The notes under the pieces: generated by a model
What the model saw: the letters and a program-made list of their open reading frames with translations, nothing else
Told to the model about the DNA's origin: nothing
The model's database searches: none
Source: Baylisascaris procyonis
Taxonomy: Eukaryota > Nematoda > Chromadorea > Rhabditida > Ascarididae
Assembly: GCA_037389465.1 (NCBI GenBank)
Contig: JAZARR010000095.1
Location: forward strand, 1,808,001 to 1,872,000
Reading direction: 5' to 3'
DNA length: 64,000 nt
In this document: one piece after another, positions 1 to 64,000 of the stretch
How positions within the stretch are numbered: the first letter of the stretch is position 1
Layout of the letters: every line of letters begins with the position of its first letter
Program-made: the position numbers and the translations under genes

Positions 1-1233
1 CTATAATCGCTAAAATACTGATATTTTATTTCATGTATTTTATTATTAATTGATAGTTTATGATTCGGTGTGATGATAGTGCTACGCTGCAGCATGTGTT
101 CGTGCCAGCTGGTTTTTTGCACAAAGCTTAGCTTCTCGTGGTGGCATTTCAACTTCCTGGATGCCTTGAAATTTCGCTTTTTTCTGAGACCTAGTTAATT
201 GATGACGAAATTCTTGTGGATGCGAAATTTACTGCAATTTTGGACCTTTAAATGTTTCTACTTTTCGGTAGATCTCTCAAGACATTGAGGTAACGTAGAA
301 TATTATAGAATAGAATGACCTATACCGTATGGCACATTGGCGCATGATGTGGAATTTATATTCACAAAATTCCATAGCTTTAATTTCATTGGTTCTCGAG
401 TTGAAATCACACAATTATACGGACACATATATACACATAGGTATGATAAGTCTGAGATTGCATTTTGATGCAACAACCTTTACTCAAGGTAAGTTTGTAA
501 AAAAAAAATATAGGTGAGAGAAAGGTGAACGTTGAAATTCTGCAATTTGAAGGCATTTTCAACTTGCTCTTTTTGGCTTTTTTTCTTTACACAGAATTGC
601 GTCATTGCTGTGAAAGATATGCGAAAAGTAGTTTAAAAAAAAAAAGATTTTCACCGTAAAACAAAGCTCTAAATTTGTACTTTTATTCAGTGGAAATACC
701 AATAGACGTGTTTATCCGTCTACAGCAAAAAAAAAAAAATTTGCATATTAAGGAAAGCTTATCGAAATAAGAGAAATAAATGTCCAAAATTTGTAAATTG
801 CCAATAAAAACATGAGCAGATTAAATAGCAAAGATGCGTTTAATTTCTGCGATCGAGGTCAATTTATGCATAGAGATGCGAATGTTAATTAAGTGTCTGT
901 GTTGTCTTCTCTTTAGAGAATAGTGATCCTCAATGCTCATTAGTTAATAATAGATCAACATAAATAGTGCATAGGCGTTATAGTTGATTGCAATTCTACA
1001 TTCGCATTTATTGACAGCTGTATTTGTTGACAGCCGCATATTTGCAAAAAGTGGAATTTGTGGCGTGAAGAAATCTTCATATTTATGCAAAATAAGACAT
1101 GAGCTTTCTCATAAAATAGTATTTAAAAAAAGAATTCGTAAAAAGAAGATGTAAAGATAGAAATTTGAGTTATTATTGCAAAGTTTTTTTTTTTTTTGAA
1201 ATATGAGGAAAATTTTCGGAAAAAATTTTGCAG
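1..1233. other. 5' region of the receptor gene, no exon assigned
   Basis: This AT-rich stretch precedes the first receptor exon I can support. The missing start exon and signal peptide may lie here or left of the window. A 62-codon ORF at 329-517 (+) ends near a good donor (GTAAGT at 490), but its hydrophobicity is poor and its phase does not fit the next exon, so I do not call it. Otherwise I see only A/T runs. Confidence 0.5.
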
Positions 1234-1342
1234 TTGAATAATTTATTCACACTTCATCCGGCGAATGCAACTGTCAACAGAAGGCGAGCACTACAATTCG
1301 CACGTCTTTGTGCGGCACTTAACGAATTCTATAGAGTGCCAG
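1234..1342 (+). CDS. Receptor exon A: N-terminal ectodomain helix
   Basis: The acceptor is TTTTGCAG and the donor GTTCGT, with phase 0 in and phase 1 out. The other two frames contain stops. It encodes a basic helix (RRRALQFARLCAALNEFYR) carrying the first conserved cysteine, and an N-A-T glycosylation sequon. It lacks a start codon, so at least one upstream exon is missing. Confidence 0.8.
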
Positions 1343-4300
1343 GTTCGTGTAAAATTTTTTTTGAGTAGGGAAGATTTGCAAAATTTTATTGCAAGAGAAT
1401 AACCCAAGATTTGTTTTTATAGAAGGAAGGAAATCAATGGAGATGGAGAGGGGGGGGGATGGGGGCTGATCCAACGAAAGAGGATGGGAAATATCGTTAG
1501 CACTGTCATTAAATGTCCTTCAAAAAAAGGTGTGAAAAAGCTCGGAAACGAAATCTTAATTCCCTAAGCCACCTTTATCCTAGTTGAGTGACAAAAGAAC
1601 TTCAAATTTTTTTCTTTGTTTCTAGTGGAGTTTTCTATAGTTTTAACGTATCCGTTTCATAGAGAGTTGAGAAGAGAAAAAAAAAGGTGAGAAAGAAAGA
1701 AAGATGAGAATCGACAAGAAAAGTGCTAAAAGTCTGAAAGATTCTCACATCAATGAAATTGTGATATCCGTGAGAATAGAACCTTAAACAATAATGTTTG
1801 TATCGATGCAATAATAAAGATGCGATAGTGTGTTTATAGATGGATTTTGCCCATTCTATTTCGATCAGGTGTCATGTTGGAATGCAACACCATCACAAAC
1901 AACCGCTAGAATGCGATGTGTATCATGGCAATTTGATCGACCAAATCCTGGTTAATTTATCTCTCATTTGTTTAAAATAAACAAATAACTTTTAACAAGA
2001 TAAACAATTCAAAAAATTGCAAAAATTTTGTTACGAAACCAACTTTTCTGAAATTTTTTAATTAAATTTTTTTGCCTTCTTGGATTCTCAATATATTTTC
2101 ATACTTCAAAATTTTCAAAAAAATTATTTTTCGTTTATTAATTAATCATCAAATTTTCCAAAATTATGAAGGATGGTGACATTTAAGAATGAACTCTTAT
2201 TCGCAATTATAGATCAAATTAAAATGGATTTTTTAATTGACACAAATTTCGAAAATTCTATGCGATCCTAAAACAATCTACAATTTTACGCAAAACTATT
2301 GTAATAAATAAACGCAGACAATTATTTTTGCAAAAACATTGATGCAAAATATCTTCATATATCTATGTCATTGGGATAATTGCTTTAAAACAACGCAGAA
2401 ATTCAAATACCCTAAATACGTATAGTATTCCTATGCTATTTTTCAGTGATAGCATGCTGAAAAATCGCTCAAATTGTTGCACTTAAGGCATGAGCTTTTG
2501 ATCGCCAATCAAGAGATGGTCAAATTGCCCATAATGATGTTTCTAATTATCCGTTTATCCACGATTTAGTCGCTGAAATAAAATACGAATAAAAAATAGA
2601 GCAATTGAAATGCCCGGAGCTCCCAAATTTTATAAGGGGATAAAAATTTGGATTTCCGCAGGAAGCTTTCTGCAAATAATAAAAAAAAAACCTTAGAACG
2701 TTGAGCAATTCTAAGAAAAGATCGTAAAATATTGCACTGTTCGAACGCAAAAAAAAGGAATTTGCAAATGTAATAAGAATTTCTGACGTTCGCATATATT
2801 CACTTGAATATATCTGCGTTATTTCAACCATACATGCATGCATTTACATTTACTATTTCAGAATTAACTGAAAGGCTTAATCGTATTTCCATTTACCGAA
2901 AAGAGATCAAAAATTGGGAACGGAATATTTTCAAATGAACGATCATATCTATCTACTCATTTATTTACCTACCACGTAAATAGTTCTCGAATAGTTGAAA
3001 ATATTTACAATCTAATCCTATTTCTTGCGAAAAATAAAATAATATTACGATGATGAAAAAGTGGGAAAATGAAATGAAAAATATTTGCAGATGGATTTGC
3101 CGAATTACGATGTGAAAATGGTGATTGGCATCATCCAGTTGGTAAAGAACTCGTCGCTATGTATAGATCTTGTAAACTTCCTACACTTGATCCCACTGTG
3201 TGTGCATTTTTCTTAAGTTTTTTTTTTAAATTTTTCATTCGGTATTTTTCAGATACTTTCCACATTGAGTTCATTAGTTGTATTCTAATAAAGAGATATC
3301 AAGTCAAAATGCAGAGAAGAGCAGAAATAACAGTGTAAATGGGAAGCGGGGGTGGTAAAATGTAGAGGATTAGGGAGGTGGCTGTTTCCTTTACTATATG
3401 ATGTAAATATTCTATTGCAGTGAAGATGTTAGAAAATCTCATATGATAGTTCAAGCATTTACATCTATCGTTTGCATTTATATAATTTCGAGAGTGAATC
3501 GACGAATTTTGAAAAACATTTCAACTTTAGCCGATGTAAACCAATAAATTGCACACCTTTGTCACAACAATCATTAAGTCCTAAATTTTATTCAATTCTT
3601 TTATGTTTTTTCATTGCTCAGAGAATATCACATATTTCGAAGGCTATGTTTGTCTGTATGTATTTATGTACGTCTGGTTGCCTCATATGTTTTAAATCGA
3701 GATCGGTTCATCACTTGCAGCAACATTAATAGATTTGATGCGCAAATGTACTAAGAGTTCTCTTTCAAAAAAGCACTTCTACTTTCAAACCTCTGACTTC
3801 ATAACCCTACAGATTTCACTTTTTTACTGAATCTCATGGATAATCTAGCTAAAGATAAAAATTTTTGAAAAAAAAAATGCTTGTCTATACTAGAATGTGT
3901 TAGGTGGAGTAGATGGATATCCGATCCTGTATGTTCTGGTTATGGAACTTCGTTTAAGTGGTAAATTAGGAAGCACTTCCGCTTATCGGATCAAACATCA
4001 TCTCTATTTTTTAGGATATTGTTAGAAATTTCGACATTTTATAACTTTTTTCACGCAGCATCCAAAAACATTTTGCATCATTTCCTATACTCATTGCGGC
4101 ATTTTCTAAAAAGCGCATATTGTGCCTTATCATATAAGTCATATCTCTCCATTCGTCTCAACTTTGGTTTTTTTTCGGAATTAATTGATTTCGATACTCA
4201 TTGAAAATATCTCAAAAATTTGCAAGAAAATTACATCAATTGCATTTTCAGCGTTAATACTTCACTTTGAAATGGATAATTTAATTGATTTAATCTTTTT

Positions 4301-7300
4301 TTAAATCGTATTTCAATTATCCTCTGAAATAGTTATATTTAAAATATTCAATTGAATTTGAGTAAATCAATGAGAACGATGCAATTGTTGTGCCTTAAAT
4401 ATGACTTATAACTGAAAATAGAAATGAATATTTAATTCATAAGTTGTTAATAAAAATTCAGGTGGAATGGGGTCGTGCATTAGCGCAACTTGGCTATATC
4501 ACATCAAGCGCATCTTTATTCGTCGCATTGGCTATTTTTATTTATTTGAGGTGATCTATTTCTTATTTATTATTAAATCTCAACTTTTTTTGGATTACTT
4601 TAACGAAATTTTTTATATTTTTTTCGCCTTAATAGGAAATTTTCCATTTTTTTTTTTGTTTTTCATGAAAATAAGTCACAAATAATATTGCAGTGGAATT
4701 TGCAACGTTTTATTTCACTTAAATTTTGTATGCTATATATAGTGATGATTATTTAACGATTAAAATGATCGATTTTTTTTTTTTTACTGCAATTCGCTTT
4801 TGCAGTACCTTTGCAAAAAAAAAAAATGATCGTTAGCGATAATTTTTTTGCAATACTGGAACAAATCGTTTGCATTTAGTCTTTTTTTTTTTTTGAAACT
4901 TTTCATCCTTATAGTTGAAATTTTTATGAAAATTGCATTTCAATTATTCGTCGAACAAACTGCCTAAACGAAAAATCAATGACAATACTAAAATGCAATG
5001 ACTATTATGAAGTGACTCTTTATAGAACTTCACTTACAATGAAGTGCTCTTCTGAAATGAAAAATATACAAATGGTTAATTTCTTTTCAAAAAAAAAAAA
5101 CCTAATAAATGCCACTACCTCTTAAAAATAAGTTGATTTCAAAGCATAAAGAATTTTTCTATTTAATGTGCCCACTTCGAGATGGATAAATTTTGAGAAA
5201 ATATTCAATAAGATTTGCAATGGCGAACTATAATTGCCGAGAATATTCAATACGTGTTGGTATTTTTGATGATAATGAAATTTTTATTTTAATATGCATA
5301 GCTTTTATTCATTTTGCATCATCCAATGAATCTTCGACATCCTCTTCCCCCTCCTTCCAGCACTCCTTGCCAATGGTAGCGCTTTTCTTTGAAGAGCGCT
5401 CTTGGTATCGTTTTTTTTTTTTTTTTTTTTTTTGCATATTCAAGATATATATGGGAGTCAGCGCATTTATTGTACGTTGAATATCGCTAAATTATTCCAC
5501 TGATATGCTTTCTCATTTTTGTGAATATTCGAAAGCTTTTTTTTTTTTCGCAACCACATTTTTGGGCAGATTGATAGCAAGAGTAAAGTTTAAAGAAAAA
5601 AAGTTATAACTGCAGTTAAATTTTAAAAAAATTTCCTAAAATATTCACTTGTTATTTGTATTTATTAGTAAAAAAAAATTGCAAGGAAAGCATTACAGGT
5701 ATTTTTCATGCAAATTCTTAACTAATATGAGATATTGATACAAAGGAATAATCGAGAAAAAAAAATAAGGATCCGATATTTTTCAACTGTTGAAATTTTT
5801 GATGAAAGCATTTAAATTTTTGAGAAGAATCGAAATTTTCAAGTTTTTATAAGAAGCGAAGAAAAATTACAACGTTGATATAAGATAAATTGACGCAAGG
5901 CATATTTTCGATTTCAACGAAACTCGTGGGAATAACAACTTCAAAGGCGAGAATTTCAGCACATATGAATAGATAATAGGGGACATTTTTCCCACTATGA
6001 AATTTGATCAATGTGAATATTCATGGGAAAAATTTTCACGAAATTTGGATCCATTTTTATTTTTCGAAAAAATTATCTATATAAAAAATTTTTTTTGAAT
6101 CTTTCTGTAACATATATCTTGCGGGTTTGTTTATTGAGAAAAAATAAACTCAAATAATAAATATTTTACAGAAAAATGTAAAGGGAAGTGAGTGTTGGTT
6201 TGAATTATATTTACATCTATAAGGTAAAGCGGAAGTGCACAGACTAATAACTGATAAACTTATAACGTCGTAAAATTAATAAGTAGCTACGAATATAGTT
6301 CAAGATAGCTTATTGGCATCATGATCAAACGCTAATCTAGGTCTTCAGGGTTCGGGTCTATTGCTGGACATTCATATATAGACTTGATTCATTTCATTCT
6401 CTATTCCATTCTTTCACGTAATTGTGAAACTCATATTTTCTAAAGACCTCATTGATGGATTCCTTAGCTCAGACTTATGAGCACCGCTTGATCATTTCTT
6501 CTTCTCTAAGAATCGATGAGCAATATGTAGCAACTCGAGCTTTTATTAACAAATCCAATCGAAGTTTCAATTTCTTCAATTTTTGTAAAGTCTTCAAAAT
6601 ACTGATCAAATTGTTATCTAAATGCCCTCATAATTACCCGCAAATATTTTCCTTTTCAGGAAGTTAAGCTGCGGCAGGAATCGAATTCATTTCAATCTTT
6701 TCATATCGCTATTGTTGAGGTCAATTTTTTCGATAATTCAATTCGCTCATTCAAGCGTTTTTCGTAGTGCCGCTCATGTAAGTTAAATAAATTTTTATTT
6801 TCAGCCTCTTTTTTTTAATCATTTAATGAAATATACATCTTCTAGTTTAGATTTTCTTAGTCAAAGAGCATAATCAACATGCTTATTCAAGAAAATATTT
6901 TTACATCGCTCTCTATCATAAAGAAATTTTACAGTAAACTTAAAAATGTATAATTGCAAGCTTTTTTCGCGACATATAATGCAACGCATATCAGACAACA
7001 CAAAGAAATATTTAGTGTTAAAGATGACATTTTTTTTCTACCTATATTCCTTTCTCTCTCCCTTTCTCTCTATACCTGCAAGATCTAATGCTTTCTATTT
7101 CTGTGAGTAGAGATAATAATAGAGTAATATGGTAGAAGATTTTTGGTTGTTAGAACCTATATTAACGGATCGTATTTTTTCTATTTTTATAATATTTTAT
7201 TAAAAATTAATGGTCAATAGATTTTCATTGTTTTCAGCAGTCAAATATAATTGCCACCACTATTTACAGCCTGAATCATTCGGTGTTTCTTGTAAACTTA

Positions 7301-10300
7301 TTACTGCATCATGGAATTATCTCATTGTTAGCAGCTATTTTTGGATATTTGTCGAAGGATTTTATTTGCATAATATCATTTATTGGAATATATTTAAAGA
7401 ACCAAGTGTTTGGCCATATGCAGCAATTGCATGGGGTAAGTTTATTTAATTCGTTATTTTGATATTATACTTGATAGGGGATAATTCTGCTTGAATTTTT
7501 GAAAAAAAAAACATAAAACTTTATTTCCTATTCAATTGAAATAGTTATAATTTATTCTTCAAAAAAAAAAGATTAAACCATAAAAATTTAATAAGTGTAT
7601 AATTTCAATTTACTTAAAATGTGTTGATTTTGTTTTAAACTAATTATAAATCACTTTATTTTGCAAGAAATTCCTCTTTTGAACGATATATTCTTGAATA
7701 CATTGTAGATCATTTCGATAGTTAATTGATTTCTCAAAAATTTCTTCGAGAAAAAAAATCGTTCTTTAGTTAGTGAAATACGCAAAGATTTCAATTATTT
7801 TTCATTCTTCATCCTTGCTAAAAACTCTACTACATACGACATTTAACTTCCGCTGACTTTTAACTTACTATAAAAGAAATGCTACATACATTCGGCTGTA
7901 AATTTAATAGGTAGAGACTAATTTTCATAAAGAATTGAACGGAAACGTAATTGAAAACATTGTGGAATACTGAATTTCCCAGATTTGCGCCAAAAAGTGC
8001 GTTATAGTAAAATCATGTCTGCATATGTCTGACAGTCTGTTTGATAGTTTCAATTCGGTAGTCATCAGACACCGATGGCTTGCGAAATTTATTAGATTTA
8101 ATGCACACATATCTGAGTCCTTCATGTCATATTCACGCTGAACCTGGATGAGTCGCATACAATTAAAGATGGTCGAAATTTTAAGTGCACTTTACGGCTA
8201 TATGAACGGCCGGGCAAATTAATAAAGAAAGGCAATTAACCGATGTTTATCATTTATTAATGGGCTGTGAAATCGGTTGATCAGATGAATGATACTTGAA
8301 AACACATATTGTGCCAGCTGATCTGGCACATTTGCCCGCATATTTTCTTCTCATCATATTCTTTGCTTGCGCAATGTTCCTGCAATTTCTATTCATAAGG
8401 ATGCGCAACTAGTTGTTCAGTTAAATATACATTATTCGAATGAAAAAAATTTTGCGAGAATTTTTCTTCGATTCTTACGAAAAATTTGAAAAAAAAAGTG
8501 AAAAAATTAATAATTTCTTTTTCTAAGGTGTGCCTCTCATAATTTGTGCATTTTGGACTATTATGAAAATATTTAACGATCATTCAAGGTAATTTCAACT
8601 ATTTCATCATTGTTTTTTTTTTCAAATTTTTGTTCTCGAATTTTATAGTAATGGTATTGAATATGATTTAAATGAAATAATCTATAAACGTGTAATGGTA
8701 AATAAAGATTGACTCAAGATAAATGCTAATAGCCCATTTTTGATGATGGATATATTGAAGATGGTTGATATCTCGTTGTATCTGATAGATAGTAAAATAT
8801 CCAGAGTAATGAAATGAAAAATTTTTGGATACTTGCCAAATTTGGAAAAAAATTTCGCAGACAAATAATGATAGCCTGAAAATATTGCATAGTCAAAAAA
8901 TAAATGAATTTTTAATGAGTTAGTTTTCTAGTCGTTTTATAACTTTGCCTTCAAAGGGTTATATTAGCGTATTGGAAATCATTATTAAATTATTTAGGAA
9001 ACCTATCATTACAGTAGCCTGGAGATAATTACAGGTAAATACTCTTTAAGCGATCCGTATATTGTTTCTAATACTGTTTTATAAAGATGAGTATAACATA
9101 GCTTGTTATAAAATTTTTATCAAGAATCGTTTATTAGCGCATAGGTTAGGCTGCAATAAAACAATAATATAGATTACATTCAGCTATTATAATGCAGTCA
9201 TCCCATTGCTTCTTGGTCATCAATATTCGAGTCTATTATATCTAATACGGCCTTCTTTTTCACATTATTATTGTAATTTTTAATGTCTAATGTTAGGAAC
9301 ATGTGGAAAATCTGCATCCTTTTGCATTAGTTAGGACTACTTTGTCGTAAATATCGTTGTGATATGTAGATAATTCTTTTTAAAAGATCACATAAAATTA
9401 CGGTTTATAGAGTACGGTTGGTACTGTAAAAAAAACTCTATCGATTAGTAAAGTACATTACTGTAAACGCAGTTTTCCTTTATTGTGTATTTCCTAATCA
9501 ATATCTTCTTTTTCAGTTTTTGTAATCGTAAGAATACATCAAATAATATATACCACCTAAAAATTATAATTTAATCAGTTGTTGATATTATCACTAAAAC
9601 TTCTGTTCACGATTAGGTTATTATTTATAAAGTTTTAAAAAGTTCAAAAATTTTATGCGATAGTTCGATTGTGCAAGGAAAAGGCGGGGAGGGGGAGAAG
9701 ATATAGACCCTCATTATCTTTTCGTTTTTTTGCAGGTACACCATATTTTCATAAAAACACATAAATGAATGCTGTAATTTCTGCAGACTGATTGAAATGT
9801 TTCCTCTTACTTTATAAGCATAAATATATATAAAGAAATTTGAATTGAATTAATTCAGCTGTTGGTTAACGATGGATATGGAATATCAATTGATATTGAA
9901 AATTCCACTTGCATTGATAACAATTCTTGAGGTGTTGATCGCAATGAATATTGCACGTCAACTTTATTATAAGTTGAGAGACGACTCTTTGATCGATAAT
10001 AGAGACAAATATCGGTTAGTGATCTATCCTATATACGGCGCATCTATAGAATGAATATTTCAATGAATAGTTCATAATATTCGGTTTGATCGCCGATTTA
10101 GACCATTTCAACCATAATTAAACAACATCATCCGTGACTAAAACGATAAATGATGCAGCGCAAAGTGCGCACATTATTGGTATTATATAACCAGTGTAGC
10201 GTAGCCGTAATTCCAGGTGAACTTCAGCAAACATACAAAAAAATAATTATTTTAGACTCATCCAGCTCACTCGCTTATAGGAGGCCTTCCAATTCGATCA

Positions 10301-13300
10301 TTAAATATAGTTCGAGCCTTATCATCCAACATTAAAATCCTTGTCAAAAAAGTCATAGTTGTTGATCGCTCTTTTGCCAACATTTTTCACCATTAATTCC
10401 ACGTTTTACAATCCTATTTTATCACATTTCATGATTTTCCTTGAAACGTGCTAAGCAAATGGTTTTTTATGTGAATTACATATATTGCATACTTAATTAT
10501 TTCAAAAACTTATTAGTTCGAATGGACTTCCGCTGCTATAATATATCTGTATATTTTCGAAATAGAATTCCATAAATATCGCACATTCGATTCATATAAG
10601 CCGTGCAGAATTTTAAGGAAGACAATTCACTTTTTTCAGTGAAGTTGCTCTTTGTAACTTCTTCTTTGAACTTGTAAGAAGTTTATAACCCCATGGGGTT
10701 TTATTCGGAAGTAATCACATTATTTGCAGTAAATTAGCAAAGTCGACATTATACTTGATATGTGGTACGGGAGTGAATTTCTTCATTTTCGATGTCGCAT
10801 TGACTATATACGATCTATTCGCTTCAAGTCCCAAAATTGCACATTCCGCATACGTCGTTATCAACAGTTTCTGGGTAAGCCAAATCTTAGCAGCTTTGGT
10901 GTAGACTACGGTATATAAACGGCAGGTTTGGTGTAGACTACGATATGCGAATACTTTACATACGGTAATTAGTGCTGAAAAGAAACATGCTTAATTATTA
11001 CTGTCTTATAAAACATATCAACTAGGAGTGTTCATAATGACCTTTTCAGAATTTTGTATTCATTTATGCTGAGATCAATTAATTATGTTCAGATTGAACA
11101 ATGATTTCCCTACCTAAGACCATACTCATGTATACGGTTAACGAAAAGTACAGTATCGAAATTCACTTGATTTTCTCATTAAAATCATTTTTCATCTTAC
11201 TGGGGACTTAATATGTTTCAATTTTTTGTTGTAATTTTTGAAGTTGTATTATAAGTAAATACTATATGATATATGGACTTTAAGAAATATGAAGATATTC
11301 ATCTCTAATCCAATCCATTTTTTTTTTGAATTTTGCATCAGTTTTAAAATGAAAATATTTTCAAACGAAGGCTTGTTTCAATTCATTCTGGCATATTTCT
11401 AAGGTGATAATTTTATGTCGTTTATAAGAAAATTTATAAATTTTAATCTACTCCACTTGATTAATTTCATCTGGTATTTGAACCTATTCGTAAAAATTTT
11501 CATCACTTCTTTTTTTTTTCAGTGGAATTCTTCATTATTAGTATTACGAAGTATTGTTTGATATTCATGATCATCTTGTAATTAATATTATTTATTGTTA
11601 AGAGTGACTGATTAACAATCTAAGCATAATTTCTGGTTGAAATATAGTTTAAAAATAGTTCAATTTTTAATATTTAGGGTTTTTTCGTTTCGATTTTATA
11701 TTGTTTCAACAGCGAAGAAATTGCTAACGATTGGAGATTGAAAAATGGCAATCGGAGGTTAACTTCTTCATTGCGAAGGTAAAAATTTACGATGTGGAAT
11801 TTTCGTTAACGAAATTCATAATCGATTGATTAGCATATGAAAGCATATTCAATCCCACAAAAAAAGCTGAAAAATGCAAATGCAATATTTTTATAAGGGG
11901 GGGAGGGGGAATCGGGAGACACGGCATATTGCCGTACGCCAATATGAGCCGTTCGAATGGTCAGGATTGTTCCAGCTCCAGATTTGAGTTACGCACTTTA
12001 ATTAAAGTCACCTAATTTTCCATTTTTCTTCTAATCTATATTGGCTGCGAGAGAGTTCTTGTTTCACTGATTACGACTGAAATTTTGAAAAATTTTGAGT
12101 TCTTATTCGGCTTGTTGGGGTTACTTCAAAATAATAAAGGTGAATAAGTGTCCAGTGGCCAAACAATACAGTTATTGAATTATCCTTTATACTAGAAATT
12201 TGAGGGAATATGAGGTATCTTAGGGGAAAGTCGCTAAGTACCATTTTCAGTGTCAATTTTTCTTCTCGAAATACAAACAAAGATTCAGGTAAATTCAAGT
12301 TGTCGTTATGGAAAATATCTATGTAACATCTTTCATACAAAAATGATGGTAGATTTTTTGACTTTCCTTTCTGCAAAAGTTTCCAACTCAAAGGCAAAAT
12401 TCTTTGTGACGCATCTACTTCTCTTCAGATATGAACGTCTAATCGATCTTAAGCTTTTATTTGTATCGATACTTTCAGGTTCTTTCATTATGTTTTTTAT
12501 ACTTAGATTTATCTTCTATTTCAATTCAAAACTATAGGTTTCTAATATCGAAGGTGATCGGAAACAAGGTGGTCTCTATTATTTGACTCATAGACCTTCT
12601 CTTACCCAAAAATAAACTTACAGGGAATTAAGAAACGTGAGTGATACATGTTCGCATAAACATAAATCACGATTATTGTACACGTTACATATACGAAGGG
12701 AATGTGCCGAATGTAAACTAAGGTAAGTTTTCCTTCAAAAAAAAGAGAAAAAAATCTTTCCCATCAAATCTCTGTGATCATCTTTATCTTTTTTTTGCCA
12801 CTATTAGAGGATAATTAAGTCTTATATTAGTAAGATCTATAGCAAAGGACTTCCATCTATATGGATTTTTAGTCTGTGTACCGTAGTAGGCAGCATTAAA
12901 TGAAGACATGAGGATAGCAGAGCAATTCAAAGTTAGAGCTGCATAGCTTAATTAGGAAGCGTCGGCCGGTAACGTGTATAAACACTGGTTCAGCTTCGCC
13001 GGCGAAAATGAAAAAATATTCCATCAACACTTTTTATTAAATGATCTTCATATTCCTAATTGATCTACCCGTCCGTTGAATCAATTTTGTCGAAAATAAC
13101 AACTAAAACTGAGCTTAATAATAAATTTAGTCGAATCGAGAAACAAGAAATCGCCATTTGTATGATCAAAATTATTGAAAATTTATTATCGATTGATTAA
13201 ATCAAAAATCGGCAGATCGTCAAATAAATGAGCAATCAATAATTCGGCATAACAAATAAGCCGCTTATATTTATGATTGAAATATCGATATTTTTATCGT

Positions 13301-13866
13301 GGAATTCCTCGTTATTCAATACGAATATTCTATTTCCCTCCTCTCTACCCCGTAGACAGGTGATTGCGTATACCTTATAGCAGTAAGAAATATTCGAAAC
13401 GTTTACTGTTCCACTTCAAGTAGGAAATATCTCGCACCTCTAAGAAATCTTAGAACTGTTATTGATTCAGGCTTCTCAATTTAGGTTCTTATTATTGATT
13501 TTGAGCACTTCAGGTTCACGCAGGTAATCACAGTTTCAAATGACCAGAAGAATTACGGTATGGATACAGGCATTATGCTGTAGCAAAGAACAAATCGATT
13601 TCCAATACTTTCCTTGCTGCTGATCTACCTATTTGGCAGCTCTTGCATATGCACGAATCCTGAATTTCAGGAAGAAGTTAATTAAGAGTAATGTTGGACA
13701 AAACATCGATGGAAATGGGACAGAGGGAACGGACACACAAAGCAGTACAGCGATGAACAGTACACATAATTCGTTAAGTGATGAAGCATGTCTACGTGGG
13801 ATTCATATCGCACGTCTTGCTTTCTGCACAGAAGAAGAACAAAGTGAGGTGGATTCTGAAGTTTAG
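1234..13866 (+). CDS. Class B (secretin-type) G-protein-coupled receptor, gene span, 5' incomplete
   Basis: This is a peptide-hormone receptor of the plasma membrane, a family that usually couples to Gs and adenylyl cyclase. I join 12 exons in phase: 1234-1342, 1840-1950, 3091-3197, 4462-4550, 6660-6763, 7238-7435, 8528-8588, 9859-10014, 10730-10874, 11678-11757, 12624-12722, 13671-13866. They total 485 codons including the stop. Numbering from the first residue, six ectodomain cysteines stand at 26, 40, 49, 63, 81 and 101, with Asp45, CW at 49-50 and Trp86: the hormone-receptor domain pattern. Seven membrane segments follow. Class B signatures include RNRIHFNLF (TM2), FWIFVEGFYLH (TM3), WGVPL (TM4), CW in loop 2, KLAKSTLYLI (TM6) and YCF (TM7). 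The tail ends in an acidic stretch. The start codon and signal peptide are missing. I cannot assign the ligand; nematode SEB-type or PDF-type receptors are candidates. Confidence 0.92.
1840..1950 (+). CDS. Receptor exon B: hormone-receptor domain, first half
   Basis: The acceptor is TTTATAG and the donor GTTAAT, phase 1 in and phase 1 out. It encodes CPFYFDQVSCWNATPSQT, the family pattern C-x3-aromatic-D-x3-C-W-x2-T-P, followed by the fourth conserved cysteine (MRC). An internal CAG at 1866-1868 could act as an acceptor, but it would break phase and drop a conserved cysteine. Confidence 0.9.
3091..3197 (+). CDS. Receptor exon C: hormone-receptor domain, second half
   Basis: The acceptor is TTTGCAG. 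The donor GTGTGT is chosen because it gives phase 0, which the next exon needs. It encodes GFAELRCENGDWHHP and then RSC, supplying the fifth and sixth ectodomain cysteines and the conserved tryptophan. Confidence 0.92.
4462..4550 (+). CDS. Receptor exon D: TM1
   Basis: The acceptor is ATTCAG and the donor GTGATC, phase 0 in and phase 2 out. It encodes VEWGRALAQLGYITSSASLF followed by a hydrophobic stretch ending in YLR. This matches the stalk and first membrane helix of class B receptors. Confidence 0.9.
6660..6763 (+). CDS. Receptor exon E: TM2
   Basis: The acceptor is CTTTTCAG. It encodes RKLSCGRNRIHFNLFISLLL, with the class B TM2 motif RN-x-IH-x-NLF. Two donors compete. GTAGTG at 6764 gives phase 1, which fits the next exon. 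The stronger-looking GTAAGT at 6778 gives phase 0, which does not. I use the first; a small extra exon after 6777 is the alternative. Confidence 0.88.
7238..7435 (+). CDS. Receptor exon F: loop 1, TM3 and start of TM4
   Basis: The acceptor is TTTTCAG and the donor GTAAGT. It encodes the conserved extracellular cysteine (VSCKLI), the TM3 signature SYFWIFVEGFYLHNIIY, and the start of TM4 (WPYAAIAWG). An alternative acceptor three bases downstream (CAGCAG) would need the same incoming phase. Confidence 0.93.
8528..8588 (+). CDS. Receptor exon G: second half of TM4
   Basis: This is a 61-bp exon with acceptor TTTCTAAG and donor GTAATT. It encodes VPLIICAFWTIMKIFNDHS. It fills the otherwise missing part of TM4 between WG and the CW of loop 2 and restores phase on both sides (1 in, 2 out). 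Confidence 0.8.
9859..10014 (+). CDS. Receptor exon H: loop 2 CW and TM5
   Basis: The acceptor is AATTCAG and the donor GTTAGT. It encodes CWLTMDMEYQL, carrying the loop 2 cysteine that normally pairs with the TM3 cysteine. TM5 follows, then the basic third intracellular loop (QLYYKLRDDSLIDNRDKYR), the usual G-protein contact site. Confidence 0.9.
10730..10874 (+). CDS. Receptor exon I: TM6 and start of TM7
   Basis: The acceptor is TTTGCAG and the donor GTAAGC, phase 2 in and phase 0 out. It encodes KLAKSTLYLICGTGVNFFIF, the class B TM6 motif. The usual LIPL proline is replaced here by LICG. A loop and VVINSFW, which opens TM7, follow. Confidence 0.9.
10892..10951 (+). repeat. 32-bp imperfect tandem duplication in a receptor intron
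   Basis: The motif TTTGGTGTAGACTACG occurs twice, 32 bp apart, just after the TM6 exon donor. It is a local duplication without visible function. Confidence 0.7.
11678..11757 (+). CDS. Receptor exon J: TM7 and helix 8
   Basis: The acceptor is ATATTTAG and the donor GTTAAC, phase 0 in and phase 2 out. It encodes GFFVSILYCFNSEEIANDW. The family usually has YCF-x-N-x-E; here one residue before the Asn is missing. Confidence 0.9.
11897..11916 (+). repeat. G-tract cluster (potential G-quadruplex)
   Basis: Runs of seven, five and three G separated by short spacers satisfy a G-quadruplex pattern. The cluster lies in the intron after the TM7 exon. Confidence 0.5.
12624..12722 (+). CDS. Receptor exon K: basic cytoplasmic tail
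   Basis: The acceptor is CTTACAG and the donor GTAAGT, phase 2 in and phase 2 out. It encodes a His, Cys and Arg/Lys-rich segment (VSDTCSHKHKSRLL, RRECAECKLR). Conservation of the tail is not expected, so the call rests on splice signals and phase. Confidence 0.75.
12950..13025 (+). repeat. tRNA-like (SINE-like) fragment with A-rich 3' end
   Basis: The fragment has an A-box-like TAGCTTAATTAGG, a B-box-like GGTTCAGCTTC about 40 bases later, a short GC-rich end and an A-rich tail. It lies in a receptor intron. It does not fold as a full tRNA by eye, so I read it as a decayed tRNA-derived element. Confidence 0.35.
13671..13866 (+). CDS. Receptor exon L: C-terminal tail with stop codon
   Basis: The acceptor is AATTTCAG and the exon ends in TAG. 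It encodes KKLIKSNVGQN, then a Ser/Thr-rich stretch (possible phosphorylation and arrestin sites), and ends in acidic residues (EEEQSEVDSEV). Confidence 0.85.
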
Positions 13867-13924
13867 TTTAGCATCAATTCAGATGCTTATCATGGATTCA
13901 ACTCGACTACCATCAACTACATCA

Positions 13925-13930
13925 ATTAAA
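13925..13930 (+). promoter_or_regulatory. Possible poly(A) signal of the receptor gene (ATTAAA)
   Basis: ATTAAA lies about 60 bases after the receptor stop. A canonical AATAAA occurs later, at about 14341, beyond the (TA)n array. Either could be used. Confidence 0.3.
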
Positions 13931-14125
13931 AGACGTTGATGTAATTCGTGAATAATCAACCAATTGCAATGACGTCATCCAACTTGAGGATCGAAAATTT
14001 TACCATGAACACATAAAACGATAAGAAATTGTCACCAAAAATACAAACGGCTCGTTACTTCTTTTCGTACGAAACAATCTGCTTATGAACAACTCGCCTT
14101 ATGAGGAAACAATCTTTCTAGAGTT

Positions 14126-14127
<2 letters not shown>

Positions 14128-14214
<87 letters not shown>
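14128..14214. repeat. (TA)n microsatellite between convergent genes
   Basis: About 43 TA dinucleotides run without interruption and end in GCATGCATGC. Confidence 0.97.
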
Positions 14215-14217
<3 letters not shown>

Positions 14218-14707
14218 TGCATGCAGTCGGTTTTCACTATGAATGATTGTTGTTCATAGCTATCCACTCAGACATTTGAATAATACAGTATAACAGCTTT
14301 GCCTTTCGTTCATGAAAACGGAAATTTTTCTAAATTCTGAAATAAAATTAATTGGGTGATTTTAACTAAAATCAGCTAATTGATAAAAATTACCTATTAC
14401 AAATTGATTTATTATCAAATCAATAACAAAAAAAAAAAATACACCTCTGATATGAACAAAGGCGAAATGTTGTTGATCAATATATATGTAAATAAAGCAG
14501 AAAATGAAAGGCAACAATAGATCATACATAACAATTTTATCGTATTATGTGAATTTAAACGATCGATAATGAACAGCTGTCAATAAAAATGTAATCAAAC
14601 AAAGTTTTCGGCTGGTTGAGCGGATTATGTAAAAAAAACAAGGCATTAATAGTGTATAGCACAACAAATGCTCGCATAGTGTGCCATACAATAATATCAC
14701 TCTCCCA

Positions 14708-14713
14708 TTTATT
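14708..14713 (-). promoter_or_regulatory. Likely poly(A) signal of the cyclase-like gene (AATAAA)
   Basis: AATAAA on the minus strand lies about 195 bases downstream of the TAA stop, a plausible 3' UTR length. Confidence 0.45.
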
Positions 14714-14907
14714 GATCAAATATGCAAAAAACCTTAACAGCAATCGATGAATACGGTAATAAAATTACAGTAGTACACGGCAAATAACAACAATAGCTAC
14801 AGTAGGATAAACTCAACGCCTTTGAAACGATGATGACACACTATGCGTTGCTATCCTGAGCTGATCAATCAATAATTCGTCATGAGAACTAATTACTTAG
14901 CACCGTT

Positions 14908-15061
14908 TTATGCATCGATATCCGAAAAAGTGGCCAATTGATAGTCGCCGAAATTGTTTCGAATATCACGACTGAGTGCTTCCATTTGGCCTCGAGCCAA
15001 TTCCTTGAGATCTTCTCTTGAAGCGATTTCATACTCGTTATCGTATCCTATCGAATGCACA
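14908..15061 (-). CDS. Cyclase-like exon 24: C-terminus and stop
   Basis: The acceptor is TATTGCAG and the exon ends in TAA. It encodes a helical, charged end ([20 protein letters not shown], then [14 protein letters not shown]). Incoming phase 2 agrees with exon 23. Confidence 0.88.
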
Positions 15062-18000
15062 CTGCAATAGGAAGATTACTAAACGGATATAGCAACGCTT
15101 TATACTGATCATCGTTTCATTTAAAAAATTTTTAACCCATCTCTAGGAGTTTATTGTATTACTGATAAACTGGTTATAACTGGTAATCTATAATATAATC
15201 TATAACCGTTTATAAAGTATTTATTTCACAATGGATCTTCCGAGCTTACAGTAATTACTATGAAAGGTACTATATCTGTAACGTGCCTTCCTTTCTTGCA
15301 ATACGAATTTAGCGCAAATATCCCGTTTTTATCGCCCAGACTTAAAAAAAAGTTGAAGTATTCTGAAATATTAATCACAGCCTAACATCCTCATAACTTT
15401 AATCTCATATATTAGCATAAATTAGACACTACTCTGTGGTTGAAATAAATGGCCAATTTTACTGCCAAATGTTTGACATTTGGCAGTAAAGTTTTAGCGC
15501 TTAGAGCTTAAGGGCTATCTTACTTTATAGACTATGCTAATTCGCTTAGTATACATAATATACATGTTTCTAGTTGCAGAAAGTAAGGTTTTATTAAGAG
15601 TTCGTGTGCTAATTTTAATGTTTAATAAAGTTTTAGCCCTGTTAAAGGTAAATTTCAGCGTAAAGTAACACTTTAGTATTATATTTGTTGAAAATTGTCG
15701 TTAAATACAACCGCCTAAATACTCTTTTCTACTTTTGAAGTTTAGATGGTATGAAATAGGATGTAAGCGATGTGATAGTACTTTTAATAAAGTTTCGACT
15801 TGATGGATAAAAGTATTAAGTTTCAGTGATAGACCAGAACTTTATTGCTGATTGATTTCAATCATTCATTCAAAAAAAAGGAAAAAAAAGGAGTTCCCAT
15901 TATAAAGAGAAATACCTATTCCACCGGATATTGCCAAATATAGAGGATGCATTTAGCGATGAGCATACACTATCGATATCAGCATCATTGCCATTGTCGA
16001 TTGTCTTCCAAATACGCCGACTCCTCTTACGGTTATCACCCGCTCTATACGTGATAATTATTTATAAATTAACAAAAAAATTATCATTGTAGAACAAATC
16101 TACTAAAACAAATAAGATAATGATCCTAAAAGAAAAATAATCAATGATTTAAAAAATAAAGAAAAATTTAAATATTAGTTTATTATTTAATTTCAATTTT
16201 TTCGCTTTTGATATCCGATATATGCAAATGTAATTTTGATAACAAAATAAGGCGATCAAAAACATATAATATGATAGAAATATTACACACAAAATTATAT
16301 AAGAAATATAAATATTTCAATAGAGATGAAATATAAATATGCAAATGACTTAGATATTTAAATAATTGGAGTGGAAATTTAGCAAAGTAGGGAGAATATA
16401 ATATTTCTTCCGATTATATTACAGATAAATATTTAATTTTATTTTAGGCCAAAAAAAGAATGAAACATCTTACTTGAGAGCATTTTTAAGTTGTTCAAGT
16501 CGACCTTCTAACATCTCCGAATCCGAGCAGATACCCTCTGATTCAGCATTATCGTATTCTGTGTGACATGCACTCGACATCTCTCTCCTATTGATTAAAT
16601 TTTTTTCGTTGTAATTATTGACATTCAAATCAACATAGTGCATATTTAATTTCCCATTAAATTTCTTAGATTTTTATTCTAGCTTGCAAAGAGTTATAAA
16701 AAGGAAAATCGGAAATAAATATTCTCAAGTATTTTATGCAAATTTTTTAGGCGCATAAAAATGATGGTATATTTTTGATACTAATATATAAACCAATGGT
16801 GATCGAAGAACAGAACAGAATAGTGTAATGACGCTAAACATAATCAAAATAAATGATCAACGAAACTGATATGCCGAAAAGGGAATGAAGATACAAATTT
16901 AGTCATGAACGGAATTATATATTGCACATAAACTACAACTTAATTATATTTCATCTGTTCAAAAAATTCAACTTTCTGTTATAAGAAGGAAGCTGAGGTC
17001 TAACGTTCTTTCAGATGACCGAAGCATCTTATTTAGATATATTTACGGAATGCCTAACCTCAAACTTCGAGTTGATGCCGAAAGTGCCGTAGGGAATGGC
17101 CGACACTCGAGTTTCCCGTCCATATTTGCAACTGCAGTTAACTCCTCTAACATACGATCGACTCGACTTGCCGCTGCAGCTAATCGCTCGACACCTTCTA
17201 GATAACTGGCACTCGTCTCTGATGTCATTGAACGACTCATCCAACTTGGTGTTCTACCACTTCGAGCTCGTCGATGACGAATTCTCTCTCGACATATTGA
17301 ACTTTGTTCACACTTAAAATTTGATATGAATGCATCTTTAAGCAACATATATAAAACGATGCCAATACCGCTGCAACTGTCAAGCGCTATCTACAGTGAT
17401 GTCTTTTATGCAACACTATAAAGTTTCCGTGAATGGTGAAAAAAATAGTGGAAACTTGTGTTTAGAAATAAGGAAATCCTTTAAAAAGAAGCCTCTTCCG
17501 GAATAACTCTTCCTGAAAATAAACAAAAATGGAGGAGATTTTCTTTATAAAAGACATTTCATGAATGAAACTTTTGTACTGGACAAATATAAAATTTTAT
17601 TGAAAAAAATTTAAAAGATTGAAAAATATTGAAAACAGTACTCATAAAATTTTTTAAGTCATCTCCTCACAAATTTGTCCTCCATTTTTTTCTTTTTTGC
17701 TTCAATATTCATAGTTTATCGTTTTCCCCGACCCTTCTTCTCCCTAAAAAGCCAAATTCTCAAGCCAAATTCATATAACCCCTAGACAAATAGCACCAAT
17801 CAATCTCGCTTTTCAAATATCAGACGCTATCTGCATTCCCATCGGATGTAAATTGAGTCGGTCGATTGAAGTGATGAGATAGAGAAACTCGACTCTTTGA
17901 CTTTGAAATAGATATCCACCGTTTGCGAACGCAGATAACGCTATCATCGAAAGGTCACATTCTTAATCCCGTACAACTAATCCGTTTTAGTACTATAAAT

Positions 18001-21000
18001 TTCACCTAGAGTCTGATGATCTATTTTACAATGCTCACGCCATGCACAAAAAGGAAGCTTCTATTCCTTGCATTCGCAAATATTATAAGATCGTTTAAAT
18101 GTATAAGTTTTCATCATCCACAAAATTTAATAAATTATTTATTACGAAAGTTGAGAGATAAATGCTACCAAAATGATATAAAATAGATTTAGAGTGGGAT
18201 CAAGACGAAAAAAAAGCGATTTTATGGAAACATTCATCAGTAGACTATGTATATTGCGCTTTAGAAAACATCAATTAAAGATATAGAATCTTCGCAGCCC
18301 TATCCCCTCGCTTATGATTACTATTATTAAGGGATCTATCCATTTTTGGTCTCCCAAAATTATGCAATAGAGAGGCGTTATCCGCTAGACTACATTCTAT
18401 CCGGTTTCATCGCCCTCCCTCTGAGTAGTTGAACTGTTAAGAAGATATTGAATTCTTGTCCATTAAATTGGCACTCTTTTTTAATCAGTGAACAATTTAG
18501 TTATAGTATTGCAAACCTCGGAAGCGTCCGAAGTGAGCGGATAGCAGGGTGCTGCGTATATCGCAGAAGTCGACGGTATCGGCTTACGTTCATACATGAG
18601 CATCTCCGGAGTGATCCACTCCATATCTGAGTCAGTCTCCACTCCGACGTCAATTGAATAGACCTCAGATGAGAAGGATGAATTCATCGACGCAAACATC
18701 TTCAATGATACGACTCTTTGTCCATTTTTTAGACTCACGGATATGGAGATCATCCATGCAGTATAACAGAATCCACCTACAGTGGCTAGGAAGTTATGGC
18801 AATAATCTGTGCAATCTAATATCCTCCTTGAAGATTTTTTTTTTGAACAGGTGGAGAAAAAAACAAGTAGAAGAGGGGATTGTAAAAGATGGCACGATAT
18901 GTGCTTTTGGAATCTCACTTAATAGATCCTAATTTCCGATCACGTTGAAATTTTAAAATTTGAATTTATGCTGGTTATTGCTAATGAATTCAAATCGATT
19001 CCATATTCAAAAACATTCACTGAAAACATGACAACAACATATCTTTACCTCTAAAGGATTCTGACTGTTCTCTTCGGCAGGTGCCGTTTCGGAACGGGTA
19101 TCTGTTATATCCTCAGGCGGATGACTCTCCTCGAAGACATAAGCGGTAAGTTGAGATGAGATCTTAATTGGGCGAGAATCGAAGTTGAAATTTCTTGGTC
19201 GAAGTGCAAGATAGATCTCTTCTGAGACCATAACTCCATAGCAATCGGCATGTTGCATAAGTTCACGTGCACGTACACATGCGCCACCAATCAACTCATA
19301 TGTTGGTCTTTCGCTGCTAATCACTGCCGATAGCACTGAACCACAATCGATTCCTAAAAAATTTAAATTGGAAAATTACAAACTTGCTAATAAGTTATTA
19401 CCAGTCGGCTGCTAAAATATATGCTCTTTCCAGCTTTTCTTTTTGGAAAATATGGGAAGAGTTTATCTCAGTGAACCTATAGACAGACGAAAACCATATT
19501 CTTTTAGCAAGAGTAAGGAGAAAAAAAGTAAAAGCATTCCGCTTGCTTCAATATCTACGACAATAATTGCTGGATAATTTACGATATTAGATGGATGCCA
19601 GAAAATATATCGATGGTGGCCTATTAGTGTAAATAAGGGATGAACGAAATCAGCGGAACTCTTTCTCATCAAAGAGAAGGCGATTGAACAACTATCGCGA
19701 GAGGATAATCGCTGTTGGTAAGTGGATATTCGGCTGTTTATTCAGAAAATTATGTTGACTAGAAAACAAAGAAACTTTTAGTGCGAAATTTCAATGAAAA
19801 AAAAAAACCGATTTCGCTTTCCATCGTTTAAAGCTTTATTTCGATTTTTCGACTATTCCATCGAGTAAAACTTCGTAACTAAATATTTCACTCTCTGAAT
19901 TAAAATGCCCTCAAGTTGCCCAAATTACTTTGTGATATAAACATATCTCGTAGGCAGTCTGAGATTCACTTTATTTATTATTTAATGCATTTTCCTCATC
20001 TCAAACAATTTTAAATTGTGTGAGTATATCTGCAATAAATGTCGCTCTTAAGCTGATGCCTAAGCTTAAAGAGCGAGCCTTCTCACTTCCCCAATTGTTA
20101 GAGTTAGTGCGCACGATTTCTTATTACGTTTCCCACAAACTACCTGCGATCAAATAATATCATATATTTTGACAAATTTCACTCGTAGTTTCATAAACGA
20201 TTCCATTGGGTATTGCCGAAAATATTATGGTGGATTAAAAATAAACGCTTTTTTCGAATGCTCTCACTATTAGTATTGTTATAAAGGTGTCTTGCTTGCA
20301 ACCAAATGAAAAGCTGAAATATACAAAAAACGGTTTTAAATTTCTTTTTTATCTCGACGTCAACGTAAGGATCTACAGTCTCTTAGTATCACTGAATGAA
20401 CGTCATTCGAGTATCGTGATAACCAACTTTACAAATGAAAATATTTAAAAGTTATTAAAGAGGGCATTATATCAAGTGTGGTCTCGAAAACTATTCTATT
20501 ATTATTAGTACTTTAAAGTCATTAGCGGTTACAAACCCTCTAGCAAACTGAGCATTTTAATTAATATGCCCTCTCTCTCCCCTCAAACACTCTCGTTTAA
20601 GGATAGATGCAAGAAAAATACCGATGTTAAGTGACATTCCGTGATCGCATGCGAACGCCGAAACGTTTAGAGCAAATTGAGTTAATTCGGCGAGGAGGTC
20701 TCCAATGGTCGATGGTGTATCATGTACCTAGAAGCACTCAAAAATTAATCTGGTAGATAGTGTATTAAATATCTGGAGGCATTCAAAAGTTAATCTGGTA
20801 GATGGTGTATTATATATCTGAAGGCACTCGAAAGTTAATCTGGTAGGTGGTGTATTAAATATCTGAAGGCATTCAAAAGTTAATCTGGTAGATGGTGTAT
20901 TATATATCTGAAGGCACTCGAAATTTAATCTGGTAGGTGGTGTATTAAATATCTGAAGGCATTCGAAAGTTAATCTGGTAGATGGTGTATTATATATCTG

Positions 21001-24000
21001 AAGGCACTCGAAAGTTAATCTGGTAGATGGTGTATTATGTACCTAAAAGCACTCAAAAATTAATCATAAACCCATGAAATTCAGTAAGTTGCATGGTTAT
21101 AAAATGCTAAAAATAGAAAATATATATGCTTTAGACTCCTTCTTCGGCCAAAAACATAAGAAATAGGCTTGCAATCTTCAAGAAATTTCACTAAACCACC
21201 AAAAATTTACAAAAGCCACACAGAATTCTGGTTAATGACATAATAAATAGATTTAAAAAGAAGCAGGAACTAACATTTTTGCTTGTTTCTGGAAGAATGC
21301 CGACCGCAACAACATATGTCTTACTGCAACTTCGGATCTTCTCAATACCACGATGTTGAAGAAGGATCTGAATGAAAGCAGAGGAAATATTATCCTTAGT
21401 AATAAATAACTGCAGAATGATTTTAAGATACTTATAGTAAATCCTTTCCCTTCGGAAATTTTGTTCGCGAGGTAAACGGTTAAAATAGACGGAAAATTAT
21501 AACATTTTGTGGATAAGAGTGCAGTGTACATTAAAAAAAAAGAAATTCTTGAAAGAAATTAAAGACCTAGTGAAACAACGTTCTGAATAATTGCAGCTGA
21601 AAGTCACCTTGAATAAACCCCCAAATAAAATTATTTTTTTGATCTATTTGTGTTAGATTTTCACCTCTTTTATCACGCAAATAGCGACAACAAAGATTTC
21701 TCTGTCCTCATTTCTTAAGCATGACATACTGACAGGATTTAATATACTTAAATAATAAGATTACATAAATTATTAGAGTTTGGCCATTGTTTTTTAACCC
21801 AGCGTTCTATAAAAAGTCGAAGTTAGTTCGGTAAAGGAGTCAGCATGCCAAGTATCATATTTCCCTCCCCCTCTTCCCCCTCCCCCCAAATGGTACTGAT
21901 TAAATTCTCCTTCGACAATCACAGTGATAAATTGCCTAATCATCTCCTTCAGTATAAATGAAACAATGACACTTCATTACATAAAAGTTATTTCTATATA
22001 TTTATAGTTGAACAATATAAGTATTTAATAATATCAAGCATAGAAAACATAGAAACGAACTTGATCAAAAACGGAAACAACATTTTTGAGTGTACAAATT
22101 GCACCTTCGCCATCTTCTTCATCCATTGCTATCTGAAATATCGCACAATTGACTGCTTAGTGGTTATTTATTATGCGATAATTTAATAACTACCTTTTGT
22201 AAGGATAATTTATAAAATTGATTCTTCGAACACTAGGATAAAGTTCGAGTCAGTCTAACTAAAGTTTAGCTCGAGTTTCAAATCTTCTAGTTAGTTTAAT
22301 TAAGTTTAATCTCTGGCGTAATAAATAGCTATAGGTAAAAGACTACATTTCTAAATTTGGCTTTAAATATGAATGCAAATCCCACATCCATTAAAAACAT
22401 AATTAAAAATCAAAGCAAAAAAAAAATTGAGAAAATCTCAACTAGAAATGATTATAAGATAAGTATGAATAGACTAACGAGTTGATTTAAATAAAAATAA
22501 ACGAACACTGATAAACGCGACGCCAACACTATGACAAAGATGATGATGCAACTCGGATTTGTTATAAAAAGTTTGTGCAACATGTACCGGCAACATATTT
22601 ATGAGCATCTTTTGATTAGCTGCCTCAACGTGTTCGTATTCTGATTTCTCTTCCATCTCCTAAATAAATTTACATCGATGAGTTTATCTTCAGGATAACG
22701 TCAATTATAAAAAAGAAACAGTCAGGTATGACATATGCGATTGATATTATTATGTATGAGATCAATAAATCAGACATCGATCAATTAATCAATCGATCAA
22801 ATCAATCGATCAATCGATTAACTAACTCATTACTCAAATAGTCAATCAATCAATCGATCGATCGATCAATCGTTTAATCGATAGATTAACCAATCGATCA
22901 GTTAATCAGCCGATTGATAATCAATCAATCAATCAATAAATCAATCAACCAATAACTACCATTCGAGAATACTGTAAAGAAAGGTCAGCTCATTAGTTTA
23001 TAAAGTTATGACTACATCTAGCCGACACCTCTTAGGTAACATTTTCAAAAGCGCATACCGCGCCTGTACGCCTGGCGGCATTTCCCATTTCATTACAATC
23101 AGACTTCGTTTTTTTTTTAATTTCAGATCTATTTTAGTCGTTTCAAATCATTTATCAACACCTTTATAAACGTAAAATTTCCAAGTACGATAATATTATA
23201 TTCTCTAAAATAAAATAACCTTGAGTTTAGACATGAATTCGAGACGAAGGATTCGCTCGTTCCTTCGCGCTTGAAGGAATATGAGCGCGATAAGAGTGAG
23301 CAGACCAACGAGTAGCTCCCATTCAACGTGATGAGATCTAAAATAATCTCTAGCATTTTCATGCTACGATTGATCAAAACTTATAAACATAAATCCTATA
23401 ACAATTGGAATTAATTAGAATTAAAGGTAGTAATTATTATTAGTAAGTAAAACGGTATTCTATCATATTGCAGCATAATGGTTTAAGGACATCAATATGA
23501 AGTTGATATGTTATATGCTTCAATTATTTTTTATTGCTAGGTAAGTCTAGTGGTTTTCTTTTGAGTTCCTTAATTAAGATAATAGCTAATAACTCATTTC
23601 GTAGAGTTCAAATATATTTCCTTTGCAGAAAAAATTAATGCTGTAGCCATTTCGTTTGGTGCGTTTCAAATTCGCCTATGACCGATCGATTGCCTTTTCA
23701 TTTCTCGATGAATAAGAAAACAAATCGTTATCAATTATTTAAACTATTTTAGAAAATGACCAACCATTTATTTTCAACTAAAATGACGAATTAAATCATA
23801 TTTCTGTAGGTTCTTATTCGTGCAAAAGTGAATATTTTCAGATGGTATATTACAATTGAAGAGGCCAGCACGACATGCGTTTTTTTTTTTTTTTTGCAAA
23901 TTAGCCGGTGAAATCAATCGATTAGCGAATAAAATCAATCAAAAATCAGTAATAGCCAATTTCGTGGTGAGATTCTTCCAGAAACTTATTAATATATTCA

Positions 24001-27000
24001 ACTAGAATGTTTATCCAAATTTTTAAGCAAGCCACTTCAAAATTTTCTATAGTAGGTGAATCAGCTAGGCTAATTCATCCCAATTCCATAGGTATTCATC
24101 GTCAATTCCTTCTTAACAGTATGAAATATAAATTTAAAAAAATATTTACTCAAATTGTAAAATTAATAAATAAAAAATTTCAGTAAATAAACTAACTGAG
24201 TGATTTGTGAATAACCAATATAAAGCATTGGATGCGTAACGAAGACATGTAAAGAATAGAGTAGAAAGGCAATTAATAAGGCAAATAATAGCACCATTGC
24301 CGAAAATCGTATAAAAACAACTGTTGCCAACATCCATATAGCACAACTCAATAACGAATAATGCACCACATAACATTCCGAATTTTCGGTTAAATCGTTT
24401 TTTTGTGGACATGAAAACTGCATATTAATTTGTAAGTTTAAATGAAGGGGGAAATTTTATCGTCATCAAGAGTATGGTTTTAATTATTAGCACTAGCGAT
24501 ATTATAAAATATTGGAAGATGAAAAATTTTTTTTTGAAAATTTTGGAAATTTTTATCGAAAAATTTTTACAGCTTAATGAAACTTTATCGTAATATTTAG
24601 GTGATCGAAAATTTCACCTTATCAGTAAATAATCAAGATAAAGCGTTGATAAAAAGATGAAAACCCACCGTATTGACAATACCGCAAATAAATAGAAGTG
24701 CCAATATTAGTAAAATAGCTGTTGAATGACCAATAGCAGTTCGTGTGATAAAATGACAAAAATTCTGAAAATATAGAATATGAATGTGAGTTCACTTAAA
24801 AATTTTGTAAAAAGTGTTTAAATTTCAAGTGAGATAAATTTTTTTCCCGTTGATTTCCGTTGATCGATTGCGTCGATCGATAAAATTCGATTATTTTAGT
24901 CAAGTTTAGTTGTTTTCTTCTAGAAACCTCCGTTTGGAATGGTCATCTTTGCCTACGGGCATATTCCAAATCAGCTGAGAAACAAAACAACAAATTTTGC
25001 AAAGTGGAGTTCGTTTGAATGCCAAAATTTATCCTCAAAATTGATGATAAGAAATAAAACAGCAAGGTGCATAATCGTTAGCTTTGTTTATTTTTTGATA
25101 CTCCCAAATATTCAAAAAGCCTTTCGAATTGGATGGATAAATACAAAATGCGATATGAGACCATCGTTTGGTATGCATTATATCGAGCGAATTTTTTATC
25201 CCTAATTTCATTGATCAAAAAGCTGAAAGTTCCGCATAGGACGACAGACAGACACACAGACAAACAGACAGATATACAGACAAGGGTTTGAATATGCGCA
25301 AACGCGGCGCTTTATAAATGCAAATTTTTAAAAATATATAAAAAAAGTCTCGATTGATTTCATTCGCATCAATTAACCGCCAATAAGCTACAATGAATCA
25401 AACCCTTCAACGCGTGAATGATTATGCAAATTTCACATTCATCTTTCTTTGGGACGACGGACGTCTAATATCACAAACCGAAATGCTCAGTTGAATACTT
25501 CTGACTAATCTTCTCCATCAGGCAAAATGAAATGAAATGAGTTGAATCAATTCAAACGCTAGCAGAATATCAAACGAAATATGCAAATATTTACATAAAA
25601 AGCTTGAAATATTTTCAAATATTACTGAAAAAAATATGAAATGCTATAAAATAGTTGAAATTTATTTATCGATTGAAAAAAAAAATTCAAAAATAGTAAC
25701 CTGAAAATAATTTATATAAAGTATGAGTAGAATGACGAACATCGCCGCAAGTGCGACAACAATCAATACTAATGTTGCTATTTGCCTACAAATGTATGTA
25801 TTAATGTTGATGTCAACGTATACACATTTCAGACATTAGAAATACAAAGTTTTTCTCATTTAAAAGTGGCAAAATTCAAAAATTAATTGCTTGGCCAAAA
25901 TTGGACATAATGGCCAAAATTGGACATAATGGTCAAAATACAAAACATCTAGATTAATAACAGCAGGAAAAAGTAAGATTTACCCACAAATGCAACCTAT
26001 TTAATTTGCAGTTTCTAATAAACCAATTCCCATAGAATCATGAGACAAGTGTCATTGATTGCTGATGCTGACAGATTGTGGAAAGCCTATCGACGATGAA
26101 AAAACACCTAACTTTGTCTTACCATACGCTATGTTGATATACAACAGCTAAAATCTCACCGAAAGCGAGAAGTTCTTTCCACCTATGATTTCAATTAAGG
26201 ATGTATTAGTCGTCAATATAACGAAAAATGGTAAAAATTAAACCAGTAAACCATGATATTCATAACCAGCAAAGTAATAATGGTAACTACTTAATCGTAA
26301 ATAATTAGAGCAGTCAGCTCGAGTGTAGTACTCTTTTCTGCTGACCTGATTCGACGTTTAAGCAATAGCCGAAAGTATATAAATGAGCATGGAAGTTGAA
26401 GGGCGCTTGTTGAATATTGCAACGAAAAACTTTTACTTAACCATTATTAGACATTAATTTTGCCTCATTTGATAACTGCACTGCATATAGAAGAATGAAT
26501 CTAACCGTAAGCTAGAAAATCATTGAAGAAGAAAGGTAAAAACCTGGGAAGGACAAGTACATGATAGACACCATATACAACCAAGAAGAATATACTAATT
26601 GCTAGTGCTGGTATGAACCACTGATCGAGTTGTGTATGAAACTGAAACAATTAATTACCTTTATTGTATTAATATTTTTAGTTTTTATATTAATAAAAAG
26701 AGTAATTTCTGAAGAAATATGAAGGCGATCATTTATGAGGATTGATATCAATACATAATTCGAATGGAATTCGAGATTATTTCAATAGTATTATTTCAAG
26801 TAGCAAATTATGGTTAAGTCATATTGGTGAATATTCGCCAATAAATTTCTATGCTACTTCACCCATCCCTTCTAGCCTCCCCTCACAATCCCTTTTAATT
26901 CCTCCATGCCTATCATCGTAATCAATGCCATCAAACAACTCCCTTATAGGAAATTCCATTATGTTTACATGAAACAACGATCATTTTTAATTTTCTGAGA

Positions 27001-30000
27001 GCGAATAAAGCGGTACTTCCGCTGTATTATTGTATTCTCCATTTAGAAGGTTTAAAAAAAAAAAATTTAAATGATTTGATTTTTTATTCTCTATAAACCA
27101 TCTCCTTTGCATCTCATGATCATTGCTAAGTTTAATGTTACTTAAAAATAAAAATAAAAATTTCAATCAGGATCCATTTTTTATGATTTTCAAATAATTC
27201 GCTTCTGTAAAATTGCCTTTCTCAATAAATTGTTGTATTTCAATCATATTAGAATAATAAATTTTCGAGAGAAAATTTATAGAAATAAAAAATTTCTAAG
27301 ATGAAATTTACAGGCTATGAGATTTTCTTCCAAATCACATGACATAACTCGCTCATCCTATATAAAGTTGGAATTTTAAAATTTAAAAGTTCTTAAACTC
27401 ACAGCAGCTTCCATTTCCGGATTACGGAACCGTAAAGTACAACTATGCATAAGACTCTTTCCTTGATCTCGTTTATCCTCTAACTTATCACCAACACTTA
27501 GCAATTTTTCCATTTTCCTGAAAAAAATGTTATCAATTGAAATTATCTAATTAAATCTATGCTCGTTAATAGAGACTCATATGCTGGATTGAGATGAAAT
27601 AATAAAGCAGGAAATCAAAATCCCCTGCATTTTCAATTACACAAAAAAAAAGTTTCATAGAGAAGTGCTGATTAATATCTAAAGATAAGGCATTAACGAC
27701 ATTAATATTTAATTATGATGATATTAATGACTTCTTATAATTACTTTTTAAACTTTTTACAACTTACTTTTTTCAACTTTCTACAACTTACTTTTTACGA
27801 CGTCCAGGTAATGCATTCGTTTTGAGAAGTGAATCACTAGTGGATGCAATCGTTTGAAGGAGACGATTCACCGCTTGTGGTACAGTTACCAAGGAATATC
27901 GACGCAAATTTGGGAACAATATCGATGACGGTAGATTCGAACGATCTTGTGGGATAATGCACCAATTACGTTCACATTTTTCGACGGTGAATTCATCACC
28001 TTCTATTTGTCTCTTTGCATTCTCGGCCAAGAATATACCGCTGTAAAAGTGAAATTAAATTAGTGCACCTATGTCTAGGCCTGACTTCCTCAACCACAAA
28101 TCTGAAGGAAATTTAAATAAACAGCCGCATCTTCGAATTGCTAATTTAAATTTTGATGCCTTATCAGTAATAATATAACGTTTGCAACTTAGTGTTTAGA
28201 TGTTTCGAATTGCTAATAAGGTTTTATCTTACAATCTGCACATTGGCATCAGAACTGGAAATATTTCTTTACGCAGTAATGGCTCCCAAAAATGTAAAAT
28301 ATAGATAAGGCAATTCGCAGAGTTAGCTATTTGCAGTAATAGTAAAACAGTAAAAATTAGAGTAAACCTAAGAAACGTTGGATTGCAGCAAGAATTAGAA
28401 TAAAATTGAGTCGCATAAATCAATAAAACAATAAGATTAAAAAACAAGTAACAACCAATAATAAACAAAACAGAAAACACTAACAAAATTGCAAACTTTA
28501 AAGAATTTTTTATTCAAAAATTTGCGAATTCTTTAGCATATTTCAATTCATTGAAATAATTGTAACCGAATTTTTTTTTTTTTACCATTTGTTCTAAAAT
28601 AAAATTCGACTTTTGATTAGCTCCCTACTATAAGTGCTCAAACAACAAATTTTTCTTTGGTTTTATTTGTAGCACCTTTAAAGTAAACAACTATTAGACG
28701 GTAACAGTGGCGAGGTGTTAGAGGACCTGATCAACAAATAGAACACGTCTTGCTTATTGAATGTAAAAGGAGAACACGTTTCATTGCCAAATATCTCATA
28801 ATTGATGAATTTACCCTTAAATTTTCTCTCCATTTAGTGCTCTCATTTATGCCTTTCTTCAATAATGTACACATTTAACGCCATTAGAACCGCTAATTGA
28901 ACGATTTTTCTCTCTATTGCAAGAAAATTGAATCATTGCAAGTGCGGTTATTCACAATGCGAGTAAATAAAACTGCAAGGAAAAAATTTCAGAAAATTAT
29001 TTTGCATATAGATATTCACCTTTAGATTCACAAAAAAAGTCACCCTGCAAGGACCCTTTGCCATGTTTCCCTTCATTACAATATTTGACCTCATCCCACT
29101 TAACACTTGTTGTCGCTCTTCCACATAAGAGTTCGAGCTCGAGTTACATTTCAAGCTGTGTTCTTAACGTTTACGCATTAAACAGTATTTGTTGTTTCGA
29201 ATAAAAAATCAACAACTCATAAATTACCACTGAGTTGCGGTACGTTCAATATTGATAGCCTCATCAAGTGATGAACCAATAATATCATAATGCCATTTAG
29301 TTATACCAACTATACCGGCAGAAATTGAACCCGATTCAATACCACAACGAAATCCAAGTTCGGCGGTTGTTGAATCACAAAAACTTCTGCAAAAATAAAT
29401 ATTTTATTATATTATTGAGTATATATTATATTTTACTATATCTAATAATTGTGAGGTTTTCATATATTTTTAAAAAGGAAATGACTGTTTTCTAGTTGGG
29501 CAATGAATTTTTTTGAATGATTGAAGAAAATTTGAAATTTGAATTTTGCTAAATTCGCACAGGACATAGGATGGGATTTTATGTGAGTGTAGTCTGAGCA
29601 ACTGGAATTGGATAGGTCTTACTTCCTCCCTCTCCCCCATTCCCCCACCCCACCTCCACCCCACCCTCACCACCCACCATTCACCTTCCATCTCTTCTGA
29701 CTGCGGAGTCTCATTTTTTTGTATCGCTATAATAAATAACGATCATTTCGATGAAGTTAGAAAAAGCCGTGGTGATTGATGTTTCATTAACACAATGAAG
29801 ATAAAATACTCAAGATAAATCACTCAAAAAATAGACATAATTTCTTTTCTCGCAAACGATTTTCATTAGATTTTTGTTGACAGTTTTAATGGCAGTATAT
29901 AAAACAATTAGAGAAATACTGCACTAATTATTTCGGAAAAAAAGCTGAGCTTGTGGAAGTTTTCTCGTGTCACTTGAGTGTATACTCTGGTTTTATTTGT

Positions 30001-33000
30001 TGTTTCCCAAAAATTATTGAATTATTTACATTTGTTTTGAGGTTGTATTTATTATTTATTAATATAAATCTATGCTCATGCTCGTTTTATTTTTTTTACG
30101 TCGAAAGTCTATTTAGGCAATCTTTTATCAATCACGTTTTTTTTCTTGAGATCCGCTATGCTGATTCGAATACCACATACAATTTGAGTGCTCAGGTTCA
30201 ATGTGAACTTCGCTTCTAAGAATCAATCCTTTCCCTCTACCTCCCTCCATCCTTCTATTGTCCTATGACTCTTTAAATTTCACCTCATACTAAAGCATCT
30301 TCCACCTCTTCCCAATCGAATCCCGCCATGAACAAAAGTTTTTTGGAAATAAAAAAATGAAATAAAACAGAATTGAAAAAATTTCGAAACTTTTAGGGAG
30401 AAATGAATAAGAAATCTCTAAATTTAATGAAACTCTACCAATAAGTGAGAGTTTTTATAGATTCAAGTTGGCATTTTCACTTTTAAGATGCACTTAGCCA
30501 ATTCGATTTGAATTGCGTTGAATACGATAAATAAGACCCGTAAAATTGTTGCCTATTAGAGATAGGATTATACACATATAGAAGATTTTATTAATTACCA
30601 CCATTCAATTCCACAAGAATCAAAAATTGATTCTAATTGAAGTTGAGCTTTTCAAAGCAATACCATGTCTGCCTAACCAGTCGATGATGTTCAAAGACAG
30701 CTAAGACAAAAATCCAAAGTTTTTTTAGAGTTTAGAAACCTCCCTCAAGAACGGAGAAGGGGGTAGTATTTGGAGGGTTCAAAAAGATTCCTTTTCCCTA
30801 AACAATCTCTCGAAACTAAGAAAATCACATTCCCTTGACCTTGAACGAATGGTTCTAGATTACACAACAAAAAAAAGTTTGTGGATTGAAAAATTCATTC
30901 AAAAAAATAAACACCCAATATCGGATTCGAACAGTGATACCTTATAAATCTGCGCTAGCTTCTCATCTTTGAGGTCAATGTTACATATATTATTTGGATC
31001 GTCTTCGCAATAAGGAAATTTTCAATGTTTTTCAAAAGTATTCGTTTGTTTCGTTTTAAATCTACCAAAATTATTAAATTACAAATATTATTATAGAGGA
31101 GTGAATAAGTAATTTCAGTTAATTACTCTATGTAGTATATCATTTAATTGTTGTGTTCAAATCAAAAAATAAAAAATAAAAATAAAAATGAGCCAATAAA
31201 TGAGAAAAAGAAATAGTTCTGGTCGGAAATATTTTTTATTCGAAAAAATATTCCTAGCATTTATGATTTACTAATTATTTATGTTGAAATTCTACGCAAC
31301 TATTAAATAGCACTCATTTATTTATGCAGGTGAATATAATAATATATAGAAACTTATCAATTTTATTCGGTTTTTTAATCTAAAAACCACCTTGGTGGAA
31401 TTGTGGAAAAAAAGACGTTGTGCTCCCTATAAGAATTGAACTAGAACATTGCATTACACCTCGACGCTTACGCGCTTAATTATACAAATCTGCGCAATAT
31501 CCGCATTTATCCGTTTAGCTTATAACATATAAGAAATTGAATTGTGCAGCGAGGGCTAAATGAAACTGTGAAAAGAAGTTGTGCTCCCTATAAGAATTGA
31601 ACTAGAACATTGCATTACACCTCGACGCTTACGCGCTTAATTATACAAATCTGCGCAATATCCGCATTTATCCGTTTAGCTTATAACATATAAGAAATTG
31701 AATTGTGCAGCGAGGGCTAAATGAAACTGTGAAAAGAACTTCATAGTCACTTAATTTATGAATTTGGAGGAAAAATATCACACTTGTTTATTCAACGACA
31801 AGCAAATCATCATCTAGATAGAAAAACACCTCTTCATGTCGGCCACTGATCATCTCCCCTCCCCTCCCTTCTCTCTCATTTCTTCAAAATTTAAAATAGT
31901 ACTTCTATGGTGAAATAACACCTCTTTTCTGCTGCACTATAAGAGGCCATCTACGAATGATTTTGCAATCGAATCACATAAAAACAATTTTTTTTTTTTT
32001 AAATGAGTAATAATCAAAAATAGAGCGTAAAACTGACTTGATAAGTGCATGCAAATCGATAGCGAACATAATAGCGTTACGTGTATGCTCATCAGTGATA
32101 TTCGGAAGTCCTGCCACAACAAGGATTCCATCCGATTGTAATCGTAAACAATTACACTTCTGAAATAATGCCCTTATCACTTTGAGTTTATCACTGGTGA
32201 AAAATAATATAGTGGATTCACTGATAAAAGAGATTAATAGGGCGTTAAATTATATTGCAGTCGACGAAGAATACAACTGATCTGAAGTCAGCGTGACAGT
32301 TGTAACCTGAAAGATTCTAAATTGTGTCACTCTTATTAGACTATAGCCTGAATGTCGGTTTGAAAGGATGCATCAAAAAAGCGGAAATAATTTTGAATTT
32401 TTGAAAGCATCATTTTGAATTCATCATCTAAATATGAATTTTTTAAAAATTTTTAAATAAATCTTTTGAATTTTTTAATACACCTCTGTTTAATTTTAAA
32501 GAGAGGTATATTTTAAATCCAAATGTTATTTTAAACAAAAAATTAGTAATTTTTAAATACCCATTGCGAATAAAAAAAGAAGAGTAAAATCCTCATTAGC
32601 TACTGACTTCTTCTTTACCGCATAATTGTGGTAAAATAAAGAAATTTATTAGTGAATATAGCACCATAAAAACTGATCAAAGCATAAGAGAAGAATCTCT
32701 GCCATTCTTTTTTATTTGAGGTGGCCTCTCTTTCCTTCATTCTCTCTCTCTTTCTCTCAAAGAAAGAACAAGAAAAGCGCATTCAACGAGAGTAGCACTT
32801 TCTTTTGTTTTGTTTGCTAGTTTAAGCTTCTCATCTTGCACAAATGCTGTTGATTGACAACGGTGAGCAATGTGCGGTGAACTATGGATCAGTCTTTGAT
32901 GCGCTGATCAATGTGTGATTTTCGCGTATTGACAGCTGTTTCCTCAATCAAAATTTATATTCACCCTTAGTTGAGTTCACATTTCAAAGCAATTTAATTT

Positions 33001-35476
33001 TACCGAATAACGAAGCATATTCAAATTTTAAATATATTTATGATTTTTTTCTAGAGGACGGGGGGAGGGGGACGGGGATGAAAGAGAGAAGACCAGTTGT
33101 TATACCATATACTAGCTCATCATCTGCAAATATGGAAATCTCAAATCTAAAATCCCCTTGGGATATTACAAAAAAAAAGAGCAAAATATTTTATTCATCT
33201 ATTTCGCCATTTATTGACAAAATGTCGTTCGCGCATTTTCGCGTCATATGGCCGTTAGTTTGTTGCATTTTGCGCTCAACAATTACTCAACAATTGAGGG
33301 CAAAGAAGACTGCTGAAAAATGACTTGCGAGCGATTTTGAAGCGAATTTCCGCAAAAATTGAGCGAAAAAGAGCGTCACATATTCATAAATCATATGTGC
33401 TGTGTGTGCAATTTCCAATAAGTGATAGGAACTTTGCAAGGAACGAATTATTTGGAATTAAATTTTGCATATTCTCAAAAATAAAACATTCGCTTCAAGA
33501 TTAGACAAGATGGAATTGGGTTAAACAAGTAAGATTTCAACGAGGTATAGGCTATTGCAACCGCAACTAATAGTAATTACTTCCGATGCGCTTTTTCATT
33601 TAAAGTTTCTAATTTTTATCTTTCAATTGAAAAAATTTCACATTTAATTTAATTGAAATTATGACTTGAAAAATCATTGAAAATTTGAAAAGGAAATTTA
33701 ATTCTCATAAAATTTAAAAAATCATTGATAAATATTAATTAGATTAATGAGAAAGATTGTCGTAGAACATTCCTTTCCCCGCTCAGATCTCCTTTCCTTC
33801 TCAATTTCTTTCACCTTTTTCTCAATAATTAGTATTTACGCGTTTGGTTTTGCAATGAAAATCCCTCAAATTCAGTGTTTCGACGAACGTTTTTTTTTTT
33901 TTTGGAAATCAGGCAGAGTTATTGCTGAGTCTGGATATTAATACAAAGTGGGATATCATAAAGCAACCGAGAGCATTGAGAAGGAAGAATGTACACAAGA
34001 AAGGGAGAGGGTTTAGTGAATGTAGAAGGACAATGGGTGATATAGAACAACGATGGATATGACAATATGGCAACCTATGATTGAGCATTGCAGCATTATC
34101 AATTGACAGCTAACCGCAATACGAGACAATATTGCTTATAGGCGATTTGCCTAAGTGCCTTTTTTTTTTTTTTTTTCATTTCAACTTCCCACTCATAAAT
34201 ACTACCTAGACAGTATCTATCTGTTAATCATACATTGAAACGAAAAGAATTTCTGAAATATTTTTCTTTAAAGTTTCCAATTTCTATCTTTCACAGAAAA
34301 ATTTCTTATTTAATTTAGTTTGAAATAAAGATTTTTCTGTTCTCAAATTTTCTGGAATTCAATAAATTTTTACAATAATCTTAGAGTCGTTTAAAACAGG
34401 TTTTATTCATATTAGCTGATTCTGGAGCACTTCATCCAGGAAATGGCTCCGGTGATACAATTCGGGAGAAAGGGGAGGGGTGGGCAAATATCAAGTGGCA
34501 AAGGGAGAACACTTGTTAACGATGTACATTTGTTGAATGCGTTTAGGTTATGGCCCAATAAAGCGAAGATTAATGCTACGATGTGTTGCAGTCGGGCTTA
34601 CATCTCAACAGAACAACCAGCTGTCACATCTAAGAATACTTTTATATAGCTTCAAAGCATTTCTTCGTTATAAAGACTTGTAAAGCAATCATCGTCAGAA
34701 TCTACTTACTCAACTCACAAATCGATTTCGTTAGAAGCATTTCACACAATAAACATGCATATTTTATCAGAAAATGATGATTAGATTTGCAAATGATATG
34801 ATACGGAAGCATCGATAAACCGATGAAATTCTCTAGTAATCTGATGGCAATTATTCGGTTCAGATTCCTCGGGTAACGTCATGATCCTTCTTTCGTAACA
34901 CTTTCGGCAGATCTTTACCTATTTTTCCAAGTCCCCTCTCCAATACTATTTTGCACTATCTTTTCACAATCGATTTGCGTTTTCCAACGAAAATTCACGC
35001 ACTTCTGAGGATCGTTTTGTGAGAGTAGTTAAATAAAAATGACGACTATATTATCCCCTTAGATTTCTGCCAATGATTGCTTTATATAAGTGCTTTAGAC
35101 GTCAAATCTAAATGGTTCCGACAATATTTAGTTGAAACTCACCCTATTTAAAACAGGAAATGCCAGTATAACTTTTTATATAGTCGAATAAAGTAAATAT
35201 ATCGAATATATTACTGTTGGCAAATAGTAATTTCCCGCCTCCTTATCCTACCCTCCCATCTTGGAAAAGTTACCCGTAAGAATCTATAAAATTTGCCACT
35301 TAGAAGTGTAGATGAAAGCACACCGGTATGCTAAAAATTATTATTCCAAAATTTTACCTTCGCAATTTGATCGATTCTTGAGTTGAATTCATTCAATAAT
35401 CGAGCACCATCTTGTGGACTACATTGAGCGAGAATCTCCTCTAAGCCTATTAAGCGTCCATAAACGACACTTAAAA

Positions 35477-35539
<63 letters not shown>

Positions 35540-38500
35540 TTATATCCATTGTGAAATTCAAATAAAATTTTTCAATAATTAAAAATCATTAAAATTATAA
35601 AATGTAATTTTCTATCAACTATCGTATAGTATGATCTTAATTATTTAGAGCATATTGCTCACTCATATTTATAGGATATGACTAATTATAAAATTAGAGA
35701 TACGATATTTATCGAAAATTTAGCAATGCAATTATTGTTTGCCTCAGAAATTCTATTTCTAAAAATTTCGGCTCATGAATTCATTTCTAAAAGACCTAGC
35801 AAAAAATTATTCAAAATATTAATTTTTACGAAAAAATTTCACCAATAATTGAAATTTTTTTCAGATTTTCAGCTGCAAAATTTAGAACAAAAAATATTTT
35901 CCACTCTGTCATAACATTTTACCTCATCATCTTATTTAGAAATGAAAAAAAAAATGTTTTAAAAAATCCCAGAAAATCTTTACAATGTCATTATCATCGG
36001 AGATTCTCTATGTAAGTAAGACAAATCCTTCTCAATCAATAAAATACTCTTTTATTAAGTAACCTTTTGTGAGCTAATATGAGAAGCATTTATTCACCAT
36101 ATTCCACTCTTATTCTATTGGAGTGTGTTATTTAAACTGAATGTGTTAAAAGGTGTTTATATGACCTTTCTACGGTTATTTGCATAAATAAAACGGTTGG
36201 CGATTTGCATAAGTAGAACGGTTGGCGCAATTTGTTTTAAAAAGGAATGTCATGCTTGAAAAGAATGAACAATTTGTAAATTAAAGTTAAACATAGTAAA
36301 ATCTTACGTTACTTGACTGTAGTGTTCGGTATAAAGTGTTGGCGGTGTCTTTGTGAAGTGTTCACGAATACCATGCACGAGATGTGGAGGTACTGCTGTT
36401 GAAAGAAGATCTGTCTGTAAAGCATATAGTATCATTACTGTAGAATATATAGAGGATGTTGATAAGGTCTAAAGAATTGTTTGGGAAGGAGCGGGGGGGG
36501 GGGAGATTGATTTGAGGAAGCCTGGAGATCGAAAGGACGCGCAACGAGAGAATATCTCAAAAGCAAATTTAGAAAACCTCAAATCGGAAATGGTACCTTT
36601 GTGAATCCGTCTAGAATAGTGCGAATTACTACAAACTACTTTGGAATTTGTTGCATGAGTCAGAAAAAGTAGTACATATTATATTCCGTCTCGCATTACG
36701 TCTCTATTTGTAGTTAGATGTTTTAAGGGGTTTATGCAACCTAGTTTTGGTATTTCAAGATAAGGGGGGTATGGGCTGGAGAGAGGGGAATAGCACATTT
36801 CCTTCATCGTGGTCTTAAAGCCCTAGCAGCAGACCTTTAAAGAAACAGACGAAACCAGGTAACATTTTTTGCTGTTGCATTAAAAACACATGTCTAACAT
36901 ATGTGGTACTTTAAGGACTTTTCTAGCAGCCCGAAATCAACCTGAAATCCTTTACACCCAACAGTGTTGTTTGCATGGTAATTATCGACGTGATTTGTAC
37001 ATTTCACTGTGAAAATAAACCTAAAAATTTTAATATCAGCATATCATAGCTTTTTTCTTAAAGCAACGATTGCTGAAACTAGTTCTATATACTCCTTATC
37101 AATGATCATAAAAATCAATTTTTCACCTAGCCGATCAATAATAATTTTTATTCGATAAGCCCTTAAACAGATGTATTAAACGCTTGTCGTTTTTTTCCCA
37201 TTTAGGAAAAAACAAAATCAAATTTACTTATGAGTATGAATTCCGGCGAATTTTTGAGGAATTTTTTTTCTGTTTTAAGAAAAAATAAGAGAAATTTGCT
37301 TTTCCTCATCGGTCATTAGCATGAGATTTGTTAAATCAAAAGATGCCGCATTTGTCAGCTTAAATTTAAATCAATATTTCCATATTGTTTAACATCTTGC
37401 TACGCTATATATCAATGAGTTTCTTCTCAAAATTTTTGGTAAGAAAGCAATTTGTTTTATCAACTATTCAACATATCTCATTGCTAATTAATCAACAAGA
37501 CTCTCAATCATATCACCTTATCAAATAGCAGAAATAAATTTTGATCAATGATTTTTATATCTTCAACTATTGGAGAAAAATATCGATGAAATATTAAGGG
37601 GAAATCACGGAATGCGATATTCTGGAATGAATTTTCTTTTAAAATTCTGGAACTCTGGAATGAAATACCTTAGGAAATTTCTATTCAAGTTTTAATAATA
37701 ATTAAATATTTTAAGTTTAAAAGAGCGATTAATATTCTCACATTTGTGGCGAACATGGAGAAATAGAATTGTTTTCTCCAACATAGCATCGTGAATATTA
37801 GTGAAATGAGGAAGTGATAAATTTCGAGGATTCCAATAGAGGATTAAGGCAAAGACTCCCTCTCCTCTTTTCTCCTTTCGTCCATTCTTGTTTTTGAGGA
37901 ACCCCTTATTTTTTGACTGTCAAAAACTTTGCCCGTTGAAAATAAAAAGTCACTGTTCTCAATAACCCACTTTGCATATTACACTTAACTGAAAGATTCT
38001 CGATGTGCATCTATCTATGCATGAAATCAAAAAAAGGCAATGTGATGAGCAAACGAACAAAAATTACGCATTTTTCAAAATTCGATTTTAAATTTATAGC
38101 TTTAGTTATTGTAATTATTAAACTACTGTTTAAAAAAAAAAAAACGCCTCATTCGATACTATACTACGAATCGGATCTTGTTTCTTAAAAGAACAGCATT
38201 GTAGGAAAAAAAGGATTAAATTTGATGCCATAAAAAGTTTCAAAAATCATTGCAAATTAAATAAAATATCGTATTTGAATTCCAAGAACATAAACTAAAA
38301 AAATTCCGTATAAAAATTATACATACTAAAATGTAAATAAATGAAATATCCTAGAGATATAGTTCGTTTATTTTTTTTCTCCTTATTTTCATATTAAAAT
38401 ATCATTTACATTGGTAAATTTCCACATTGTGAAATAAAATAAATAATATGTAAATTGTGATCACCAATCGCAGACGCATTCCGTTACTTTAGCCGTTATT

Positions 38501-41500
38501 CTTTACCACAAAAATATCCCTCTCTCAAGAGACACTTGTCGGATGTGAAATATTCTTTCCGGTCTTTTTTTGTTGAAGTGCACAATAGACAATTGGAATT
38601 GTTGGCGCGGTACTAACAATGGTCAATTGAGCCACATAAGAAATGTTTAGATGTTCTTTTATAAGTGGGGACATGTTTAGAAGAGAGGTGTTCCTTTATA
38701 GTCTCGTCTTGCAGCATTATATCATATTAAAAAAAACAGTTGAACATAATTCTCTTTGAATATTCTCTTTCTACCTATTTGCCTCCACACAAACGCCTTA
38801 TACTCTATGCTTAATTCATATTGTAATGCTTAGAATTTCTTAGAACCTATTATATGAGAAATTTCGGGTTATTTTTTTGGGAATTAGCTCATTTTAGGAT
38901 TTCAAGCAATTAACGCTATTCACGTTATAACGTTATAATGCAAATTCCATGACGCTAATTGTATTAGACATTAATATAACAGAGCAATATAAATGGTGCA
39001 AGTGATTAGGTAAAAAAAAATAAAAATAAAAATAACTAGAATAAAGCATTTAATCAATGTGCTGCTTTATTGTGAACAACTTACCAATTTTGTATTTTCT
39101 TGTATGGCACGTTCTTCGGCGGTAAATGCATTACGTGCACGTAAAAATGCACCACGACTAATACGATCTCGTGTTGAAGATGCATAGAAACCAATGAAAT
39201 GTGTCCATAGATGTATAAGTCCAGATGCCAAAAACTGAAAATTCATATTTATATGGAAATGATTTTTCCCGAAAGAAAAAAATAAAAATTGAAAAATTCT
39301 TTTCTTCAAGGCAATTAAAAATTTCCGAAAATATGACATACAATAAATGGTTATTGCACACAATCAACGCGCACACCAACTGGACATTATAGTGGACAAG
39401 TAATCTCGATTATGATGTATTGGTTCACTTCCTCTTCCGTTGCAGCTCATTTAAATTGAGCGCATTATCGGACTTATTTCTTCTCACCTGCGTGATGCTT
39501 GTCCTATACATTACTTGTAATTGCGTTACTTTTTTTTACCACCGATATACTACAATGACCACCAACGATGATAAAGGGATCAATTGCAAAATGATGGTTT
39601 TCAAAAAAAAAAAACATTCCTTTGAGCCGACTTGCACATTTCAAAGCTAGTTGTCAATTCTCAAAAACAATATTATGAAAAAAAAAACACCATAAAACAA
39701 GTGGGAAAGTGTAGCTTTCTTTATTTTCATTGCCTCTGGTGATTAAAGATTCGAAAGTGATTGAATATTTTAAGTTTCTGAACCTTAATTATGGAATGTG
39801 AACTTATTCATTATCTGTCCGTCAGACGCGATCTCAAATATACGGATCTTCAATTAAACTTGCAAATTCTGCGGCCAACTTCCTTTAGCATGCACAGTAG
39901 ATTTTACAGCATGGAGTGAAATTAGGCGTTCGCAGCTTTACAAAGACTTCAAGAGATTGTGTTTCAGACATTTTGAACAGATTAAAAAAAAAACACTCAG
40001 ACTTTGTGAATATTCGGCAATCTCGTAGCTTTCGACCAACAGAGGTCAGGGGTCAGGGGTCAGGTGTTCGAAGAATAAAGGTTGCTATAGAGCAAAGGTA
40101 ATGATTAATGATTTGATATCACGCTTCGAAAGCGCTAGGATACAATTATATGAGAAGGCAAACGAGAAATAAAAAAATCAATCAGTGAATAGATCATCTA
40201 TAACGATCGAATAAATCTTAGCTTACCCAATCACACATCACGTATATTTCAATATTAACTACTGTGAAGTGAATTTTTGGTCTAGAGAAAAATTTCAATG
40301 GCATGGCCTAGTATAGTACTTCAGTGGCCTAAAATCTTCTGTTAGCCAAGTGTATCGCTATGTGTAGCTATGAATGAATCTCTCTACTTTTGGAGGAGGT
40401 GAGAAAGGAAAGAGACTATCCATTTTGAACACAAGTACTGTCGTTTCCTCCTCCTCCCCCTTCCCCAACAACTTGTCAGGACTGCGGCATATGCATAAAC
40501 TTAATTATTAGCATTACGTAAATATTTTTAAATATTTCAATTTTCACACTTAAATGTAGGTCGTCTTGCTTCGTTGGAGGACAGCGTAGAATTCGTTGTG
40601 CCTTCATAGCCTATCATCCACGACTGCTAAATTTTCTTTAATTATAGAAGGTTTACCAATTAAATTCTGAAATTACCTTCATCAAAAAGTGTTAACTATG
40701 ATCTTATTTATGTCACTCAATAAAACCCTTGATAAAGCTTGCTATCGTTTCTACTAGACCAGCCAAATGATTTATAATGAAACTAAGCTAAAGGTAAAAT
40801 TTTTTCTCATACTTTAGTGGTTTTCTTCGTCACAAAGCGTTTTCATTCAAAAAAAAATGCTTTAGAAGCAGACTTAATAATCCAAAATTCTATTCCACAC
40901 AATTCTCAATTATTCAAATACCTTTGATATTTAAATACTAAATAACACTAACGCGATAGGAATTTCCATGTACAAAAATAAAAGAAATCTGAATGAAAGG
41001 CATATTTCTAATGACTTCTTTCCTGAAGGCATTTTCATCATTCAACGATGTGAGACATTGCAATTCTTATTGATTTGTCGAATTTTTTTCGAAAAAAGAA
41101 GAAAAAAGTTAACTAAATATTACTATTTGACATATGATGGCATTTTCTTCATAGATGACATTAAAAATCTAGCTTCACTCAAGAAAATCGATTGCTTTTT
41201 AATCGATTTTTAGTATACCTTTAACGTCAAATTCATCTTTTTCAAGGTGTCAAATCATAATGACGATTCTTAAAATAAATCAATAAAAATAACTCAAAAA
41301 TTTCATTGAATTTTTTTTAATATTCAAATGTACTTTCTTAATAGTTAATATATATTTTACTTTTATTCATTTTTATTTGTTCAAATACTCAAATATTCAA
41401 GAGTTTACCTAAATATTTTATATCGCATAGTTTATTAAAATAAAGTTTCTCAGCTCTATTATTATTATATGACTGTCTGAATAAGATTTATTGCTAGGAA

Positions 41501-41761
41501 TTATAGTACATTGTTGTGATGCTTATCACATTAATCATACAGCTTATTCCACCTTCGGAGGTATCTCTGGTGTTTCAGTTAGATTTAAAAATATTGAAAA
41601 TATTCTATCGGACATAGAACCTCGGAAACTTAGAATCAACGATTTTCAAGTGTGAACCTGAACCTGAAGTTGAACTTGAGAGTCGACTAGAAGACTATCG
41701 TATGCTTATATTACATTTCACTAAATTTCCTACCTCTACCTTTAATGATCAGAGTGAACAT

Positions 41762-41830
<69 letters not shown>

Positions 41831-41837
41831 CGTTAGC

Positions 41838-41924
<87 letters not shown>

Positions 41925-41929
41925 CGTTA

Positions 41930-41988
<59 letters not shown>

Positions 41989-44900
41989 CATATCGTTAGC
42001 ATAATACGCTTTGCAGCTGCAATTTAGTAAAAAATAAAAAGAAGTTATCTTCGTGCACAACATCACTTGCAGAAAGAAAATATAAAACAAAGAATATATC
42101 AAATGAATATGAAGACCCCTCCAATCTTCACCTCCATCTTTTTCCTACGGCTCAGTCTCCTTCACCTCCCTGACTCCGCTTTCATAGCCCTGTAATGAGG
42201 ACCTATGCACCTATTGAATTTTCATAGTCACGTTTAGCAAAAATATTTTATATAAAAAAGCTAAAAACGATATAATTATTAAATCATCTAACGTTAAAGC
42301 AATATTCAAGGTTCAAGTTCAATATAAGGTTAAAATCTAAAAATGGAAGCGAGAAGACACAGAAAGACGATATGAGCAACCAACGAGAACACCATCGAAT
42401 AAACGAAATGACCCTCATTGAGGCATCGTCCCTTCTGAACGATGGTGATAGAACGCGGCAATCGATTCACATTTGCCTTTCGAGAGATTTGTACACTTTA
42501 GCATATAGATCATTGTGTCATTTCAATGTTCAAAATATTAGACATTATTATCAAAAATTATTTTTAGATCATCGAGATGATGGGATCTTTTACGAATATT
42601 AATCAAATAAATAAATAATTACTATTTTCAAATTATATAAAAATATTTTTGCTAGATTTTTCAACTAATTCAACAATTATTAAACCAAATCCTATCGAAT
42701 ATGCAAATTTGATTAAAATGATAAACGAGTACTTCTCGATTGACTGAATGGGTGATTATTAGCTATCAGACATACAGACAGACACAGACATGATAGGATT
42801 ATAATATTAAGTAGTAAGTTCAATGAACACATGTGAAAGATATGCTATAGATTCGCAACGTTTCCTATCTTTTTCTTTCAATGTAATTTAATTTGCTTTT
42901 TGATAAACTGGAGTTGCAAAAATGAACAGATATAAGTCTATATTAAATCTGTATTAAAAAGGCGATAGGATTATTTGATAAGATAAGTTGTTATCATTTG
43001 TAACTTCAGGATTTCCCATCTAATTATTTATTGCATAATAGAAGTATGAGGAGAGAGTTATATGAAAATATATCAATACTCTAAAAGTGTTGAAAAATGA
43101 TACTTTCTTATTGATTTATTGATTTATCGATTTATTGATTTATTTCCATTGTGAATTTTGAATGATTTCTATAGTATTCTTTATTGTAAATTTTATTGCA
43201 ACTTATTGAAATAAAGCAACTTATTTATTGATTACAAAAACAACGAGTAAATTAATTGCATTTGCGCAACAATTTCATATGAATAGATCATCTCATCTAT
43301 TCACTTAGATAATTATCTCATTTAAACATTTAATTCCCATATAAACAATAAAAAAATTCAAGCATAAACTTATCAAATAAGATCAATAATAAATGCTAGT
43401 CATTTTAAAAAGAGTTGTTGCTGCATAGGAATCGTTTTGTTGGTTCAACAATTTTTGCGAATAGAAAAGCTAAGAAAGGAAAAAGAAGAGAAGAAGGAAA
43501 AAGAGAAGAGAGATTTTGTTTACCGCATCAATGATGACAGATAGCTGGCAGCGGGAGGAAGTGAAATAAAAAAGCTTTTGCCTTGCACACCTATTGAATT
43601 AGTAGAAATCTACCACTGGGTCATTATCTGAGGATAAATTGTTTTAAATGGGAGAAGGTACATTGAAGCAATCAGTCGTTTAAGGCCCAAGAGTGGATAA
43701 TGGTAATCCCCCTTTTCGATCGCCTTTCCCCAATCCCCTCAGTAAATAGGTACGTTGCTTTATAAAATGCCATCATGCTTCGCGAATAAAAACTAATGCA
43801 TTAAGTCGGATATGATTTAGATTTTAAATTTATTACATATTACTCTGAGAGAATGAGTTGATAAAATAATCCCTAAAGGAAGCGAAAAGAAAGAACCAAA
43901 GTGAATGATTATTGAAAAATTAATGAAGGAAAAGAGTTGTATAGAACTTAATGATAATAATGATGAGTTTAGTAAAGAAAAACAAAATATTTTTGAGTTA
44001 TTTCATATTGCTTCACCAATACTCAACGATGAAATATATTTGCATTTTAGATGAAGAGGAAACGGAAAGAGAGAGGAAGAAGAAAAGTAAGCATCATAGT
44101 CGCTTCTGAAATGTTTTTTTAGAATTTTGAATGCACTAGGACAACTAAAATTTCCGGGTGAAAGAGTTGGCGCAACAAAAAAGATCATGGATGAATGGAG
44201 ATCAACAACAAAGCTTTGCAGACTATGAAAGAATATTGCCATTTATTGTAATTTTTCGTGAAGAATGAAAAAAATTTTTTAAGAAAAAATCGCTCATATT
44301 TTAGTGATTTTTTTCCTAGCTGAATTTAGTGAAAAATGAAAGAAATAGTTCGACCTCAAGACTTCAGGACCTCGATCACACGTCAACGAAGAAATATGAT
44401 TTGAAAATTCAATTTTTTTTGCGAATCGAATATCTCAAACTTTCAATTGAATTTTCGAAAATCGGAAAGAAAACGCTCAACGTAGAAGAAAAATTTTCCA
44501 CCATTTTTTTGAATATTATATTTATTGGCTATATGAAGGAGAAATTAAATACCTAAAATATGGAAAATATTGCATTTCGGCATGTTTTAAGCATAAATGA
44601 TGCTTGTATAAGCAAATACTGCGTTGGCATCTGTCCAGAAAAAAATGAATGATTTCTTCATGAATATAAAACTCAGCCTTGAAAAAATATTTTAAACCTA
44701 TCGATGCATCAGCCTTAATTATCATATTGCAACCTGAACATTTCCGGGTGCGTATCTTCCCCAAGTAGATATTTCAAATACCGCGCAAATGTTGCCAATA
44801 GAAAGACTCAAGGGCGCGTAATTGTCGTGATTGAATTATTTTATGCGCGGAATTGCCGGAAATGAATAAATTTAGCGCGTAAATGTTTCGCATTTGCATA

Positions 44901-45891
44901 TTTTGTGTATTTTAAACATCGTTTATTTGAATAAGTGAACTTATAGCCCTGACGATGTGTTAAAGCGAACCGATTGTAGCGCGTAATAGGTGGGCAGGCT
45001 GTTGCTGACCGACAAGAGCAATCGGAGCAACGCAGTGTAAACCAACAGTGAGCGGCCTTTACATTAAAAACGCCTAACAATGCACCAAACGATTCCCCCC
45101 ACATCGTTTCTTCCTTTCGGCAGTTTTTCCCTCTAACCTTTGCACCAACTTTCCCCCCGTTATCGAATATACTCATCAAGATCAAGATTTGATACACTAA
45201 TTTCCAGAATATGGCGTCAAAAAAAAATAGATAAAACTATTAGTTCATGAAAGAGAGGATTGGTTAAAGAAGAGTAACCACGATGTACTAACAAATAAAG
45301 AAATGAGGGCAGGGATCATAAAAAAGGCTATAAATTTGTATATAGAAATTTGCATATATTCTGCATATTAAAAAAAAGAATAATTAGGAAAAAATCTATT
45401 CTAAGGATAAATCACTTCCTTTCTTAGCAAGATGAAAGGTAAATGCAGGAGATGTGGAGGAGGGGGAAAGGAGAGGGGGAACGAGGAGGAAGTAAAAATT
45501 TATGCTTTCTCTGTAACTTCACAAGTTCATTATTTGCTTGTTTCGTTTATTTCTGAGCAACATCAACACTTAGTCGACATTTCATTAATGATCGAACTCT
45601 CCTATGATATTTGAGTGACATTCATAAAACGGAAATATTAGATAAGTGCTGTAATAATTTGAAAATGTTGCATATGATAGATAGGAAACTTGGATAGGGG
45701 ATCCGAGATTAACAATGCAAACAACACTAATCGCTATTTGTTATTTTTCATTGATGACATTTTTGTGGAGTAAGTTTCAATTGCAAAAGCGCATTTTGAT
45801 AAATTACATGTAACAAACGAGCAGACGATCAAACCCAGAAAAAAAAACTAAAAAAAGATCATTTTTATGCATTTTAATCGTTTCATTTCAA

Positions 45892-45939
<48 letters not shown>

Positions 45940-48900
45940 TTATTTATATATATACATATATGTTTATCAATGGTATTGCAATTTAAACTCTGTGTATTCA
46001 AAATTAAAATTACTTAGCGAGAGAATTTCCATTGATCAGGAACAATTTTTTTTTTAAATTTTTTCCCCTGGGAAATTATTTCAGGTAATGAAAAAAAGAT
46101 GCCCGAAATTTTTTTCAATTTTAAAACTTTCAGTGTAAGTGCATTATCTTATCAATGAGTAATAGTGTAGTTTCTAATAAATAGCACTAAGTTTTTGCAT
46201 CGATTTTTTTTTTCAGTGAGAATTGAAGGCTTCTTTGAAAACTTCCGTTATGTGACACATAAAAAAAGCGCCAAATGAATGCTTACAATGGTTAAGAATA
46301 AAAGATGTCGGCGAATGCAAACGGTGGGGGGGAAAGGGGTGGGTTGGGGAGGAAGCAGTCTTATTTAACGTCAAAAGGTTTGACGAGTGTGGCCTCGCAG
46401 TTTAAAATGGCGCCAACCGCATATCACACAATACACGGCTGTACTCAATGCACATTCCTATTTAAAAAAAAATCTTTTTTTTTTTGCATAATTACAAACG
46501 GATCTCAATGAGGTGTGTGAATTGCCTCTGCGGCGAAACTTTAAAAAAAAAAGAACGCTTTTCAGATTTTTATGCGTCCTAAATAATATGTTATTGACAA
46601 GAACTAATGTTTGATGTCGGTCAACCTATGCATATACGTATGTATGTCTGTGTCTGTCTGTGTGTACGTCTGTGTGTATGACTATTTACATGTCTGTCAG
46701 AAATATCAGACTTCCCACTCAAATAAATTGAATCATTGAAATTCTCCATAAGCAGATCTTTTTTTCTTAGAGGCCTTCTATTTCATTTTGTATATTGAAA
46801 TTTTGCATATTATTTTTTTTTTTTTGGAATAATTCTGAGTATTGAGATTTTAATTCACTTCACATGAATAGAATCAAAATATTTTACACTATTGAATTAT
46901 GATATTCTTCTGTGACCATTTAACCGAATCGTTATGCAATTTGCAGTACTATTTGCAATAAAAGATTGCATTGTATTTTATATCAGTAACAATAAAGGTA
47001 TTTCGAGGAGGTATATATACATAAAAAGATTTCTTAAAGTACGTCTCATTTGAAAGCAATATGAATTTCCCTTTGCGACGTAACTCTAAATTACACAACA
47101 ATTTAGAGAATGCACCTTTTCACTATCGTTACTTGCACTGATTTTTTTTTTTTGATAGTGTAAAAAAAAGTACAATTTTAATTATACAGTTATAAATTGC
47201 GAAAAAAATGCTTAACATTGTTAGAATTTTTAAAAGATGACGTCATAAATTATCGTCCCGAAATTATTTGCTGGGAAAATCGTATTCGAATGAAAACAAG
47301 TTATTCGTCATATACTCCTTGACGCATTTAAAAAAAAAACTTTTTAAGGAATTACCTGAATTGCAAATTACAAATTCTAAATAGATAGAGGAACGAAATG
47401 AATAGAGGAATTATGAATTGCAAAAAAAAATCATTACTCGATTGTAAAATTACTTTTAGTTGTTGGAAAAAATTTTTTTTTCTTTGAAAAAAAAAAACTA
47501 AACTCCGAACTATCTTGCAAATTCTTTGCGTAGAAATAATAAAAAAAAACTAAAGTTACTTTCTTTTTATTTCATTTTTTTCAATTAAAGCCGAATGTGA
47601 TTTTATGAGTGCTTAAAAGTATTTCCATTTTATGAAAGCTCTTTTTCGCCATTATTTTTTTCGTTTAAAGAACAATTCAATTGAATTGAGTTAACGTTTG
47701 CCATGTGAGGGCGAGTTTTCAAAAGACAAGTGGCTATAATTTTATCGGTCGCATACGAATTTTAACAAACAATGCGAAGAAACGACAATTTACGACATTA
47801 TCAATGAAGACTTGTTTGGTGATGAATGCTTTGCGGTATTCCTTTCTTTTTTTTTTTGGATGAAAAGAAAAAGCAACAACGATCAATTGAGTGATGAGTT
47901 ACGAAAAAAAATAATACTCTTAAAGGAATGGCCACTTTTCAATTAAAAAATAGTTTTAAATTATATGCTTTCAATTATTTCTTACCTGAAATTAATTACA
48001 GGTGAGAAATATTCTTTGAAATGGGTAAATATGACGTTGGTAAGAATTAATCCCCGATCATATGATCATTGCTACATTTCTAATGAATTCCAATTTCTTG
48101 GTAACTACTCATAAAATGTGTGCGTTTTTTTTGTACGAAAGCAATTACTAATTTTCTAAATTTATCTATCGATATACCTGAGGTAAATCTCAAATATAGG
48201 GATGATATTACAAAGTTGTAGATTGAAGGCCGTGTTATTTTTAAATTAATATGTATTAGGAATATATAAATTTGGAGTTAATAGATAGCGGAGCCCGGAG
48301 TTCTATTAACTTGAGACTCCGGAGCCGTCCACCATGGCTTCCTCGTTTCTACGTTACTGGATTCCCCCGTCATCTCTCCCCTTTCTGTTCTTTTTAGCAA
48401 TATTTTCCTAACATAAAAATCATTTCTTTTTTTTTCTACCAACTTTATAAACAACTTTAAAAAATAAATAAAATTCATCTCTTACGATCAATCTCTCAAA
48501 TTTAAGTTAAATTGATCTAGCTTAAATTCCCACTCTAAATTAGCTTCATTTCCGCCACCTGTACATCATTATAATTCTTTAGTGTAATGCTAGCTTTAAG
48601 CCGACACACACTAATGGAAGCTATTAAATAGTTTAAATGTACCATATTTTGCACTATTAAGTTGTGTGTGTTTTTCTATCAGCTAAAAGTCGAAATGCAT
48701 CAGAAAACGTTATTTGATTTTTCATTTTCAGAGATAAGATTTAAAAAATTTGCGGGATTTTTTGAAAAAATTTTCAATTGAATAAATAAAAATAAAAATT
48801 TTTGAAATGAAAAACCCCGAAGTATATAGGTGTCATTTATATATGTCAATCGAAATATTGAAGGAAAAAAGAAAAGAACAAGTTTTTTTTCTTTCTTGAT

Positions 48901-51900
48901 GAAAGTGTAAGTATAAATTAATCGATAGTGAGAGAAAAGAAATTGGCATTTTCTGCAGTGATACGATCATTGCTAAACAACTGTTAGTGGTAATACGACG
49001 CAGCAACACACAACGCAATTGCTTACACTGCTGCTGCTTAGGTTCTCGATCTCGAGCTATAGTGTTTAGTTGAAACCTCAGGCTATAAACAATTCATAGC
49101 GATGCATGCCAAAAAGGCAAAATTTTTGCATAAATTTACATATATAATTTAAATTTTCGCTAGTGAACGTCTATCAAGTTTTGATCAAATTGCAATAAAA
49201 TACAGACGAGAAGAATAAAAAGGAATTTTATATGATGTATTGGGTTATTAAGCTTTATATTACTACTATATATTAGCCGAATATATACCTTCATAGGAAA
49301 GTTTTAAATATTCGACTTATTCAAAAAATAGATTTTTAAGATTCTATAAACAAATTTCAAAAATAAGTTCTGATAACTTTTTATCCTCAAAAAATGCATA
49401 GAAAATCCTAAAAAATTTGGTTTTAATTCTAAGTTTTTTTGGAATTCTCCAATATGGAACTTAATTTTTAGAATTTCGATAACAAATAAAAAGGTAATAA
49501 TAATTAGAAATAATTAATTACCTATGAATACAATTCAAAGATAGGCGATATAAAGTAAATTGACTTATTATCGACTATTTAATTTCAAAAAAAAGGATAT
49601 TTAGAAAGTTAGACAGACGATGGATGAGTAAATTGCCCAAAATAAGGCAATAAATATCAACGTTAGCAATCTTGTCCCCTCCTATCCTTTTTGAGAGCTG
49701 ATTCTTCACTTGCGCAAATACCTCAAAGTGCTTCCCCTCTCCCTCCATCCCCCTACACCTCACTTTCTTCTGAAGAACTAGTTCACCGGTGCATATACAT
49801 ACATGAAATCTGCAATTTACGCATACCCATAAACAAAAAAATCGCTCGTTGACTCAATAAGGCTAATGAAGAAATAAATGAATGAACGAAAGTATAGGCA
49901 ATGAGATTATACAAGCAACTATTGAATATCACAGCAAATCATAATACTTAGATATTGGCTATAATATAACACAGTAGCATTTCATTATAATTCTTATATA
50001 AAACAGTAGTACTTCACTATAACCAAGATGTGGCTTCAAGTTATGAAGCATTAGTTTGTTTTTATCATTACGCATCATTATTGTTGAATTCAACTCTATT
50101 TCTATTATAGTCGTTAGATAGATATGTAAATTTGTATATTTAAATTATACATTCCAATTAGCACAAATATTCAAATTATGTGCTCAAGCAAATGCTAAGT
50201 GCAACCTGGAATTTGAATATTCAAATTTATAACGTCTCAGCTAAGAGTAAGTGTTAGCCAAAGAATAACAATGCCCGAGTAGGGATTTCCTCGTGATGTT
50301 CAATTTCTGCGACCTTTTCGATGCCAGCTTATATTTTAATCAATGCCATATGTATATAATAGTGGTAGCCTTTCTAAGTTCTACATATAAATAATCTATG
50401 TTTCGTGTTAATATTGGCTAAACCTGAATTATTGGGCCAAGTGGTGTAGAGATAAAGCTTTAACGTTGGGATTTTAGTTTTTCCTTTATTTAGCTAATCA
50501 ACGAAAATGAATGACCACTGACCGCAACTCAGTGACTACTGACCAATTCATTAACTCTTGCTGATTTGTAGATATTGACCTGTGACTATTGACCTCTTTT
50601 CGACTCTAACAGTATTCCCTTTTTGGTCCTATAAGGAAGGCAATGCTATGAATGATGGCTGCTATTGACGTCATATTTGAAGCATTCGGAATGCACATCC
50701 GAGTGTTCACCAGAAAAAAAAAGAAGAGAATTTGCAACCCAATGCACATGCTTATTGACAGATGAGTGCACATTTTTTTGGCACTTATATTGATTTAATT
50801 TAAATTTGGAGTATAAGATGCACAAGTATTCATCGTAATTCGCCTTAAACAATTTTTTTTTTTTTGTAATGCTTATAACCAAAAAAAAATTTCCTACATT
50901 ATCTAAGTAGTTTAAATCTCTTGCTACAACAACTTTAGAAAATTTATTCGTGACAATTTTAGGCCATAAATTAGGGTTTTTATTGGTTATATTGATTTCA
51001 ACTTGTTTAAAAATTCAAATTCTGATGTTATCTCCATCGGGCAATCGCATAAAATATTAAAGCGAAACAACAATCTTATAAAGAAGTGCCTCAATTGCTT
51101 TTCAATTATTGGCTTCCTTTAGGCACGATTTAAAAATCGTAATAAATGGACAATTTGCGAGGAATTGCGCAATTTCATATTTAAATGCAAAATTATGATT
51201 TAACTAGCACACCGCAAGTCATTTATGTTCATTCGTTGTATTCTATTCCATTCATGGGGGGTCTTCCATTCAGCGATTACATCGAAGTGGTATGGTGTAA
51301 TTGTGCAAATGGGGGATCAACAAAAGTAGACTGATACTCGATAAAGTAGACAGAATGCTTAATAGTACGAGACAACGTTTCTAAATAAAAAATTTAAGAT
51401 TAAATTGCTTCATAGAAGAATTAAAAAAAATTTTTTTTTTCGAAATTAATTCGGACAATATTTTCTAAAACAGAAGAATTTTCATTTACATATAGATTAT
51501 TTTATTTAGCAGTTGTAGTAGTTTCCTTATTTTCTAGAAAACTTAAAATGATATTTATAGATACTAGTCGATAATAAAGAAATATTATTCTTTGATTATT
51601 TATTTATTTCTTTAATAATAAATTATCGAAAATCGAAAATTATTGCACATTTAAAAATCGATTAAAAAATTAAACTTAAAAAAATAAAACTTCATAGTGG
51701 AATATACCTGATTGATCGTAAGGGTGGAAGCAAAGAAAATGAGTGCTACCAGCTGTGAAATAGACAACAACACACTTATTGCAATTGCATGCTTCAACTT
51801 TAATGGAAGTAAAGCATAGGTGGCAAAAATTGAAAGTACGGCTGGTAATAACGCCGAATGACCAGATGGATAGAGGAATACACTCGTCAATACCAATAAT

Positions 51901-52270
51901 TGTACTGTTGCATAGATCACAAAACGTGACAACGATGGACGAGCCAATAGAAGAGCTTGTAATATCAATGAGAGTGCAGCTTCTAATGAGCTCAACAATA
52001 GTATGAGATCAGGCTCAGTAAGATGGATCAATGCCAGTAGTAATACTGCAGCCGTATAAACACATAATAGATGTAGAAGTTGAGCTCTTGTATGTGAAAG
52101 TAATGACTTCTGGTAGAGTGCCTCTAAGGCACCGTCCCCGAAGCCGGCCATCCAACGCTCGTCTACCAACTGACTCTTCGCATCATTCCTTTCCTCTCGC
52201 GCTCCGAAGCCACTCCGCTGCTACCCAACAGCCAGTTTGTCTGCGTGTCTGATATGTCGACCCGCCCCAT
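14908..52270 (-). CDS. Transmembrane adenylyl cyclase family protein, diverged catalytic sites, gene span
   Basis: The gene has 24 exons over 37.4 kb. Phases agree at every junction except the 5' edge of exon 20, which I could not fix. Counting from the ATG at 52151 the product is about 1232 residues, within the usual animal range. The order is M1 with six membrane segments (1-165), C1 cyclase homology (200-430), a linker, M2 with six membrane segments (490-700), C2 cyclase homology (715-945) and a tail of about 280 residues. Family motifs include [14 protein letters not shown] and GITKWHYD in C1, [21 protein letters not shown] and [14 protein letters not shown] in C2. The usual role is making cAMP from ATP under G-protein control. 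Here C1 has Arg for the first metal-binding Asp and C2 has Val and Glu for the catalytic Asn and Arg, so activity is doubtful. Its place among nematode acy paralogues is not decided. Confidence 0.95.
15458..15490. repeat. Perfect 15-bp hairpin with 3-base loop
   Basis: TTTACTGCCAAATGT and its exact reverse complement flank TTG. The hairpin lies in the last intron of the cyclase-like gene, in a stretch with several repeats of TAAAGTTTTAG. It could be the core of a small palindromic element. Confidence 0.9.
15916..16044 (-). CDS. Cyclase-like exon 23: tail
   Basis: The acceptor is TATAG and the donor GTATTT, phase 2 in and phase 2 out. It encodes a basic start ([16 protein letters not shown]) and an Asp/Ser-rich middle. 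The call rests on reading frame, splice signals and phase. Confidence 0.82.
16474..16587 (-). CDS. Cyclase-like exon 22: tail
   Basis: The acceptor is AATAG and the donor GTAAGA, phase 2 in and phase 2 out. It encodes an acidic stretch followed by a short coiled-coil-like end ([16 protein letters not shown]). Confidence 0.85.
17059..17312 (-). CDS. Cyclase-like exon 21: tail with basic patch and helix
   Basis: The acceptor is TTTTAAG and the donor GTTAGG, phase 0 in and phase 2 out. It begins with Cys and a very basic patch ([14 protein letters not shown]), then a helix ([20 protein letters not shown]). The basic patch could bind membrane, calmodulin or nucleic acid; this is inference only. 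The region is open in all three minus-strand frames for part of its length, but only this frame joins in phase. Confidence 0.85.
18300..18410 (-). repeat. tRNA-like (SINE-like) fragment
   Basis: On the minus strand it reads GTAGTCTAGCGGATAACGCC, like a tRNA D-arm and A box, then TCTCTATTGCATAATTTTGG and GAGACC. No clean B box or acceptor stem is seen, so this is at best a decayed tRNA-derived copy. Confidence 0.35.
18517..18699 (-). CDS. Cyclase-like exon 20: tail, 5' edge uncertain
   Basis: The donor is GTTTGC after TCCGAG, phase 0 out. The frame encodes [20 protein letters not shown] and [18 protein letters not shown]. Two phase-0 acceptors are possible, after AAG at 18700 (used here) or after GAG at 18664, and neither has the usual TTTCAG. 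The upstream edge may differ. Confidence 0.65.
19049..19353 (-). CDS. Cyclase-like exon 19: end of C2 domain
   Basis: The acceptor is TTTTTTAG and the donor GTAAAG, phase 1 in and phase 0 out. With exon 18 it reads [20 protein letters not shown] and then [15 protein letters not shown], matching the C2 region that normally carries YD-x-WG-x-x-VN-x-x-SR. Asp is Glu, Asn is Val and Arg is Glu at the corresponding positions. The rest matches the C2 end ([10 protein letters not shown]). Confidence 0.95.
20042..20076. repeat. 13-bp hairpin with one bulge
   Basis: TCGCTCTTAAGCT pairs with AGCTTAAAGAGCGA (one extra A) around an 8-base loop. It lies in intron 18. Confidence 0.8.
20622..20727 (-). CDS. 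Cyclase-like exon 18: C2 domain
   Basis: The acceptor is CTTCTAG and the donor GTATTT, phase 0 in and phase 1 out. It encodes [20 protein letters not shown] and HGMSLNIG, the C2 segment before the GI-x-x-G motif. Its first 26 bases and its acceptor belong to the 45-bp repeat family that fills the upstream intron. Confidence 0.93.
20702..21061 (-). repeat. 45-bp tandem array copying a 3' splice site (8 units)
   Basis: There are seven full 45-bp units (20747-21061) plus a related eighth copy (20702-20746) that forms the boundary of exon 18. Units alternate between two subtypes, giving a 90-bp higher-order period. On the minus strand each unit has a pyrimidine-rich stretch ending in CCTTCAG, CCTCCAG or TTTTAG at the position of the real acceptor. 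The array is 360 bp long. Confidence 0.97.
21275..21367 (-). CDS. Cyclase-like exon 17: C2 domain
   Basis: The acceptor is CATTCAG and the donor GTTAGT, phase 0 on both sides. It encodes [19 protein letters not shown], aligning with the C2 motif EKIKTIG-x-TY. The lysine that contacts the adenine in active enzymes is Arg here. Confidence 0.95.
22061..22132 (-). CDS. Cyclase-like exon 16: C2 domain
   Basis: The acceptor is TTTCAG and the donor GTTCGT, phase 0 on both sides. It encodes the acidic [20 protein letters not shown] and ends in VFDQ, matching the helix before FD-x-LL in C2. Confidence 0.92.
22507..22659 (-). CDS. Cyclase-like exon 15: entry to C2 domain
   Basis: The acceptor is TTTAG and the donor GTTCGT, phase 0 on both sides. 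It encodes [20 protein letters not shown], the conserved N-x-LP-x-HVA motif that opens C2, then GVAFIS for the first strand. Confidence 0.96.
22741..22960. repeat. Degenerate (ATCA/ATCG)n tetranucleotide repeat
   Basis: AATC, GATC and CAATCGAT units run for about 200 bp in intron 14. Confidence 0.9.
23220..23337 (-). CDS. Cyclase-like exon 14: membrane segment 12 and linker
   Basis: The acceptor is TTTTAG and the donor GTTATT, phase 2 in and phase 0 out. It encodes [20 protein letters not shown] and a basic linker ending MSKLK, as in the last M2 helix before C2. Confidence 0.95.
24197..24417 (-). CDS. Cyclase-like exon 13: loop and membrane segments 10-11
   Basis: The acceptor is ATATGCAG and the donor GTTAGT, phase 0 in and phase 2 out. 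It starts with a Cys-bounded extracellular loop ([13 protein letters not shown]), then two hydrophobic segments around [20 protein letters not shown]. An overlapping frame on the same strand is also open but does not join in phase. Confidence 0.93.
24669..24764 (-). CDS. Cyclase-like exon 12: membrane segment 9
   Basis: The acceptor is TTTTCAG and the donor GTGGGT, phase 0 on both sides. It encodes [14 protein letters not shown] followed by [18 protein letters not shown]. Confidence 0.92.
25243..25285 (+). repeat. (CAGA)n-like simple repeat
   Basis: It is a run of CAGA and CACA units in intron 11. Confidence 0.85.
25701..25785 (-). CDS. Cyclase-like exon 11: membrane segment 8
   Basis: The acceptor is TTTGTAG and the donor GTTACT, phase 2 in and phase 0 out. 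It encodes [20 protein letters not shown], a single hydrophobic helix. Confidence 0.92.
25893..25940. repeat. 19-bp tandem repeat, 2.5 copies
   Basis: GGCCAAAATTGGACATAAT is repeated exactly twice, followed by a partial copy, in intron 10. Confidence 0.9.
26123..26182 (-). CDS. Cyclase-like exon 10: loop in M2
   Basis: This is a 60-bp exon with acceptor ATCATAG and donor GTAAGA, phase 2 on both sides. It encodes [19 protein letters not shown]. Confidence 0.87.
26544..26641 (-). CDS. Cyclase-like exon 9: membrane segment 7
   Basis: The acceptor is TTTCAG and the donor GTTTTT, phase 0 in and phase 2 out. It encodes [20 protein letters not shown], the first helix of M2. Confidence 0.93.
27403..27517 (-). 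CDS. Cyclase-like exon 8: C1b linker
   Basis: The acceptor is TTTTTTCAG and the donor GTGAGT, phase 2 in and phase 0 out. It encodes a charged linker ending [13 protein letters not shown], matching the family's TLRF-x-(D/N)PE segment just before M2. Confidence 0.94.
27792..28040 (-). CDS. Cyclase-like exon 7: end of C1 domain
   Basis: The acceptor is TTTTACAG and the donor GTAAGT, phase 2 on both sides. It encodes [20 protein letters not shown], the C1 end, then a Pro/Leu/Ser-rich C1b region. Confidence 0.94.
29228..29386 (-). CDS. Cyclase-like exon 6: C1 domain core
   Basis: The acceptor is TTTTTGCAG and the donor GTAATT, phase 2 on both sides. It encodes [20 protein letters not shown] and [18 protein letters not shown]. 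Fold residues (G-x-x-SG, G-x-VG, KW-x-YD) are kept. The usual W-S-x-DV-x-x-AN after YD-x is not. Confidence 0.95.
29628..29680 (-). repeat. C-rich tract (potential G-quadruplex on minus strand)
   Basis: Several runs of three to five C are separated by one to four bases, so the minus strand, the coding strand of the host gene, has a strong G-quadruplex pattern. It lies in intron 5. Confidence 0.6.
30912..30980 (-). repeat. tRNA-like fragment with a perfect B box
   Basis: On the minus strand it reads TAGCGCAGATTTATAAGG and then GTTCGAATCC, an exact RNA polymerase III B box. The spacing is shorter than in a real tRNA and no acceptor stem is seen. It shares GCGCAGATTT-x-TATAA with the duplicated unit at 31417-31738. 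Confidence 0.45.
31417..31738 (-). repeat. 161-bp perfect tandem duplication containing a tRNA-like module
   Basis: The sequence from 31417 to 31577 is repeated at 31578-31738 with no difference that I can see. On the minus strand each copy has GCGCAGATTTGTATAATTAA, GCGCGTAAGC and then the B-box-like AGTTCAATTC, like the nearby fragment at 30912. It lies in intron 5. Confidence 0.9.
32038..32159 (-). CDS. Cyclase-like exon 5: C1 domain, second metal site region
   Basis: The acceptor is ATTTCAG and the donor GTCAGT, phase 0 in and phase 2 out. It encodes [20 protein letters not shown], aligning with the family's CLRIKILGDCYYCVSGLP. The Asp can be aligned only with a two-residue gap before it. 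The following helix ([10 protein letters not shown]) is normal. Confidence 0.94.
33060..33078 (+). repeat. G-tract cluster (potential G-quadruplex)
   Basis: Runs of six, five and four G lie close together in intron 4. Confidence 0.5.
35358..35469 (-). CDS. Cyclase-like exon 4: C1 domain, first metal site region
   Basis: The acceptor is T(13)AAG and the donor GTAAAA, phase 2 in and phase 0 out. It encodes [20 protein letters not shown], then [14 protein letters not shown]. The latter matches the family closely. The metal-binding motif AD-I-x-GFT is GR-L-I-GLE here, so the Asp is Arg. Confidence 0.95.
35484..35534. repeat. (TA)n microsatellite next to the exon 4 acceptor
   Basis: About 25 TA units, then 13 T (minus strand), lead directly into the AAG acceptor. 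Confidence 0.95.
36308..36414 (-). CDS. Cyclase-like exon 3: entry to C1 domain
   Basis: The acceptor is TTTACAG. Donor GTAAGA at 36307 is chosen over GTAACG five bases upstream because it gives the phase 2 that exon 4 needs. It encodes [18 protein letters not shown], matching the LL-x-x-(V/L)P-x-H(V/L) segment. Confidence 0.93.
39085..39234 (-). CDS. Cyclase-like exon 2: membrane segment 6 and linker helix
   Basis: The acceptor is TTTTCAG and the donor GTAAGT, phase 0 on both sides. It encodes [20 protein letters not shown] and a charged helix ([18 protein letters not shown]), as at the M1-C1 boundary. Confidence 0.94.
41761..41985. repeat. Compound (TA)n array with a repeated spacer
   Basis: Three (TA)n blocks are each followed by the spacer ACATATCGTTAGCATA or ACAGACATATCGTTAGCATA. 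The spacer is repeated with the TA blocks, giving a higher-order structure. Confidence 0.95.
43108..43143. repeat. TTGATTTA-type 8-bp tandem repeat
   Basis: TTATTGATTTATTGATTTATCGATTT-like units repeat about four times. Confidence 0.8.
44750..45200. other. Less AT-rich patch in intron 1
   Basis: CG-containing words (GCGCG, CCGG) cluster here and a 118-codon ORF without known motifs occupies 44841-45197 (-). It could be an old transposon piece, a regulatory island or an alternative promoter. I see no family similarity. Confidence 0.3.
45895..45961. repeat. (TA)n array with TTTA interruption
   Basis: It starts as pure TA and ends with TATTTATTTATTTATATATATACATATATG. Confidence 0.9.
46323..46352 (+). 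repeat. G-tract cluster (potential G-quadruplex)
   Basis: Runs of seven, four, three and four G are separated by one to three bases, a complete G-quadruplex pattern in intron 1. Confidence 0.55.
46630..46685 (+). repeat. (TGTC/TGTG)n simple repeat
   Basis: TGTCTGTGTCTGTCTGTGTG-like units lie in intron 1. Confidence 0.85.
51708..52270 (-). CDS. Cyclase-like exon 1: N-terminus and membrane segments 1-5
   Basis: The donor is GTATAT, phase 0. From an ATG at 52151 the frame encodes [20 protein letters not shown] and five hydrophobic segments (for example [20 protein letters not shown]). The family's conserved [11 protein letters not shown] stretch lies between segments 4 and 5. A GC-richer ORF starts at the ATG at 52270 and reads [19 protein letters not shown], but runs out of frame into a stop at 52163. 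A one-base difference in the GA-rich stretch near 52180-52200 would join them. Either 52151 is the real start, or 52270 is and the sequence carries a frameshift. Confidence 0.88.
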
Positions 52271-52469
52271 TTCATTGTAGATCATCAAATGTATCTCTCT
52301 TTTGGTGTGCATTTCTCTGTGCACTCCTCTTTATTCATTGTTTATAACATATGCTATAAAGTTGTGTTTTTAGTATTTGTTCACACTTCTTTCTTTACGA
52401 ATCGTTCTCGGATTTCACTTCGGGTAGGGTCTATTTGATGTGCATAATGTTTCCTCATCTTTGTACAAG

Positions 52470-52555
52470 TCGGAATAACAAGTTCCCGAACTCATAGTGA
52501 GAACTGTATCGGTCGGGATAACAAGTTCCCGAAGTCATATCGCGAACTAATGGTC
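52470..52555. promoter_or_regulatory. 43-bp direct repeat upstream of the cyclase-like gene
   Basis: Two 43-bp units each contain ATAACAAGTTCCCGAA, about 200-285 bp upstream of the first ATG. GTTCCCGAAC is an inverted repeat and contains TTCnnGAA, a heat-shock-element-like dyad. A transcription factor role is inference. Confidence 0.4.
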
Positions 52556-55500
52556 GTATCTAATATTTCAGCTGTAGAGAGTAAACAAGCTTTTAGCAAT
52601 TTGCAGCACAGCACACAATGTGTAATTTACAGTTTTTTATTCAACGATATCTAACATAGCCGATATTCAAAACTTCTTTCAATCGGTGAAAACCAGTAGG
52701 ACAAGCTCTTTACTTTCAATAAATCCTACAGTAATTGTAACGTTACTACCAATATCCTTTCCACCGTAATTTTCCTGCCTTTAATTATTCTTATTCAATA
52801 AAATTAGCTAACTATCGATCTACACCTATGAGATGTTTAGAAGGTAGCAATATTCGAGTATGATTACTGTAGCTTAATTACTCATCGATGTAACCAATTT
52901 GAAAATGATTTTTACAATAGATTAATGAAATAATGTTCTTTAGTACAGAATAGAATTCAAGAGTTTGAAAGTCGATATGAATATAGAATAGAATTTGTTG
53001 ATTTATTAGATGATAGTAGAGAATAGAATAGGATTTGAAAATCAATTGATATAAACATTACAAATAGGATTACTGTGGCAATTTTCATTTGCGAATAAAC
53101 GATTTGAGAATTTAAAAATGTTACTTGTATATTAAGTGAAAAGTATTCTTCTTTTATTTTCTATTTTTTTTTCTGCTATCGTATAGGTGTAGTGAAAAAA
53201 ATGGAAATTGATTGAAATACTTAAAAAAAAAGATTTATTATTGGATCGGAATATAAGTTCTTAGCAGATATAGGAGATAAAATCGCAAAATTGGAAGTTT
53301 AATTTTTAAACAAACCCTCAGGAATACGAATATCGGAAATCAATAACCAATATAAGAAAAAAACAATTTTCAATTTGGATTATTCGATTTTTCGAGGCGG
53401 AAATTTTTTTCGTAAAATAAATCAAACAAAATTTTTGACGTGTAAACGTCTGCATCTTTTTTTTTTTCTGAAAGAAATTCAAAAAATATTTTCCACTTTC
53501 TTAAAATATTGTCAAATTTTTTTTTTTTCTAAAGTTCTTTCCTTTCAACGAATTAATGCCAGGAAGAAGACTGAGTAAACTCAGTATGTTTAAGTATGGT
53601 ATCTAATTTATGGTACCTTTATAGACCTAAAAAATCGTTACGAAAATGCGTTTCTTTTACGCATTAGTGAGTGTATCATTAAAATGACCCTAATTTGTAC
53701 GTTCCACTATTTTAAAACTTCATAAATTTAATGAATCTGAATAAAAACGTATGGCTCATATTTTAGGATTCCCCATACGCTGGAGCAGTATTTTAACTCC
53801 CCCTATCCCTTTCCGCCGAATCCCCTCATATCATCCCCCTCTCCAATCGCCTTATATGTCGATGACCATCCTATATCCATGTTTCTCACTAATTGAAATC
53901 GCTCTTCACCTTTCTTTATATTTCTTTTGCGATTGCTGACATATATTTCGCTCTTAAATTTATTATGCACTAGTTACCTGTTATGAGTTTATTTATAACC
54001 AGTGGTTGAATTTTTTGAAGATATGTTTGAATTAAAATTTTATCAGATTTTTTCTCAATTTTCAATTTTTTAATAATTACCAATTTTTTTTCATCAATTA
54101 TCAGCTTATCAAAATTATATCAATGAATTATCAATCTTCAATCAGTAATTATTAACTCCAGAAAATGTTTTTAAATATTAGATCACAGTAAGCATGTATG
54201 TCTTTAGAAGTTTGCAGCTCAAAAATTAAATAAAGAAAAATACTAAGATAGATAGAAAATGACGTCATTTATAGGTAGAAAATGACATCATTTTGAATTT
54301 AATGGTGAATTTCTGCGATAAAAATTATCGCACAGGAAGTAGTCGAAAAAACTTTGCGTTATTATCGAATAGACAATCCTTAAAAGGTGAGCATTGAACA
54401 CTTTTACAATTAGCACTTTGATGATTTAATGTTCGAAAAATTCTTTTTTAGGAAATTCTTTAAAAGTTCTTTAAATTCAAAAAAAAAGTTCCTTAAAAAT
54501 TTGCATTTTTATGAGCTTATTTAAATTTTCTTTTAAATTTTTTATAAACTTATTCAATATTTACATTTTTGACGGGCACATCTGCCGCTCCTTATTATGA
54601 TTCGTCATTTCAATTTTATTGAATTCGTTTTGATTTTTAATAAAAACTGTCAAAGCTGTCATTCCTAAGAGCATTTCCAATTTTTTTTTCAATTGTAATA
54701 TTTCCCAAAAAGTGATTATTTTTGGAATTATAAGATTTCATCTGAATAAAATGTTTGCGGTTAAGCAAATCATTGTACAAGTATAATCTCAATTGTCGTT
54801 AATTTAGTTATACGATATTAAGAATATTTTTATAATTTTATAATTTAAAGTGTACCGATAATCTGGGATTTTTATGCCACACTACCTATAGTCTAGGATC
54901 GTTGATCGGAGAGTATAATTACTTGGTGCTGATTTGGTCCATTATTATTTACTTCATGCCCCCCCCCCCAAAAAAAAAGCATTGTAAATGAAAGAATTGT
55001 TGAGTAAAGAAACAATTCTTGGTGCTGAATAAACACGATTAGGCACTACATTCAATATACGATCATCTCGTACACATTAAACGCTCGTTTGTGTTACCAT
55101 TGCACACATACATTCATATTGTCAACAAAATTAATGATACTCAATTTACTATCTTTAAATATACAAAAATTTTATTCAAATTTTTCAATATTTCAATTCT
55201 ATGCTAATTTAGTACAACATATATGAATGTGTGCCCTCACCTCTCAGGTGTTGCCTTTATTTTATTGTCGAAAGTGTTTATTGAAGTAACCTTCAAAAGG
55301 TATGAATGGGAAACCCTCACTTGTCGTATCAATGCAATATCATCTTTATAGTCGTTCTCATTGATTTCCGCTATCCTCTATCCTTGTCGAGTATAACGGT
55401 AGTATTTTTTATTCGAGATGATATGATTTAATTTTATATATTTTATGATTAAATATTTTAAGGGAAGAAGGGGCAATATTCGAAGAGATGAAAAGAATAG

Positions 55501-56282
55501 ATAATTAACAGCTGTCACTATTTGTGCCATGAAGTGGTGTCATCGCTCATAAATGACAATAGCAATCGTTAAGCAATGTGGTGCTATTTCCCGCGTTTAA
55601 TATGATCATACGCTTTGTCGAAGCGTATATCCTTTTAGTTGTGGCATGAATTTTGATAAATTTTTATCTGTCAGGCATTCATGATTGTCACTCTATTCTG
55701 CAATTCCTAAGGGAATCGGCTGAAGTGGGAATGGGAAGAAAGATTGGGGGAAACAGGACTGAATTATTCACTAACTAGTACCACCCGTCTGTCAATCAAG
55801 CGATTTACTTAGCAATCGCTGGATAATTTCATTGAATAAGTAAATTTGGTTAATAGGGCAATTAAGATTCATTCGGCAATTAAATGCAAATTTAGTATGT
55901 AAATTAGCGGATAGAAGAATACACATAATGTTGAAAATCGTCAACGATTATGCCACATTATCCACGTAACTTTTTTTCATTACTTTTGTTTGTTCCATTT
56001 TTTCGGGGATTTTAAAATCGTTTTCTTGAAAAAAATTAAATTTTTTCACCATCATTTTATTTATTAATTTCATTTTTTACGAAAAAATTTGCAAAATATT
56101 AAAATACTTCAACGATTTTTTTATTTGCATGAATGGTTACTATTTGTTTTCAAGGAATGTTTTGATCAATGAAAGCAAGTCTGTTGAAGAGAACTACTAA
56201 CAGTTTTGATAAATGTTGCTAAGATTGAAATTGTGCACTTTCAAATTTCAACTCACAACTCATCCCTTTTAAATATATACTA

Positions 56283-56328
56283 TGAAGGTCATACCTATGG
56301 AGGTTGTACCTGTGGAGGTCATATCTGT
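56283..56328 (+). repeat. 15-bp tandem repeat, three copies
   Basis: GGAGGT(C/T)(A/G)TACCTAT-like units repeat three times with substitutions. Confidence 0.7.
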
Positions 56329-58208
56329 CCTCTTGCCGTATATTTCACACTCAAAATCTATTCTGCCAATTCGAATATCATGCTTGAGTTGAACACTCCC
56401 CCCCCCCCAACCCTGCTATAAGGCTGACCATCTCGCCATTGATGCCAAACTCAGCCCTATGCTCACTGGAGTAGTTATTTGGCCCGCCTTCTAATCTTCT
56501 CTGCATTTGAGACGCTCTTTGACTTAGGTTACGATGAGATAATTTAGGTGAATTTTCTCGACTATAAACTATGAATATGCCCAATTCTGCCGATTTTCGG
56601 CTTTTAATTGTTGTTTTTATGTTGATAATATCTTTTGCGATGCTTAATTGCATTAATATTCTTAGAAATTTGCAAAAAAAAATTTTTTTTTATTTATAAA
56701 AAAAACCTTAAAATTATGAAACTCTATTTTATTGGAATGAAACAATCGTCATGAAACCTAGCCGAAGGGGATGCATTCTTTCATAGAAAAAGAAGAAATA
56801 TCGGGCAAAAAATTTTATTTCAAAGTAATAGTCATGAAACTTGCTAATGATAGGTTAGTTAGTATCCGGTTTCGTGTGTTTGTTTAGACGGCATTTTTTA
56901 CTTGAAATGTTGTCAAAAGTGTCGATCAAAAAATTGTTGCAATATAACGATCGTCTTCATGAATGAATTCATATCGTCGCTTATTCTATCTCAAATATTG
57001 CTATCATTCTTTATATTTTTCGAATTATTCTCCAAAAAACACGTATTGTGCCATTTGTAAATTTATCATTCATTTATTCTATTGGCTTATATTCTCTTTT
57101 TTTTCGACATGATTTTTCTTCAAAATAGTAAATTCTATAATATGCAAATTATGGAAATTGTGTTTTTTGTTGCAAAAATTGAGAATACAAACGATGAATT
57201 AATATATAGTTTTCAACAATGAGAGAAAACTTTAAAAAAAGTTGCTTTTCGATTATAAATCTACGAAGAAAAAAAAAATTTGCCGATTAAACGACTAAAT
57301 TAATGATTTTCGATGTCTCATCAAATATGCAAATTTCGGTTAGCAAAACAATTACGCATAATTCGAGCAATCGAATGCTAATTTAATATAGAAATAATCA
57401 AATTAAACGACAATAATCATCGATTGCATTAAATAATTTAATTAATTACCTCGTTAATTGGGGTTAATTAGCTATGGTTAATTAATCATAGTTGCCATTG
57501 TCTTATTTATTTTTAAAAATATTTTCCAATAAAATAAACAAATAAACAAGTTAGGATATATCATTAATTATTGTCAAACTTTTGCGTTGAAAATAACTTT
57601 TTATAAGCATTCCTCACATACTATTGCGTATCGTTGGCAAAATGTTTCGTTTATATTGGAGGAAATAATTAATAATATGCAAATTTTTATACATCTTGAT
57701 CTATAGGGATATTTCATGTGTAAAATATGATTGTGGAATATGAATATATAAGGATAAATTAAAAATCACTAGTAAATTGATCATTTGGCAAGTAATTCCT
57801 CAAATATATAAAACATTTTTTTTTTAAATTATTGCTTCTTTTTTTTTGAAAATATTTTGAGGTATTTTTGTGGAAATAAGAAAGCATTTCTTCAATTTTA
57901 TTTTATTAATCCTTTTTTCAATATTAGTTTCATCTATCGTCAAAGGTGGAATATAACCTGGATCACAGTTTTAGTCCCCCCCCCCCCCAATTTACCATCA
58001 ATTGACAACAATTGCCTACCAGAAAAAAAAAATTCTTTATTTAAACCAAAACTATTGCAATACCTCTGCGATTGTCTATCAAAACGGATATGAAATAAAT
58101 AAATAATTGTGATGATTTTTCCAAAAAGAAGAAAATGTTTTATAATTGTATTAAGCGAGCAATGATACTACTTCAGGGCATCTAGTGATTTAGATATGTG
58201 AGTAAATG

Positions 58209-58304
58209 TGGAGTGTTACATTGGCGATGTCAGTCGAACATAAAGGTCTTACTGAAGCCAAAGAAAGGGTCGCTGCATTGTGTAGAGAAATTAGGCAAAT
58301 TTAA
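58209..58304 (+). CDS. Possible small ORF, 31 codons, unassigned
   Basis: ATG to TAA encodes MWSVTLAMSVEHKGLTEAKE and then an amphipathic end. Its codons look less AT-biased than the surroundings. No family is recognised and there is no partner exon, so it may be chance. Confidence 0.12.
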   Translation, partial: WSVTLAMSVEHKGLTEAKERVAALCREIRQI

Positions 58305-59083
58305 ATCTCTATTAATATTATAAAAAAATATGCGAAATACAAAAATGGAAATACGATTTGAAAGATTAAATGAATAAGCGGAAATAAATCATCAAATAAA
58401 TATATTTTATCATTTCATAAAGTCCTCGACCACATTCTATAAATAGAACGTATTGAATGATCGTTTTGTCTAGAAAATTTACTTAATAATTGATAACGTT
58501 TAGGATCGAAAAAAAGAGAAAAATTACACCGATTAACTGAAAATTGAAATAAAATATATGATTGAATTCTTCTCACAATAGAGATAAGGAATCTGACTCT
58601 TAAAAAAAATTTTGTTCCTTAAATTTTTGGTTAAAAGGGACAATGGATTGCAACGTATCTAGAAAAATTCAGCAGCAATGAGCGAAAAAGTTTTTGTTTG
58701 AATATAGTTGAGAAATTTTTCGTTTCATCAACAAACGATGTGAAAAAAAAATACGAATAGATTAGATTGCTGCATTATGGAAACCACAAAAGTTGAGCAA
58801 ACGAAAGTAAATCCTAGAAAAAACATTTCCCTAACGAATGCAATAGAGAATTCAACAGTTCATTTTGCTAGACACAGTAAATCCCTTTGAAATTCAGTTT
58901 CCTTTCTTCACTAATCCATTGCAATTTGCCGTTTTCTTCCTTCTTTAACAATGTGATTCGCTTAGGATAGCTATTTCTTATATGTTCAAAGAAAGATACA
59001 TTTTGCATTGATGGTGAAAATTATACGTCTACATGCAACACATTTTAGATGTTATAATCTGTAGATGTGAGAGCGAAAAAAGG

Positions 59084-59085
<2 letters not shown>

Positions 59086-59170
<85 letters not shown>
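59086..59170. repeat. (TA)n microsatellite
   Basis: It is about 42 uninterrupted TA units. Confidence 0.97.
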
Positions 59171-59173
<3 letters not shown>

Positions 59174-59394
59174 TTTTACGAAAGTTTGCAAGAATGGGTG
59201 AGAATTGCTAAAATAGATTAAATTTCGAGTCCCTCTGAAACGGATGAATGAATATTTTCATAAATTGTAAATGTTTTATTCATCAACGCACGAATGCATC
59301 TCTCATGTTGTCTAATATGAAGCATTATTATTATGAAGACGATATTTCTTTAACATTCTCAATGGCGAATATATGAAGAAACCAATGAACTTGT

Positions 59395-59664
59395 ATGTTA
59401 AACTGCAAGTGTTTTAGCAGGAGACGAACTGAAAACATCATTATCAGCAATCTAATGCCGTACCAGATGAACCATTACGGATATGAAGGCGTCTTCTTGT
59501 CATCGTTGATGAAGGCACAAAATTTTGAAGGAGTTTCTTTGGAAGAGTTACTTACAATGGTTTCAATGTCTCCGATGATTTCAAGAATACAAGAATGGGC
59601 AAGCAGATTCTACAATAGAACCTTCATATTGTATCAAAACGTTGTGATCTTTCCCAATACATAA
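59395..59664 (+). CDS. Possible hypothetical protein or terminal exon
   Basis: An 89-codon ORF has base composition more like a coding region than its flanks, with SLEELLTMVSMSPMISRIQE and an aromatic C-terminus. TTTTAG at 59410 could be an acceptor, and AATAAA at about 59808 could be a poly(A) signal. I recognise no domain and find no upstream exon. Confidence 0.25.
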   Translation: MLNCKCFSRRRTENIIISNLMPYQMNHYGYEGVFLSSLMKAQNFEGVSLEELLTMVSMSPMISRIQEWASRFYNRTFILYQNVVIFPNT

Positions 59665-61406
59665 AGTTTCCCAAAGAAGTATAATCTTCACAGTTTTGGT
59701 GTGATCTTACATATGATAAATACAGCCATAAGCATCTCTACGATTATACAAATATAATTTTATTTATTTATTATCTATTGAAATGTTATTTATTACGTCA
59801 TCAACAGCAATAAAAATTTTATTTGCCCTAAGGGCATCAAAAACATATAGGGCATCCGTTATTTTTTTTCTAATTTTTGTTGACATTTTTAATCACAACA
59901 AAATACGATGAATTTTTTTTTTGGTTGATTCGCAAAAACGTTTGTGACAAATTTTTTTTTTAAATTTGGAGTTGAATGTTGTGCATTACAATGTGCAATC
60001 AATCGAAATTTAATAATTTATCAATGCAATTTTAGCATTGCACGATTGTTTATCGATGCAATTTTTGCAATGCGATAGTGCTGCGAATTTCGTGAAAATC
60101 TTTGACATCGCCATATCCGCTATGCAATACAAATATAACTTGTTTATTGAATGTTTGATCGAGAGGGAGAAATTCTTTGCGGTTGCAAACGTTTTGATCT
60201 AAAGAGAATCATTTGCAATGACGTTCTTCTGATGCAATTATATCCACCAACGTTAGCGATTGCAATGAATTGCGTTTAGTTTCTTTCGTTTTTCCGTTTT
60301 TTTTCTTTTTTGAAGAAAATTCAGATCGTTGAAAAATTTTCCTACATCTGCACATCATTAAAATTCACACCTCAGCACCCTTTTTTTCTTTCTAGGAATT
60401 TTCACAGTTCTTTTTATTCCAATTTTTTAGTTCGAATATTTTACGTCCTCTCTATCATCTTCGGCATCGTTTCGTAGTCGCTCTTTGCCTCATAGTAATA
60501 AACAAAATCAATTATTCATTAATGCACAAAAATGAGGACTTATTATGCAAATTAAGCTTGCAAATTTTTATTAAATTTTTTGTTTAGCTAGATTTTTAAC
60601 ATGAAAGAATTAAATATTTTAAAAGAGAATAAAATGGAATTTACTAATCGCTTGTATTATAAAATCGCTTATAAAATTTTAAAAAAAAGTTTAAATGAAT
60701 AAAAAATTTGGCGAGGTGTTTGCAAAAGAAGCTGTCACAAGGTGCATTTTTGTATTTCATTTATCTAAGCAATGACTTTCACAAAATATCCGTAAAAAAA
60801 AAACATGTGTGTGGAATAACCTATATTTTTCACTGATCAGAGCGATCACAAAACACTTCTATCAAAAAAATAAATAAATAAATAAATAAATAAATAAACA
60901 AAAAATAAAAATAAAATTCTTTTCTCTCTCCCTTCTAAAAGTGATAAAATGCAAAAAAAAAATTTTTTTTAGCCAACTTAAATATTCGAAAAATTTTTTT
61001 TCAAAAATTTGATAGACCAATGTGAAATATATTTTAGCGATTAATCTTTAATAGCTTTATACTCAATAAATTTCGTGATTTTTTCTTCATTAATTCCCAT
61101 GTTGAAACCACTACAGAGAGATAAATAGACAAGAGCAACAATCTAACATTTTATTTCGCAACATTATCGATATATGGAGAAAATAAACGAGTCGCAGATT
61201 TATTATAGCGGTAAATTTCAAATTAGGGATCAAAATCCCAAACAGTGAGACAGAAAATTTCAGGTGAAAAAAAATTAACGAGTTCTCCTACGTGTATAAA
61301 ATATGAGAGGATCGGTGACTAAAAATTTTCTTTTTCAGCTATAAAAATTCGAAAAAAATGTGCAAAAGATGGGGAAAAAATTGAAATTATGCATAAAAAA
61401 TTGCGT

Positions 61407-61500
61407 GGAATGCAGACCCCATCCCCCCTCTCCACCCCCCACCTAAGCTGTGAGGAAGTGGGGGGTTGGGGGAGGGGAGGAGGGTTGCAGTCTGCATCCC
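61407..61500. repeat. Inverted repeat with pyrimidine and purine arms
   Basis: The arms start GGAATGCAGAC on the left and end GTCTGCATCCC on the right, with C-rich and G-rich inner arms of about 40 bp each around an 11-15 base loop. Pairing is imperfect. The right arm has a full G-quadruplex pattern. Confidence 0.8.
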
Positions 61501-62455
61501 ATGCACCCCCTTAGTGGAGTCCAATATGTGGACATCAAATGTGAAAACTTTCCTAATCCCTCAAGTAAAAGTTTAATAATTAGCATTTGAAAGTATTGCG
61601 ATTTCAATAAAAAACATTCTTTTTGAATACAAATACCAATACAGTTCATTAACGAAAACAATAGAGAGAAATTTCTTTGTTTAGTGTAACCACTAAAGCT
61701 ATAATTTATGCCCTTTAAGATTCTCAAATGGTGGCCACACAACGGAAGTGGGATGATTCATCGAACTTCCTATTTATTTACGTGAATGTTGAGTGTTGTA
61801 AGAAAACGCCTGCCCCACTTCCTTCTCTTCAACATTTCACGTTATGGTGTAAAAATTTTCGTAATTTGATTCACTCATTTGCACAATTTGGGATCGTAAA
61901 AACTTTTGAACTTCCTTCTCGGTAATAAGATTGGTCGAATATCTCTAAAAACTAATCATTGATTGTGAAGTTTAATAAGTGATCGTAAACAAATAATTTT
62001 TTTTTTGATGTTCATTATTTATTTTATTATTTCTCTTACGTTATTTGGGCATACATGCTTTCAATGACACCCCTCCCCCTTTTCCCCCTCCCCTGTCAAC
62101 CTGAAATTATTTTCGAAAAATTTTTAGTGAAATTTATATGTATCGTTTTGAACAAACCATCTCAAATTCAACCATATCCTATAATAGATTTTATTTGTTG
62201 CTCAACTCATCGCTATATAAAGAATAAGAATTCCATAAATTTTTATAAAACTATGATGACTCAATATTTTAGATTATGATATCTCAATTTGTATTTAATA
62301 ATCTACGCTAAATTGTTTTATTATAATATATTACTAGTATAAAATCATATGAATTTCTGTCATTCATTATGCAGCATTAATAAACGGCATGAAGACGTGC
62401 AATCTTTTTATGTAATCATTCAAATATTGGCACTGAAAGAGACATCTTATGGAAA

Positions 62456-62458
<3 letters not shown>

Positions 62459-62500
<42 letters not shown>
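62459..62500. repeat. (TA)n microsatellite
   Basis: It is about 20 TA units in the right flank. Confidence 0.95.
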
Positions 62501-62502
<2 letters not shown>

Positions 62503-64000
62503 CATATTAAATTATAGGATACAGGGATATGCATCGTTCGAAAGTATCAATGAATGGGGGATGCAAAATGAGTGAACAAAGAAGAGAATAACCATCGATG
62601 CGCTTGCAAGTTGCATTCTCCTTTGCACGTCTATCGGCTTTTATTTAATGAAACACTCAATCACTTCAAGCATCCTGAATGTTCAGTTATCTTCAAGAAA
62701 ATCCACAAAATAAATCAATTCTAAAACTAGAAACTCGTAAATAATCGCTAAGTAAATAATGACTGAATGGTTAAAAGCCCTTTTTTATTGTAAAACAATG
62801 ATTTAGGAATTGTGAAAACTATTTTCGACATTTTTCAGCCAAGAAAAAAAAAACTCCAAGTTTCTCTCCTCTTCATAATTGTATAGAATGCTCGAATTTT
62901 TTTTTTTTAATCTAATTCAAATGAGGCAGAAATTTCAAAATTTCCAAATTATACTTTTCTAAATTTTAGTGCTCTATTTTAAATTTTCTTTAAAAAAAAT
63001 TCCCATTTTCAAAAATTTTAAAAAAATATTTCAATTCATAAATGATCCAAATTAAAGAAATATATTGATTTTTTTTTGTTTGATGACATATAGCATTACC
63101 TTACTAAGCGACATTCCCACGATCAACTTGGCGGAAATGTAAATATTTGTTTACGAAACATTGTGATGCTATTGACCTCTGCAAACATTTTTCAAGTGTG
63201 TTTCGGCATTTTTATTGTCACATCTCAGTTATACTTCTCATTCGATTTGCATTCTATATAGTTGTAACTTTTGATCAATAAAGTGATCAAAAGTATGCAC
63301 TCGATATTGATATGCCAACAAAATGATTATTCGACGATCGATAAATTTTTTTTTTAAATTCTATCACTGCCAAAAAATAAAATACACGCGCACAACAAGA
63401 TTGAATGAATAGAAAATGTTTTCTCCCTCAAATTTGACAAATAAAAATAAAATAATTGGCAAAAGAGAAAATATATTCATGATTGAAAATATTTAATAAA
63501 TACATTTTAATAGATAAAATTTTAGAAGTGTTTTATTGATATTATTAGTACAATATCAAGGATTGTGAATGAATTATTGAAAATGAAATACACTTCCGGT
63601 GGGATTTTAAGCGAACAGTGGGCAAAAATATCAGAGATAAAATCAACTGGTGGAAAGAAATAGAAAAAATATTTTCAAATTTTCTTCGAATTACCGGAAA
63701 CGTTTTCTACTGATTTTCAAAAAAACAAAGCAAACAAATATATTTTCGAATATAATATTTGAGAATTTTATGCATTCATTGATTATTTTAGAACCTTTAC
63801 AATGGGCCTCTACATGACTCTTATAAATTATGTAGTTAAAAATTGCTTCGAAATGAGGCTAAATATATTTTTGAAAGCGAAGAGATTTTCTTATTATTTC
63901 AATTTTCTTTGTATAAATTGGAAAACTCAATTTTTTCAGTTGAAAAATTGAAGTGGAAATGAAAAAAAAGGAAATGAGTTGGAAAACTCATTGAAATGTT

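What the first reader, a model, noticed from the sequence alone, without database searches (positions are those of the whole stretch)
19049..19353. C2 domain has lost the catalytic Asn and Arg
In active enzymes C2 carries YD-x-WG-x-x-VN-x-x-SR, where Asn orients ATP and Arg stabilises the transition state. Here the ungapped alignment reads YELIGGACVRARELM, giving Val for Asn, Glu for Arg and Glu for the adenine-contacting Asp. Exon 17 has Arg for the adenine-contacting Lys. Together with the C1 change this points to a pseudo-cyclase kept under selection for another role, such as binding G proteins or pairing with active paralogues.
Basis: partly seen in the sequence, partly recalled or inferred. 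Interest (0 to 1): 0.75.

Follow-up and report, generated by a model that had tools for sequence, protein, structure and literature searches.

The report
Nematode adenylyl cyclase lacking key residues
This roundworm gene, named acy-3 and annotated as a cyclic-AMP-making enzyme, has lost key parts needed for the chemistry, as have its relatives that could be checked, yet it is kept intact, so it probably does a regulatory job rather than make cyclic AMP.

Summary
Window 19049-19353 (minus strand) is one coding exon of an intact 23-exon gene (52151-14908, 1203 aa, no internal stop), orthologous to nematode ACY-3 (97% to an Ascaris suum protein, 60% to BMA-ACY-3). In its C2 head, active-site Asp, Asn and Arg read Glu, Val and Glu.

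The first C1 metal Asp is Arg, Lys, Thr or Gln in 38 of 38 ACY-3 rows covering it, and none of 48 keeps both C2 Asn and Arg; 120 of 120 type-2 control cyclases keep these residues. The fold survives in a model of the Brugia ortholog. Constraint has moved: heads average 44-47% identity among ACY-3s against 84-95% in controls, membrane domain 2 52% against 34%, and the three most conserved 12-residue stretches lie in a disordered tail.

So: an ancient nematode pseudo-adenylyl-cyclase, most likely a membrane receptor or scaffold. One paper treats C. elegans acy-3 as the worm AC5; my searches showed no statement that it lacks catalysis. No activity was measured and dN/dS was not computed.

The parts
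51708..52151 (-). coding exon 1: start Met and most of membrane domain 1
   Evidence: N-terminus matches A. suum P0002
39085..39234 (-). coding exon 2: end of membrane domain 1 and helix towards C1
   Evidence: AC_N E 9.9e-6, below its cut-off
36308..36414 (-). coding exon 3: start of C1
35358..35469 (-). coding exon 4: C1 with first metal Asp replaced by Arg (VVYGRLIGLEEI)
32038..32159 (-). coding exon 5: C1, second metal Asp kept (QSDGILVVAGLP), stretch before it shortened
29228..29386 (-). coding exon 6: C1, KWHYDIIG block
27792..28040 (-). coding exon 7: C1b with PKA-like site (S414 in LRRYSLV)
   Evidence: 40 of 40 covering rows
27403..27517 (-). coding exon 8: C1b
26544..26641 (-). coding exon 9: membrane domain 2 (WFIPALAISIFFLVVYG)
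25701..25785 (-). coding exon 10: membrane domain 2
24669..24764 (-). coding exon 11: membrane domain 2
24197..24417 (-). coding exon 12: membrane domain 2
23220..23337 (-). coding exon 13: end of membrane domain 2, helix into C2
   Evidence: present in A. suum P0002
22507..22659 (-). coding exon 14: start of C2
22061..22132 (-). coding exon 15: C2
21275..21367 (-). coding exon 16: C2, adenine Lys is Arg (IEKIRSCSKTY)
20622..20727 (-). coding exon 17: C2, conserved NVHDTPSTIGDL
19049..19353 (-). coding exon 18, the finding: C2 with Asp, Asn and Arg lost, KGKG loop lost, VSEEIYLALRPR conserved
18517..18699 (-). coding exon 19: tail, SSFSS...ETDSDMEWITPE
17059..17285 (-). coding exon 20: tail, AAASRVDRMLEEL (acceptor uncertain)
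16474..16587 (-). coding exon 21: tail, SSACHTEYDNAES
15916..16044 (-). coding exon 22: tail, GNDADIDSVCSS
14908..15061 (-). coding exon 23: tail, SVHSIGYDNEYE, NFGDYQLATF, stop

Best explanation
The gene encodes ACY-3, a membrane adenylyl-cyclase-fold protein that cannot make cAMP by the known two-metal mechanism. Shown by sequence: both heads keep the cyclase homology but lack residues needed for catalysis across the sampled nematodes, and the frame is open. Inferred: it was repurposed in an ancestor of the sampled nematodes into a regulatory membrane protein, whose membrane domain senses a ligand (as proposed for the membrane domains of mammalian cyclases), whose heads are a non-catalytic transmission or docking module, and whose output runs through the PKA-like site in C1b and the conserved motifs of a disordered C-terminal tail.
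Against: No activity, binding or phosphorylation was measured. Second metal Asp is kept in 20 of 37 (also in the window protein), adenine Lys in 22 of 50, adenine Asp in 7 of 49, Asn in 3 of 48, Arg in 2 of 48, so decay is uneven. The constraint shift rests on one canonical type as control, the 120 best of 7812 matches to one insect query, redundant in part; no canonical nematode paralogue was obtained. By mean information content the ACY-3 domains differ little (membrane domain 2 2.71, C2a 2.64, C1a and tail 2.55). In the near pair window-Brugia C2a (73%) is better kept than membrane domain 2 (65%), and Strongyloides membrane domain 2 is only 28% identical. 35 of 120 controls also have a PKA-like motif somewhere in C1b. 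The whole model has pTM 0.57. Receptor, PKA and tail-docking roles are inference from conservation.
Confidence: 0.72

Rival explanations
1. One reading: a non-catalytic partner that binds G-alpha or pairs with active cyclases, as a decoy or dominant-negative regulator.
For: Fold and two-head layout kept; C2a 73% identical to Brugia; a dimeric form of human AC5 is in the PDB (8sl4, title).
Against: Recalled G-alpha-s contact Phe is a gap in 29 of 29 rows; neither head can supply a full half-site to an active partner. Alignment at that loop is gapped, so this is not decisive.
Confidence: 0.2
2. It binds a nucleotide or cyclic nucleotide without turning it over and works as a sensor.
Against: Phosphate-loop Thr is Glu, Asp or Gln in 38 of 38 and first metal Asp lost in 38 of 38; KGKG loop lost. 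All are unfavourable to a triphosphate.
Confidence: 0.1
3. It is an active, type-5-like adenylyl cyclase, as assumed in print for C. elegans acy-3.
For: PMC4693460 calls acy-3 the worm AC5 ortholog by BLAST (passages); source names of many orthologs say adenylate cyclase.
Against: Loss of metal Asp, phosphate-loop Thr, Asn plus Arg and KGKG Lys across the family. Nor is it specially AC5-like: an 897-aa version of the window protein scores higher with AC8 (168.9 bits) than AC5 (164.2) among solved structures.
Confidence: 0.04
4. A decaying gene or a mis-assembled pseudogene.
For: Catalytic residues lost.
Against: 1203 codons in 23 exons without an internal stop; conserved from Ascaris relatives to Caenorhabditis and Strongyloides; an A. 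suum protein entry at 97%.
Confidence: 0.01

Closest known systems
Membrane-bound class III adenylyl cyclases (AC5, AC8, AC9)
   Same: Layout membrane domain - C1 - membrane domain - C2; two PF00211 stretches; Brugia ortholog model aligns over 622 residues to AC9.
   Different: First C1 metal Asp, phosphate-loop Thr, C2 Asn plus Arg and KGKG Lys lost; long tail with its own conserved motifs.
ACY-3 of nematodes (BMA-ACY-3; C. elegans acy-3)
   Same: Orthologous to the named BMA-ACY-3; same losses and tail motifs.
   Different: C. elegans acy-3 is described in print as an adenylyl cyclase of type 5 (passages). Its own sequence was not examined here; four other Caenorhabditis proteins were (P0019, P0020, P0021, P0024).
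6yii, class III cyclase-like ATP-binding protein of Pseudomonas aeruginosa
   Same: Cyclase fold in a protein titled as ATP-binding rather than as a cyclase (title).
   Different: Bacterial; no shared function was tested.

Membership tests
Membrane adenylyl cyclase family (fold and descent) | Two class III cyclase homology domains | tested here: met
   PF00211 E 1.1e-37, 2 stretches
Membrane adenylyl cyclase family (fold and descent) | Two membrane domains around C1, fold of AC5/8/9 | tested here: met
Active adenylyl cyclase | Two metal-binding Asp in C1 | tested here: not met
   First Asp absent in 38 of 38; second kept in the window protein and in 20 of 37
Active adenylyl cyclase | Asn and Arg of the C2 helix | tested here: not met
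   Val and Glu here; 0 of 48 rows have both
Active adenylyl cyclase | cAMP synthesis | not testable with these tools
   Needs expression and assay
Nematode ACY-3 orthologs | Close match to a named ACY-3, shared tail motifs and shared losses | tested here: met
Pseudoenzyme | Fold kept, catalytic residues lost, gene conserved | tested here: met
   loss judged by sequence only
Pseudoenzyme | Purifying selection by dN/dS | not tested
   No ortholog DNA reached; only protein conservation was used

The most novel reading that the evidence does not exclude
ACY-3 is a receptor made from an enzyme: a cyclase that gave up cAMP synthesis early in nematode evolution, keeps its membrane domain as a ligand (perhaps lipid) sensor, is itself a target of the cAMP pathway through an invariant PKA site in C1b, and signals through two Tyr-x-Asn motifs (a recalled SH2-docking pattern) in its disordered tail. 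The metabolic and lifespan effects reported for acy-3 RNAi would then not be effects of less cAMP made by ACY-3.
Probability: 0.25. Interest if true: 0.85.

Novelty: new variant of a known kind. Interest (0 to 1): 0.66.

Why it matters
One of the four C. elegans genes counted as adenylyl cyclases (PMC4693460, passages) belongs to a family that probably makes no cAMP; C. elegans ACY-3 itself was not examined here, four other Caenorhabditis orthologs were. That paper reads acy-3 RNAi as worm AC5 inhibition; if ACY-3 is a pseudo-cyclase, the reading needs another mechanism. The family is also a natural test of whether cyclase membrane domains are receptors in their own right: here the membrane part has been kept while the catalysis has gone.

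Tried and rejected
Decaying gene: rejected (open frame, deep conservation). Alternative exon restoring the site: none seen by four patterns. Rescue by the mirror-image site: rejected. Lys-to-Arg as strong evidence: rejected, 24 Arg and 22 Lys of 50. Tail as a known domain: only chance-level Pfam (E 0.089 and 0.12) and PDB (E 0.36 and worse) matches. First gene model (897 aa) missed an exon at 23337-23220 and the tail exons; corrected with help of the Ascaris and Brugia proteins. Exon ends were chosen by me to give GT and AG, so the clean splice sites are not independent evidence. Searches used the uncorrected model. The ACY-3 profile search (only 7990 candidates sharing most words scored) brought one new nematode ortholog, P0172, which is not in the counts but fits, five weak unnamed cyclase-domain proteins with other domains (P0173-P0177), and no canonical nematode cyclase. 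P0052 (kinase plus cyclase domain) was dropped before the counts. One search used 29 ACY-3 rows (window plus the 28 proteins of 1040 aa or more, of 50) and 120 control rows; 210 of 406 and 5995 of 7140 pairs had all five domains covered, and 203 and 5113 of these passed the identity ceiling. Rfam scan of the window: nothing at gathering score. No named ortholog is a Trichinella or Trichuris, so the age of the loss below the sampled groups is open.

Full report
What was checked. The finding covers 19049-19353. On the minus strand this is one coding exon of a large gene. I rebuilt the gene by hand from splice signals and, later, with the help of its orthologs: 23 coding exons from 52151 to 14908, 1203 aa, no internal stop. 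Exon ends were chosen to give GT and AG; the acceptor of exon 20 is uncertain. Residue roles and the mammalian numbering are recalled.

What the gene is. An 897-aa version of the protein matches PF00211 in two stretches and solved adenylyl cyclases AC8, AC5 and AC9. The protein search, on residues 150-897, returned 50 close relatives (P0001-P0050). Those with an organism name are nematodes, including Ascaris suum (97% over 67% of the query), Toxocara, BMA-ACY-3 of Brugia (60%) and Caenorhabditis (40-43%); the next match, an insect cyclase, has 20% identity (only the 7995 candidates sharing most words were scored). The window therefore probably comes from an ascaridid close to Ascaris suum, and the gene is acy-3.

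How complete is the loss. Over the window protein and 50 orthologs (51 rows), counting only rows with a residue at the position: first C1 metal Asp R28 K5 T3 Q2, none of 38 Asp; C1 phosphate-loop Thr E36 D1 Q1, none of 38 Thr; second metal Asp D20 E13 S3 K1 of 37; C2 adenine Lys R24 K22 and four others of 50; C2 adenine Asp E39 D7 N2 Q1 of 49; C2 Asn kept in 3 of 48 and Arg in 2 of 48, never both. The stretch leading to the second metal Asp is shorter in 36 of 36 rows, by two residues in 32. Among 29 long rows the KGKG loop has lost its first Lys in 28 and its second in 29. One more ortholog, P0172, is not in these counts; it has Arg for the metal Asp and Ile and Gln for Asn and Arg. The controls are P0051 and its 119 best other matches, type-2-like cyclases, all insects where named, some of them isoforms of one species: 120 of 120 keep each of these residues and the stretch length. 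The mirror-image site is no refuge: where C1 would need Asn it has Asp 22, Glu 6, Ala 1, where it would need Arg it has none, and at the two positions where C2 would need Asp there is one Asp in 29 rows, at one of them. So neither a normal, an inverted nor a mixed dimer with an active partner would have a full site.

Where the conserved parts are. In 27 diverse rows the three best-conserved 12-residue stretches are in the tail: SSACHTEYDNAE, WNSVHSIGYDNE and ETDSDMEWITPE. A Tyr-x-Asn is in the first in 46 of 46 rows covering it and in the second in 38 of 43. The tail has no convincing Pfam or PDB relative. In C1b a [KR][KR]-x-[ST]-hydrophobic motif, the recalled PKA pattern, is at S414 in 40 of 40 rows, while it recurs at no other alignment column in more than one row; 85 of 120 controls have no such motif in C1b and 35 have one or more.

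Most likely working. Shown by sequence and model: the fold is kept, residues for the chemistry are gone, the gene is open and old. Inferred: a regulatory membrane protein whose sensor is the membrane domain and whose output is the phosphorylatable C1b and the tail. The lipid-receptor role of mammalian cyclase membrane domains is from PMC11606603 (abstract and outline). Direct G-alpha-s binding is less likely, because the recalled contact Phe is a gap in 29 of 29 rows, although that loop is poorly aligned.

Literature. Eight papers hold acy-3 or C44F1.5, of which three concern the worm gene, judged by listing. PMC4693460 (passages) names acy-3 the worm AC5 ortholog and reports that its RNAi raises respiration, mitochondrial content, stress resistance and lifespan. 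PMC5428847 (passages) reports that of four cyclases only acy-1 mutations reduced cold survival, and lists acy-3(tm2461). PMC8374539 (passage) lists an acy-3 strain. Searches for a statement that ACY-3 or a nematode cyclase is inactive showed none in the listings, some of which were capped; passages of PMC9552081, PMC9692727, PMC12346295 and PMC12414865 that I saw say nothing of it. Only open-licence papers are held, and Govindan 2009 was not, so an earlier remark elsewhere is possible.

Verdict. The kind (a pseudoenzyme of a known fold) is known; I found no description of this case in the searches named.

Noticed in passing
20706-21065: A 45-bp unit repeated 8 times in the intron before exon 17 runs into that exon: copies resemble the exon's acceptor and first bases, giving a row of possible decoy splice sites.
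   Followed up: partly
7204-7449 and 9854-10054, plus strand: Pieces of a secretin-family (class B) GPCR gene, PF00002 E 1.6e-9 and 1.8e-4, facing the 3' end of acy-3.
   Followed up: partly
31410-31738: A 161-bp unit in two tandem copies at 99% matches, in the intron between exons 5 and 6, so probably a recent duplication.
   Followed up: no
intron after 23220, and A. suum P0002: The A. suum protein entry appears to end by reading into the intron after exon 13, giving a form with C1 and membrane domains but no C2; an isoform or a retained intron.
   Followed up: no
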